A stretch of 64,000 nucleotides of DNA, taken from positions 62,001-126,000 of the forward strand of contig JAPDOI010001427.1 in NCBI GenBank assembly GCA_029168955.1, in the 5' to 3' direction. Below the pieces are notes generated by a model, which did not search any database, had not been told where the DNA came from, and was given only the letters and a program-made list of their open reading frames with translations. Shown in pieces: positions 1-64,000 of this stretch. Numbering within the stretch: the stretch's first letter is position 1; every line of letters starts with the position of its first letter. The DNA is from Aplectana chamaeleonis (Eukaryota > Nematoda > Chromadorea > Rhabditida > Cosmocercidae). The position numbers and the translations under genes are program-made.

Positions 1-550
1 TTGACTCCTTTACTACTAAGCGGGAAGGCAGACTGCTAAAAATACGCATTCACCTCACATAACGCTGCATAAAATACGCTTCATGTTAAAGCACTTTTTG
101 ATAAGAGATCTCTCCGTCTCTTTTTTTCAGAACACTGCCTTTTGAAAAATTTTCACGGTTCTTTCTGGCACTTTATAGCGCTCGCATCAAGTAAAAGGTG
201 AAATTAAAGCGAATTGAGAGAGAACGAGGTAGTCGCGTGGAAGTGTGGGGAAAGTGTGTATGAGGTTTACTGAAAATACTTCTAACATATTTTTTCACTC
301 GTTAAATATCCTGCTGGGATCGATTACGTGAACATTTCAATAATGGCTCTTGTTCGGAAGAGGTAAGCAGAACGTCGTGGAGAGTGTGCAGACTTGGGTG
401 AAATTGTGCTGGACGTCGTGCGGTACGGGCTAGCCTTCAGTGGGAGCGAGCACGACGCCATGGAATGTGTGTAGGATCTCACGGAGAGTAGCCATAACGT
501 CCGGAAAAGTGTGTTCGAGAGATACTCTCTAGTTATGCAGGACGTGGCGA
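1..550. other. No recognisable feature
   Basis: AT-rich sequence with a few short open frames on the minus strand that show no family signature. I see no gene here. Confidence 0.5.
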
Positions 551-554
551 AGGT

Positions 555-840
555 GTACGAGCAGGGTTGAGCAGGGTTGCGACAATGGGTGGTCGTAAAA
601 AAATTGGAGAACTTTTGTAAAAAATAAAAGTTGGGGGAAAGGCTCGTGTAACTTTCGAAGAAAATAGGGAAAAAGTTCACTCCAGATCACTTGGTAAGCT
701 AAAATGAGGAAAGCAATTTTAAAGCAGTTCTTCATCACGAGGGGGAGGACGGTCGTAAACTCTTTTCAAAAAATTTTGCTGAACAGGGGAAGGGGTTCGT
801 AGCTCCGCCGAAAATGGCGCAACGGCCTGCTCAACCCTGT
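555..840. repeat. G-rich dispersed repeat (GGTTGAGCAGGGTTGCGAC type), first copies
   Basis: Two copies of a dispersed motif: GGTTGAGCAGGGTTGCGAC followed by a run of G, then GGTCGTAAAAA and AT-rich sequence. Related pieces occur near 4030-4110, 4520-4570, 6170-6240, 6520-6560, 6790-6850, 12590-12690, 14370-14480, 14600-14860 and 14960-15070 in both orientations. It has no coding content. Confidence 0.55.
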
Positions 841-842
841 AA

Positions 843-1030
843 ATCGGGGCTGAGCGAAATCCTGGTCCGCAGTTGCGGACAACCGTTCTTGCGACAAGGA
901 CGCCACACAAGATCGTGCTGGAGTAACGGGTAATCGTGCTCGGACCATGAGGTGCCATCACGATTACCGTTGAGCTGCGTGCTGCAGCAGCGGCTGTCCG
1001 CAACTGAGGACCGGAAACTCGCTCCGATAA
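843..1030. repeat. Small inverted repeat
   Basis: Arms at about 843-890 and 985-1025 share CTGGTCCGCAGTTGCGGACA in inverted form, with several mismatches. The same 'rate-of-GTCCGCAATTGCG' type of arm recurs in the inverted repeat at 4145-4445. Confidence 0.5.
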
Positions 1031-1223
1031 GGATAGTACATAGGGGAATTAGCCCATAAAAATTTTATCCTAAAAACATTTCATTTCAATTTATTTAATC
1101 ATAGAAGTAACATGATGGCGGTCGATCATTGAAAAACGTTGCTTGCAATGCAAAAGTAAGGCTGTCTTTCTCATGATAGAAACGATCGTAAATAAGTATG
1201 GTTTGGTTAGATCCGTGGCTTTT

Positions 1224-2465
1224 TCCCTCAAGCTCAGCGTATTCCCAGTTGGGTACCGTACACTTTCCCCGGTGTCGGTGCACTTTCAGTTGGGTCCCAC
1301 ACACTTTCCCCGGCGCTTGGCACACCTTCAGTTGGGTCCCACACACTTTTCGTGGCACCTGGCTCACTCCCACATGGATCCCACACACTTTCCCCGGAAG
1401 TCAGCGCACTTGCGAATGGGTCCCACACACATTTCACGGCGCCTGGTGCACCCCTAAGAGGGTCCCGTACACTTTTCCCGGCGCATTTTCATTTGGGTCC
1501 CACACACTTTCCCTAGCGCTCAGCGCACTCCCAGTTGAGCCCTACACACTTTCCCAGGCGCTCGGCGCACTTTCAGTTGGGTGCCACGCGTTTTCCCTGC
1601 CGCTTGGCGCTCCCTCAGTTGGGTTCCACACTTTTCGCGGCGCCTGGTGCACTCACACTTGGGTCCCGTACACTTCCCGGCGCTCTTCGTACCCCAGTTA
1701 GGTGCCGAACGCTTTCCTCGGCGCACTCCATGTTGGGTCCCGCACACATTTCACGGCGCCTAGCGCACCCCTAGTTGGGTCCCACACAGTTTTCGCGGCG
1801 CCTGGCGCACTCCCTTTTGAGTTCCACACTTTCCCCGGCGCTTAGCGCACCCTCAGTTGGGTCCCACACACTTTCCCCGCCGCTTGACCCATCCCCAGTT
1901 GAGTCCCGTACACTTTTCCCGGCGCTCAGCGCACCCTCAGTTGGGTCCCACACACTTTTCGCGGCTTCGGACTCACTCCCACTTGGGTCCCACACACTTT
2001 CCCCGGTACTCAGCGCACTCGCACACATTTCACGGCGCCTGGCGCACCCCTAGGTGGGTCCCGTACACTTTCCCTCGCGCTCAGCGCACTCCCAGTTGAG
2101 TCCAGTACACTTTTGCCGGCGCTCGGCGCACTCCTAGTTGGGTCACGTACACTTCCTCCGGCGCTCGGCGCATTTTCAGTTGGGTCCCACACACTTTCCC
2201 TGGCGCTCGGCGCACCCCATTCGGGTCCCGTACACTTTTAGTTGGGTCCCACACACTTTTCCCGGCGCTCAGCGCGCTCGCAGTTGGGTCCCACAAACAT
2301 TTCACGGCGCCTGGAGCACCCCTAGTTGAGTCCCGTTCACTTTCCCCGGCCCAGCAGCGCACTCGCAGTTGGACCCACACACTTCCTCGGCGCTCGGCGC
2401 ACCCCAGTTAGGTCCCACACACTGTCCCCGGCGCTCGGCGCACTCTAAGTTGGGTCCCGCACCTT
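1224..2465 (+). repeat. 42-bp minisatellite array 1
   Basis: About 29 diverged units of a roughly 42-bp repeat, core TTGGGTCCCACACACTTT followed by CCCCGGCGC-T-AGCGCACTCCCAG. The period is a multiple of three and the unit lacks stop codons in several frames, so short open frames appear in many frames. It ends in a run of CACCGGT repeats (2470-2525). Four further arrays of the same family lie at 10.7, 32.8, 38.5 and 43.1 kb. Confidence 0.9.
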
Positions 2466-2469
2466 CTGC

Positions 2470-2525
2470 GGGCACCGGTCACCGGTCACCGGTCAACGAT
2501 CACTGGTCAACGGTCACCGGTCAAC
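2470..2525. repeat. Short CACCGGTCA tandem repeat
   Basis: About six copies of a 7-9-bp motif (CACCGGT / CAACGGT) directly after minisatellite array 1. Confidence 0.7.
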
Positions 2526-2936
2526 TCTTAGCCGTTTATTATTATGTATGATATTGACCGCGTCGGCCACAGCCGGTCAACACCATTTTTTTTCAACCTC
2601 TCTCTTCCCGGTTTTTAATACGGATCGACCGGCGCGGCCACAGCCGGCCACGGCGTTTTTTTTTTCGACCAACCATGACCGTGTCTCAACATGAAGCAGT
2701 GGAGGCGCTTCTCAGCTACTTTTTTCGGTATCTCATCTTAAAGGCAGGGTTCGCGATTTGTTGTGTGGTCACCACAAAAGTACGAATAAGTTGAAAGACG
2801 GAGAAAAAGCTCAGGAAAGAATTATTGCTGGGCGTCCGCCCGCCCCCCCCCCACTGACAAGATTTTTGAAATACTGGTTTTGCCGTCTTCGGTTATGCTC
2901 CTAAAGAAGCTGCTTAGCATCTTAAGAAACTACTAA
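2526..2936. other. Unassigned spacer with a MITE-like end
   Basis: It contains TTAAAGGCAGGGTTCGCGAT near 2738, a diverged end of the TA-flanked MITE family described below, and a run of C near 2840. No gene seen. Confidence 0.4.
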
Positions 2937-3662
2937 CTCAGGCAAACCATCGCTCCGAGCGGGACAGGCTTCTCCCAATCATGACGTCATCGCCCGGACA
3001 GCGGCCGAGGGCCAACTGGCACCGCGGTCCCTGTACGGTGCTAGTTCGCCCCTCCGTCGCTCTCCGGTCGCTCTCGGGGCAACAGCGGTGCCATCGCCAG
3101 AGATAGAGAGACGCGGGATTGGTTGTTCTTTTAGTGATAACGTGCGAGCCACATTATCGCTCAAAGAACAACCAATCCTGCGGGTATAAAAGGCGGCTCG
3201 CCTCGTGTAGACGGGTAGTTGGCCTTTCGAGGCCACTCTTGAGAGGTGACCTCGGATCACTCTCAGGATGACAATTTTCGGCGGCCGAGGGGATCTCCCA
3301 TGGCCCGCGGTGGGGAAGGCTTCCTCATTGCGGATCATGCTGGGATGGTATCCTTGTTGCGGCCTGTGGCAGGATTAACCTCCTGACCCACAGGCTGTAA
3401 CAGGTACCTTATCCTTTTAACAGGCTTAATCCTCTCCAGAAAAGGCGGAAATAAAGAAAAAATAGCCATTTGGAAATTTTTGAAAATCGCCCGAACAGAG
3501 ACCGCAGTGCCAGTTGGGACCGAAGATCGCTCCGAGCGATACTGCTGTGGCCCGGAGAGCGGCTGCTGTGGCCCGAGTAGATGGCTAATTTTCGCTCCGA
3601 GCGAAGAGGCAGCGCCGCACGAGTAGCTCTCCGGTACCGCTCGGAGCGATGGTTTGCCTGAG
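2937..3662. mobile_element. 726-bp nonautonomous TIR element
   Basis: Perfect 26-bp terminal inverted repeats, starting CTCAGGCAAACCATCGCTCC at the left and mirrored at the right end. Inside are subterminal copies of CGCTCCGAGCG and a hairpin at 3110-3190 (GGATTGGTTGTTCTTT inverted). A TATAAAAGG box lies at about 3183-3192. No transposase frame. The target duplication is not clear, so the superfamily is unassigned. Confidence 0.8.
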
Positions 3663-4020
3663 AACAACATTACCAGCAAAATGAAAGAAGTAAGAACAAG
3701 CATTTATGAAGCCTTTTCGCCCTTATAACTCTTTTTTTTTCATGGAACTTTTCACTTCATTTCATTTTTATGATAACCAGGCCTGTTTTCTTAGCGATTG
3801 TACAACCGGCCTGGCGGGTGGTGTAAAGTAGAAAAGATAACCAGTGAAACGGGAAGTGTCTGATTATAGAAATTCCAGTATTGTCTGTTTAAGGCAGTGT
3901 TTGCGATAAAAACGGTTGTTAAGTTCTTTTCATAATATGAGGCCACGGTTAAGCTAGACTGTGTAAATTTCCAACAGGTGAGAATGAAAGCCATGAGGGC
4001 ACAAAGCAAAAGCTCGTGGA
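3663..4020. other. Spacer with a diverged MITE end
   Basis: Near 3888 it has TTTAAGGCAGTGTTTGCGAT, a diverged left end of the TA MITE family. A matching right end TATCGCGAACCCTGCCTT lies at 5608-5630, so an element with later insertions may span 3890-5630. No gene. Confidence 0.4.
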
Positions 4021-4144
4021 GTGCATGTAAGGTTGAGACGGGTGCAACTTGGCGCAACGGGGGTCGCAAAAATTTTGGAGCAAGCGATATTTCTACGAAC
4101 CACTTGGCAGGCTAAAATGTGGTATATACTAATAGTCAGCGCCC

Positions 4145-4445
4145 AAGAAGTACGGTGCTTATCTAGGCCGAATTCCAGTCCGCAATTGCGTCTCGACACG
4201 CTTTGCGGCCGCACGCTCCCAAGTAAGAAGAGCTTCCAGCGCCGCAGTCGCCGGTCTGCTGACTCTAGGTGGGTTTTGGAAACTGGAAACTAAGAAAAAT
4301 TGGAGAAAATGTGTAAAAAAGCCACATCGAGTCGGCTTTGGCGCTGGAAACCCGACTGACTCGAGCGCGTGCGGCTGCAAAGCGTGTCGAGACGCAATTG
4401 CGGACCGGAATTAGGCCCAGATAAGCATAGTACGCATTTTTAGTT
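4145..4445. repeat. Inverted repeat / foldback, about 75-bp arms
   Basis: Arms 4145-4220 and 4369-4443 are inverted copies sharing GTCCGCAATTGCGTCTCGAC and GCTTATCT-GGCC-AATTCC. The loop is about 150 bp. Probably a nonautonomous foldback element. Confidence 0.7.
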
Positions 4446-4569
4446 TTCGGTTTCTTTTTTAACCTTGATTCTGCCCTTCATTGACTATCACCAGCTCTAC
4501 TTTTTTTTCGTTGGGGAGGGGAGGGGTCGTAGCTCCGCCGAAAATACGTACAACGGCCTGCTCAACCCT

Positions 4570-5895
4570 GACGGGGACAGAAGTTCCCCTCAGCGTCTGT
4601 GCCGCGCATAGCCATCCATCATTACGCGCGCAGATACGCGGGGAGTTTCTGCCTTCTTAAACTCTCCATAAGGGATCTGCACAGTTGCAGCAACCAGCGA
4701 GTGGTCGCCGAGCGTCAGCCTTGACGCGGCGGCAAAAATGTTTACAAACGTTATCGTCGCCGCGTCACTTGCCGCTCACTGGTAGTGACGCAGGGCAGTC
4801 GCGGCGTCAAAGCACTCTGTGGTGTCCCCTCGTCGCCCTTCACGCCACGTCCGTCGCACCCCGTCACGGAATGTTATCGATATTGCATCACCCAGTGTTG
4901 TTCGTCGCTGCGATCAACGCCGTGACTTGAACTGCAGAGCCTATAGATGAACTCGAATAGAACAGAATACAACTCTACAATAACAAATTTATAAACCCCT
5001 TCACTCAACCTCCACAAACCATAATTAATGTCATTCCACTGTTTCATGGCATGTTTTACGACTCGAATGTCCGAACCGCTTCTCAGGTGACGCTTTTGTG
5101 AAATATCTCAAAACGCAAATGGGACACCCTGTATAACCAGATGGAAGCTCTCAAGAAAATCCTCAGCAGCGTGGTCCGAAGTGAATGCACCTAGATGGAC
5201 CGAAACGACATTTTTTTGGATTTAAGAAGTCGGAACAATTTTAGTTCCGGGGGTCATTCGGGACCTGGACACAAATATAATGGCCGTTTTCAGTTTTTCA
5301 AAACTTTACTGTAGGTCACTTTAGCAAGAGCATCATTTATCTACCGAAATCTTTTAAAAACTGAAAATGAACCTTGTATTCGTGGTAAGCACCGCAAAAT
5401 CTCCCACTGCACAAAACTTGAACTGAGAATGCACAACCTTCTAAAATCCAGAAAAGGTATGATTTCGCGTTTTCATTTGAACAGGTGCATTAAGGAAACT
5501 TAACAATCTCAAAATCAAGTTTTTGTGCATTTTTTCTGCAACTGTTCACTATATTTCACTTTTATGATAGCAAGACCTATTTATTTAAAAACAGCACTTG
5601 AGATGCTTTTTATCGCGAACCCTGCCTTCAACAGAAACAACTGAAATTTCTATAATCGAACGCTCTCCGGTTCATTGGTTTTCTTTTCTATTCTACAAGA
5701 CCTGCCACGTCGATTGGACAACCGCCCAGACGGCTGGCAGAGTGTTTTGTCAGAGACCCTGCACACAGTACAAGACGTCCGCGGGACATCCCGACCACTC
5801 CCTCTGATGCTCTGCTTAACTTCTATGACGAGCTGCACTCTCCCATGAAAGCTCTGCACACTCGCTATGGGATCCCGCACACGTTGCGTAATTTT
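4570..5895. other. Unassigned intergenic sequence
   Basis: No coding signature. 5230-5340 resembles 9170-9300 and 22555-22680 (CATTCGGGACCTGGACA / TTTTTCAAAACTTTACTGTAGG type), so it is an old dispersed repeat fragment. Confidence 0.4.
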
Positions 5896-6835
5896 CGAAA
5901 TTAGAGCGACCCCTAACATCCATTTTTTCCAGAATCCAGTTTTTTTTTTTTGCGCGATCCCCCTCCGAGGCACGATTCCTGGGAAGTTTATATTTGGTAA
6001 CTAAACTGTCAGACGCCGAAAAAATTCGTTCAGTAGTCGAGCTCAAGCGTCTAAAACCTGTGCAATGCTATGATCCTTCTCTTTTGAAACTAAAAATGTC
6101 GAGAATTTTTGGGATATCTTCATCAAATTTTCATGTCTGGGCCAACATTTTTGTGATCCCCCTAACCTTCATTTCCAGGTCAAAATTTTTGCGACCCCCC
6201 CACTCCTCGTTGCGGAATTTCGCAACCCCGCCGGACCCTTCGATCGATGCCCTGGAAATAGAAAGAAAATACCTTTGAGGCCCCGAAAACAACATAATCC
6301 TGGCGGCTACTGAAGAAAATATGATGAAAAACTCGCATTCAAAAGATGTAGGTGAACTCCCGCTGGAAACTCACTAACGAACCTTTTAATGATGACAACG
6401 GGCATAGCAAAAGCCCAAAAATCTTTTCGCAGCCCAAAAAATTGGAGGCTTGGGGACTATCGCAACAACAATGCCAAGAAGGCTTTCTCCCAATCTACGG
6501 GCTGCTTCTGTTACTGTCAGGGTCAAGCAGGGTAGCGAAATTTCGCAAAGGGGGTGGGGGGTCGCAAGATTTGCGGTTCAAAAATGGAAATTCGGTAAAG
6601 ATATCCCGAAAATTCTCGATATTTTTGGTCATCAGAGGGTGAGATCGTAGCATTGCTTAAGCTTTAGAGGCTTGAGCCCGACCACTCAACGAATTTTCGG
6701 CGTCTGACAGATTTAGTAATCAGGTATAAACTGCCACGAAATCGCACCTCAGGGGGGAACGCAAAAACATTGTATTTTGGAAAGAAACTGATGGTGGAGG
6801 GGGGTCGCTCCGATTTTGAAAAAAAAACACGTAAC
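5895..6835. mobile_element. Foldback element, about 300-bp arms
   Basis: Left arm about 5900-6240 and right arm about 6500-6830 are inverted copies. They share GAGCGACCCC, CCTCCGAGG / CCTCAGGGG, AACTGTCAGACGCCGAAAA, GCAATGCTA-GATC and AATTTTCGGGATATCTT. The loop is about 250 bp. Internal pieces carry the G-rich dispersed repeat. No credible transposase frame. Confidence 0.75.
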
Positions 6836-7089
6836 ACCCCGCTTGACCCTGGTTACTGTCCAGGCTCCCTTAGTTCTCCCAAACCTCAAAACCAATGACC
6901 CGGGCATTGGGAGAAGGAGTCGAACTGCCAGGGGCTCAGATTTGCCGAAAATCATATCATGGCGAGATCTATATCTTTTGTCGCGGCGATGCGTGAAAAG
7001 GAGCGGTATCGATCGATCCCGGCGATATTGCGCTTTGGGGGGAATCGACGGTTTTTATAAGCACAAAGGCAGTTCGTGAAGTTAAATTG

Positions 7090-7310
7090 GATAGATCTTC
7101 ATCCGAGAATGGTTGATACCTCCACGTTTAACCACCTTGCGAAAATTTTCAGCAAATAAGCAAATACGCGATATTATCGCAACGTTGCCCAATGGAAAGC
7201 GGCGCCGATGCCATCGTGGCGATATGGATATTTGCTCAATATTTCCGAAATGTGGTTGAAAATGAAGACTTGAACCGATTTCGGATGAGGATATCCCCCC
7301 TCCCATTCCA
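7090..7310. repeat. Inverted repeat
   Basis: Arms about 7095-7175 and 7225-7305 share AAATATTTGCT, a GTGGTTGAAA-type block and AAGACTTGAACC versus its inverted counterpart, ending in CATCCGAGA / TCGGATGAG. Confidence 0.6.
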
Positions 7311-7564
7311 CTCAACGGGATGCTGTTTGCCTTGTCAAAGCAATCGATTCCCTAGGAAGTCGCAAAAAAATACTGCTTTCTCCTATATCGCCGCGACGGT
7401 AGTATGACCTCGGCTTTACGGGGGAGCGGCGTCTCCGCATAATCGCCCAGTTTCATTTCTCGAGCACTGCCCTGGCAGCCATCATCTTCACATCTTCTTG
7501 AGAAGCCCGCCCCCCCCTCTCTCTTATGGTCGTCTACAGCACCTAATTACCTTTCACACATATC

Positions 7565-7860
7565 GTAAAGCCTGTGATAACAAAGCCGGGCGGCGCTGAG
7601 TTGAAGCGGGTGCGGTGCGGCCGCGCAGCGCGTATCAGATTGCCCCCGCCACTGCTATTCAAGTGACTTCTCCAGCCTTCTGCCCGTAAAACCTGTCGAA
7701 TTGAGGGTGAAGAAGTCGAAATATGGGACTATTGGCAGCAGGCTAGCAGAATCACCTTAATATTAGTATCGGATTTAATACAAGGCGCGCTGCCCGGCCG
7801 CTCCGCGCCCGCTTCAACTCAATGCCGCCCGCCTTAGTCATCGCAGGCTTGACGGTAACT
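7565..7860. repeat. GC-rich inverted repeat
   Basis: Arms about 7570-7640 and 7765-7857 share GAGTTGAAGCGGG, GCGGCCG and GCAGCGCG in inverted orientation, with a loop of about 125 bp. No coding content. Confidence 0.7.
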
Positions 7861-8740
7861 CATGATAAAACAGCAAAAATGAAAGATAATATGTAACGAA
7901 AAACTACAAAAGAAAACACCCCACCTAACGGGTTCCAGCTCGCCTCCGATTCGGATGGCCTGCCTTTCCACTGAGCGTTGTAAACTACCTGAAATTCCAA
8001 TCATTACAGCGTTAGATCCTGCCATTCGAGAAAGATACTGAACTATTCAAAAAATTTCCTAGAATTTAATAACGCCTTCTTGGGGTTTCGGGAGACTGCA
8101 GACAATGTGCCAAACCTAACGTCAGAGGGAAATGGTTTTGCGCTCCAAATTTCTTGGGTAGGTAAGAGACTTCGTTTTCTGTTTATTGTGGCGAATACTG
8201 TTTAACAATAAGATGGGCCAATGCACATGCTGGGATGTGGGAACCTTTCGCGATAAAGAATATTCCTAAATTCGGTGCCTGTTCCTTTGGTGAAACGAAC
8301 GATGGACAACTGCTATGTGAACGAATTGGCTGGCTGGTCCACGAGATTTTCATCCACTTCCTCGCCGTTTTGCGTCGTACTTCCATTCTTATTCCTCTTA
8401 GAAGGACCCGATGCTTACATTTTGTCGAAAAACACAACTTTTTCATCGTGAACACTGACTTTAACTGCCCGAGCAATAGTAAAAAAGTTTTCACCCGAGA
8501 AGTTACAACTTGCCTAGCTATAAGCTCTGAGGCATTTCTAGAGGGCTCTCGATTTCAATTATCACCAGCGATGGGGAATCCTTTCTTGTCGTAACATTCT
8601 TATCATCAGTTATATTGCATCGATTCCCATTGCTCAGCTAATGATGATAGTCGAAATCAAAAGCTCTAAAGAAATTTCTCGGAACCTAATACCTTTTGGA
8701 TACCATAATCCGCCGGAATCTTCCCAAAGACAGCGGACAA
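7861..8740. other. Unassigned sequence with one MITE-like end
   Basis: Contains CATCGTGAACACTGACTTTAA near 8446, a mutated right end of the TA MITE family. The open frames on both strands at 8183-8594 overlap and resemble no known family. Confidence 0.4.
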
Positions 8741-8748
8741 ACATTGAT

Positions 8749-8918
8749 CAACGCCCCAAATTATGAATTATACCCCAGGTCGAAATTCGGGAGAATGAAA
8801 TCTGGGAAGTTTTCTTCACAGAAAAAAACTTTCATTTTTTCTGTGAAAAAAAAACTTCCCAGATTTCATTTTCCCAAATTTCGACCTGGGGTATAATTCA
8901 TAATTTGGGGCGCCGATC
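8749..8918. repeat. Near-perfect palindrome, about 78-bp arms
   Basis: The arms contain GGCGCCCCAAATTATGAATT-type sequence, CCCAGGTCGAAATT and ATGAAATCTGGGAAGTTTT, mirrored around 8836 with very few mismatches. TTGATC flanks both sides. It probably forms a hairpin MITE. Confidence 0.85.
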
Positions 8919-8919
8919 A

Positions 8920-10370
8920 ATCTTTGATCACTATCCCTCGGGCAGCTAAACCGGTGGTTTTACGAGTACTCGGAAGCCAGTAGATCAGGAAAAAAGGTTG
9001 CATGGGTAGTTTCGACGACCAGTCCGGTCGTTACCTTGTAAATTACAGCCCACTACCGTTTGTCGATCGAGTGAATTCATTATGAAAGGTGATGAAATCT
9101 TACTGATTCAAATTGAACTTTTTGGCTCTATTCCACTTCTCGGGGTCGAGATGTAAAAAAGCACCAAATCCACGGGCTTATTCGAGGTGCTGAACATGAT
9201 TATGGGGTTCGTTTTTAGTTTTTCGAAAGGTTACGGTAGGTCTACAGTAGTTTTGCAGAATTCTATACTCCGAATGAAACTTTGTCTAAAGGTGTTCTCT
9301 GGGGGTGGGGGGGGAGCTGGTCATGTCTATTTACCGATTTTTTAAAGATTGGGGGAGGGAAATGAATTCAAGAAATACTGTAATCTACAGAAACTTTTAG
9401 AAATCATACAATGAATATTTTGTTTGAGATTGGCAGCCCTGAGAGCCCCGCGTGTCAAGTTTCAGAGAAATCTGTATTGGTCAACTACATAGGTATAACC
9501 ATTCTCGCTCATTTCAAGCCGGGTTGGGTCAGGGGCGTAGCGGCCAAAGATGTCCCTTATCACTGATATATTTCGCCAACCCACAGACGCCTTCGCTTCC
9601 TACTCCACACGGCTCAAGATTAGCAAGAAAGGCTGTACGTGACGTTAGCTACCGTAGTCTTCCAGAAAATTGAAAGCGGATCTCAAATGAAGGAATGCGG
9701 ACAATTAGTGGATTCATAAAATGGTTCAGGTGACTTCGAAGGGGGTCGTGGAAGTACTCTTCACACCAACCTTTCCTACTCACTTACTCGCCTGGTCCGA
9801 CCCAGCTCGAACGCGATCGGACCGCGGATTTATCTCGAGTCGGACCCTTCAATATTGTCCACCACGTACCCCCAGGCGAGAAGACGTGGAGGGGGTATAG
9901 ATTCAATTTTCCCTCCATTTAGTCTCAGCTGGCAAATGCGGGGATGAGAACGGAAAGGGGTCCTATTCAAGAAAACTTTGAGGTCGGACCCCCTGATTTC
10001 TAAGATTGGAGCAGATTCAGGAGTCTGTGAACTTTTGATCTTCCTTCTGCTAACTGTGCTTTATGAGATGCGCGAGAAAACAGAAGGAAAGCGGTGAGGT
10101 TCCATGCAAGGTAGATGGTAACGTGGTGACTGTAAAAAGACTGTAAATCTGATGGCCAAAGGCCCGGTGGTAGCTTGCGGGAATCTGTTCTTCAGTCAGT
10201 TGTTTTTTTAGCAATGTGACAAATACTATATAAATGCTCTCAGTTTGTTCTGAAAATTCTGTTTTTTGGTTTCATTCGACGTCCGAGGAATACGTGAACT
10301 TCGCATTTTTTTCTCCGAACAATGTGGCCACAGCCTACGCGTATCGCATGATGCAATAGCCGTAGTCCGC
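8920..10370. other. Unassigned intergenic sequence
   Basis: No gene signature. 9170-9300 carries GGGCTTATTCGAGGTGCTGA, also present at 22556, marking an old dispersed repeat. Confidence 0.4.
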
Positions 10371-10510
10371 AACTGCGGGTTGGCGCAAACTCTATGCGCG
10401 TGTGTTAAAACATGCGTGCACCGAGTTTCCGCCAATGCACATCAAGAACGCAAAGTATCAGTGCGATTCATACCGACTATACCTGAAGGAGTTGGTAGTC
10501 CGACTTGATG
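10320..10510. repeat. Hairpin repeat, copy 1
   Basis: Core hairpin at about 10376-10437: TTGGCGCAAACTC..GCGCGTGTGTTAAAACATGCGTGC..GAGTTTCCGCCAA. The downstream flank (GAACGCAAAGTATCAGTGCG) is shared with the copy at 15790-15920. Confidence 0.7.
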
Positions 10511-10689
10511 TACTTTAAGGCCAGAGCTGTGGCTGCACCTACTAAAGTAAGGGAAAAATGAATGGAGACAACCGAGGTTAAACGCAACATACGCGCTCAA
10601 AAAAGCTGTTGACATTACGGCGTTGCCGGGGTCGTGTGGCTTTAAATCAACGCGTCATTCAAATGGGGGGAGCCTCAGCAAGAGAGGAC

Positions 10690-11740
10690 GCAATAGAAAA
10701 TATGAGGGACCCATGTGTCAGTGCGCAGGACGCAGTAAGAAGTGTATGGGACAGAAGTGGTAGTGCGCGGACCCCGTAGAAAGAATGTGGAACCCTATTC
10801 AGAGAACGCCGGACCTCGTAGAAAACGTGCGGGACTCAAGTGGTAGATCGCAGGACGCAGTAAAAGTGTGAGGAACCCAAGTGAGGGTGAGCCGGACGTC
10901 GTATATCATGTTAGGGTCAATATTGGGAGTGCGTCAGAAGCCATAGAAAAGATGCAACACCCAAGTCGGGGTGCGTCGGTAGCCTTGACGAATGTGTGAG
11001 ACTCAAGTGGTAATGTGCAGGACGCCGTAGAAAGTGGGTGGGATCCAAGTGAGAGTGCACCGGACGTGGTAAAAAAACGGCAGGGGCCCAAGTGGGAGTG
11101 TGCCGGACGTCTAAGAAAGTAAGCGGGACCCAAGCAGAAAGTGCGCAGGACGCAGTAGAATGTGTGTGGAGGGTGTGCGTCGGAAGCCGTAAAAAAAGTG
11201 CGTGACCCAAGTGGGAGTGCGCAGGACCCCGTAGAGTGTTTGGGACTCATGTGACGGTGCACAGGAAAAAAATAAGAAAGTGTGCGGATCCCGTGTGGCA
11301 GTGCGTAGGAAGCCGTAAAAAAGGTGCGTGACCCAAGTGGGATTGCGCCGGATGTCGTCGGTTATGTAAGGAACCAAGGTGGGGGTGCGTCGGAAGCCGT
11401 AGAAGAGGTATGACCCAAGCGGTAATGCGCAGGACCCAATAGAAAGTGTGTGGGACCCATGTGGCAACGTGCAGGACGCCGTAGAAGAAAGGTGGAACCC
11501 AATTTGGAGTGCGCCACCAACCGTGGGAAAAGTGCGTACCACAAGTAGCAGTGTGCCGAACATCGTAGGATATGTAAAGGACCCATGTGGGGATGCGCTG
11601 CACGTCGAAGAAAATCTAGGGGGGGGGGCCGAGTGGGAGTGCGTCTAGAGGAAAAGCGCGTGACCCAAGTGGTGGTGAACCGGATATCGTAGAAAATGTA
11701 AGGGACCCACGTGGCAGTACGCACTCGCAACTGCATCTTG
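10690..11740 (-). repeat. 42-bp minisatellite array 2 (reverse orientation)
   Basis: About 25 diverged units, each like GTGGGAGTGCGCCGGACG then TCGTAGAAAGTGTGGGACCCAA. This is the reverse complement of the unit in arrays 1 and 3. Many single-base indels make it the most degenerate array. Several open frames exist on both strands, all made of the repeat. Confidence 0.9.
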
Positions 11741-12585
11741 TCTATATAAATTAAAAGCCTAAAGATGCACTGCGGTGCCAGCAAAATTACGCTGCTTTGG
11801 AGCGCCGCGACGCGATCTCCGGCGAAGTACGAAAGATTTCTGGACGCGAATCCATCAAGAAAATCCCATTGGATTGACGCGCTCAGATTATCGGAAAATT
11901 TTCAGTCCAGAATCCAATGGAAGAAAATTCCAGGGGGGATATAAAAATTTCGAATTTTTTTTCAACATTTTGGTAACCAACAGAAGGGGAGCGTAACCGC
12001 ATTAAGGTCAGGAACAACGGTCGTCTTGACCCTGTCAGCGCGAAGCGAATTTCCCATTTCGGCATGTTTTTTTTTGCAAAGCGACTCCATTTACAGACAT
12101 TATTTTCTATAGACTGTCACTCTGTTTCCACTCGACCTCCCACCTTTTCGTTCCATAAGTTAGGCCGCCGTCAGAGGTGGTCGATGAACTGAGTCCCACC
12201 CGGTCGAGTATTGGAGAGCCTCACAACGTGGAGTAATGGCATACGGCCCGTATGCCATTACTGCACGTTCGAGAATGGGGAGTTCGTCTGGAACGTCACT
12301 GAATAATTCGCCCCGGGCAACACTCAGGGACGTCCCCGCCCAAGGCATTCGCGACAGATTGGCATGCGACTCAAGAAAGCAATTGGAGTATTTTCGCGAA
12401 AAGGCCCCAAAATACTTCATTTGACCTACTCGACAAAAATCCACTAACATAAAATTATTTGAGAGATTGTCTAATGAGCACACAAACCGCTCACCACACA
12501 GAGTCAAGCGTGGTTGTGTAAATTCTTAGCGAGTGGTTTCCGTGAGGTTTTTGACTAAAAGATCAAAATTTCGGGGGGATTGCTG
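11741..12585. other. Unassigned spacer with a perfect small hairpin
   Basis: No gene recognised. It includes the perfect hairpin at 12232-12262. Confidence 0.4.
12232..12262. repeat. Perfect 15-bp-arm hairpin
   Basis: AGTAATGGCATACGG and its exact inverse are separated by a single C. Such a tight perfect palindrome is unusual outside a transposon or a recent inverted duplication. Confidence 0.85.
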
Positions 12586-12689
12586 GAGTTTCGGTAGGGT
12601 TGAGCAAGCCGTTGCCCCAATTTTCGCCCGAGCTACGACCTCCCCCACTCCTTGTTGGCTAGAATTTTGGAAAAATTTCACGATTCCCC

Positions 12690-13190
12690 TTCGATAAATA
12701 AACATCAACTCTGTATTCAGCACATCGAAAAACCCCTGAATAGAAATTTTGGCTAAAATATGATACTTTGCAATAACTACCGTATACGCACCATAACGAA
12801 GAATTTCATGACGACCCCTATAGCCATAACGTTGGCATGGATCCGGAAGAGAAAAAATCAAAATCTAGCGAAATTCGATGATTTTGTGATAACACTGCTA
12901 TTATTTTTACATGTTTTTACGTGGGCGCTCCTTCCATCCCTACGCCTTAAGCTGCGCGCCCCCTCCTCAGGTACTCACAGTGATGGCCCGCGGACCTTGG
13001 CCAGCTGGCCTGAGATCTCCGTCCTCAAGCCGCGCGTTTTCGATGCGCTGGTCAGATTCTCGGGCCCTCAGGCTGATGAACCATCAAGCCTAACCACCTG
13101 GCCCACGGTCCACTACTTGCACTTTATCATCACGATTACTCACATTAATATTATGACCACTTCAGACATACCGAACCGGGAACGTTATTA
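12690..13190. other. Unassigned sequence, long open frame without a recognised family
   Basis: An open frame of 148 codons on the plus strand (12760-13206) has no domain I recognise. Its GC-rich half (12950-13110) differs from the AT-rich first half, so it is more likely a chance frame across a junction. Confidence 0.3.
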
Positions 13191-13415
13191 TCGCGATCCA
13201 CGGTAGAGAGAGCCCTCGCCTCCGTCCGCAACGGGGACGTGATCTTCGCCACGGTCGCGGTGAGGAACCGCCCCCCCCTGCGGACCGCGACGAAAACCGC
13301 TCGTGCGTGGGCAGACATGGCGTATTCTCTAAACGGCCGAGGTTTCGTGGGGTGCGGGCGAGCCCTTATCAGCGGCGCGTTCGCGCTGCGTACCGCGCGG
13401 TTCGCCGCTGATCGA
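13190..13415. repeat. GC-rich dispersed repeat, copy 1
   Basis: The sequence GTCCGCAACGGGGACGTGAT followed by CTTCGCCACGGTCGCGGTGAGGA and GGACCGCGACG resembles 37660-37915 and 56400-56660. A hairpin with ATCAGCGGCG arms ends it at 13367-13412. Probably a nonautonomous element; no coding content identified. Confidence 0.5.
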
Positions 13416-14310
13416 CAACCTCAACAAGAAGGGAGCGGGCCGTCATTATTGACTCAGCACGAGCATAACCCTGGCAGCGTCGCGGATTCCCTCTATTCAG
13501 AGATTAACTATGCCTCATTTAAACTTGCCGAAATTGACTGCAGCAAATCTGATGGATGCCCGGGCTGCGGTTCCATCGGCGGTGATATCGCATATTTATT
13601 CAACTTTCCGTAGAGACCAGAAACGCTGACCGCGATGAACCTATGGACGAATCCACCTCTGGTTGCCCGCGCGGTTCGCCGCTGATCGACAACCTCAACA
13701 TGAAGGGAGCGGGCCGTCATTATTGACTCAAAGGGGCGCGGGTCATCGCTTCGAGTATCTGAGTGTCATCACAGCACGAGCATTACCCTGGCAGCGTCAC
13801 GGATTCCCTCTATTGAGAGATTAACTATGCCTCATTTAAACTTGTCGAAATCGACTGCAGCGGATCTGATGGGTGCCCGGGCAGCGGTTCCATCGCTGGT
13901 GATATCGCATGTTTATTCAACTTTCCGTAGAGACCAGCGACGCTGACCGCGATGAACCTATGGACGAATCCACCTCTGGTTGCCCGCGCGGTTCGCCGCT
14001 GATAGACAACCTCAACATGAAGGGAGCGGGCCGTCATTATTGACTCAAAGGGGGCGCGGGTCATCGCTTTGAGTATCTGAGTGTCATCACAGCACGAGCA
14101 TAACGCTGGCAGCGTCGCGGATTCCCTCTATTCAGAGATTAACTATGCCTCATTTAAACTTGCCGAAATTGACTGCAGCAAATCTGATGGATGCCCGGGC
14201 TGCGGTTCCATCGGCGGTGATATCGCATATTTATTCAACTTTCCGTAGAGACCACCAACGCTGACCGCGATGAACCTATGGACGAATCCACCTCTGGTTG
14301 CCCAGTTTCT
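13396..14310. repeat. Tandem triplication, unit about 317 bp
   Basis: Three head-to-tail copies begin with GCGCGGTTCGCCGCTGAT at about 13396, 13669 and 13986. The first lacks about 43 bp (GGGGCGCGGGTCATCGCTT and following). Each contains ACTATGCCTCATTTAAACTT and CAACTTTCCGTAGAGACCA. On the minus strand each copy has a similar open frame of about 70-79 codons that includes RGGFVHRFIAVSV and GLYGKLNK. Copies 1 and 3 are the most alike. I do not recognise the peptide. Confidence 0.85.
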
Positions 14311-14329
14311 CAACCTATATGACAAAACA

Positions 14330-15075
14330 CTAGATGTGGCTGCAAAGAAGAAGCTTGCCAGATGGTGTGGAGAAAATTTCCTTTTCTTCAAACATTTTAC
14401 GAGCCTCCCGCGCCAGAATTTCACTTCACCCAGAAAGTTTCCAAAACTTTGACGACCCCCCTTGCGCCGAGTCGCAACACGGCTCAACCGAAAGTCGGTC
14501 CGAAAACAAGAATACTGCGAGGGAATCATGAAAATTTCCAAAATTTTCTAATCACAAAGAGTGAAAGAAAAGAGCTTCGCGGGGGTCATACACAAGGCCC
14601 CACTCAGGGTTAAGCAGGCCGTTGCGACCGGTGATCAAAACTTTACGACCCCCCCCCCTCTTGGTGACCAAAATTTTTACGAACCCCCCCTGGAATGGAG
14701 AAATGGCTACCTTTCCGAGTGGTGTGGAGATAAACCCCATTTTTCCAAAAAATTTTACGACCCCCCCAATGTTTCTTTTTTTTTTCGAAAAATTTCCGAA
14801 ATCTTCACGACCCCCATTGCGACCGGTCGCAAGCCTGCCCAACCCTGGCCCCACTTGACCCTGTCAATGCATCGTTAGCATGACTGTTTCCTACAGCAAC
14901 AGTGGTCTTTTGAGCGGAACGAGAACATCTTCGACGCATATTCCGTGGGTAGACTGCTACTCAGGGTTGAGCAGGGTTGCGACTCGAAACAACGGGGTCG
15001 TAAAAAATTGGAAATTTTTAGAGAAAAATGAAAATTTTGGGGGGTCGTAAAAATTAGGGAGTAAAGGTTATCTTC
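14330..15075. repeat. Cluster of the G/C-run dispersed repeat
   Basis: At least five partial copies of the TTTTACGACCCCCC / GGGGGTCGTAAAAA repeat in both orientations, with GGTTGAGCAGGGTTGCGAC at 14960 and an inverted AACCCTG near 14850. Open frames such as 14552-14854 are read through these pieces and are not genes. Confidence 0.65.
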
Positions 15076-15785
15076 TTCGAAACAGTCAGTCGCGTGGAAT
15101 AATTATGCAATTTGAACATTTTTATTAGTCGCTCAAATAAGGCCAGAAAGGTTTTTTAGCCTTACTTAAGTGACTCGTGAGCACTATAGCCCATCTTACA
15201 AAAAGCAAGCCGGGTGGGCGACCGCTTCGAGCGATTAAAATAGATCACAGGTGAACTTTCTTAATTTCGCCGACGACTTTTTAGTTATTGTTTTCATTGA
15301 TTGATATTTATAACTGATTGGACTGTACGCTGAACGAAGAATTACAAAATATAAAATAAAAGTCGTCGGCGGGACAGGAAAATCTCTCTTACAATCCGCT
15401 TCAACCGCGCCGCGCGGTCACCCACCCAGCCTACTTTCTGAAGGAGTGACTGTACCTTTACCGAAATGGAGATTTGTGTAACTGGGCGAACCTCTCATCA
15501 ACATCCGAAGCGTCAGAAATATCTCGAGTGACTTGAAACACTTGATTGAAAAGTTTTCAATCGGACAACTGGAATTTCTTTGAAACTCACAGCTAACCCT
15601 CATGACGACAGTCTGATTTGGAGGAAATCGGACGAGTTTCCTCACGACCCCACCGTGATGGTTACCTTCAAGTTTCTCCGGGGGTACGGGGTGCAGCCGC
15701 AGTTGTGATACATAGTAAGTTACTTAAAGTATGGCAAGTCGGACTGCTAACTTCCCTATGTACAGTCTCACTTGTACTTTGCTTT
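15076..15785. other. No recognisable feature
   Basis: AT-rich spacer with a short inverted motif AAAGTCGTCGGCG at 15268-15280 and 15358-15372. No gene seen. Confidence 0.4.
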
Positions 15786-15789
15786 CCTT

Positions 15790-15920
15790 ATTGTGTTGGC
15801 GAAAACTCGGCGCATGTTTTAACATATGCGCACCGAGTTTGCGCCAACGTATAACAAGGAACGCGAAGTATCAGCGCGATTTGTGCCGATTGTAAGTCGA
15901 GCTGCGAGAGGAGTGCGTGA
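15790..15920. repeat. Hairpin repeat, copy 2
   Basis: TGTTGGCGAAAACTCGGCGC, then ATGTTTTAACATATGCGC and ACCGAGTTTGCGCCAACG, form a hairpin at 15793-15850. The flank GAACGCGAAGTATCAGCGCG matches copy 1 at 10.4 kb. Confidence 0.75.
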
Positions 15921-16329
15921 AAAAATATCAGAAATCGTCTACTCAACACATTAGGGGTTGTCGGCTACATAAAACCTTGAGATTTGGACAACGGAAGGCC
16001 GGAAACGCGGCCTCAATTTGCCAAACAGCCTCGCTTTTCAGCAGTACCGAATCCCTCTCCGGAGGCAGGACAACTTTCGGGTGAAAAACCCACTGATGAA
16101 TAAACTGAAGAACGAAAAACCGAACAAAAAAACCAACCAACTTTTCACCGCCTTCCTCTTGTTTTTCTCCAAGGGAGTTCACGTGAAACCCGCTAGTCTG
16201 AAAAAAGTTAGTGACCACTATCGAAATCGGAAAAAAAGCAGTTGCGAACGAAAAACAAAACCAGTCAGGACAGCGGACAACATTAAAAAAAACTAAACTA
16301 AACAACAAAGACACCACGTAGGATATTTG

Positions 16330-17560
16330 GAGCGTGAATTTCTACAAGACAAACAAAACGAACCGTTGTAATGGAAATCCGTTTTTGAAAATATGGCGAA
16401 TTTTTTTTTCTAGAAAAAACTTCAGCAAGAAAATGTGCTATTATTTTAAAAACACTGATCGTTGTATTGTTTCTATTATCACATTTTTTTTTCTTCGAAA
16501 AAAAAAACTATTCTTGCCCTGGAAATTTTATGGCGACCTTCGAGAAAAAAATGTTTGTAAAATTTTGTCTTCATAAAAGATTCAACGACGTAAAAATTCT
16601 AAATGGTGCATATGGATTTTCCGAAAGAAAATCTGCAAGTTTTATATTTTTTAAAGATGACTTTGTCTTTGTTTTGTCCTGTTCGGTTTGTTGTTTTGTT
16701 TTTATTTATGTTGCCTGCTTGTGATTCAATGCTTCTTCTCCTGTGTTCTGTTCCGCTTTAAAAAAATGTTTTTTTGCCAAAAAATAATTTGCGAGGTTCC
16801 TTTCCCAAACTACATATGCTCTGAAAAAAGCAACGTGACTGTGAAAAATCCAGCAATGTTTTTCTTTTTTTTTCAGGAAAACTCCGCGGTAACAAATGTT
16901 TAACCTAAGCTTGTCGCGAATTTATTTTTAATCCGCCCTAAAAAACCTATCGCCGAAGGACTATAATTTTAAAAACTCCCGTAGTATATAGTAAAGTAAA
17001 GAAACTATTCAAGCAGAAAAAAACACAAAAATACCAAGCGGGTTAAAGCAGGACAGAACAAGAATAACGAAACGGGACGCAAAGAAAAAAACGACAGAAC
17101 TGAAAAACCGCAGCAGCAAATGACATAAAAACACAGCACATAATTTATATACATAGAAAAACGAAAAAACAGCAATAAGCTAGCAAAAAACACAACCAAG
17201 CAAAGCGACAAAATAAAGCATAAAAGAACACAGAAGAAGAAGCATTAAATCAGAAACAGGAATCATATATAAAAACAAAACAAACCGAACAGGACAAAAT
17301 TCTTAAAAATACAAAATTCGCAGACTTTCATTCGAAAATCCATATGCACCATATAGAATTTTTGCGTCGATGAATTTTTTTATGAAGACAAAATTTTCAG
17401 GAACATTTTTTTTCTCCAAGGTCGCCATAAAATTTTCAAAACAAAATAGTTTTTTTGAACAAAAAAATGATGATCATAGAAATAATACAACGAACAGTAG
17501 ATCTAAATCTAACAAACACATTAAAAAACTAAGTCGGAAACGACAGGAAACAACATAAAA
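16330..17560. mobile_element. AT-rich foldback, about 400-bp arms
   Basis: Left arm about 16330-16745 and right arm about 17220-17515 are inverted copies. They share CCATATGCACCAT, GACAAAATTTT, GTCGCCATAAAATTTT, CAAACCGAACAGGACAAAA and GAACACAGAAGAAGAAGCAT. The loop (16750-17220) is A/T-run rich. The lysine- and phenylalanine-rich open frames here are composition artefacts. Confidence 0.75.
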
Positions 17561-17574
17561 CGGAAAGGAAAAAA

Positions 17575-17660
17575 ATCAGCTGTGAGGCGCCGCGCGCGAC
17601 ACGCCGCGCCGCGCGCAACACGCCGCGCCGCGCGCAACACGCCGCGCTGCGCATCAACAA
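17575..17660. repeat. GC-rich 19-bp tandem repeat
   Basis: About four copies of CACGCCGCGCCGCGCGCAA in an otherwise AT-rich region. The abrupt base-composition change suggests a small minisatellite. Confidence 0.8.
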
Positions 17661-18130
17661 CGCTGAAGAGTTGAGGCGCAGCCAATTCCGCGGATTTCTG
17701 GTCGCGCCGTTTCCATTCTTTATATATAGGATTACATACATTGTTTAAAACCTCAGTGAGTTCCAACCACAAAATCATCTTGATCAACGCCCTTTTCCGC
17801 CTTTTTTAGCTTGGACAAAAAAAAAGAAGAAACTCAAGTTAATTGCAAAATTCAATCTCGAAATAGTTGGAAAAATAGAGGCTTTGAAGCATCACTATTA
17901 TCAATAAATATCCACGGATATTCACAAAACGTAAAATTTGGGATAATTAACCAATGTTCCATTTAATTCTATTTCGAAAATTCAAGAAACCTATTACGAA
18001 CTCTAGCTAGTTCCTAAATTTCTGCTTAACCTAAAGGTGAAGGAGATCTAGCCTTTTTCTAACTTTCTGCGATAAAATACACGTTTCAGAGAACGGGAAT
18101 TTAATCGCAAAATGTCTAGAAAAGTACAGC
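17661..18130. other. No recognisable feature
   Basis: AT-rich sequence; neither strand shows coding signatures or repeats. Confidence 0.4.
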
Positions 18131-18136
18131 TTGGAC

Positions 18137-18262
18137 GGAAACGTAGACGAAGACTAGAATAATAGTGAATATCAGTTAGAAACGTAGACGAAGACTAGAA
18201 CAATAGTGAATATCAGTTAGAAATGTAGACGAAGACGAGGTTAACAGTGAATATCACTCAGA
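18137..18262. repeat. 41-bp tandem repeat, three copies
   Basis: Three units of GTAGACGAAGACTAGAA..ATAGTGAATATCAGTTAGAA with a 41-bp period, the third diverging. Confidence 0.85.
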
Positions 18263-18424
18263 ATAGCGTGTTAAGAATAATATTGCAGTAAACGGGGTCT
18301 GCGCGTCCTTTAAGATTCAAATCTAGTATCGCGGGGGGTAACTCGTCCGCGACCTAGCCGTGCGACGCCGCGTCGCGACGGGGTCAAGCTGCGGCGATAC
18401 AAGCGGGCGTCCCCCCAACCACCG

Positions 18425-18596
18425 TAAAAATGTTCATCCAACCGAACAACTAGTCCAGGCCATAGAATAATGTCACTGAAATAAGACGAATTAGTGCGTT
18501 TGTCGCCGTTTCTTCGTGATATTGGTAACACTTGGTTGCCAACGCATTGTTTTGAGTGGAAAACTAGGAAACGAGAATCATCGTGAACACTGCCTT
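18425..18596 (-). mobile_element. MITE A, truncated copy
   Basis: The right part of MITE A: CATCCAACCGAACAACTAGT through to GAATCATCGTGAACACTGCC then TT and a TA. It matches 29720-29881 and the inverse of 50137-50300. The left part is missing. Confidence 0.8.
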
Positions 18597-18597
18597 T

Positions 18598-18970
18598 AAA
18601 CTTATCAAAACGAATTCAAGCACGATATGGAATGGAGCGTTGCCTTCACCCAGCAAGACATATGATGATTCCCTTGATACAGCTTTCAAATATGGCTTAA
18701 TGTTTCCGTTGCGCGCTTGATTTCGTTTTGATAAGTTTAACGGAGAAGCTTGTGAAATGATCGACCACCAAATCGCATTTTTGGTTATTTCACTTCATTT
18801 CCTAGCTTTTTTATTACTCCATGCTATTTTACGCCAAATCATTTTTTAAAAATATTTCAAGACATTTTTGAAACTTATTTTGACCATTACCAAATGCCAG
18901 GAAGCTAAAATTTCCGAAATTTCACATATTTTTCCCGAAGGTTCCCTTTCTGACTTCAATTTCGCTCAAC
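18598..18970. mobile_element. Foldback family 'CCAAATCRT', partial copy
   Basis: A short inverted pair, CTTATCAAAACGAA (18600) and TTCGTTTTGATAAG (18722), precedes a right arm with CACCAAATCGCATTT, ATTTCACTTCATTTCC and ACGCCAAATCATTTT. This is homologous to the arms of the foldbacks at 19.8 and 32.1 kb. Confidence 0.6.
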
Positions 18971-19059
18971 GATTTCCATTTTGGAATGATGGAACATCTA
19001 ACAGACGATATTGTCGTATGAGTACAAATTTTGAAACCTATGACTTACAACCATAAAAA

Positions 19060-19385
19060 ATGAAACTCATGGCCGCATTTGGTGCAAAATGTGAAAAATC
19101 GATATTATTGATCATTAATATTTGATCTTGCATGATGACAAGAATTTCCCAAACAAATGACTTAGAGCCATCAACAATCAAAAATCATTACGGCATTTTG
19201 TTCAACAGGCGAAAAAATCAATATTATTGATCGGTATTTATCGATAATGACTGATGAGCAAAATTCCTCAACCAAGAAAACCAATCCCAAAAGCAATCAC
19301 CACTGTTCGCCGCATTTTGTGCAAAAAGCACGAAAATCGATAATATTGATTATCGATCGATGACGTGTAATGAGTACGAATTCTG
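19060..19385. repeat. About 125-bp tandem repeat, three diverged units
   Basis: Each unit has CGCATTTTGTGCAAAA-GYGAAAAATC then GATATTATTGATYATYGAT, starting at about 19072, 19190 and 19312. Confidence 0.7.
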
Positions 19386-19794
19386 ACAAGTTCAATACTT
19401 ACCTTCGACGAACTGTGTTGATTGGCTGCGAATTCACCCACACACCCCGGTCTCCACAGCCGTAGCAGAAAAAAGGAGTTTTCGTGCTCCACGGCTAATT
19501 TAGTATGTAAACCAGGGATGAGCGCAATAAAAATTGAAAATTTCAGAAATCGGGTTTCGGGTTTCGAAACAGAAATCTTTTTCTCGGTTTTCGACAATGG
19601 GGTGCAAAACGCCCAAAAATGCGCGGAACTGCGGTTTTCGGAACGCGGAACGCGAAAATTTTCAGAAATCACCTTAGACTTCCCTAACTTCGCAGAGAGA
19701 TATCTGGCTCCTGGTAAGCATTTTTAGCGAGATGCTCTCATAATGAAAAGGAACGGTTCGAGAGATTCAAGAGCCTACATATTAGGGAGATCAG

Positions 19795-20345
19795 AAGATA
19801 ATTTTGGATAGCTTAGCTTCCTGGCAAAAGTAAAGTATTGGCAATGTCACACTTACGAGAAATTAGAGGTAGAGGAAGTCAAAAAAAATCTGGAACACTT
19901 AAGAAAATATTTGGCGCAGAATAACCCGGCGTAACAAAAAACTGGGAAATGTAGTGAAATGATTACAATTACAATTCGGCAGTCATGCATAGACTAAATA
20001 TCGATAAGTAAGGGCAGACGAGGGATCGGATTTTGCAACCTTCTCCGTTAAACTTCTCAAAGCAAAATCAAGCAAAATATGGATTGGAGCGCGGCGGTTT
20101 CCTAGCTTTACTAGGGATGATTGCCGTGCAAAAGCCTAGAAAAGATGTTTTACTAGTTCCATAGCGCGCTTGATTTTGATCTGAAAAGTTTACCATGAAG
20201 CTTTGAAATCCTATCTACGTCTCCCACTATGATTGACCACCAAATCGTGTTTGTAATCATTTCACTACATTTCCCGGTTTTTTCCTTACTTTAGGTTATT
20301 GTGCGTCAAATCATTTTGTAAAATATTTCGAAGCATTTCTCGACT
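19795..20345. mobile_element. Foldback family 'CCAAATCRT', copy
   Basis: The left arm (19810-20075) contains CTTCCTGGCAAAAGTAAAG, AAATATTTGGCGCAGAATAA and TCTCAAAGCAAAATCAAGC. The right arm (20150-20345) contains GCTTGATTTTGAT and ATTGTGCGTCAAATCATTTT. It is diverged relative to the copy at 32.1 kb. Confidence 0.65.
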
Positions 20346-21010
20346 TCTTTCTCGCAAATGTAACATCGCCAAGGCACTAAAGACTATAAAACGGCGAAAT
20401 TCACATGGTTCTTACGCGTGCTGGCGCGGAGCGGAGGTTAAAGGTACAGAACACCCAGGAAATTATTTTTCAGTTTTTATGCTGATCTTGGAGAGAGTCA
20501 CATGCCAATCACAGTGGTATCTCTGAAATCTTCCAAGACCCCCAATGAAGAGAGTTATGGCTCCTTGAAGATGCCTATATTTTGAGGGGGAAATTTTATT
20601 GGACGAGTTGTCTCGGGTCTGTATTTCTCTTTATTTGAAATCGTTGCGCGGGAGCGAGCCAGGATAAGGAGAAAGTCCGGCAATGGAGTGAAGAATGGCG
20701 ATTTGTTAGAATTCGTTCATCCATCTAGCCGCTATCGTGTTCTAAAATCTGGTAGGGGTGTGGCCCGTGGTGGTGAGCGAAGGAGGTCGGGCCTGCGGTG
20801 CTCGGCTATATCTCGCTTATTCGGAGGAATTGAGGTCTCGCAGTTGGCGCGTGTTATATGGGAGGGGCCTACTACACAATTAAATAAAAATCGCCAAATT
20901 CATGTCTGAGGGTGTACTGTGCCTTGAAAGACAGTGAGAGAGCGAGGGCAGACGGAGGCCCAGGCGTCGCGCGTGCCGCTCGCTCCTCGAGTGATTTGGA
21001 TTACGACGTT
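20340..21010. repeat. Host repeat interrupted by MITE E (occupied site)
   Basis: 20370-20440 (ACGGCGAAATTCACATGG to GCGGAGCGGAGGTTA) and 20926-20970 (AGACAGTGAGAGAGCG) are continuous in the uninterrupted inverse copy at 54865-54970. This defines MITE E as an insertion. Confidence 0.8.
20441..20925 (+). mobile_element. MITE E, copy 1
   Basis: Starts TTA-AAGGTACAGAACACCCAG and ends GGTGTACTGTGCCTT-GA. The interior has CTTGGAGAGAGTCACATGCC, ATGGCTCCTTGAAGATGCC, GACGAGTTGTCTCGGGTCTG and the block CGCTTATTCGGAGGAATTGAG. No coding content. Confidence 0.85.
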
Positions 21011-21089
21011 TTATAGAGGGTACCTTCGCTTTAACGCTGAAACGTTTAAAGTTCCACGTGTTGTTCCTGAAGAATCCTTTTCTAAATTA

Positions 21090-21632
21090 ATTTTTGCTTA
21101 GCAATTCAAAATTGGGAGAGGAGAAACCTCTGACAGTTTTTGCCTTAGTTGAGGTATCAGGTCGGCACTGATCGGTATTGTGAGTTAAGTTTTGTGTAGG
21201 AGACCCTTCCTGTATAACACGTGCCAACTGCGGGACCTCAATTCCTCCAAATAAGCGAGATATAAGCGACCACCACGGGCCCGACCTCCTTCGCTCACCA
21301 CCACGGGCCACACACCCTGCTAAACTTCCGAACCCGATAGCGGCTAGATAGATGGATAAATTCTTAACAAGTCGTCGTTCTTCAGCCCATTGCCGGTCTA
21401 TCTCCTCATCCCGTTTTTCTCTCGTGCAGCGATTGCGAATGAAGAGAAATACAGGCCTGAGACAACTCGTTCACCAAATTTTTGCCCTCAAAATGCAGAC
21501 ATTTTCAGGGAGCCATATCTCCGTCCGTAGGGAGACTTGGACGACTTCAGACATACCATTGTGATCAGAGAGTGGCTCTCTCAAAGACAAGCATGGAATC
21601 TGATAAATAATTTCTTGGTTGTCGTGTGCCTT
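21090..21632 (-). mobile_element. MITE E, copy 2 (inverse)
   Basis: It ends at 21632 with GTGTGCCTT-TA. The interior is the inverse of copy 1: CAACTGCGGGACCTCAATTC, CAGGCCTGAGACAACTCGTT and GGAGCCATATCTCCGTC. The left edge is uncertain. Confidence 0.75.
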
Positions 21633-21879
21633 TAGGGCTCTGAGGAGGGCGTCAGACGCCGAAACGCGTTAGCCGAATAATAAAGATCCATATCAACCTC
21701 GTGGCGGCTAAAGACACAAGAAGTAGCAAACTACGATTTCTGAAAGCGGTATCATTCATTCTTCAACTAAATCCTGAATGCCCCCCCCTGATTAGTTTTG
21801 TTCTTGACACACAGATCAGCAATTATTTGGTAGTTTCGACCGGTATTCAGTAGAGTGAGGACTTTTTAAAAAGAGACCG

Positions 21880-22360
21880 AACGAACGAATTTCGAATAAA
21901 TTCGTTCATTTTTCATTCCGAACGAACGAATTTCGAATAAATTCGTTCATTTTTCATTCCGAACGAACGAATTTCGAATAAACTCGTTCATTTTGTATTC
22001 CGAACGACCGAATTTCGAATAAATTCGTTCATTTCTTATTTCGAACGAACGAATTTCGAATAAATTCGTTCATTTTTCATTCCGAACGAACGAATTTCGA
22101 ATAAACTCGTTCATTTTGTATTCCGAACGAACGAATTTCGAATAAATTCGTTCATTTTTTATTCCGAACGATCGATTTTCGTATAAATTCGTTCATTTTT
22201 TATTTCGAACGAACGAATTTCGAATAAATTCGTTCATTTTTTATTCCGAACGAACGAATTTCGAATAAATTCGTTCATTTTTTATTTCGAACGAACGAAT
22301 TTCGAATAAATTCGCTCATTTTTCATTTCGAACGAACGAATATTCGAAATTCGAATTTTC
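21880..22360. repeat. 41-bp satellite, about 11 units
   Basis: Units of CCGAACGAACGAATTTCGAA then TAAATTCGTTCATTTTTCATT, period 41 bp, with single-base variants (GTATT, TTATT, ACTCG). The unit is itself partly palindromic. Confidence 0.95.
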
Positions 22361-22555
22361 GCATGACGAATAATTTAAGCATCCATAGCAATACCGCGCA
22401 ACTACAAAGTGAGCGGCGATAACAAGTTGAATTCTTCTTTTAAAGCTTTATTTCCACCTACAAAAGAAATTAATAAGGCACGACTCATCTCTAAACCTGT
22501 ACGGGCTACAACGCAAAGAATGCTACAAAATCATTTTTTCCGCTCTAACTTAGCC

Positions 22556-23330
22556 TAAGGAGCTTATTCGAGGTGCTGAACATGAATAAGAGGCCCACTT
22601 TCGGTGCTTCGAAAGATCACGGTAAGTATAGGGTAATTATATCGTTAAAGTCTCCGATATAACTGAAATTTTGCCTAGAGAATCTACACCTAAACCTTCC
22701 CAGATAAAAAGAAGCTCGACGCTCACTCCCATCTTCCCACTTTCCCGGAGACACGATATAGGCTAGTGCTTGCCCTCCTGACACGAGCGTGCCCATCACG
22801 GGCAAAGCGTGCCCCCAAAAAGATGCTCGACGCTCAAGACGCTATTTTCCAAGGGAGGCATACGATGCGGTTCTGAGCCAGGACTCGGATGAAGGCAATG
22901 CCTTTTGTTCAATTGCCCGATTTTGCGGTACTTGGCTCCGCCTGAACGCTGAAGACCCTGCTCAATCGCTGGTGGCCCCAGTTGGTGCTCGGTACACTGG
23001 CCGGGTCGCGTGTTGGCGTGCGGCCGCGTCGTGCACCGGTGCGTGAGTATATTTTTGAAAACAAAAAGCTCAGAGGGGCTTATCACCAGGGCAGGAAGCA
23101 GCTACTCGCCCACGACAGTCGCTACCGCCCCCGCGATAGCTACTACCGTGGGCGACAAAACTTCGGATTTCGCGCTTCATGGCCACTATCCCGCTGGCGG
23201 CTTCCAGCGGGACGTGGAGCGCGTTTTTGTCTGAGCCATTAATCCTTCAAAAAATGCGAAAAGGATAAGAGATTCTTAAATCACAGCTCAAAAAAGCCTC
23301 TCGGCGAAGTTTTAGCCAAATCGGTGCTAT
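22556..23330. other. Core of inner hAT-like element, left part without identified gene
   Basis: It has a GC-rich stretch (22780-23240) with overlapping open frames on both strands and a short direct repeat GCTCGACGCTCA (22710 and 22824). I recognise no protein family. It may be captured host sequence. Confidence 0.35.
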
Positions 23331-23339
23331 CACTAGAAG

Positions 23340-25240
23340 GTGGGGGGGGGGGTGGAGTACCAGTTGCCATCCCACTAGGGCGCGCCCATTTTTCCGTGCC
23401 GCCGCGCAATTATAACACCAATCCAGGGTTTCTTCCCCAGAAGCGTTGGCGCGCGGTGAAATTGGTGTGACCATATGCAAAGGACAAGTGGCCCCGACTG
23501 GCGAGATAGCACGGCCAAATCTAAAACGTCGACAAACCACGGCACTGTGCCGCAACCTTCCGTAACACCGGAAACGGATGCCAAATCTGTGCTTAGCACC
23601 CCCAAAGGTTGTTATCGCGGCCACTTGGCCACTCCTATTTCTCCGCGCCGCAACGATTTCGGAAGGGAAGGAAAAACCCGGGTTGGTGTCATAGGTTCGT
23701 TGGGGTGGAGACAACGGCCCGAGAGGTGAAGGTTGCTTAGAATACCTGAGTGGGGAATGGTGAAGGTTCCCTATAGATTTGCAACTTCAAAATTTGACGT
23801 TTTCTTAATCCTCTTTTTCTTGCATTCAATGTACTTTTATTTTAAAACATTAGTTTTGAAACATTTTTTTCCGTTAGATGACCTCCTTTAGAAATTCACT
23901 ATTCTTAGTGGAATGATCTGCGCAGGTCATGAAAAATTTCCTTTGAGCTGTCTTGGAGTCAAAATTTGTCGGAAAATTTCTTTAAGCGATTTCTGAAAAA
24001 CTACCTGTTCTTCGCTCATACCATTTTTACCCTTCCAGATGGATCTTTGAACAGAGCTGTTTTCGAAATCTTCATGAAATTTTGCGTCAAATAATGTTTT
24101 CTATTTGAGAAAATACGTTCCCAATCTCTCAGCCGATTTCAATTTATGAATTAACGTTTCTTTCACTAAAAGAAATCAGTTTTTCGTCCATAACTTTTTT
24201 ACCCTAGGAGACAGCCCTTTCGCGAAGCATGTCTTCGGAATCCCCATAAAATTCTGCATCGAATAGCGTTTCCAGTTTGGAAAAACATTTTCTCGATCCT
24301 TCAGCCTAACTCATTTTACGAAACACCGGTTTTTCGCCTATAACACTTTAACCGTTGAAGATAGGGTTTTGGTGAAGGTTGCTTCTGAAATCTCTGTAAA
24401 ATTCGGCGTCGAATGATTTTTCCTAACTTTGCTTGCCCCGTAAGTCAGCCAGGTCGGTTAAGCCGATTTTCACAGTTATCTCCATAGGGTGCTCTCGCCT
24501 CTATGGTTTAAATGAGACGCAGAATTCTGCCGGAGCCAACAACGTGGCTCGGCTCCACCGACCTGGCTGCCTTATGAAGCAAGCGAAGTTAGGAACCCGA
24601 TATGTCATTCGACGCAGAATTTTACGTAGATTTCAAAAACGACGTTTACAAAACCCTATCTCCGAAGGTTAAAGAGTTATAGGCGGAAAACCGGTGCTTC
24701 GTAAAATGGATTAGGCTGAAGAATCGAGAAAATACTTTCCCAAACTGGAAGCACAAGTTGACGCAGAATTCCATCGAGATTTTGAAAACAAGCTTCACCA
24801 AAGGTCTCTCCGAGCACAAAAGATTTATGAACGAAAAACAAATAATTTCAGGCGAAAAAAATGCACTTTATAAACTGAATTCGGCTGGAAGAAGGAGAAC
24901 CTGTTTTTCAAAACTGAAAGCGTTTTTCAATGCAGAATTGTATGTGAATACCGAGAACAACTTTCACCAAAGGTCTATCTTTGAGCAGAAAAAAGTTATG
25001 AACGAAAAATCGGCAGTGACACGCACCCAATCTTGAAAATGACTTGCATGAGTGTTGGGTCACTTTCATTCTTTTTCGGGACGTTTCACTGGTTGTCACC
25101 GGTTCTCCCAATGGTGAAGGTTCCCCACTTCACCTGCCCAGGGTGAAGGTTGGTGGAGTACATGGCTCCACCTAACGAAGCCATGGTTGGTGTTATCATT
25201 TCGCGGCGGCATGAAAAAATGGGCGTGGCCAAGTTTGATT
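23340..25240. repeat. Giant inverted repeat in inner element core
   Basis: Outer arm parts 23350-23430 and 25150-25235 share CGCCCATTTTTC..TGCCGCCGCG and TAACACCAA in inverted form. Inner parts about 23900-24465 and 24545-25035 share CGAAACACCGGTTTT / AAAACCGGTGCTTCG, ATAGGGTTTTG, CTAACTTTGCTTGC and the inverted ACCTGGCTG. The centre is near 24505. The arms themselves contain three to four diverged roughly 140-bp repeats around CATAACTTTTTTACC. Confidence 0.75.
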
Positions 25241-25289
25241 ACCATGTGACTCTTCCTGTTAGAACCTCCTAGTAGCCTCATCAGACGGT

Positions 25290-28200
25290 GTGGGGAAAAA
25301 ATTTAGCTCTTGCGTTCGGAAAAATTTAACAATGGAGTAGTGAAGAAAATGAATTCAGTCTTGAAAGGTATGTCGATTCCTTCATACATTAGAGCTGATT
25401 TTCATATTTTTTGTTAAATCAGTTCGGGTATTCAAATTCGAATAACGTTCGAATATTCACCTCTGCGAATAATCGAATTTGAATAATGTTCGAATATTCA
25501 CCTTTTCCGAACAGTCGAATTCGAATAATATTCGAATATTCACCTTTTCCGAACAATGGAGTAGTGGAGAAAATGAATACAGTCTTGAAAGGTATGTCGA
25601 TTCCTTCATACATTAGAGCTGATTTTCATATTTTTTGTTAAATCAGTTCAAGTATCCGAATTCGATAAACGTTCGAATATTCACCTCTGCGAATAATCGA
25701 ATTTGAATAATCTACGAATATTCACCTTCTTCGAACAGTCGAATTCGAATAATATTCGAATATTCACCTTTTCCGAACAATGGAGTAGTGGAGAAAATGA
25801 ATACAGTCTTGAAAGGTATGTCGATTCCTTCATACATTAGAGCTGATTTTCATATTTTTTGTTAAATCAGTTCGGGTATTCAAATTCGAATAACGTTCGA
25901 ATATTCACCTCTGCGAATAATCGAATTTGAATAATGTTCGAATATTCACCTTTTGCGAATAGTCGAATTCGAATAATATTCGAATATTCACCTTTTCCGA
26001 ATAGTCGAATTCGAATAATATTCGAATATTCACCTTTTCCGAACAATGGAATAGTGGAGAAAATGAATACAGTCTTGAAAGGTATGTCGATTCCTTCATA
26101 CATTAGAGCTGATTTTCATATTTTTTGTTAAATCAGTTCGGGTATTCAAATTCGAATAACGTTCGAATGTTCACCTCTGCGAATAATCGAATTTGAATAA
26201 TGTTCGATTATTCACCTTTTCCGAACAGTCGAATTCGAATAATATTCGAATATTCACCTTTTCCGAACAATGGAGTAGTGGAGAAAATGAATACAGTCTT
26301 GAAAGGTATGTCGATTCCTTCATACATTGGAGCTGATTTTCATATTTTTTGTTAAATCAGTTCGGGTATTCAAATTCGAATAACGTTCGAATATTCACCT
26401 CTGCGAATAATCGAATTTGAATAATGTTCGAATATTCACCTTTTGCGAATAGTCGAATTCGAATAATATTCGAATATTCACCTTTTCCGAATAGTCGAAT
26501 TCGAATAATATTCGAATATTCACCTTTTCCGAACAATGGAGTAGTGGAGAAAATGAATACAGTCTTGAAAGGTATGTCGATTCCTTCATACATTGGAGCT
26601 GATTTTCATATTTTTGTTAAATCAGTTCGGGTATTCAAATTCGAATAACGTTCGAATGTTCACCTCTGCGAATAATCGAATTTGAATAATGTTCGATTAT
26701 TCACCTTTTCCGAACAGTCGAATTCGAATAATATTCGAATATTCACCTTTTCCGAACAATGGAGTAGTGGAGAAAATGAATACAGTCTTGAAAGGTATGT
26801 CGATTCCTTCATACGTTGGGGCTGATTTTCATATTTTTTGTTAAATCAGTTCGGGTATTCAAATTCGAATAACGTTCGAATGTTCACCTCTGCGAATAAT
26901 CGAATTTGAATAATGTTCGATTATTCACCTTTTCCGAACAGTCGAATTCGAATAATATTCGAATATTCACCTTTTCCGAACAATGGAATAGTGGAGAAAA
27001 TGAATACAGTCTTGAAAGGTATGTCGATTCCTTCATACATTAGAGCTGATTTTCATATTTTTTGTTAAATCAGTTCGGGTATTCAAATTCGAATAACGTT
27101 CGAATATTCACCTCTGCGAATAATCGAACTTGAATAATGTTCGAATATTCACCTTTTGCGAATAGTCGAATTCGAATAATATTCGAATATTCACCTTTTC
27201 CGAACAATGGAATAGTGGAGAAAATGAATACAGTCTTGAAAGGTATGTCGATTCCTTCATACATTAGAGCTGATTTTCATATTTTTTGTTAAATCAGTTC
27301 GGGTATTCAAATTCGAATAACGTTCGAATGTTCACCTCTGCGAATAATCGAATTTGAATAATGTTCGATTATTCACCTTTTCCGAACAGTCGAATTCGAA
27401 TAATATTCGAATATTCACCTTTTCCGAACAATGGAATAGTGGAGAAAATGAATACAGTCTTGAAAGGTATGTCGATTCCTTCATACATTAGAGCTGATTT
27501 TCATATTTTTTGTTAAATCAGTTCGGGTATTCAAATTCGAATAACGTTCGAATGTTCACCTCTGCGAATAATCGAATTTGAATAATGTTCGATTATTCAC
27601 CTTTTCCGAACAGTCGAATTCGAATAATATTCGAATATTCACCTTTTCCGAACAATGGAGTAGTGGAGAAAATGAATACAGTCTTGAAAGGTATGTCGAT
27701 TCCTTCATACATTAGAGCTGATTTTCATATTTTTTGTTAAATCAGTTCGGGTATTCAAATTCGAATAACGTTCGAATATTCACCTCTGCGAATAATCGAA
27801 CTTGAATAATGTTCGAATATTCACCTTTTGCGAATAGTCGAATTCGAATAATATTCGAATATTCACCTTTTCCGAATAGTCGAATTCGAATAATATTCGA
27901 ATATTCACCTTTTCCGAACAATGGAGTAGTGGAGAAAATGAATACAGTCTTGAAAGGTATGTCGATTCCTTCATACATTAGAGCTGATTTTCATATTTTT
28001 TGTTAAATCAGTTCGGGTATTCAAATTCGAATAACGTTCGAATATTCACCTCTGCGAATAATCGAATTTGAATAATGTTCGAATATTCACCTTTTCCGAA
28101 TAGTCGAATTCGAATAATATTCGAATATTCACCTTTTCCGAACAATGGAGTAGTGGAGAAAATGAATACAGTCTTGAAAGGTATGTCAATTCCTTCATAC

Positions 28201-28830
28201 ATTAGAGCTGATTTTCATATTTTTTGTTAAATCAGTTCGGGTATTCAAATTCGAATAACGTTCGAATATTCACCTCTGCGAATAATCGAATTTGAATAAT
28301 GTTCGAATATTCACCTTTTCCGAACAGTCGAATTCGAATAATATTCGAATATTCACCTTTTCCGAACAATGGAGTAGTGGAGAAAATGAATACAGTCTTG
28401 AAAGGTATGTCGATTCCTTCATACGTTGGGGCTGATTTTCATATTTTTTGTTAAATCAGTTCGGGTATTCAAATTCGAATAACGTTCGAATATTCACCTC
28501 TGCGAATAATCGAATTTGAATAATGTTCGAATATTCACCTTTTGCGAATAGTCGAATTCGAATAATATTCGAATATTCACCTTTTCCGAATAGTCGAATT
28601 CGAATAATATTCGAATATTCACCTTTCGCGAATAGCCGAATTCGAATAATGTTCGAATTTTTACCTTTTGCGAATAGTCGAATTCGAATAATGTTCGAAT
28701 TTTCACCTTTTGCGAATAGTCGAATTCGAATAATGTTCGAATATTCACACTTTTCGAATATTCGAATGTTCGAATAAAAATTCGTTCGAAAAGTTCGAAT
28801 ATTTATTCGAATTCGAATATTCGATCCTCA
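25290..28830. repeat. Higher-order satellite, 14 units of about 224 or 266 bp
   Basis: Each unit runs from TTGTTAAATCAGTTCGGGTA through ATTCACCTCTGCGAATAATC, then one to two 42-bp subunits (TATTCACCTTTTCCGAATAG then TCGAATTCGAATAA), to AATGGAGTAGTGGAGAAAAT and GTCTTGAAAGGTATGTCGAT. TTGTTAAATCAG recurs about every 222-226 bp, or 265-267 bp where one extra 42-bp subunit is present (units starting near 25860, 26351 and 27736). The block ends in a run of diverged subunits and then the TTCGAA-rich hAT end. Similar open frames (MYEGIDIPFKTVFIFST) are read from every unit and are not genes. Confidence 0.95.
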
Positions 28831-28855
28831 CTCTAGTATTCAGGACCTGATATTA

Positions 28856-29881
28856 AAGACAGTGTTCACGATAGTCTTCAATTCTGAGATTTTTCGCTAT
28901 ATTGATTAAGTGGCCCCCGGGTAGAACTAAAAGGACGTAGAAATTGAGAAAAACGCACTAGAACTACACGGAATCCTTAAAGGCAGTGGTCACGATGAAA
29001 AACGTTATCGAAAAAACTACAAAAATCAGATCAGATCAAAAACAGCTCAAAAACTATGAAGGTAGCGCGGTGAAAAACGAGCTAGAATTAGAGTTATTAA
29101 GACCCTAAACTTCCAGTTCGTGCACACGTGCACAGAAAGATCACAGTCTCATGCCGAGCAGTCAAAAATCATCGACACTCAGAGGAAGGAATAAATGCAA
29201 ATTTACCTAATAAAACAGTTGAACAATGAAAGCAAGCACTTCAGTCAATGTTTTTGACTAGATGTGTACATAAATCCGAAAGGTCATTGATTGAAATTCA
29301 ATTTCCAGCCAGCTGATGTTCTTGATATTAGAGATCATCGATGCCGATGATGTGGGGTCAGCTCGTCCACCATCAAAAGGCAAGGAAGTTCAGGCTTCAA
29401 ATTTGGCCTAGAACAGCGTTTTTTCGCGATTTTTTCTTATAGGTTCTACTACTCTATACCCAGATGAGGGTTAAGAGAGAAAAAGACGACAAGCATATTC
29501 GATCGCGTCCACTGCCTTTAGGTATCACCCCGCCTCTTAAGTATCACAGGAAGTGTTTGTTGTGACAACGAAATCTTTTGTGGGCCCGTACTTTGCAATT
29601 CTCAACTCTCTATTGCTCCGTTCTTTCCTTAGGGCCCCAACTAATCCTGCTTTGCATAAAATATTCTTCTATTTTCGATTGACCCAATTTTCCACCGGTG
29701 ACAACCACCATGAACATGTTCATCCAACCGGACAACTAGTCCATGTTACAGAATAATACCACTGAAATACGATGTTTTAATGCGTTCTCGCCGTTTCTTC
29801 GTAATTTTGGGGAAACTTGGAGGCCAAGGCGTTGTTTTATGTGAAAAACTCGGGGACGCTAATCATCGTGAACACTGCCTT
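28856..29881 (-). mobile_element. MITE A with nested MITE B
   Basis: MITE A (inverse) runs from TTA-AAGACAGTGTTCACGAT to ATCGTGAACACTGCCTT-TA. It is interrupted by MITE B at 28980-29518. The uninterrupted A copy at 58942-59425 shows the join. TA flanks both ends. Confidence 0.9.
28980..29518 (-). mobile_element. MITE B, copy 1
   Basis: 539 bp from AAGGCAGTGGTCACGATG to GATCGCGTCCACTGCCTT, flanked by TA on both sides. It matches the inverse of the copies at 50482-51031 and 51682-52231 throughout. Confidence 0.92.
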
Positions 29882-30132
29882 TAATTGAGAGAAAATTGTT
29901 CTCTCAAGATTATCTAGGAGAAAAAAAATTAATAAAATATTTGATGCAGTATCAAAATATTCAATTCAATCTAGAAAAAACATGTGGGAAAGAATTTAAT
30001 AACGACGAAGTCGCGATATTTTAACGACGAAGTCGCCTTTTCTGCGGTTTTCGGAACGCGGAACGCGGAAGGCCAAAAACGCGCGAAACTGCGGGTTCCG
30101 GAACGCGGGACGCGAAATTCCGCTCATCCCTG

Positions 30133-30510
30133 ATGTAAACCCACGATTTTGAGGTACCCTTCAAAGTAAAGGTATCGAGTTCAAATTGGAATATGTAGGA
30201 GCGACCTGCATCCATTTCCAGCCTCCTGTCCAAAAATGAGCTCCCTAGCTCAATTTTATCTGGTAGCACAAGATCGTGAACGCCGTCTGACAAAAAAGGA
30301 GATTAACAGAGAAAACTTGCGGTTTTTCAAATTCTAGGAAACCATTCCAAACCATTTTTGGGCATTCGATACAACTTTTTGCGCTCTTTTCAATGCAATG
30401 TAGTGCTAATTTCTACCTTCAACCTGAACTTAGATTTCGGAAAGCGGGTTGCGCGCGTGGCTGATTCAAAACCAAATCTGGTGCGCGCTTCGCGCGCACC
30501 ACAAATAAGT
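30133..30510. repeat. Dispersed element ending in GC hairpin, copy 1 (interrupted by outer hAT)
   Basis: Together with about 19425-19512 this is a repeat split by the 10.6-kb insertion. The block GATTTTGAGGTACCC, GAGCTCCCTAGCTCAA, AAGATCGTGAACGCC, GGAAACCATTCC and finally CCAAATCTGGTGCGCGCTTC with a GC hairpin corresponds to 34300-34682. Confidence 0.75.
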
Positions 30511-30646
30511 TTAGCAGCAAAAACGTTTCCGGACAATGTGAACCGTGAAAGCGTTGAGGACACGAAGACATAGCGTCAGTAGCTAATAAATTGCGTTAAA
30601 TTTCGTTTTCGTGACTTTTATCTAATCGGTGAGGGAAGAGGGAAGG

Positions 30647-31140
30647 TCTAGTACAATACCGCTCATAGGATTTGGTCAGAAAGCAAGCGAGGTCTGGTTT
30701 TCGCGTCTTCTTTGTCTTTTTTGTATAACTCGCTTCAAAGTCAACTTTGAGCGAAACTAGGGAGATATTCGTGATCCTCGCTTTGAGGGCTACCCAATGG
30801 TTTAGCCCTTGTGGTGATTACGTTGAGAACTAAAGAAGTTTCGTAATCACCCAGGTTTGTGATTACGGTACCGTGATGGATGGTGCGCTACCGTCTCCGC
30901 CTGCGTTTCCCTGTGTCTACCGTACATAGAGAGCTGGTTGATTGCGAAATTTCCATGGTTCTCAACGGAATCCTCACAATAGCTACAAAATTGGATAGCC
31001 CTCCACGCCTGGATTATGAATATCTCCCTAGTTTCGCTAAAATTTGACTTTGAAGCGAGTTATACAAAAAAGACGAAAAAGACGCGAAAACCCGACCTCG
31101 CTCGATTTCTGACCAAATCCTATGAGCGGTATTGTACCTC
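30647..31140. mobile_element. Foldback, about 180-bp arms
   Basis: The left arm (30647-30830) holds GTACAATACCGCTCATAGGA, TTTGGTCAGAAAGC and CGAAACTAGGGAGATATTC. Its inverse is at 30960-31138. The loop includes TGTGATTACG repeats. Confidence 0.85.
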
Positions 31141-31925
31141 AGTGGGAGCTACACTGAGAAGGCAGATTAACATTCGGAAACCTTATTTCTAGCCCATAAG
31201 GCCACATTTCGTTCAGCAGTAATTGAGAAGTAATTTTTTTCTTTTTGTCTTTATTTGCACGCCAGAGGACCTTCCGACGCGTGATTTGACTCCGATAATT
31301 CATAGAGCGCCTGCCAAATCCATTTGCAACAATATCACTACATTTGATGATTTATGTTGTCTGCTTATAACGACAACAGCCAAATCGAGGTTACGGGGCA
31401 ACTCACAAGTGAATACGGCCTGTCCCCTTAGTCTCTGCCCTCAGCGAGACGAGCAGGGTATTCCACGGTCCTGCTACCAATGCGATGGCTTTGCGGGCAT
31501 GGTGGAGGTTCGCCTGCAGTGTCCGTGCAGTGTGCGTTTGCACATTGATCCTGGTGGTGGTCTGCACAAATGGTTTTGAACCTCTGGCTGTGTTTTACTT
31601 CACTGTATAGCATCGATTACAGAACTGAAGCTTCCCAGTGGCACAATGATAAAACTTATGTAAAAGTAGAAACATGCATTTCTGCGGACAAGTCGCCAAA
31701 CAAAAACGAATAATGTGGACCATCAACAAATGAATTTATTTTGAGATGTTGCAGCTTCTTGAACCTCACATTGTTACTGCTAATAGTTCAACAGTGAAAA
31801 AATGCTGAATTCTTCTGTTCAGCCAGCCTGAGCTCCAACCCTTGAACTCTTTGTTTTTTAATCTATTTTGTGATTCGGACCATGCGTTGCCGTCATAGTT
31901 TTTAAATGATGTTCAGCTTAAATAT
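31141..31925. other. Unassigned sequence
   Basis: An open frame of 118 codons (31223-31579) is rich in Cys but matches no family I know. No splice-site-bounded exon was convincing. Confidence 0.35.
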
Positions 31926-31928
31926 TTA

Positions 31929-32066
31929 AGGCAGTGTTCACGATAAATGCTCCTGGCTCCTGGCTCGTTTTCTACCGTTCCTTTGGCACTGGGAGCCTAA
32001 GATCCTTCTCCCCTATCATTTTACCGTGGAAAGTCAACGAGGATGATCATCGTGAACACTGCCTTC
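31929..32066 (-). mobile_element. MITE D, 138-bp internal-deletion derivative
   Basis: The ends are TTTAAGGCAGTGTTCACGAT and ATCGTGAACACTGCCTT. The interior (GCTCGTTTTCTACCGTTC, GGGAGCCTAAGATCCTTCTC) is the inverse of the first 100 bp of MITE D at 46.3 kb; the remaining 300 bp are absent. Confidence 0.85.
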
Positions 32067-32070
32067 AAGG

Positions 32071-32755
32071 GAAATTCCTGAAAGTTTAGGTTCCTGGCAA
32101 AAGTAAAGATTTGGCATGGCCGTTTTTTCAAAATTTTAGAAATATACTCAGTTAAAAGGGGAAGGTGAAGAAAAATGGGAAAAGTTTTGAAATATTCCTG
32201 AGAACGATTTGGCGTAGAATAATTTGATTTTTAGGAAATGTAATGAAATAGTTGAAAGTATGATTTGGCAGTCGAGTTTGAACCAACTATTTACAAGATT
32301 TGTGCGAAACGAGAGATCGCATTGTATGAGCTTATCCGTAGAACATATCAAAGCAAAATCACGCGTGATAAGGCAAGCAGTAAAAGCTCGTTTGTGAGCT
32401 GGAATGCCGCGATCTTCACGTATTAAGTGAAGTAAAATCAAGTGTTTGGTCCATATCACGCGTGATTTTGCTTTGATATGTTCTACGGATAAGCTCATAC
32501 AATGCGATCTCTCGTTTCGCACAAATCTTGTAAATAGTTGGTTCAAACTCGACTGCCAAATCATACTTTCAACTATTTTATTACATTTCCTAAAAATCAA
32601 ATTATTCTACGCCAAATCGTTCTCAGGAATATTTCAAAACTTTTCCCATTTTTCTTCACCTTCCCCTTTTTAACTGAGATATTTCTAAAATTTTGAAAAA
32701 CGGCCATGCCAAATCTTTACTTTTGCCAGGAACCTAAACTTTCAGGAATTTCATT
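32071..32755. mobile_element. Foldback family 'CCAAATCRT', near-identical arms of about 300 bp
   Basis: Left arm 32071-32374 and right arm about 32452-32755 are inverted and almost identical (for example AATAGTTGAAAGTATGATTT and its inverse, GAACATATCAAAGCAAAATC and its inverse). The loop is about 80 bp. It abuts the MITE D derivative. Open frames on both strands encode the same peptide because of the palindrome. Confidence 0.92.
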
Positions 32756-32814
32756 TATTTTCCTAAAGGTTTCCTTTCTAACATGGTTTATGCCTGGTGG
32801 TGTTAATTCAAAGA

Positions 32815-34110
32815 AAACCCACTGATGCCCTGCCCCCTTCTATGACGTCCTGCGCGCTCCCACTGATGTCCTGCACACTTTCTTCGGCGTTCTGCGCACA
32901 CCCATTAGGGTCACAAGCACGCTCATGCCTATCACGTTTTCCGCAGGGCTACCTTAACCCTCCTTCGAAAATTTTCCAAGTATCAGCCTGGATAGGAGCA
33001 CATCGTAATAGCCAACAATCATGTTTGCACCATTTCGACCTCCTTTGCCATTTTCCAGTGGCTTCTCGCAGAGAGCGGTGTGCGAATGAATGCATCCCGC
33101 TCTTCCGCCCTTTTATACCTCGCATGTTATGAGCGTGTGTTATCGTTCGTTATCATGTTTTGTTCAAGAATGGTTACGGTAGCCCTGCGGAAAAAACGAT
33201 CGACATTGGCGTGCTTGTATTTGGGTCCCGCAAACTTTTTACGGCGTCCGGCGCATCCCACTTGGGTCCCACATACGTTCTACGGCGTCTTGCGCACTTC
33301 CACTTGGTTAACTCACAGATTCTACGGCGTCCAACGTTCTTTCGTTTGGGTCTCACACACTTTCCACGGCTTACTGCGCACACCCATTTGAGTCCCCCAC
33401 ACTTTCTACGGCGTCCGGCACACTTTCATTTGGGTCCCACACACTTACTACGGCGTTCTGCGCACACCCATTCGGGTCCCGCACACTTTATACGGCGTCC
33501 GGCGCACTCCCACGTGGGTCTCGCACACTTTCTACGGCGTCCGGCACACTCTCATTTGGGTCCCACACACTTACTACGGCGTTCTGCGCACAGCCATTTG
33601 GGTCCCGCACACTTTCTACGGCGTCCGGCACACTCTCATTTGGGTCCCACACACTTACTACGGCGTTTTGCGCACACCCATTTGGGTTCCGCACACTTTC
33701 TACGGCGTGCGGCGCACTCTCATTTGGGTCCCGCACACTTTGTACGGCGTCCGTCACACTCTCATTCGGGTCCCACACACTTACTACGACTTACTGCGCA
33801 CACCCATTTGGGTCCCACACCCTTACTACGGCGTCCGGCACACTCTCATTTGGGTCCCACACACTTACTACGGCGTTCTGCGCACACTCATTTGGGTCCC
33901 ACACACTTTCTAGGGCGTTCTGCGCACACCCATTTGGGTCACGCATACTTTCTACGGCGTCCGGCGCACTCCCATTTGGGTCTCGCACACTTTCTACGGC
34001 ATTCTGCGCACACCCATTGGGGTCCCGCACACTTTCTACGGCATCTTTCGCACTCCTGCTGGGGTCCCGCAAACTATCTACGGCGTTCTGTGGCGCACTT
34101 CTTAGTCACA
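32815..34110 (+). repeat. 42-bp minisatellite array 3
   Basis: A short run (32825-32915) and a long run (33205-34105, about 21 units) of TTGGGTCCCACACACTTACT then ACGGCGTCCGGCGCACTCTCA. All three plus frames are largely open because the unit is 42 bp and lacks stops; the longest frame is 331 codons. Unique sequence with CTTTTATACC (33110) separates the two runs. Confidence 0.93.
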
Positions 34111-34299
34111 ACGTGCGGCGTTCCAAAAAGTACTTCCGAGATCCCGCCGTATTGATTGAAGCGTTGCCCCGTTTCAGGGCGCGTTCAATCCTGAGCAAAA
34201 GCCTATCAGTAACAGTGTTTATTTCACTAGTTCATTTTTACGAATAAGTAAACGTCGGATGGTTTATAATAACATGTTTACGTGTTTTTGTCTTTCTCG

Positions 34300-34682
34300 A
34301 CCCTCAATTTTGAGGTTCCGCAAAAAATTGAGCAACCAACTTCAAATTTTGACAGGAGCTAGGTGCACACAAACCAGCTCCTGGCCGAATATGAGCTCTC
34401 TAGCTCAACGATAAGTGTTCCAACAAGATCGTGAACGCCAACTGGAAAAAAAAGAAGATGAACATTTTTTCGACCAAAATGACGTGGTTTTGACACTTTT
34501 TCTCGAATCTCAGGAAACCATTCCGGACCATTTTTTGAACAGTTATTCGCCTTTCTAAAGTATATTAAATGCAAAAAGAACGGTCTTCTTACGTTTACTC
34601 TGGACCCTGATACTGAGATCAGGGGGTTGCGCGATGGCGAATCAAAGCCAAATCTGGTGAGCGCTTCGCGCTCACCACAAAT
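34300..34682. repeat. Dispersed element ending in GC hairpin, copy 2
   Basis: Homologous to 30133-30510 over CAATTTTGAGGTTCC, GAGCTCTCTAGCTCAA, AAGATCGTGAACGCC, GGAAACCATTCCGGACC, GGGTTGCGCG and CCAAATCTGGTGAGCGCTTC with the terminal hairpin GGTGAGCGC-TTC-GCGCTCACC. The end looks like that of a rolling-circle (Helitron/Helentron) element, but the diagnostic CTRR end is absent. Confidence 0.7.
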
Positions 34683-34699
34683 GAGTGAATTCTCCTTTT

Positions 34700-35395
34700 G
34701 ACCAACTGCCAAGAAAGACAAATAATGCGTCAAAACTCACATCAGAAAGCATCGTATAATGAAAGTTCTCAACGAATAATTGTTTACTGCAATTTTTTAT
34801 GAAAAACCTTCATCAGTTTCAATCTATCCAGTCCTGATCCATTAGGCTTAGAGCGTGTCTCTAAGCCCAAACCCTTAGTTTTACGCAGTATCTCTTCGTT
34901 GATGAATGATTGAATGATTATTCTAATTCCTTTTTCCTTAATTGTTTATAAGATTTTTTCACTGATCCATTTGTTTGATTTATCTTTTATTTTCTTGTAG
35001 TTTTCGGAAATGTTTCGTTTTGTTTATGTGATAATTTTTCATCAAATATGCACACAGTTTATTGAAAACCTCATCTTTTCGCTTGGCTGGAATCCAGCTA
35101 ACCGTTAAGCCTTCGTTATTACAGTTTATTACCTGAAGAAATTGAACCAGTTACGGCACAAAATTGAACACAACACAAAATTGACAATAGCTCTTGCTAT
35201 CCTAAACATGTTAAATGTGGTCGCCAAACACCCACCTTACGCAAGTTCAAGGGCTGTAACCACATGCCCATCTAGATCTGCTAGCGTGCTTCGTTTTTCT
35301 GCGCTATAGCTCTCGTGCTGGGCGCAGGGCGAGAGGCATGCGGCGAGGAGAGTGCGCGACGACGGTGGGAAAACGCCTAGCCACGCATGTTCACT
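34700..35395. other. No recognisable feature
   Basis: AT-rich spacer; nothing supported on either strand. Confidence 0.4.
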
Positions 35396-35399
35396 TGTG

Positions 35400-35585
35400 A
35401 GTTATCCTTAGACCGCCAAATCGATTCGACAATTTCACCTCATTTAGAAAATCAGTTTGATAGCCAAATCTAATGAAACAATTTCACGACATTTTAGAGC
35501 AATGCCAAATCCTTACCCTTTTCTGCGGAGCCAAACTTTCGGAAATTTCACAACTTTTCCCAATGGTTTCCCTTCTAAAATATCG
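35400..35585. repeat. Foldback arm fragment 'CCAAATCRT'
   Basis: CGCCAAATCGATTCGACAAT, ATGCCAAATCCTTACCCTTT and GCCAAACTTTCGGAAATTTC match the inverse of 47930-48062 and, more distantly, the arms at 32.1 kb. Confidence 0.7.
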
Positions 35586-35948
35586 TCAATCTCCAAAAGT
35601 CAAGTTGTTTTTCTTTAGAAAACATAAAGGTAGAAATGAAGAAACAACCGCTCCGCTGCTAGGATTGCAAGATAATAGTTGCAACGCCGCTTCCTACAGA
35701 TAAAGTACAAGGCATATAACCTCCATTTCCGTGCTACTCGCAGGGTTGGGCTTCACTATCATAAGAGCTGTGCGATTTTGAGAATGATTTGTTCATTTTC
35801 ATAGTTGCTTTTTTCGAAAAACAACCGCTCCACATCTACGATAATGATAATACGACTGCGAGTAGCTTGGAAATGAAGGATATATAGTTTTTTAATTTAA
35901 AAGTCGAGAAAATGGAGAAGTGAGTTTTAAAATGACCCAAATGTACAG

Positions 35949-36175
35949 GATTAGGGCACTATCCCAGACGGGGGGAAGGGCACCCACCATTCAAGACAGA
36001 AATGAAATGAATCATCGATTGGTAAGGCTAACTGTCAAAGTATTTTCATAAAGTTTCTATAAAAGCAATGATTGATAGCAGTATCAGGCATCTTTTATCA
36101 GAGTTTTTCATCATTTCTATGAGTAAATCTTGGAAGGCCCCACCCCGTCTAGGATAGACCCAGGGTCAGTCGCTC
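35949..36175. mobile_element. MITE G, uninterrupted copy
   Basis: The ends GGGCACTATCCCAGACGGGG and CCCCGTCTAGGATAGACCC are inverted. The interior CACCCACCATTCAAGAC, GATTGGTAAG and CAGTATCAGGCATC is shared with 37378-38403. Confidence 0.75.
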
Positions 36176-36272
36176 TAGCCAAACTTCACCGGTTCTTGCT
36201 GATGTGGATCGTCTGCGCCGACCCATATGTCTGATTCGAAGGTATGACTTGCATACGCATTTCTGAAGATTA

Positions 36273-36734
36273 AAGGCACTGTTCACGATAAACTTCATCT
36301 TCGAATTTTCCATGACAAAAGCTTCTCGTGGCTCTCAGAAATAAAATAGCGTCGAAAAAACGGGACGAAAAGCGACCCAGGAACCGGAAAGCGGCTTACA
36401 AAAGTGGGCAAACCTCGCCGCTTTGGGAAAGTCCGGCCCCTTTCCGCCCCTCGCTGTGACCAATGGAACACTCGAGATTGTGAGATGAGCGATGGTTTCC
36501 GATTAAAAGCCCCGTTCTTCTCTTAATTCTCAACTTCTTTCTTTACTCAGGTCAGCTCGCATACATTGGCTGAAAAAGACGGAAGTTACAAGCCTCGGAC
36601 AACTCGTCCACCATTTTCCCTAGCTCAATATTTGAGGGACCATAACTCCATTCCCAGAAGGTCTTATACGATTTCAGAAGCATCATTGGAATCAGAATGG
36701 GACCGGTTTCAAGATAAGCAAAAAAACAGAGAAG
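36273..36734 (+). mobile_element. MITE C, right end missing
   Basis: It begins TA-AAGGCACTGTTCACGATA. The interior has GATGAGCGATGGTTTCCGAT, ACAAGCCTCGGACAACTCGT and CCATAACTCC. It stops at CAAAAAAACAGAGAA, where the foldback at 36749 begins. Confidence 0.8.
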
Positions 36735-36748
36735 GGAATTGTCTAACT

Positions 36749-37315
36749 GTTTTGCTTCGCCACGAGAGGTTCATGATTTGGCATAAAAAATAATTCTGAG
36801 AAACTCGTTAAAAGAAGTGAAATACTTGGTGCACTTGATTTGTCATGGGATTTAACACAGAAGAAACACTAAAAGATCGATGAAATGATGTACCATTGAT
36901 TTGGATGTGCGCTTTCTTACTAAAAATCGGAAAATTGACTGTGGTTTTGGAAGGGCTAATCTCGCGCTCTCTGAGAACAATTATTGCTCACAGTTAGAGT
37001 TTTCAAGTCTGAGCTCCTCGAAATATTATTTTGTGGCTCCCACCCTATATTTCATTTCTGACGAATCTATGTACATGGGTCAGGGCTCTGTAAAACGCGC
37101 GTGATTTGGCCTCTCAAAACCACACTCAATTTTCCGATTTTTAATAAGAAAGCACACATCCAAATCAATGGTACATCATTTCATCGATCTTTCAGTGTTT
37201 CTTCTGTGTTAAATCCCATGACAAATCAAGTTCACCAAGTATTTCACTTCTTTTAACGAGTTTCTCAGAATTATTTTTTATGCCAAATCATGAACGTCTC
37301 TTGGCGAAGCAAAAG
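36749..37315. mobile_element. Foldback, about 205-bp arms
   Basis: The left arm 36755-36955 (CATGATTTGGCATAAAAAAT, GAAACTCGTTAAAAGAAGTG, GATGAAATGATGTACCATTG) and the right arm 37095-37312 are inverted with few differences. The loop is about 140 bp. The palindrome gives mirrored open frames. Confidence 0.9.
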
Positions 37316-37377
37316 AGTAAGATAATTTCATTTAATTTTAACGAAGGTTCCCTTCAGAGATAGGAAGAAGAAAACAG

Positions 37378-38403
37378 GGCACCTAGACGGGGAGGGCGCC
37401 ACCCACGATTCAAGACAAACTATTCTACCGATTCGAGACTTGATGCCTCAGCAAAAGAGACTTGATGCTCATGTACAAGTCGGCATGAAGTCTTAATTTG
37501 CCGCGTTAAATTCACTGTATGGGTGAATTTGCCGCTAGGATACGTGAAAATGGTGCGAACTGGCAGCGAGAGAGGGTCCCATTTACCCCGAAAATGAGGT
37601 GAATTTAATTCAAAAAATGCGTGAGTTAACCTCGAAAAGTTCACGAATTTGACGGCCCACAGCACAGGAAGCCCCGCCTTGTCCGCAACATGGGCGTAAT
37701 CTTCACCGGGGTCTGCAGTGAGGAGCCACCCTCTGAGGCGGACCGCGGCGTAACTCGCCCCCCCCCCGCCGTGAGGATACCCACTGTACCCTCCCAGCAG
37801 CCAAAAATATGCTGGCCTCCGGAGAGTAACCCGGAGTCACCTTTCAGGGCCGGCATCAGAATGCCGAGTGAGGACTCTAGTGAGGTGAGGCGGCTTTTAT
37901 ACCGGCTGTGCTCATGGTAAACACATCGAGACGTGATCAATCGTTTTATCATGTTTTCACCGAGGTGTTTTCACTCGTTAAGAAATTTCTGAGATGCCAG
38001 CAACGGCGGTAATTTCACGCTTTGCGCTGATTGATATCCAGCCGCTCAACAACTGATATGCATTAACATGTTAGCGCTGGCGGTATTTTCACGCTTTGCG
38101 CTAACTGATGTCCAACCTCTCAGCAAAGTCACCCTATGCGCGGATAAGCTTTGATGACGGCGCTAAAGGTGAATTTGATGCCTAATCATAACAGAGCGTG
38201 ATGAAGGCCGCTTTCCCCGAAGCATCAAGTCTCGAATTGGCAGAGTAAATGAACCAACGAGTGGTAAGACTACCAAACGAAGTGTTTCTGTAGAGCTTTT
38301 ATAAAAACAATTATTGATAGCACTATCAGGCATCATTTATCAGAGTTTTTCTTTATTTCTATCAATAAGTCTTGGGTGCCCCCCCCCGTCTAGGATAGAC
38401 CCG
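37378..38403. mobile_element. MITE G, copy interrupted by an 805-bp element
   Basis: Flanking halves 37378-37431 and 38237-38403 correspond to the intact MITE G at 35.95 kb. The insertion 37432-38236 has 15-bp inverted ends, TTCGAGACTTGATGC and GCATCAAGTCTCGAA. Confidence 0.75.
37432..38236. mobile_element. 805-bp TIR element inside MITE G, GC-rich core
   Basis: Perfect 15-bp terminal inverted repeats. The core (37660-37915) belongs to the GC-rich dispersed repeat also seen at 13190 and 56400 (GTCCGCAAC, GTGAGGA, GGACCGCGGCG), with CTTTTATACCGG near its right edge. Two imperfect direct repeats with GGCGGTATTTTCACGCTTTG lie at 38007-38105. Boundaries allow a 2-4-bp duplication (ATT/AATT). Confidence 0.7.
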
Positions 38404-38464
38404 AAGACAGGCCGTTCATGGCCTTTCTGCCCATCGCACCTGCTCGGCACTGTAGGACACACGT

Positions 38465-41245
38465 TACTTTCCCCAGCGCTCTGCGGACTCCCAGTTGGGT
38501 TCCGCCCACTTTTACCGGCGCGTTGTGCACTCACACATGGGTCCCGTCCACAGTTCCCGGCGCTCTGTGGACTCCCAGTTGGGTCCCGCCCACTTTTACC
38601 GGCGCATTGTGCACTCCCATTTGGGTCCCGTCCACAGTTCCCGGCGCCCTGTGGACTCCCAGTTGGGTCCCGCCCACTTTTACCGGCGCATTGTGCACTC
38701 CCATTTGGGTCCCGACCATTCTTCGCGGCGCACTTTGCACTCCCTTCTTGGTCACGTCCACTTTTCCCCGCGCTCTACGCACACCCATTTTTGCCCCGTC
38801 CACTTTTTACGGCGCTCTGTGGACTCCCAGTTGGGTCCCGCCCACTTTTACCGGCGCATTGTGCACTCCCACTTGGGTCCCGTCCACAGTTCCCGGCGCC
38901 CTGTGGACTCCCAGTTGGGTCCCGCCCACTTTTACCGGCGCATTGTGCACTCCCATTTGGGTCCCGACCACTCTTCGCGGCGCACTTTGCACTCCCTTCT
39001 TGGTCACGTCCACTTTTCCCCCGCGCTCTACGCACACCCATTTTGCCCCGTCCACTTTTTTTACGGCGCTCTGTGGACTCCCAGTTGGGTCCCGCCCACT
39101 TTTACCGGCGCATTGTGCACTCCCACTTGGGTCCCGTCCACAGTTCCCGGCGCCCTGTGGACTCCCAGTTGGGTCCCGCCCACTTTTACCGGCGCATTGT
39201 GCACTCCCACTTAGGTCCCGTCCACAGTTCGCGGCGCTCTGTGGACTCCCAGTTGGGTCCCGCCCACTTTTACCGGCGCATTGTGCACTCCCATTTGAGT
39301 CCCGACCACTCTTCGCGGCGCACTTTGCACTCCCTTCTTGGTCACGTCCACTTTTCCCCGCGCTCTACGCACACCCATTTTTGCCCCGTCCACTTTTTAC
39401 GGCGCTCTGTGGACTCCCAGTTGGGTCCCGCCCACTTTTACCGGGGCATTGTGCACTCCCATTTGGGTCCCGTCCACAGTTCCCGGCGCTCTGCGGACTC
39501 CCAGTTGGGTTCCGCCCACTCTCACCGGCGCGTTGTGCACTCCCACATGGGTCCCGTCCACAGTTCCCTGCGCTCTGTGGACTCCCAGTTGGGTCCCGCC
39601 CACTTTTACCGGCGCATTGTGCACTCCCATTTGGGTCCCGACCACTCTTCGCGGCGCACTTTACACTCCCTTCTTGGTCACGTCCACTTTTCCCCGCGCT
39701 CTACGCACACCCATTTTTGCCCCGTCCACTTTTTACGGCGCTCTGTGGACTCCCAGTTGGGTCCCGCCCACTTTTACCGGCGCATTGTGCACTCCCATTT
39801 GGGTCCCGACCACTCTTCGCGGCGCACTTTGCACTCCCTTCTTGGTCACGTCCACTTTTCCCCGCGCTCTACGCACACCCATTTTTGCCCCGTCCACTTT
39901 TTACGGCGTTCTGTGGACTCCCAGTTGGGTCCCGCCCACTTTTACCGGCGCATTGTGCACTCCCACTTGGGTCCCGTCCACAGTTCCCGGCGCCCTGTGG
40001 ACTCCCAGTTGGGTCCCGCCCACTTTTACCGGCGCATTGTGCACTCCCACTTAGGTCCCGTCCACAGTTCGCGGCGCTCTGTGGACTCCCAGTTGGGTCC
40101 CGCCCACTTTTACCGGCGCATTGTGCACTCCCATTTGAGTCCCGACCACTCTTCGCGGCGCACTTTGCACTCCCTTCTTGGTCACGTCCACTTTTCCCCG
40201 CGCTCTACGCACACCCATTTTTGCCCCGTCCACTTTTTTTACGGCGCTCTGTGGACTCCCAGTTGGGTCCCGCCCACTTTTACCGGGGCATTGTGCACTC
40301 CCATTTGGGTCCCGTCCACAGTTCCCGGCGCTCTGCGGACTCCCAGTTGGGTTCCGCCCACTCTCACCGGCGCGTTGTGCACTCCCACATGGGTCCCGTC
40401 CACAGTTCCCTGCGCTCTGTGGACTCCCAGTTGGGTCCCGCCCACTTTTACCGGCGCATTGTGCACTCCCATTTGGGTCCCGACCACTCTTCGCGGCGCA
40501 CTTTACACTCCCTTCTTGGTCACGTCCACTTTTCCCCGCGCTCTACGCACACCCATTTTTGCCCCGTCCACTTTTTACGGCGCTCTGTGGACTCCCAGTT
40601 GGGTCCCGCCCACTTTTACCAGAGCATTGTGCACTCCCACTTAGGTCCCGTCCACAGTTCGCGGCGCTCTGTGGACTCCCAGATGGGTCCCGCCCACTTT
40701 TACCGGCGCATTGTGCACTCCCATTTGGGTCCCGACCACTCTTCGCGGCGCACTTCGCACTCCCTTCTTGGTCACGTCCACTTTTCCCCGCGCTCTACGC
40801 ACACCCATTTTTGCCCCGTCCACTTTTTACGGCGCTCTGTGGACTCCCAGTTGGGTCCCGCAAACTTTTACCGGCGCATTGTGCACTCCCACTTGGGTCC
40901 CGTCCACAGATCCCGGCGCCCTGTGGACTCCCAGTTGGGTCCCGCCCACTTTTACCGGCGCATTGTGCACTCCCACTTAGGTCCCGTCCACAGTTCGCGG
41001 CGCTCTGTGGACTCCCAGATGGGTCCCGCCCACTTTTACCGGCGCATTGTGCACTCCCATTTGGGTCCCGACCACTCTTCGCGGCGCACTTTGCACTCCC
41101 TTCTTGGTCACGTCCACTTTTCCCCGCGCTCTACGCACACCCATTTTTGCCCCGTGTACTTTTTACGGCGCTCTACGCACTCCCAGTTGGGAACCGCCCA
41201 CTTTATACAGCGCTTGGCGCACTTCAATTCGTGTTCCGCACACGG
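38465..41245 (+). repeat. 42-bp minisatellite array 4 (largest, about 66 units, higher-order structure)
   Basis: Units alternate between variants such as CTCCCAGTTGGGTCCCGCCC / ACTTTTACCGGCGC and CTCCCATTTGGGTCCCGACC / ACTCTTCGCGGCGC. The same order of variants recurs about 840 bp apart (39211-39645 versus 40051-40487), a higher-order repeat of 20 units. All three plus-strand frames stay open for hundreds of codons (up to 950), because 42 is divisible by 3 and the unit lacks stops. The resulting 14-residue peptides (for example SRPLLPAHCALPFG) do not resemble a known protein. Confidence 0.95.
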
Positions 41246-41339
41246 AGCATATGGTCCCCGATGGACCTGAGGCACAACGTCTCTCGAGCTCTATTAAGTC
41301 TTATCACGTTATCACTCCATTGCTCTTGAAATACCGACC

Positions 41340-41600
41340 AAACTTCTTATCACTAAATTCTTTCAAACACACACACACACATTTTAAAATTCGCAATTTT
41401 TTTTATATCTCGAGACCCACTGCGGGAATTTTTCTGAAATTTGGGCAGCGTTGAGAACCCTTACTGCTCTATCTTTTGTGGAAGTCCCTTGTTTCAAGGT
41501 TTCTCCCGAACCAAGATTCTGGATTGAGGGGTGTGCGCAGAAGCAATCCTTTTCCAAATCAAGTGCGCGCTTCGCGCGCACCACAATTTTATCGTGAACA
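41340..41600. other. Element end with GC hairpin, copy 3
   Basis: A CA microsatellite (41370-41382) is followed by CCAAATCAAGTGCGCGCTTC with a GC hairpin (41563-41583) and then a MITE right end ATCGTGAACACTGCCTT (41591-41607) that shares its TA with the next MITE. Confidence 0.6.
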
Positions 41601-41609
41601 CTGCCTTTA

Positions 41610-42074
41610 AAGGCAGTGTTCAGGGAGAAAAAGTTTCTCGTTTTTTTGGCTAACGCGTAAGCTTTGGGTCCCTATAAGAAGATTAAGAACGGAAGTGCGA
41701 CGAAAAACGGCCGGTGAGTGGGTGAAAATCTCGTGGGCCAGTCGACCCATTGGGCCACTCCACCCACGTCCTATAACAGTTCCCCTGAATTAGTGGTTAA
41801 ATGAGCGATGGTATCCGATCAAAAGCCCCGTTCTTCCCTCCATTCTCAACGCCTCTCTTTACTCAGGTCAGCTCGCACACGCCGGCTGCAAAAAACGGGA
41901 GTTACAAGCCTCGGACAACTCGTCCACAATTTTCCCTTTCTGAACTTTGAGGGGCCATAACTCCTTTTCCAGGGGGTCTTGTACTATTCCAGGGACATCA
42001 TTGGAATCAGCATGGGATCGTTTTCAAGATAGGCGGAAAAACAGAAAAACGATTTTTATCGTGAACACTGCCTT
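41610..42074 (+). mobile_element. MITE C, copy 2
   Basis: It starts AAGGCAGTGTTCAGGGAG and ends ATCGTGAACACTGCCTT. The interior ATGAGCGATGGTATCCGATC, ACAAGCCTCGGACAACTCGT and GGGGCCATAACTCC is conserved. It shares a TA with the elements on both sides. Confidence 0.9.
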
Positions 42075-42076
42075 TA

Positions 42077-42549
42077 AAGGCACAGTCCAAGCTCAGGGGT
42101 GATTTTCGTTATTATACTCCGGCCGCCGTGTATAGCAACCCTGTCAAGCGCGAAATCTCAATTCGCTCAAATAAGCGAGAAAAGGCGAGGAAATAGTGGA
42201 CCACGCCCCCTTGAAAGAAAAAGTGGGTGACGCCCACCGGCAAGCTTCCGATCTCAATAAGGAAGAGAAGCGCGATTGATTTTATTCAAAATGTATGTTC
42301 TTCCATTTGTTTTCGGTCTGGCTTTATATTGCGACCTGCTTCAGAACGATGGCTGCGAATAGCGAAAAAACAGGCTCCAGACAACTCTTCCGCAAACTTC
42401 TCGCTGTTCAGAGTCAGAATTTTTACGGGCCATAATTTCGTTCGTAGTCAGTTCTGAGCTATCCTGAACACTCCATTGTGATCAGCGTGAATTTTCCTCC
42501 AAGATAAGCAGAAAAACAAAAATTTGATTCTGAGGTTGGACTGTGCCTT
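42077..42549 (+). mobile_element. MITE C', copy 1
   Basis: The ends AAGGCACAGTCCAAGCTCAG and GGTTGGACTGTGCCTT differ from MITE C beyond AAGGCA. It begins at the same TA that ends MITE C. Confidence 0.85.
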
Positions 42550-43120
42550 TAATCGCAGCGTACGCGCAAAAAACCGTGAACAATTTTTTTACAATTTTGT
42601 AGAGGTGGACCCACCAGGTTGTGATATATCGCAAAAAGGCCACCCAAAACAGTCAAGTTTTGGAGAAAAGCTCGTTCGAAAATCCAGAAGCATTCAGCTT
42701 CCTTTTGTTCACGTCTGTCCGGTGTGTCTTGTGTAATGCACAAATGTAGGTATTTCGAACGGCTAAGTTGGTTTTGCCCCTTTAACCTTTCAGATTCCAC
42801 AATTCTTTTCGCCTTTCTGCTATCAAAAGTTTTCTAAAAACAGGAAGGTTTCGATACACATGTCTGAACTCGAGGATCTCACGGAATAAAGAATATAGAA
42901 TTTTGGATTTCCGCGGCCTGTCGTGGCGCTTCTGTTCCTCGTGTTAGATGATCGACCGGGAAAACGCCTTTTCAGACCACGAAGCAGTTTTCACGAGCCT
43001 ATAGCGTTATGAATACGCAACATTGAGGTCTCAAGCTTTGTCAACTATCTTCACTTTGTTCAAACACTGGATTGAGAAGAAAAACTCAAATGTGGTTTTC
43101 TGCGCGGACTCTGCCTTTAA
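42550..43120. other. Spacer with MITE-like right end
   Basis: It ends with CGCGGACTCTGCCTTTAA (43100-43119), a diverged MITE C-type right end directly before minisatellite array 5. No gene recognised. Confidence 0.4.
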
Positions 43121-43124
43121 ACTG

Positions 43125-43800
43125 AGGTCATGCGCACGTCCCTTGATGTCCTGCACACTCCTACTGAGGTCCAGCGCACCCCTACTGGGATCCTGCACAC
43201 GTTCCATGATGTCGTGCACACGTTCCATGATGTCCTGCACACGTTCCATGATGTCCTGCACACCCCTACTGGGACCCTTCACACGTTCCATGATGTCCTG
43301 CACACCCCTACTGGGATCCTGCCCACGCCCCTTGATGTCCTGCACACTCCTACCGAGGTTCTGCACACTATCTACGACGTCCTGCACAACCCTACTGGGA
43401 TCCTGCTCACACCCATCATGTCCTGCACACCCCTACTGGGGTCCTGCTCGCGCTCCATGACGTCCTGCACACCCCTCTTGGGATCCTGCACACCTCTGAT
43501 GGGGTTCTACACACGTTCCATGATATCCTGCTCACTCCTACTGAGGTCCTACACGCATGACGACGTCCTGCGCACCCCTACTGGGGTGTTGCACAGGCCC
43601 CATGATGTACTGCACACTCCTACTGGGGTCCTGCACAAGCTCCATGACGTCCTCCACACCCCTACTGAGGTCCTGCACACAGCTACTGGGATCCTGCACA
43701 CGTTCCATGATGTCGTGCACACGTTCCATGTCTTGCACACTACTACGGGGCTCCTGCATACATTCCATGACGTCCTGCGTACTCCTAGTGCGGTCTCGCA
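43125..43800 (+). repeat. 42-bp (2 x 21) minisatellite array 5
   Basis: About 16 units built from two related 21-mers, such as GTCCTGCACACGTTCCATGA-T and GTCCTGCACACCCCTACTGG-G. This shows that the 42-bp family derives from a 21-bp half-unit. Open frames of up to 277 codons exist in all plus frames. Confidence 0.92.
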
Positions 43801-44164
43801 TAGCCAGCCGACACTTCAGCACACCCTGCGACGCCTTCTTATCGATGGTGCGCTTGGAACGAACACGCGCTGCTCTCAAAAACATCCCGCACAGCGTCCT
43901 CATCCGAGCCAGACGTTTAAAATACACCACCCTAGAGGAGCAAGGTGTTTATATGGAGTCTAAGAAAACTAACTGATAACGAAAAAACCCGTCATTTTTA
44001 TAAACTAATCTTGAGAGGCCGGTTTCCGAGTTTGAACCACCCGTTAGGGGCCCAGAAGTCATTATGGTGAGTTCTGCCATTTATTTTCGGCATTCTTTTT
44101 CCGATTACCTCTAGTCACAAATTTTCAAGCGATTTGGTCCACGCCTTCCAAAAAAAATGGAATT

Positions 44165-44220
44165 CGACGGACGGAGGTGGAGGCGGAGGCCGTGGCGGAG
44201 GCGGAGGAGGTGGTGGAGAA
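44165..44220. repeat. Purine-rich GGAGGC microsatellite
   Basis: GGAGGTGGAGGCGGAGG-type repeats. The opposite strand reads a run of prolines, a composition artefact. Confidence 0.85.
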
Positions 44221-44329
44221 CGTTTTTGCGTACTTTGAGAGGTCATAACTTTAGAAAGCCGGGACCAGTTAAGTTGAAAATTGGCACACATATGCAAATT
44301 TTTACAGCGCATCGAACGGTGTACAGCTC

Positions 44330-44752
44330 ATAACTCAGGGGTCGTATTCGCCAACAATCCGCCGAGGGAAGTCGAAGGGAAGCGGAAGGGATGATACCGC
44401 GCGCGGCAGAGGAGCAGATCAACCCATCTTACACCATGTAAGATGGTAATGCAAACTGTGTTACGTATCGATATCACTGCGAAAGATAAAGATTCCATGG
44501 CGAATCGGCCATTCATCAGCTATGCGATTCGAAAAATTCCGGCGGTCGCGAGGGAAGCCAAGGGAGACGAGAGGTGGCCGAGGAGCGCGCATTTTGTACT
44601 GAAATTTGACCTCGTCTACCCTTCGACTCCCCGGCGGGTTGATGGCGAATACGACTCCTGGTGACGGTATGAATAGGTGATCTCGTTGTAGGGCATCCGC
44701 GCGGGAAGAGATGAAAGCCAAATCTTGGTGCGCGCTTCGCGCGCACCACAAT
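44330..44752. repeat. Foldback with GC hairpin copy 4
   Basis: Arms 44332-44392 and 44600-44665 share GTCGTATTCGCCA-CAA-CCG and GTCGAAGGG in inverted form. At 44726-44746 follows GGTGCGCGC-TTC-GCGCGCACC, preceded by GCCAAATCT as in the other four loci. Confidence 0.65.
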
Positions 44753-45236
44753 TCATGAAAATGAAAAAATTTCTTCCGATATCAGACGCCTGATAACGTT
44801 ATCAGTCATCGTTTTCAAGAAACCCCATGGAATTGCTTCGATTTCTCAAAGCAGGGTCATTCCTCACTTGAATCCTGCGTGCGCCCCCCCCCCAACTAGT
44901 TTTGCACTGACCTATATACTCAAACAATCTTGAACTAGTAGCCAAACGGAATACCAACAGTAGCCTCGTTTTTGCTCGGCTACTTTCCAAAACGCCCCAT
45001 GACGCTTTTCTTCTTGTGAACATCGATTCATTCCTTTGATGAGTTTTATATTCACAAGTCGGAACAAGCAGTTAATGACCACTAGTCATTAAAATTCGCC
45101 TAATGATTGTTTTCCTTCGATTATTCATGAGGGTATGCAGTGGAAACAAAATCCTCGCCACTGCCAGATCGCTGTAGTAGCGAGTACCCGGTCGCTACGA
45201 CGGAAAACAGCAGCAATTCAGTAAGACAAGGCCTTA

Positions 45237-45680
45237 AAGGCACAGTCCAAGCTCAGGGTCGAAATCTGAGATTACCACATAATTTTGAAGTAGACCCACC
45301 ATATAGTGCTCTGCTCCAAGTTCGAGCTCTCAACTCCTGCGGACAATCGAGATATGGCAGGAAACCTCCCTGGGGCACCCACCTTGAGAAGCCACTTTGG
45401 CGCGCCCCTTTTACAATCTTTCAAGCTGTACAGTGACAAGATGAGCGTCCCTGCAATCTATCCATTCAGGTCCACTCGTTCGCATCAGTCGCAAATGACG
45501 AGAGTTACAAGCCTCGGACAACTCGTCCACAGTGCTTTCGTCGCTCAATTTTAAATGGGCCATAACTCCGTTCTCAAAGGGTCTTGAACGAATCCAGAGA
45601 CATTATTGGAATCGGCATGGGATCGTTCTCAAGATAGGTAGGAAAACGAAAAAAACGATTTTCAGGTTGGACTGTGCCTT
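45237..45680 (+). mobile_element. MITE C', copy 2
   Basis: TA-AAGGCACAGTCCAAGCTC to GGTTGGACTGTGCCTT-TC. The interior holds ACAAGCCTCGGACAACTCGT and GGGCCATAACTCCGTTCTC. Confidence 0.88.
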
Positions 45681-45682
45681 TC

Positions 45683-45905
45683 AAGGCACAGGACACCTAC
45701 AAAATTATTTTTTTAGATTTCATGCTTATCTTGGAGAGAGCCACTCCCTGATCACAATGGTATCTCCTGAATCGTCCAAGACCCCCTATGAACGGAGATA
45801 TGGCTCCTCGAAAGTGCCTGTATTTTCAGGGCAAAAATTTGGTTGACGATTTGTCTCAGGCCTGCATTTCTCTTCATTCGCAATCGCTGCAGAACAGGAT
45901 GAGTA
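45683..45905 (+). mobile_element. MITE E, 5' part, joined to MITE C'
   Basis: It begins AAGGCACAGGACACCTAC directly after MITE C' and carries CTTGGAGAGAGCCACTCCCT and GGAGATATGGCTCCTCGAAA. The right end is missing. Confidence 0.75.
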
Positions 45906-46313
45906 GATACTCAGGAGCTCTGTGCTTGCGACCCGCGCGCACTTTGGGCAATGCTCGCCACCCGCTACCCCCTCGTCTCCGCTCTCCACCCGCTATGGGT
46001 GCAGCGGATCGGGAGCCCATGGAGAAGTGATATAGCAGGTCGCGGGCTCTCTGCGAGCCAGTCGCCCGTTGTATTTTGAAACTCATTGTCAGCGTCTCTT
46101 TCTTCTGCATCATTGTCTTTTTTCTATTCTTTTGTTTTGATTTCCTTCGTGATTTAGAACTACGGTAATGTTTATCTACTGTTCTACGTGATTGCTGTGA
46201 CCCGCTAGGCAGACAGTTTGTGCGACCTCGCTGTCATTCGACGAGGCAGCACATAATTATATAATGCCTTAGGTGTACCCACGAGTATCCCAGATAGGTG
46301 TTAAAGGCAGTGT

Positions 46314-46752
46314 TCACGATGATCATCATTGTTGACTTTCCACAGTAAAATGATAGAGGAGAAGGATCCTAGGCTCCCAGTGTCGAAAGAACGGTAGAAA
46401 ACGAGCAAGGAGCGGCAAAATGACGGTTGCAAACAAGCGTTTTGGTGCCCCAGACACGCCTCGGGCCCCAGATCGGCCCCTCGAAAGGAACAAATGAAGA
46501 CTCGGATTATAGGAATGATCAAGTGAAGGAAGTGCTGATAAGTGAGCTGATCGCTTCATTGCACTGATAGGTATCATCCTTCTAGCGGTCAATTCCTCCA
46601 CGCTCAAAAATCAACGTAAACAAGAGAGGGCCTATTTTTGCTCAAAAACGCGTCTTTCGTGTCCTTTTTAAGCACGCCTTGCTATATAGGACACCAGACC
46701 ATCCGTAAACCGTGGAGATGTCGGAAGTGAAATTTATCGTGAACACTGCCTT
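46314..46752 (+). mobile_element. MITE D, full copy (439 bp)
   Basis: TA-AAGGCAGTGTTCACGATG to TTATCGTGAACACTGCCTT-TA. The interior contains GTCGAAAGAACGGTAGAAAA, GTGCTGATAAGTGAGCTGAT and GCTATATAGGACACCAGACC. A second full copy (with an insertion) is at 52330-53144. Confidence 0.92.
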
Positions 46753-46844
46753 TAATGACTCGCACTGGGACTCTCGAATGATCTTCTCCATTACCATAAT
46801 TACTATCCTCACGTCGACGAATCGTTCAATACGTTTCCTTTATC

Positions 46845-47130
46845 CATATATACTCTGTTTATCTCGAATTGCACAAAACACGGCCCGCCACCCGCTCTCT
46901 ATGTACCATAGTGCACGTCCATCGACACGTTCTCGGCCGACCCAGGTGGGTACGCCAGTGCCGCCACGGTACAGTGGCAGGGTGGATTGTTGAGTGGAGG
47001 CGGCACTGGCGTGTTGATTCGCATGCCAACCGGGGTCGGCCGAGAACGCGTCCATGGACGTGCACTACAGTACATAGAGGGCCAGTAGCGGACCGTTTTG
47101 TGCAATTCGAGATAAACAGAGTATACAATT
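46845..47130. mobile_element. Foldback, about 120-bp arms
   Basis: The left arm 46849-46970 (TATACTCTGTTTATCTCGAA, TTGCACAAAACACGG, CACGTCCAT, TTCTCGGCCGACCC) and the right arm 47000-47128 are inverted. Open frames on both strands are mirror images. Confidence 0.88.
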
Positions 47131-47139
47131 CTTGTATGA

Positions 47140-47770
47140 TGACGAGTCAACCATTTCTCCGTCAAGGTTTTTTTTTTCAAAATTCCTGCTAGCCTCAGCT
47201 GCTTTACTTGAGTGGTTCCCTATCCCTCTATTCAGATAAATTTCATTCAGATAAGGGCGATCGAGGGCAAGTTTCACATGTTAGAATAAATTGGATACAA
47301 CGTTTCAGAACACCTCAAATTATTCCAAAATCCTTTTTGGAAATGAAGAAAAAAACAATGAAAATTGTTCATCTATTCTTCATAAACTTGAAATGACTCC
47401 GTGAAATCAAAAATGTGACATGTATTTGATGAAAGTAATTAATTGGGATTTGATTCGAATATCCGGGTGAGTAATCGAATTTTTTAAAAGTTCTCGAAAT
47501 ATGTATATAACAAAATCGTTGATATTTTTCGCTTGCTGAATAATTTTGGCCTGACCAGTGATCAATAATTTGAGTTTGTTTAAGTTTTTCTCTCGCACGT
47601 TTTTCTCATGATTTTGTTATACCCTTCTCCCGTACATTTTGATATGCCTTTTTCAGAAGACGAAATTTTCGTGTTCTACATAGTCTTTGATTTCCGATCT
47701 GCCCAGATAGTTCACGATGTGTGAGTTGGCACCTGTTGAGGTAAGACGCCGTGGCTGCTTCGGAGCCTAC
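47140..47770. other. No recognisable feature
   Basis: AT-rich spacer; nothing supported. Confidence 0.4.
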
Positions 47771-47774
47771 AGGT

Positions 47775-47910
47775 ACCAAAGCGGCACTATTGCGGAGCCG
47801 CGCCGGCACTACCGCGAAGCCGTGGCGGAACTACCGCGGAGCCGTAGCGGTGATGCGGCTGTGCGGCTTCGGCTCTGCGATAGTGCCGCAGCGGCTCCGG
47901 AAGAGTATCC
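47775..47910. repeat. GC-rich 22-bp tandem repeat with inverted tail
   Basis: Three units of GGCACTACCGCGAAGCCGTG-type sequence (47783-47850), followed by an inverted stretch CTCTGCGATAGTGCCGCAGC. Confidence 0.75.
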
Positions 47911-47929
47911 CATATGAAGTTAATCAAGA

Positions 47930-48065
47930 ATTTCTGAAAGTTGGGCTCCGCAGAAAAGGTTAAGGATTTGGCATTGCTCTAAATGTCGTGAAATTGTTCC
48001 ATTAGATTTGGCTATCGAACTGATTTCCTCAATGTAGTGAAATTGTTGAATCGATTTGGCTGTTG
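47930..48065. repeat. Foldback arm fragment 'CCAAATCRT' (inverse of 35.4 kb)
   Basis: GAAAGTTGGGCTCCGCAGAA, AAGGATTTGGCATTGCTCTA and ATTGTTCCATTAGATTTGGC are the inverse of 35460-35585 with few changes. Confidence 0.75.
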
Positions 48066-48069
48066 TTGG

Positions 48070-48660
48070 TATATGCAGATAGACTACAGAAGGGGAAAAC
48101 ATTTTTGCAGATTCGAGTGTCAGCGAAGCTAGGCATGTTTGCCACAAAAAAAACCGCTTCCCAATTTTTATCACTTTGTGTACCTTGGCTGTCATAGCTA
48201 GAGAAAATAGCGAAAAGGTCTAACAAAACGCTCACATTTGCGGGGGGAAACGGTTTCGAAACGGCTTTGAGGTGAGCAACAATTTTCCGCAAACCTACAA
48301 GCACTTCATCTCTGCCGTGTGTTTATGCCAACTGAGGCAAACAAACGCCGAAAAGGCATTGTAACTGGTGACTCCATGGTTTTAAATTCTATCAAGGACG
48401 AGAGTGCGTGCATGAGTCCCTCAAATGAATTAGGAACTCAGAAAACAACAAACTCCTGTTACAATTTTTTGATCTTGTATTGAAAAAAGGTACTCAAATT
48501 CTTGTTTCACCATAGTAATAATATTTTTAGTGGTTAATGCTATTCTGTATTGCTGTTTACGATTTACGATTTACGGTGGTTTCAACGTAATTACGTATTA
48601 CGGTTCACGAAATTTGAAATTTCATTTACGCACACCTCTGCTACCGAGTGATATGAAACT
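48070..48660. other. Region downstream of P4HA, no further gene seen
   Basis: It contains short ACGATTTACG palindromic runs (48560-48610) ending CGCACACCTCTG, which could be one end of an unpaired hAT-like element. Confidence 0.35.
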
Positions 48661-48665
48661 CTATG

Positions 48666-48671
48666 TTTATT
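48666..48671 (-). terminator. Candidate poly(A) signal AATAAA for P4HA
   Basis: An AATAAA hexamer on the minus strand lies about 190 bases after the TAA stop of the last P4HA exon, a plausible 3' UTR length. Confidence 0.5.
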
Positions 48672-48861
48672 AAACACGAAACACGAAGGCAAGATGTATA
48701 CCACTTTCAACAAACAAAAACAGTATCGAACAAATATGCAGTGAGTGACAAAACAACAACATTGGCGTTTATACCCAGCCCTTACAGGTGAACAAGTACT
48801 CATGAAACTGAGACATCATACAGACATTATACTTAGAGCTCTATGGCTAGACCGGAGGTGC

Positions 48862-48987
48862 TTACGTGCGACTCCTCCCACGAGCATGTGGAGTCAGATC
48901 TCCAACGTAATTCTCCTGAACGTCTTCATCCAAGCCGCATGGTCGGGTGAACTCCTGACCTCGTTCGTGAATCCACTTGTTTGAAAC
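48862..48987 (-). CDS. P4HA: P4HA last exon with stop codon (126 bp)
   Basis: After acceptor TTGTGCAG it reads VSNKWIHERGQEFTRPC, then GLDEDVQENYVGDLTPHARG and RSRT, followed by TAA. KWVSNKW..E..RPC is the canonical C-terminal block of animal P4H alpha subunits. The intron before it is 190 bp. The stop lies inside CGCACGTAAGC, which also looks like a splice donor (CGCAC|GTAAGC), so a longer alternative C-terminus is possible. No ER-retention signal is expected, because the PDI partner supplies it. Confidence 0.94.
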   Translation of the reverse strand, partial: VSNKWIHERGQEFTRPCGLDEDVQENYVGDLTPHARGRSRT

Positions 48988-51900
48988 CTGCACAAGGAAT
49001 ATGGGATAAACACCAAACATAATGGACGTCATTTATTACTTTTCGTTTCTTCTTCTGAATAACCTAGATTGTTAGGTATTTTCTGCTTTGCATCTTGAAG
49101 GATGAAACATTAGGATTTCTTCCATGTTTACAAAGTACCCGCATACTGAACCTGAAACTCTCATTGCCCAAACATACCCATTTGACGCCGAGCAGAACTG
49201 GGCAAGCCGCATGTCGCGTTCGCATATCTCCCTCTCCGCTTCGCATCAGATTGTACCAGAAGAGCGCGTCGTACTTGGACGGGAACACAGCTGTGCCGAG
49301 CTGATTGAAAACAGTCGCACCTCCACGCTCAGGCTGCGTCATCTAGAAAGAAGCCTATTATTCGTCAGGAATAGATTCTAGGAATTCCGTCAGACATCCG
49401 ACATTTTCAATAGAACTCTCAGAACTCCAGCGCATACCGAGTGCATAGAAATATACAGCAGCGCGTTAAAAGAAAATTCCAAAGATACAAGTGGAACCAC
49501 TATTGAAGCTTGGCACACTTTTTTAACACTTAAAGGCAGCAGACGCGCTCAACAATGGTATCGATTTTATGACATAAAGCAAAAGTTTTGAGCTGGTTGT
49601 AGTGGGGACTGACGAAAAAACGAACGAAAACTGTGTGCAAATAGAGGAACAACGGTTATTTTGTTATCGGGTGAAAGTGGAAAAGTTTGACCGCGCGCGG
49701 TTGAAACCGCAAATATTGGCAACAAAACGATTGAGATAGACAAGCCGATATACTCTCACAGCCTGTACTGGAACGTTCACCTCGTTGGAAGCATCAAAGA
49801 CCAGCCAAAGTGACCGTATTAGTACTGTCAATCTGGACGAGTTTGTATTTTGGGGCGGGGTTGCAGAAATTTTTCGACTTGCATTACTGAAATTTAGTAG
49901 TTTTGACTCGTTTTTGACGCCTCCAACGGCGTGAGCAGTCTACTAGGATCCATGCGACTCCAGAAACGCTTCAGGAGCGTGCCGCGCTTGCGGTGAGGAC
50001 TATGAAAGATGCCTTATGGAAGTTGTTTCAAGTATGGTTATTCAAGCAATGATAAAAAGGAGTACAATTTTTCCCAAGTAAAACAAAAAAATCGAGTGCT
50101 TGACGTGTGTGCGCAGTGTGAACACACGCTCTCTTAAAGGCAGTGTTCACGATGATTCTCATCCCCGAGTTTTTCACAGAAAACGAAGCGTTGGCCTCTA
50201 AGTGTTACCAAAATCACGAAGAAATGGAGAGAAACGCACTAATTCGTCTTATTTCAGTGACACTATTCTATGGCCTGGACTAGTTGTCTGGTTGGATGAA
50301 CATGTTCACGGTGGTTGTCACCGGTAAAAAATAGGACTAATCGAAAATGGAAGAATATTTTGGGCAAAACAGTATTAGTTAGGGCCCGGAGGAAAGAACA
50401 GAGCAACACAGAATGGAGAATTGCAAAAGGCGGGTCCACAAAAGATTTCATTGTCACAACGAACAGTTCCATTGATACTTAAAGGCAGTGGTCGCGATCA
50501 AATATGCTTGTCGACTTTTTCTCTCCAAACCTTTTCCTGGGTCTCGAGTAGTAGGACCTATACGAAAAAATCGCGAAACAACCACTGTTTTGGGCCGAAT
50601 TTGAAACCTGAACTTTCTTGCCTTTTGATGGTGGACGAGCCCTCTTCACATCATCGGCATCGATGACCTCTTATATCAAGAACATCAGCTAGCTTGAAAT
50701 TGAATGTCAATCAATGAACCTTCGAATTTATGTACACATCTAGTCAAAAACATTGACTGAAGTGATGCTTTCATTATTCAACTGTTTTTATTCGTTAAAT
50801 TTGCATTTATTTCGTCCTCTGAGTGTCGATGATTTTTGACTGCTCGGCATGAGACTGCGATCTGTTTCGTCATCGCTGTGCACGTGTGCACGAACTAGCT
50901 TCTTTGGGCCCTAGAAACTCTATTTGTAGACCGTTTTTCACCGCGCTACCTTCATAGTTTTTCAGCTGTTTTTGATCTAAGTTGATTTTTGTAGTTTTTT
51001 CGATAACGTTTTTCATCGTGACCACTGCCTTTAAGAGGCGGGCTGATACTTGAGGATTTCGTGCCCTTCTGGTGCGTTTTTCTCGGTTTCTTCGTCATTT
51101 CAGTTCTACTCGGGTGCCAAACAATCGATTTAGCGATTAATCTCAAAATCGAAGATTATCGTGAACACTGCCTTTAAAGGCAGAGTCCACGATAAAAACC
51201 ATGTCTGATTTTTTGGTGGAGATCGGCAGCTGCGGGGCCTAGCGAAACCCTAATGTTGGAAAAACTAAGAAAAATGAGCTCGGAACGGTCCCCTACGGCC
51301 CCAAAGTTGGACACCCGTCAGCTCGTCACACCCAGATGCACTTTCCACGCCCACCGACGTGAACAAATGAATGCTCGAGATTGTGAGATGAGCGATGGTT
51401 TCCGATCAATAGCCTCGTTCTTCCTTTCATTCTCAACGCCTCTCTTTACTCAGGTCAGCTCGCATGCATCGGCTGCAAAAGACGGAAGTTACAAGCCTCG
51501 GACAACTCGTTCACCATGCTGCCCTAGCTCAATTTTTGAAGGACCATAACTCCGTTCCCAGAAGGTCTCGTACGATCCCAAAAACATTATTGGAATCAGC
51601 AGGTGACCTTCTTCACAGTGGGCCGAAAAGCAGAGAAACGATTCTTATCGTGAACACTGCCTATCGTGAACACTGCCTTTGAAGGCAGTGGTCGCGATCA
51701 AATATGCTTGTCGTCTTTGTCTCTCTAAACCCTTTTCTGGGTCTTGAGTAGTAGGACCTATAAGAAAAAATCGCGAAAAAACCATTGTTTTGGGCAAAAT
51801 TTGAAGCCTGAACTTTCTTGTCTTTTGACGGTGGACGAGCTCACTCCATATCATCGGCATCGATGACCTCTTATATCAAGAACATAAGCTGGCTTGAAAT

Positions 51901-54900
51901 TGAATTTCAATCAATGCAGCTTCGGATTTATGTACACATCTAGTCAAAAACATTGACTGAAGTGCTTGCTTTCATTGTTCAACTGTTTTATTAGGTAAAT
52001 TTGCATTTATTTCGTCCTCTGAATGTCGATGATTTTTGACTGCTCGGCATGAGACTGCGATCTAATTCGTCATCGCTGTGCACGTGTGCACGAACTGGCT
52101 GCTTTGGGCCTTAGAAACTCTAATTCTAGCCCGTTTTTCACCGCTCTACCTTTATAGTTTTTCAGCTGTTTTTTATCTAAGCTGATTTTTGTAGTTTTTT
52201 CTATAACGTTTTTCATCGTGACCACTGCCTTTAAGTGTTGAATAGATCTGCAATTTGTATTCTCTTACGAATGGTCAAATTCCGGAAACAGTAATATTTC
52301 CAACCGACTCTTTCCCGACGACATAACTAAAGGCGGCGTTCACGATGAAATGATAGGCGAGAAGTACCCTAGGTTCTGTAGTTGTGCACGAACGAAATTT
52401 TCGAAAAAATTTTCGAAATTTTTTTCGTTCGTTCGAAAACTCCTCGAACGAAATTTTTTCAGATTCCGTTAGTTCGACATTTCGTTGAACGAAGGTTTTC
52501 AATTTTCGTCCGTTCGAAATCCGATTTTTCAAAATTCCTTCGAAATTCGTTCGTTCGGAATTCTTCCGAACAAATTTGGACAAAAGTTCGAAATTTCGAT
52601 TAGTTTCGAATTTCGTTCGTTCGACCTCCGAAATCGAAAGTTTTTCAAAACTCGTTCGTTCGAAATTGTTTCGACCGGTTTTTTTTTCGTTTTTCGTTAG
52701 CTCAAAATTATTTTTCGAACGAAAATTTCTCGATTTTCGTTCGTTCGACATTTTTTTTCGAAATTGTACAACTATACTAGGCTTCATGTGTCGAAAGAAC
52801 GGAAGAAAACGAGCCATGAGTGACAAAATAACGGCTGCGAGCAAGCGTTTTGGTGTACCAGAACCGCCCCCTCGATATGAACAAATAAAGACTCAGATTA
52901 CAGGAATGATCAAGCCAAGAAAGTGCTGATAAGTGAGCTGATCGCTTCATTGCATTGATAGGCATCATCCTTCATAGTGGTCAATTCCTCCACGCTCAAA
53001 AATCAACGTAAACAAGGGAGGACCTATCCTGGCTCAAAAACGCGACTTTCGCGTCCTTTTCAAGCGTGTTTCGCTATATAGGGCACCAGACCTTCTGTAA
53101 ACCGTGGAGATATTGCAAGTGAAATTTATCGTGAACACTGCCTTTAAAAAACAGTAGAATCCAGCAAAGCCTGGGTCCTGGCGGCGCGCTAGCACGGCAA
53201 AACGTTCCCAAAGGGTTGTCCTGTTTTTGCGGTTCGACACATCACGCAACTAAATTCAAGTAAAGCTGTCTCCATTGGAATTAGAGCCGCAGAAGGCGAG
53301 ACAGCTCCTCACTCGGTGGGTAGAGAGCCCCTATCCGAACGCAATTAAAGTCTGTCCGAATGAGAATGTCCGCCCACGCGGTCGGCGTGAAGATATTGCT
53401 CGGACAAGCCTACCCGCGACTGAGGTACAGCTTACTGGGATACTGTTCACTATTCGTCAAATTTTCTTGCTAATCGATTGACAGGTCTGCAAAATGCCTT
53501 CGCGACAGCCAATCAACACTCCCACCGACCGCGAGGGCGGAGAGCCTCGCTGCGTGATAGCAAGTTTTATAGTGGAAATCTTTCCACTGGTTGTCAGTCG
53601 ATCAAACAATAAATAGAAGTTGCTATAAAAAAGATTAGTTACTTTGGGTGTAGTTCAATTTTCTGTCAAGGCTATGCTGAAAGGAGCATCAAAATAGGAA
53701 TTGGTATCCAACAAACTTCTTGTATGTATTAGAAAGCTGAGCATTCTTAAACACTAAAGAGGCATCGCAGAAATTTTCTACGAGACTTCCATTCATAGGA
53801 GGGGGGATCATTTCTCCGTTGAGACCCTTGCCAATGGGAGGAAGAATGGTTGCATAGCTCAGAAGATAGAGCACTCGGCTAAAGCAGTGTAGGTCTATGG
53901 GTTCAACGCTATGCCCAATCGTGAACTGGTAGACGGAGAAGCCCGCACTGCCTGATTCTGAGAGCTCGAATCCGCCGCAATTTCAGGCATTTCTATATCT
54001 GCTGCCAAATAAGCTCATTTTGGAGTCCGACTTCTTGTGGAATATGAAGCCCCTGACTCAGTCACTCTCCCGATTCAGCTTAGCAGTTTGAAGTGGGTGA
54101 TACATCGAGTCGTGACCTCACCGCGGCCTGACGGGACCGAGTTCTCCGGCAATCGCTCCGCCTACGACGCAAAATCTTTGGACGGTGATGGAGCTGTCAG
54201 TTATTGCCCCTATCTCGGTGTCGACACACGTCACACCGGAAGGCACGTTGATTGAGCAAAGGTAGGGAGCACCACTTAGGCATCTTTCATAGTACCCACC
54301 GCAAGCGCGGCATGCGCCGGACAAGCGTGCCGCGCTTGCGGTGGGTATTATGAAGGATGCCCAACAGGGATGTTAGTCGTTCGACCAGCCAAATCTGGTG
54401 AGCGCTTCGCGCTCACCACAATTTTGGCCGGTTAAACGACTAACCAATTACGCCCATCCCTGATGCCCGAGTGGTGCTCCCGACCTTTGCGTATCCAAGA
54501 GCTCTACGAGCTTCAACTCACATTCAGGCCAGGTTCACACTTCCAGCCACAAGCAACGCAACGCAATGTTCACCACCAATATCGACCAAAAATCGATATG
54601 ACCGATATGAGGTGTCGCCGTCGCGGCAAGTATGATCCCGGTCTCATGCTTCGGCATAGTGGCCACGATACGAGGAGTCAACGCTCCAGAATGACTCGAT
54701 GAAAGTAAGAGTGTAGAAAGCCACTACGTAGTTTTACCGCAATCGCCACTCTTGCAGGCCACTCTTGCTAAGCCAAGGGTGGGTTTAGCATACGAAGTGA
54801 TCTGCCGGCTCTGCACGCTCCCTCTACATACCCTCTACAAAGCGTTGTGATTCACATCCTTCGAGGCGCGCGCAATGCCTCGGCCTCCGTCTGCCCTCCG

Positions 54901-57900
54901 CTCTCTCACTGTCTCTAACCTCCGCTCCGCAGCAGCACGCGTAGGAACCATGTAAATTTCGCCGTTTTGTAGCCTGTATTTCAGGGCGACATTTACTCGG
55001 ATCAATTACATGCAAGTGTGCGCGTATGCTGATTCTCTTTTCCACACACTCTCGCTGTCTCTCCCCTCGCTGCGCATACGCACGCAAAGGAAAAAGTTTT
55101 GCTCCAAAATAGATGGTACGACCTCGCGCGAGTCAATTGTGAGATGTGCTTGCCGCCACTAGTTTTTGTAGTCTGCGGGGTACCGATTCAAAACGAGGCG
55201 TCGATTTTTTTTGGCATCTCATGATCACACTTCAAGCAACTCACGGAACTCTGAGTTGTCCACCCCCAAAACCACAGGAAATGTAAAGGAATTTCGCCAA
55301 AATGAGTCGACCGAGTGAACAGGACGCGATCATTGCGGCGGGCCCGCGCGGTGTCCGCGATACCACGATTCAGCGGAGTTTCGATCGCGACCGACTCTTT
55401 TCCTAGGGGTCAACTCTACGGAGAAACCATGGACACTGATGGGAAACATAATTTGATTGTTTACATATTCGTGTATACCAGTACTAATAATAAGTGGGTA
55501 TATAACAGTTGTTCGCAAACTATATGAATTGAGAAGATCATAAAAAAGCGTAGATGAAGCTTACGTAGTACAACACGGTCGCGATTCTATTGCCGGTGTT
55601 GAGGCTCTTGAAAGCGTTTTTCTCCTCTTTCTATAAAAAAGATTCATAATTCACAGAAACACTTACGTAAAACAATACGGTAGCAATGCGATTGCCATTC
55701 TCTCGGTAAGGTTCCGTTTCGCCTCTCTAAAAATGGTCCTCATTCAGAACAGTATGTGACAGAATCTCAGACTCGATTAGGAAACGACAGGCTAATTGAG
55801 ACAAATGACTGACTACAACTTGACCAACCTAACCAAAACATGGTAGAGTTACTTTAGGGGTTGAGCAGAGTGCCAACAGTGCGCGGCGCGGCCTCATGAT
55901 GGAGAGCAGTATTGATAGATCGCCGCGATCTATCAATACGACTTATCATCATCAGGCCGCGCCGCGCCCTGTTGGCACTCTGCTCGACACCTTAGGAGGG
56001 AGTGCACGGGCGCACAGCCAGCAAATGAAACGGCTTGTGGCAGTTGCTTCCCCAGGATGATAGGATTAATGTACGGTGCTCAATATGCTCTGAGATACGC
56101 AGCTGACAAAAACGATCGGTGGCTATCTCAGGCATTGTGAGGTTTGTAACGCGCAGTGAACGCGGGTCATAATCTGAACCGCTCCCGTTAGAAACGAAAA
56201 AATGGGCAAAGTGGGTGCCCCATATCCGCCGCTTGCCCCGCTATATCCGGCGATTCACTGCTGTTTGCAGGTTTCGATCATGTTCGGTTCCGCCCGCGAT
56301 ATCCGGCGATTCACTGCCGTTTGCAGGTTTCGACCATGCTAGATTAGATTTACAAAGGCAAAGGAGGTCTTCGTCCTATTATATAAGCACGTGGCGTTAG
56401 GGGCGGCGTCCCCTCGTTTCAATAGGAGCGGGTCTCCCCCAACAAGGACACGGTCCATGTCGCGGCCAGCGTGAGGGAGTCACCCCCACCGCGGTCCGCG
56501 ACAGGGACATCATCCACGCCACGGTCGACCGCGAGGGACCTTCCCTCGCTGAGGACCGCGGGGGAGACCCCTCAGCGTCAAAAATCGTCCAGAGAGTGAC
56601 TCGTAGCCACATTCCAGGAGCGGCCCTGAAAGGCCGACTGCGCTATCTCTGGGATGAGGCCCCTTATATACGTCCTCTGCTTCTGATATGGACCTGGTCA
56701 ATTGTGGATTCATCGATAACGCGATTTGGCAGATCAAACGAGTTCATGCCCTGTCAAATCGTCTTCGAACGCAACACCGAGCCTCTCTGCAGCAGTCACG
56801 TCATCGCCACCCATACGACGGAATCCGAGGTTTGACAGGCGCTGAACGCAGACCGGAATGGCCATGCGGGAACTCTGCCGTTTGCCCCGCACAGGTCGAA
56901 ATGGGACGGTTCAGTGCGCGTTAGAAACGCCAGGATGTCTGAGATGGGACGGTTCAATGCGCGTTAGAAACGCCAGAATGTCTGAGATGGTGCGAACAAA
57001 TGCATCTTGCGAATCCCTGATAGAGACGCTAGGAGTGAGTAGACGTTGCCGTCAATAAAGGATCGCGTCAACCGGATACCTTAAAGGCAATGTTCACGAT
57101 AAAATTCGTCCCTGACTTTTCTTTGAAAAAGAATGGTAGTAGCACCCAGAAGCATAGTAGTGTTGAAAAAACGGATTCAAAAGCCTTCCCAGAGGGAGAA
57201 AACGGTTTTGAAGATTTTTGAGCTCTCTTAGTGAGGATGAAGATTTACTCACCAGAAAAGTGAAAGAAGCGAAAAAAGTAAAGATTTGCGGGAAAACCAT
57301 CACAAAGAAGGTAGAACGACTAATTACAGGTATGCGCACGCCCCCAATGGAAGGCAGTGTTCACGATGAAATGAATGAGCTGTTCATTGCCTCTGATTAT
57401 GAAAGATGCTAAGAAATTGTTAAGCTCTTCCACTGGATTGAACAAGCTACAGTGTCCTCTACCATTATCAGTAGCTAAAATAATGAACGGCCATCACGCC
57501 TATTCATTTCATCGTGACCACCGCCTTTAACGAGGTTTTCACAAATGCTTGTTTCTCCATTTTTCATTTTGCTCTTGGAGGCATCGTTCGCAAAGGAAAC
57601 CCCTTTCCATTTTTCAGGCTCATTTTCATGAATGAGCCCAATGGATCACACCGGTAAACTTTGGCGCGTCAAAAACGTGGGGTTATGAGGTTGGAAGAGG
57701 GTAAAGATGAGGATCCGATACCAGTTCTCACCAGTCTAGCACAAGGAACAGAAGCGCCATGTCATTCGCAAGAGATCCAGTATTCCATATCTTATCTCGG
57801 AAAATCTTATCATCCTAATCTTCACAAGGTTTAAAGCGTAAAACCACTTCAGCCATTCAGAAAAACTTCGAACGTGTTGCACTGGCCACACCGAATTCGA

Positions 57901-60900
57901 CGAAGTGAGCGAGGAATGAATTTTTCAGAAGATTCTCAAACGCGTTTATTTTTCGAAAGCAGGGGTTTTTCGGAGCTTCTTTGCTATTATCGCTTACCTC
58001 AAGAGCTCGACTACTCAAAAACCATTGAAAAATACAACACCGTTTTTTTTGCGCGTACGATATCTTTAAAGAATTCAGTTGTCTCTAGAAGTGCTCAGGA
58101 ATTACTTTAGACGAAAAATAAAAGATGGCAAAACAGGCATTTATAGAAATCTCGATAATTTGGTGCAGGCGGACACCATGGAATAACTTGTTCTTGAGCG
58201 TTTTTTCTCCAACTTTTCACTTATTTTAACCTTTGTGATGGCCGGATCTACCTTCAAATGGGGATGGCACATCAACCGTTTTCAACCGTTTTTTATCGCG
58301 AATCTTGCTTTTAACCGATGAACGTCGGTCCCTGGCTGGGCGTTTGTGCACTCCTATATGAGATAAATCATAAGAAATAAAGATTAAGATCTACCATGTA
58401 CTCAAAATCAGTACAGTAAAACAACAAGGAAAAGTGGCTCTGAAGTGGAGAACAGATCTAACTAAACTTGCAAATAACTGTGAATTTGTAATGGATTATG
58501 TGCAAAAGGAATAATATACCTACGCATATTCTCACACTGTACACTCCCACGAACTCCTACACAAGACCGTGTAAGAACTGTACGATAACCAGAGAGACAT
58601 GGGACTATGAACGGCAAAGATTCATCATTAGAATGAGGACCTCGCATACAAAATTTCACGGCATTCCGGGATTCCGGAGAGCATGCACAACCACATCGCT
58701 TACCGTTGACATATCAAAATGCGGAGCATAATGACCACCGAGGCCATAATTGGCGACCTATAAAAGAAAAATTCAATTTCAGAGGGTAACAAACTGAAAC
58801 TAACTCGGGCAAAGTCGAAGTGTGGATCATAATGACCACCGAGACCATAGTTCGCCACCTGAAAACCATATCGGATAAGCTTCACAGGCCGAATTCAACA
58901 AAAAGAAATGCACGGTGTAGTCCACAAAAAGTTGTTCATTAAAAGCAGAGTTCACGATGATTTTCGTTCCCAAGTTTTTCACATAAAACAGTGCGTTGGC
59001 CTCCAAGTGTTACCAAAACTACGAAGAAACTGCGAGAAACATTAAAACGTCGTGTTTCAGTAAAATTATTCTATAACACGGACTAGTTGTCCGGTTGGAT
59101 AAACATGTTCATGGTGGTAGTCACAGGTTAAAAATTGGATCAATCGAAAATAGAAGAATATTTTATGCAAAGCAGGATTAGTTGGGGCTCTAAGGAAAGA
59201 ACGGAGCAATAGAGAGTAGAGAATTGCAAAGGGGAGATCCACAAAAGGTTTCATCGTCACAACAAATACTTCCTGTGAGACTTGAGAGACGGGGTGAGAT
59301 TAAAGGATTTCGTGTTATTCTGGTGCGTTGTTCTCGATTTCTACGTCATTTTAATTCTACCCGGAGGCCATTTAACCCACCTAGCAAATAATCTCAAAAT
59401 TGAAGATTATCATCAACACTGCGTTTGATACATTAATGAAAAGCGGTCCTTTGGTGATCAATATAAATGAATGGACCGCCTATCATTGATATGTGAACGC
59501 GCAGCTTTTGGTATACTCGGTTCCAATCGTTGCAGCCATGGAAGAGCCCATTAGGGCAAAGTTTTCCCTCAGAGTCTGTGCCACGAAACTCACAAACGAT
59601 TTCGTATAAAATGAGATATTTACGGAACCATCCCGTTCACTCCACCAGTGACGATGCGGCTTCGTGAGTGATCCATCGTAAGCGGGATTATGAAAGACAG
59701 CGGATCACCGAATCCTGTGTAAGTAGATTTTGATTCAACAGCACTGCGTGCGCTGAGTAAAAGGAAAAACTGCTGCCTCCCTTATCTCTTCGAAGGTTGA
59801 ATTGAATAGAGAAGAGTATAATCCTTCATGGACTTTAGCATGAAACAGAATCTTGTCCCTGAAACGCTGGAAGAGAGTGTCCCATCGACATCAGCCATTC
59901 CCACCTGGTATTCTATTTGAATTTTCGGGATGCTTTCTACCTGTCAATTCCTCACATTTTTCCTTATTGCCGACCTACAAAAACAATTCAATGTCTACCA
60001 AGTCCTGATTAAACGTTTTGTTCTACTATGAAGATGCTTTGACGACACAAAGAACGATAAAGCTGTTTCCTCATTACTGCCAAATTAAAGATGGCTACCC
60101 CCAGTACAAGGTATGCTACTGTACCACATTTCAAACTTCCGTGGTCGGGAACTTTTTCGCGCAAACTTACTGCACAGGGGGTTCAAAAGGTTCAACACAA
60201 GAATGAAGTCCGTTGGAGGCAACTGCTTCTTTCTATTATAGTTGCGCATGACTGTAAACTGCTCAATCGCCATTTCTACAATACAGACGTCCGCGATAGC
60301 AGCATTAAAAGCAGAGGACACCCAGAGAAATATTTTTCGTTTTCTGCTAATCTTAGAGAAAATCGCACGCTGATCACAATGGTGTTTCTGAAATCGCTCA
60401 AGGTTCCCTATAAACGGAGTTATGGCTCCTAAAAAATGTTCATGTTTCGAGGGCGAAAATTTAGTAGACGAGTTGTCTCAGGACTGTATTCGCAGTCGCT
60501 GCACGAGAGCTAACCAGATTAAAGGAGGCACACCGTTAAGAGATTGGAGAACGACGATGCGGTTGAAATTCATCCATCCATCTAGCCGCTCTTGAGTTCG
60601 AAAACCAGGAAGGGGGTCGGGCCCGTGGTGGTCGCTTATATCTGGCTTATTTGGGGGAATCGAGATCTCACACTTGGCACGTGTTATACAGGAGGGACCT
60701 ACTATACACTTGAATGGAAATTACAAAATTCATATCTGAGGGTATACTGCGCCTTTGAAGGCAGCATATACTCTCGTATACGTGGTTGAGATAAGTACGG
60801 AAATAGAATGGTATGGCTCAGAACACCGCGCCTACGCATTTTGAAGCGTCAAAAATGACCCACAAAGACGCTGCACGAGTAAGAAGTTGGCCCACCCTGT

Positions 60901-63582
60901 ATGTCCCCGACCTCTGTATTTGCCGTCCTCCTCCAAAACAGGGGTGCTCGGCCAATCCCATCGTCGTCGATGTATGTGTGAGGTGATATACCACCCAAAA
61001 ACATCGCCGACGGTGGGAATGGCCCAGCACCCCTGTTTTGGAGGAGGGCGGCAAATACAAAGGGCGGAGAAATACAGGGCGGGGCCAACTTCTTACTCGC
61101 GTAGGGGCACTGTGGGTCGTTTCTGATCCTTCAAAAAGCGTAGGTGTTGTGCTCTGCGCTATACCATTCTACTTATGCAGTTATCTCAACCACGTTTACG
61201 AGCGTGTACATATGTATGCTGCCTTTAAGGCGATGAAACGCTATCAATGTTGCACTGCGTCGCAGCTCTTGCAACTTTTGCACATGTACTGTAGCATTGC
61301 CAGCATAAAAACTTTGCAGTTTCGTAATACTGCAACCTCATATCTCGAAGTTTACCTGCTTGCTAATCCTATTGGCATTCAAAATTCCAGCAATCAAAGA
61401 TACAGAGCTTTGAACGCGCTAGGTTTCGATTATTATATGACGGCAGAATCATATTACAGAATATACATTGGGTCCGACTCATTTCGGAAAACTGCAAAAT
61501 CTGTTTTTCTCTTCACCGTCAATCTAATGCTTGAAGAAAAGTTTGCTTTCCTATCGAAACTCATTATGCCATTCATGCGAGGACAAAATTGTCGTCGACT
61601 TCACATTGAGTGTTCGTAAAAGGAAGGTTATTCAAAATGATTCGGATATTCGAAAAAATCGGATATTTTACGATTTCTTGTCACAGAAACTCCTAGTTAC
61701 TCTTGTGCTGAGATCATTCTGCCTTTTTAGTCCAGATACATCCAAACGTAAACCTTTCAGTTCAGGGTAAAGCAGAAAAGAGTGATTATTACAATTATCC
61801 TCAATGAGTCGAATCCAATGTATAATACAGAAGAACACCGGCGGGTCCCGGAGGAAGTTAGGCAGAATGCGTAGGCAATGTCGTAATTTCAGAAGGAATT
61901 CAGCTAAAGAACACTAATTGGCCACTGCTCGGCGATATTAACAGAAACTGCGAACCTGGAGATCCTCTGAAGTAGCCTGATTGAGGTTGGTCATATCTCC
62001 GATTCTTCTGTTCACCCGAGCAACCACCTCATGCTCCTCTTCTTTCAACCACGCGCTGAAGCAGCATTTAAGAAGTTGGGAAAACAAGAAGATCGCAGTT
62101 TTGAAATTCCAAACCTAATTGGAAATTCGGAACATACACAAAGGAACCAATAACTCCTCGTTAGACGAACATTTTCGAAAACACGAATAAAAACATAGAG
62201 GACAATGATTAGCGATTACCTCTTGCTAATACGGTAGTTGGCCGTTTCTAGTTCACCTGTCACAGCATTCTGTACAGTAGCACGTTTGAGCTGAAAACGA
62301 AACCACACAATCATGCAGGTCAGCTACGTGGTCTAGACAGGGTCAAGAAGGGTACATACATTTGGGGCAATAACTGGAAACAAGTGGTGCGGACAAACCA
62401 AACACATGAAAACTGTGGCTGTTTCCAACAACTGGTCAATAGGCCCCGTTCGTAGGGGGGCGGCATAAACTGGTAACAGCCGATTCCAGTAATAGGTGGT
62501 TAGGAGGAACTTCGTATTTTCAGAGGGTTTTTTGGACCGGAAAGACTTGGATTGCTCCAACACGTTGAAAAGAACTTGGACAAACTTACAGCTGCCTACC
62601 CGCCGACAAGCTATAAAACTGCTATCGTAAAGTCTGAGCTCGCAAAACTCCGAGTTTCTGCAGCGAAAAGAAGAGCTATTTTCTCCGAAGCATTGAGCAA
62701 CTACTAAAATGCAACCATACGTTACAGAAAAGATCACTGTGAAAGAAACTAGCTAGAAGCTTCCGCTGCTCCGATGAAGAAATTCAACAAGTTTGCTTGA
62801 ATTCATCGGATATTCAACGTATCTCTAGCTGAAAAATAGCCTCAATAGTATGAAATGCAAAAAAGGATGAAATACTAGAGAAAAGGTGAAAATAGAAGGG
62901 CAGAATTTGGAAGAAAACTAAGACTTTGAAAATGGAGATTATGTTGATGGATGAGACACAACTGAGCTCAATCAACTACATAGCTTTCCATATTCGTATT
63001 CTCAATATTTTCATAGCTTTGATAAGAAGTTTTCATGTGATAAAAAGTTTTGTAGGCACTGAAAGCAATTCGCTATGCGAAATTTCAGAAGAAAATAGGA
63101 AACAGGTCATAAAATTAGAAATACCTGCTTTTACATACATTTGAAGGAGAAATTACGGTGTGAAAAAAACGTTGAATCACCTTGATCTTCAAAAGAAAAA
63201 TATCCCTGCACATAAGGCATGAAAACAATGAGAAAATAACGAGCGTCCACTCGTTAATCAAACAACGAAAATTTTCAAAAGCTGATCAGCAACAGATGAC
63301 TCGAAAGTACTAAGTTCCAAAAGACGAAGAGTATTTAAAAACTACGTAAAGATGGATCCGGCTGTCCCATGTTTATTACATCCCCTGTCAGCACGCGCTT
63401 ATTGGCAACTTGGAGGAAATAGTAGCACCAACATCATGAATACCAACAGAAGACACACAGTGGATAGTTAGCGAAGATTTAAACAGAATCTCACTTCATT
63501 CACCAAATATATACCTCTTCGAAATGCGGTAATTGACGGTGATCAGGGACCCATTCTCGGACTTCACCGTGGCGCGCTCCAG
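48862..63582 (-). CDS. P4HA: Collagen prolyl 4-hydroxylase alpha subunit, 3' catalytic part (multi-exon, 5' end outside window)
   Basis: This gene encodes the catalytic alpha subunit of the ER enzyme that hydroxylates proline in X-Pro-Gly collagen repeats, using Fe(II), 2-oxoglutarate, O2 and ascorbate, in complex with protein disulfide isomerase. Nine exons are read on the minus strand: 63582-63515, 62290-62220, 62055-61956, 58858-58805, 58757-58704, 55726-55667, 55630-55565, 49342-49178 and 48987-48862. All introns are GT..AG and phases fit throughout. Together they cover the family's 2-oxoglutarate dioxygenase domain from RATV through SKSAWL, VANYG..PHFD, GNRIAT, GGATVF, RHAACPV and KWVSNKW to the C-terminus. 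The iron ligands (HxD and the distal His) and the 2-oxoglutarate-binding Lys are present. The PDI-binding and peptide-binding N-terminal regions must lie above 64 kb. Six exons form three duplicated pairs. Large introns are filled with MITEs, but no exon is disrupted. Nematode orthologues would be of the dpy-18/phy type; which paralogue is not determinable here. Confidence 0.96.
49178..49342 (-). CDS. P4HA: P4HA exon, GGATVF..RHAACPV catalytic core (165 bp)
   Basis: After acceptor TTCTTTCTAG it encodes 55 codons starting MTQPERGGATVF, with FPSKYDALFWYNL, SGEGDMRTRHAACPV and LLGVKW at the end, then donor GTATGT. RHAACPV carries the third Fe(II) ligand (His), and the Lys of GVKW is the family's 2-oxoglutarate C5-carboxylate ligand. 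The initial ATG is an internal Met, since the preceding exon ends in phase 0 and the family reads Y-M-S/T here. No second copy of this exon was seen. Confidence 0.97.
49343..50130. other. P4HA intron, 3' part
   Basis: Intronic on the minus strand. It has TTAAAGGCAGCAGACGCGCT near 49534 (a MITE-like left end) and GTGCCGCGCTTGCGGTGAGG (49978), which recurs at 54328 as part of a palindrome. Confidence 0.5.
50137..51174 (+). mobile_element. MITE A with nested MITE B
   Basis: The outer A element starts TA-AAGGCAGTGTTCACGATG and ends ATCGTGAACACTGCCTT-TA. The B insertion is at 50482-51031. The B insertion point is about 18 bp from the one in the 28.9-kb copy, so the two nestings are independent. 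Confidence 0.9.
50482..51031 (+). mobile_element. MITE B, copy 2 (550 bp)
   Basis: AAGGCAGTGGTCGCGATCAA to TTCATCGTGACCACTGCCTT, flanked by TA. Nearly collinear with 51682-52231. Confidence 0.93.
51177..51679 (+). mobile_element. MITE C, copy 3
   Basis: AAGGCAGAGTCCACGATAAA to a duplicated right end (CGTGAACACTGCCTATCGTG then AACACTGCCTT). It shares its TA with MITE A on the left; a mutated TG joins it to MITE B on the right. Confidence 0.88.
51682..52231 (+). mobile_element. MITE B, copy 3 (550 bp)
   Basis: AAGGCAGTGGTCGCGATCAA to CATCGTGACCACTGCCTT-TA. The same length as copy 2, with scattered substitutions. Confidence 0.93.
52330..53144 (+). mobile_element. MITE D interrupted by a CGAACGAAA-rich element
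   Basis: The D ends are TA-AAGGCGGCGTTCACGATG and TTATCGTGAACACTGCCTT-TA. Collinearity with 46314-46752 breaks at CCTAGG..TC and resumes at GTGTCGAAAGAACGG. Confidence 0.88.
52379..52774. mobile_element. 396-bp insertion of TTCGTTCG-rich repeats with short TIRs
   Basis: The ends TAGTTGTGCA and TGTACAACTA are inverted (one mismatch) and an imperfect CTAGG-TT duplication flanks the insert. The interior is made of diverged GAACGAAATTTTTCGAAA-type repeats, related to the 41-bp satellite at 21.9 kb. Open frames rich in R, S, F and E on both strands are artefacts. Confidence 0.7.
53145..54275. other. P4HA intron, unique-looking sequence
   Basis: Contains a short homeodomain-like open frame (53275-53481, plus strand) and a tRNA-like A/B-box stretch (about 53848-53920). 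No firm gene. The open frames at 54037-54324 overlap on both strands without a recognised family. Confidence 0.35.
53848..53922 (+). pseudogene. tRNA-like relic (A box and B box)
   Basis: GGTTGCATAGCTCAGAAGAT with a D-stem GCTC..GAGC, and GGTTCAACGCT about 45 bases later, resemble Pol III internal promoters. The anticodon stem and the acceptor stem do not pair, so it is at best a degenerate tRNA or tRNA-derived SINE. Confidence 0.3.
54279..54362. repeat. Near-perfect palindrome, about 38-bp arms
   Basis: GGCATCTTTCATAGTACCCA then CCGCAAGCGCGGCA, mirrored as TGCCGCGCTTGCGG and TGGGTATTATGAAGGATGCC. A half-copy is at 49973-50025. Confidence 0.85.
54365..54470. mobile_element. 106-bp hAT-type MITE with central GC hairpin
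   Basis: The ends CAGGGATG and CATCCCTG lie next to a near-perfect 8-bp duplication (ATGCCCAA / ATGCCCGA). Subterminal GTTAGTCGTT / AACGACTAAC pair. The centre is GGTGAGCGC-TTC-GCGCTCACC. It shares its first 8 bases with the 10.6-kb hAT-like element. Confidence 0.75.
54820..54975 (-). repeat. Uninterrupted (empty-site) copy of host repeat
   Basis: The inverse of 20370-20440 joined to 20926-20990, with no MITE E between GGAGGTTA and GAGACAGTGAG. It is a natural empty site. Confidence 0.8.
55565..55630 (-). CDS. P4HA: P4HA exon, copy 2 of the GNRIAT pair (66 bp, 22 codons)
   Basis: It encodes KEEKNAFKSLNTGNRIATVL then YY, between acceptor TTTTATAG and donor GTAAGC. This is the usual animal form, with an acidic linker, AFK.L and TGNRIAT. 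It is two codons longer than its partner, the same difference as between the two human P4HA2 isoforms (family knowledge). It joins in phase to the GGATVF exon 6.2 kb downstream. Confidence 0.94.
55667..55726 (-). CDS. P4HA: P4HA exon, copy 1 of the GNRIAT pair (60 bp, 20 codons)
   Basis: It encodes RGETEPYRENGNRIATVLFY between acceptor TTTTTAG and donor GTAAGTG, phase 0 at both ends. It resembles the shorter member of the human P4HA2 alternative exon pair, which has a TEGNR-type sequence instead of LGTGNR. The next exon copy starts only 36 bases downstream, which is too short for a normal intron, so the two copies are unlikely to be spliced to each other. Confidence 0.92.
55859..55995. repeat. 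Near-perfect palindrome, about 65-bp arms
   Basis: The arms share GAGCAGAGTGCCAACAG, GCGCGGCGCGGCCT and TATTGATAGATCGC, mirrored around 55927. It lies in the P4HA intron upstream (minus strand) of the 60-bp exon, about 130 bases from its acceptor. Confidence 0.88.
56235..56345. repeat. About 62-bp tandem duplication
   Basis: Two copies of ATATCCGGCGATTCACTGC / TGTTTGCAGGTTTCGA-CATG. Confidence 0.85.
56400..56665. repeat. GC-rich dispersed repeat, copy 3
   Basis: CGGTCCGCGACAGGGACATC, ACGCCACGGTCGACCGCGAG and GAGGACCGCGGG resemble 13190-13415 and 37660-37915. It is followed by CCTTATATACG, parallel to CTTTTATACCGG in the 37.9-kb copy. Confidence 0.55.
56895..57000. repeat. About 52-bp tandem duplication
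   Basis: Two copies of GATGGGACGGTTCARTGCGC / GTTAGAAACGCCAGRATGTCT. Confidence 0.85.
57084..57350 (+). mobile_element. MITE of the AAGGCARTG family, right end unclear
   Basis: It begins TA-AAGGCAATGTTCACGATA. The interior has no copy elsewhere in the window. It abuts the small MITE at 57351. Confidence 0.6.
57351..57537. mobile_element. 187-bp palindromic MITE
   Basis: AAGGCAGTGTTCACGATGAA with CATTTCATCGTGACCACCGC-CTT at the other end, followed by TA. The arms extend through GAATGA and CTATTCATTT. Confidence 0.8.
57538..58700. other. P4HA intron, no feature recognised
   Basis: Contains TTTATCGCGAATCTTGCTTTTAA (58288), an old MITE right end. The open frames here are short and unrecognised. 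Confidence 0.4.
58704..58757 (-). CDS. P4HA: P4HA exon, copy 2 of the VANYG..HFD pair (54 bp, divergent)
   Basis: It encodes VANYGLGGHYAPHFDMST, 18 codons in phase 0, between acceptor TTTTATAG and donor GTAAGC. The HFD iron ligands are kept, but the acidic residue before PHFD is Ala and the canonical FAR end is MST. Codon usage differs at many third positions from copy 1, so it is not a recent duplicate. The gap from copy 1 is only 47 bases, still long enough to act as a nematode intron. Inclusion of both exons would keep the frame. Confidence 0.9.
58805..58858 (-). CDS. P4HA: P4HA exon, copy 1 of the VANYG..HFD pair (54 bp, canonical)
   Basis: It encodes VANYGLGGHYDPHFDFAR, 18 complete codons in phase 0, between acceptor GGTTTTCAG and donor GTTAGT. 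This is the iron-binding loop: the His and Asp of HFD are two of the three Fe(II) ligands in the family. The sequence, including the ending FAR, matches the standard animal P4H consensus. A homologous 54-bp exon follows 46 bases downstream. Confidence 0.96.
58942..59425 (+). mobile_element. MITE A, uninterrupted copy (about 484 bp)
   Basis: TTA-AAAGCAGAGTTCACGATG to ATTATCATCAACACTGCGTT-TG. It serves as the reference for the two nested A copies (28.9 and 50.1 kb). It lies in the P4HA intron only about 80 bases upstream of the canonical 54-bp exon. Confidence 0.88.
59426..60300. other. P4HA intron, no feature recognised
   Basis: No coding signature on the minus strand with splice-site borders; nothing repetitive was recognised. 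Confidence 0.4.
60308..60755 (+). mobile_element. MITE E, copy 4
   Basis: TTA-AAAGCAGAGGACACCCAG to GGTATACTGCGCCTT. The interior GTTATGGCTCC, GACGAGTTGTCTCAGGACTG and TATACAGGAGGGACCTACTA matches 20441-20925. It is joined directly to the next foldback. Confidence 0.85.
60758..61225. mobile_element. 468-bp foldback MITE with AAGGCAGC ends
   Basis: The left arm 60758-60985 (AAGGCAGCATATACTCTCGT, GGTTGAGATAAGTACGGAAA, GTAAGAAGTTGGCCC, CCAAAACAGGGGTGCT) and the right arm 61000-61225 are inverted, ending TATGCTGCCTT-TA. The start of the 193-codon open frame at 61038-61619 lies in its right arm. Confidence 0.9.
61226..61955. other. P4HA intron; open frame without recognised family
   Basis: The plus-strand open frame continuing from the foldback to 61619 encodes a peptide I do not recognise (CTASQLLQLLHMYCS, VFLFTVNLMLEEKFAFLSK). 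No start outside the foldback and no homologue are apparent, so I do not call a gene. Confidence 0.35.
61956..62055 (-). CDS. P4HA: P4HA exon, SAWL..VNRRI segment (100 bp)
   Basis: After acceptor GCTTCAG it reads (S)AWLKEEEHEVVARVNRRI, then GDMTNLNQATSEDLQ, and stops at donor GTTCGC with a complete codon. This is the helical segment between the RATV strand and the first iron-binding loop in P4H alpha subunits, where the family has SAWL..VV.RIN.RI..(T)..EDLQ. It is single copy in the window and follows a 164-bp intron, so it is a constitutive exon between two duplicated exon pairs. Confidence 0.96.
62220..62290 (-). CDS. P4HA: P4HA exon, copy 2 of the RATV..YRISK pair (71 bp)
   Basis: It reads LKRATVQNAVTGELETANYR then ISK plus two bases, between acceptor GTTTTCAG and donor GTAATC. 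The two trailing bases join the first base of the next exon to give S, producing the family's YRISKSAWL. At 71 bp it equals the length known for the alternative exons 9 and 10 of human P4HA1 (family knowledge). The residues VTGELET are closer to the usual family sequence than the partner's ENGSLIT. Confidence 0.94.
62291..63514. other. P4HA intron between the 68- and 71-bp exons
   Basis: 1.2 kb, AT-rich, with no MITE recognised, in contrast to the larger introns downstream. Confidence 0.5.
63515..63582 (-). CDS. P4HA: P4HA exon, copy 1 of the RATV..YRISK pair (68 bp)
   Basis: It reads LERATVKSENGSLITVNYRI then SK plus two bases, ending at donor GTATAT. It aligns with the exon at 62220-62290 and is one codon shorter. 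Both enter in phase 0 and leave with two extra bases, so splicing both together would shift the frame. The acceptor reads TTTTGAG rather than TTTTCAG, which looks weaker than the acceptor of the partner exon. It corresponds in position to the paired exons 9/10 of vertebrate P4HA1. No exon further upstream was found between here and 64 kb. Confidence 0.9.
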
Positions 63583-64000
63583 CTCAAAAGCAATTCAAGG
63601 CTTTTCAGGAAGGAGACTACATCCATTGGCATACAATACTGCCGCTATCCAAGAGAAAAAATGGGCGAAATGGGCAAAGTGGGCAACTAAAGCGTCTTTC
63701 GACCAAAACTCGCCTCAAAGTCCTCCGATTTCAATTTCGAAAGGACCAAAATGTCCACCGTGCCACAATCTGTCTGACCACATGAGATAAAATCGGAAAT
63801 TTTTTAAGAAAACGCTTTTTTAAGATGCAGTTAGTTATGAATTTGATAATTTTATCCCAAGATGACGAGCCCATTCGGTCAAAAACAACCGTACGCTGTC
63901 TCTAGCATGGTCAAAATGAAAATGTATTTCGCCTTAAAAAATAATGTTGCTCCCAAATTTCGCAAAATATTTTTGCATGATTGACTAGATCACGACATGC
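63583..64000. other. P4HA intron or upstream sequence to the window end
   Basis: I looked for the preceding conserved exon (family motif with FHDII and LA.P.L) on the minus strand and did not find it. A plus-strand open frame (63533-63790) is the shadow of the 68-bp exon plus intron. Confidence 0.45.

Follow-up and report, generated by a model that had tools for sequence, protein, structure and literature searches.

Splice variants of vertebrate P4HA1 and P4HA2 have long been known, and the literature searched did not make clear what role the alternative P4HA loops play. The locus described here raises the question of whether a single collagen prolyl 4-hydroxylase (C-P4H) alpha gene of the nematode Aplectana chamaeleonis can exchange several of its active-site elements by the choice of exons, and of how old such a switch is. 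An earlier note on this DNA had proposed three adjacent pairs of homologous exons in one P4H alpha gene, and had suggested that the alternative splicing of these segments may predate the split between vertebrate P4HA1 and P4HA2. The whole 64,000-nucleotide stretch that was analysed is referred to below as the window.

Organization of the locus

The minus strand of the window, from 63582 down to 48862, holds the catalytic-domain 3′ half of a C-P4H alpha gene, the 5′ half of which lies beyond the window end (64000). The hairpin-loop segment is encoded in two variants on this strand, exon 1a (63515..63582; 68 nt, 22 codons plus 2 nt; peptide LERATVKSENGSLITVNYRISK) and exon 1b (62220..62290; 71 nt, 23 codons plus 2 nt; peptide LKRATVQNAVTGELETANYRISK). 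A constant exon, SAWLKEEE..SEDLQ (61956..62055, minus strand; 100 nt), stands between pairs 1 and 2. Exon 2a (58805..58858, minus strand; 54 nt; peptide VANYGLGGHYDPHFDFAR, ending in DFAR) encodes the betaI-betaII catalytic loop together with the HxD motif, and exon 2b (58704..58757, minus strand; 54 nt; peptide VANYGLGGHYAPHFDMST, ending in DMST) encodes an alternative version of both. The third pair consists of exon 3a (55667..55726, minus strand; 60 nt, 20 codons; peptide RGETEPYRENGNRIATVLFY), with a short betaII-betaIII loop and betaIII, and exon 3b (55565..55630, minus strand; 66 nt, 22 codons; peptide KEEKNAFKSLNTGNRIATVLYY), with a long loop and betaIII. The remainder of the catalytic core is encoded by a constant exon (49178..49342, minus strand; 165 nt), and the last coding exon (48862..48987, minus strand; 126 nt) includes the TAA stop.

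The gaps between the members are 1224 nt for pair 1, 47 nt for pair 2 and 36 nt for pair 3. All six paired exons have GT/AG ends, equal phases within pairs and a stop-free reading frame, which confirms the three adjacent homologous pairs described earlier. The acceptor of exon 1a, TTTTGAG, is weak against the nematode consensus TTTTCAG, and the exon 2a donor, GTTAGT, is also weak against its consensus.

Long inverted repeats with arms 80-87% complementary were observed at 60767-61208, in the intron upstream of exon 2a, and at 55856-55992, about 130 nt upstream of exon 3a; they may represent mobile elements or may form folded structures beside the alternative exons. Dispersed intron repeats that are 84-94% alike (50479-51035/51679-52235 and 50134-50235/58939-59040) have the words GGCAGTGTTCACGAT and GGCAGTGGTCACGAT nearby and are possibly non-autonomous elements. 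Tandem arrays with a 42-bp period (21, 63 or 84 bp in some rows) lie at 1246-2462, 10706-11169, 33219-34086, 38466-41204 and 43121-43795; several are similar in wording (GGGTCCCACACACTTT..GGCGC..), and the largest, of 2.7 kb, overlaps with the window's longest open frames. AT-rich arrays of 41/42 bp on TTCGAA-like motifs occur at 25328-28777, with a 224-bp higher-order unit, and at 21877-22348, and stretches similar to them are found in the P4H intron at about 52420-52800. No tRNAs or Rfam families were found within the 64-kb window, and 10 of the 49 stop-to-stop ORFs of at least 120 aa, scanned with Pfam, gave no matches.

Identity of the gene

The spliced peptides contain the HxD...H iron motif, the catalytic-loop Tyr and the 2OG-binding Lys, and both exon-2 copies retain the iron ligands and this Tyr. 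PF13640 scored above its cut-off in both isoforms scanned, and the closest PDB sequence match was human P4HA2 (chain 7zsc_A, E 9.7e-75). Among the matches listed, the closest full-length relatives carry the N-terminal dimerisation and peptide-binding domains (PF08336, PF23558). The earlier proposal of a single P4H alpha gene is supported.

In a tree of the constant exons, the window gene groups with strongylid and Mesorhabditis proteins and with 539-aa Caenorhabditis proteins (support 94/95, a node not starred), the last of which we take from their length to be PHY-2. The clade that holds the phy-1 type was supported at 100/96, and Trichuris and Trichinella formed a group of their own (97/87), separate from all other nematodes in the tree (92/87, not starred). 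In this tree C. bovis, S. ratti and H. contortus stand in for congeners that carry the exons, and P0217 was left out. Within Caenorhabditis, the C. remanei model P0133 holds both 2a and 2b, as the window gene does; unlike it, the phy-1 type (dpy-18 in C. elegans) has one form per site in the proteins listed.

Reading frames of the exon combinations

All eight choices of one exon per pair are open to the stop codon in a spliced-frame check, so the coding potential for up to eight active-site variants from one locus, as first proposed, is borne out. Joining 1a to 1b leads to a stop at codon 33 and skipping both leads to a stop at codon 9; pair 1 is therefore usable only one member at a time. For pairs 2 and 3, the joint inclusion or the skipping of both members keeps the frame. 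The 36 nt between 3a and 3b is probably below the normal size of a nematode intron; no usable minimum length was found in the intron-length literature. Splicing across the 47-nt gap between 2a and 2b could be possible. One member of each pair is most likely spliced into each transcript.

Likeness within pairs

The peptide alignment scores within pairs 1, 2 and 3 were 8.9, 11.8 and 7.2 SD above those of shuffled sequences (5000 shuffles each). A translated search of the window recovered the partner of 1a, 1b, 2a, 2b and 3b, with 3b finding 3a at E 0.004; when 3a was the query, 3b was absent among the best 15 matches listed. The same translated search of the window found no credible further exon copies, the best other match having E 0.036 over 11 residues. 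At the DNA level the members are identical at 36/66, 38/54 and 36/60 positions, and third codon positions agree at 5/22, 7/18 and 8/20 in pairs 1, 2 and 3, respectively. Since the third positions are near random, the pairs are not recent, and the comparison indicates that the copies are old and maintained by selection on the peptide.

Position of the exons on the enzyme fold

In the available part of the 2022 crystal paper on human C-P4H-II, the hairpin loop (363-376) and the betaII-betaIII loop (435-448) are the substrate-binding loops, and the betaI-betaII loop (422-429), which precedes His430 and Asp432, is a flexible catalytic loop (PMC9676403). The same text places the P4HA1 splice variants in the hairpin loop and the P4HA2 variants in the betaII-betaIII loop (PMC9676403). 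By a hand count on the alignment to 7zsc_A, exons 1, 2 and 3 correspond to residues 361-383, 418-435 and 436-457 of human C-P4H-II, and therefore each exon encloses one mobile active-site element. The first residue of the betaII-betaIII loop is encoded by exon 2 and the remainder by exon 3.

An AlphaFold model of the protein P0124 of A. duodenale (1b+2b+3a) places the three exons at residues 350-372, as a strand-loop-strand unit, 407-424 and 425-444. Within residues 281-510 of this model, the blocks of lowest confidence are at exon 1 (57, 52) and in the exon 2-3 loop (76, 73), and its best structural match in the PDB was 7zsc, with a target-normalised TM of 0.92. According to the translated variants, the iron and 2OG ligands are the same in all of them, and the PDI face would be constant as well. 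The pairs are real and old and cover all three mobile elements, and their anatomy is more striking than was first noted.

The same exons in other nematodes

Relatives were taken from the best 120 of 305, of 3068 and of 1143 matches, which together gave 341 distinct proteins, a sample in which absences carry little weight. Among these 341, the 2b signature H-[FY]-D-M-S-[TLM] was found in 12 proteins, all 12 of them from named nematodes, and a 3a-type loop of the nematode kind in 24. Carriers of the 2b signature among the matches listed include strongylids, Caenorhabditis remanei, Strongyloides, Steinernema, Acrobeloides, Trichuris and Trichinella. Both members of pairs 1, 2 and 3 are present in 2, 7 and 11 models among the 341, the two for pair 1 being from N. 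brasiliensis; pairs 2 and 3 are also visible in models of Haemonchus, Strongyloides, Trichuris and Trichinella. Both members are strung together in the gene models of Haemonchus placei (P0121), Oesophagostomum (P0125), Strongyloides venezuelensis (P0131) and Trichuris suis (P0174). The models P0199 and P0231 of Trichinella pseudospiralis, on contigs of different length, are identical except for one block, 2b+3a+3b versus 2a+3b; their agreement elsewhere is most simply explained by one gene with both pairs. The models of Necator americanus P0157 and Dictyocaulus viviparus P0001 do not contain a well-formed exon 2 or exon 3, and the gene predictor was perhaps tripped by the duplicated exons.

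The copies sort by type. All 16 exon-2 copies (8 genes) and all 20 exon-3 copies (10 genes) are closer to a same-type copy of another gene, the nearest such copy often coming from a close relative. Between the window and Trichuris, identity was 0.89 for 2a-2a and 0.83 for 2b-2b, as against 0.78 and 0.72 inside the genes; for exon 3 the same-type identities were 0.57 and 0.82, as against 0.50 and 0.45. A tree of the concatenated exons (12 rows) separated 2a+3b from 2b+3a with support 99/97. Exon 3a is one codon longer, at 21, in Strongyloides, Acrobeloides, Steinernema, Aphelenchoides, Toxocara, Trichuris and Trichinella than in strongylids, Meloidogyne and Heterodera, where it has 20. The 22-codon 1a type also occurs in N. 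brasiliensis P0123 and P0154 and, less surely, in P0209, a protein with 84% identity to Romanomermis at its end; the 1b class makes up 222 of the 286 hairpin segments matched among the 341 proteins.

Recent duplication was considered and rejected on the near-random third positions, the sorting by type and the tree tests. The earlier note had named a recent lineage-specific origin as the outcome that would speak against its proposal. Within nematodes such an origin can be excluded for pairs 2 and 3, where copies group by type; for pair 1 it can be excluded among strongylids (p-AU 0.006 for a strongylid-specific origin, from 23 columns and with long branches flagged). By taxonomy, Trichinella belongs to Enoplea/Dorylaimia, and Haemonchus and Strongyloides to Chromadorea; pairs 2 and 3 are on both sides and are therefore older than the Enoplea/Chromadorea split. 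They are probably also older than the phy-1/phy-2 duplication, as far as these trees indicate. The simplest reading would be one switchable ancestral gene that was then duplicated, with phy-1 becoming fixed, presumably by loss, and phy-2 still switchable.

Comparison with vertebrate and mollusc pairs

Exons 9 and 10 of vertebrate P4HA1, of 71 nt each, are alternative homologous exons for the hairpin-loop segment, as in pair 1; window exon 1a is one codon shorter than exon 9, and the two do not group in the tree. Exons 12a and 12b of P4HA2 cover the same betaII-betaIII segment as pair 3, with 20 versus 22 codons in Clarias P4HA2 (P0286). The earlier comparison was correct on these shared positions. 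The 20/22 lengths of the window match those of 12a/12b as well, yet this exact match looks derived: 3a has 21 codons in the seven other nematode genera listed above, and therefore the match, tried as evidence of ancestry, was discarded. The catalytic-loop pair had been presented as an addition to what vertebrates possess, which does not hold, as P4HA1 models of sauropsids (alligator P0249, tortoise P0234, birds P0235-P0240) carry two tandem copies of the HxD exon, of 18 codons each, like pair 2. Unlike the DFAR/DMST of the window, these copies are near-identical (DFGR/DFAR), those of the alligator differing at one of 18 residues. In the bird and tortoise models, 21-22 codons between the copies are possibly a retained short intron, and the pheasant models also differ by exons 9/10.

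The search of nematode and other invertebrate P4HA genes that had been suggested yielded, beyond pairs 2 and 3 in several nematode genera, both exon-3 forms in molluscs and Lineus. The proteins P0232 and P0247 of Mytilus trossulus differ at exon 3 alone (20 versus 22 codons), P0262 and P0274 of Biomphalaria differ at exon 3 and at the N-terminus, and both forms are strung together in Lineus and in two teleost P4HA2 models. P0241 and P0265 of Physella acuta, whose contigs both have a length of 603416, differ at exon 3 and in one stretch before the catalytic domain and are identical elsewhere; the earlier stretch looks as if a further alternative homologous exon were present there. Taken together, the sequences indicate that these three exons repeatedly recur in two forms.

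Two explanations of this recurrence have to be weighed. The evidence tips toward duplications that arose separately in the nematode, mollusc and vertebrate lineages, each time in the same small exons because these three encode tolerant loops. In the exon-3 tree, nematode 3a (94/89) is separate from mollusc and vertebrate 3a; a single clade of all 3a has p-AU 0.053 (22-23 columns), and separate origins of the nematode, mollusc and vertebrate pairs were not rejected (p-AU 0.455, 0.385 and 0.279). In distant comparisons 3a-3a is often no closer than 3a-3b (Trichuris-Lineus, 0.38 versus 0.45). The hairpin tree, in which a clade of window 1a, P4HA1 exon 9 and P4HA2 has p-AU 0.053 (22-23 columns), the variable lengths of 3a and the single difference between the alligator copies, which are far from the nematode DFAR/DMST, point in the same direction. 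A survey documents convergent duplication of tandem exons across many families and describes it as frequent in such exons (PMC9741552). Against convergence is the repeated use of the same sites with similar short and long forms, which common ancestry would also fit.

A doubtful, though possible, explanation is that alternative hairpin and betaII-betaIII exons were already present before nematodes, molluscs and vertebrates diverged, and that P4HA1 and P4HA2 each retained one pair. The two exon-3 forms in Mytilus trossulus, Biomphalaria, Lineus and teleost P4HA2 are consistent with this, as are the grouping of Clarias P4HA2 3a with mollusc 3a (87/83, on a long branch), the grouping of the 22-codon hairpin of P0326, a protein distant from nematodes, with 1a (90/83), and the disfavoured single clade of the sampled vertebrate hairpins (p-AU 0.0175). 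The test results given above for separate origins and the frequency of convergence stand against it. The copies did not group with their vertebrate counterparts, with p-AU 0.053 in both joint-clade tests (22-23 columns), and the short exon trees give no support to common ancestry of the nematode and vertebrate pairs and tilt slightly away from it.

Surveys of tandem duplicated exon substitution in human, fly and worm describe mutually exclusive homologous exons in one gene, as is proposed here. The strings P4HA and prolyl are absent from the main text of three of these surveys, which is the part that was available (PMC9741552, PMC4465641, PMC5740500). No paper on alternative nematode P4H exons was found in a search that covered subscription journals thinly, which does not imply absence from print.

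Use of the second copies and proposed mechanism

It is improbable that the second copies are relics that preserve an open frame and are rarely or never spliced in. The combination 1b+2a+3b is the single form in many relatives' models among the matches listed, and the weak 1a acceptor and 2a donor would agree with disuse. However, 2b and 3a are open, keep the iron ligands and are conserved by type from Trichinella to strongylids; third positions are near random and the peptides conserved; and the models of A. duodenale P0124 and Acrobeloides P0150 read 2b+3a alone. An assembly artefact or two collapsed genes can be dismissed as very improbable, given the equal arrangement in gene models of several genera and constant exons without a second copy in the window.

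The preferred reading, to which we assign a probability of roughly 0.8, is a phy-2-type alpha gene with three tandem pairs of loop exons, one copy of each being used per transcript to tune the walls of the substrate tunnel. The isoforms would share the iron, 2-oxoglutarate and PDI-binding core and differ in the tunnel walls, and the choice of loops may adjust collagen-peptide preference or kinetics according to the tissue, the stage or the supply of oxygen. The betaII-betaIII loop begins with a residue from exon 2 and runs on into exon 3, and 2a+3b and 2b+3a may therefore be the preferred combinations. Gene models of N. brasiliensis with 1a+1b in frame (P0123), 3a+3b (P0122) and 2b+3b (P0126) suggest that strict exclusivity and the coupling of exons 2 and 3 may not hold, and a 2a-type exon is paired with a 3a-type loop in Toxocara P0020 and in Meloidogyne and Heterodera proteins.

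Pairs 2 and 3 would have been present in the ancestral nematode gene, with duplication within Chromadorea after which phy-1 was fixed and phy-2 kept the switch. In the accessible text of a study of C. elegans, phy-2 is induced by hypoxia via HIF-1, and its mutation lowers survival to adulthood in hypoxia by 100% (PMC11093353); oxygen supply is therefore one candidate, if speculative, reason for retuning the active site. Opposite regulation of the P4HA1 exon pair by U2AF is described in the available part of a U2AF1 study (PMC5224494). More tentative than any shared ancestry of the hairpin and betaII-betaIII pairs is an extended scheme in which every mobile wall of the C-P4H active site was exchangeable before the nematode/vertebrate split. 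One ancestral gene would have borne the switches, its duplicates would have fixed their choices (phy-1/phy-2 and P4HA1/P4HA2), and the nematode 2a-[2b-3a]-3b order would be a nested two-exon cassette that swaps a strand together with a loop.

Gene models often string together or drop the paired exons and so misrepresent a key cuticle enzyme. With three switchable active-site elements in one gene, two of them kept from Trichinella to strongylids, the function of the loops becomes testable through natural loop swaps in an enzyme that is the same elsewhere, and in animals with a mostly collagenous cuticle. The locus may also offer a case of a switchable ancestor that was partitioned after gene duplication. 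A single gene could in this way yield several differently tuned enzymes, and in roundworms at least two of the three pairs are old.
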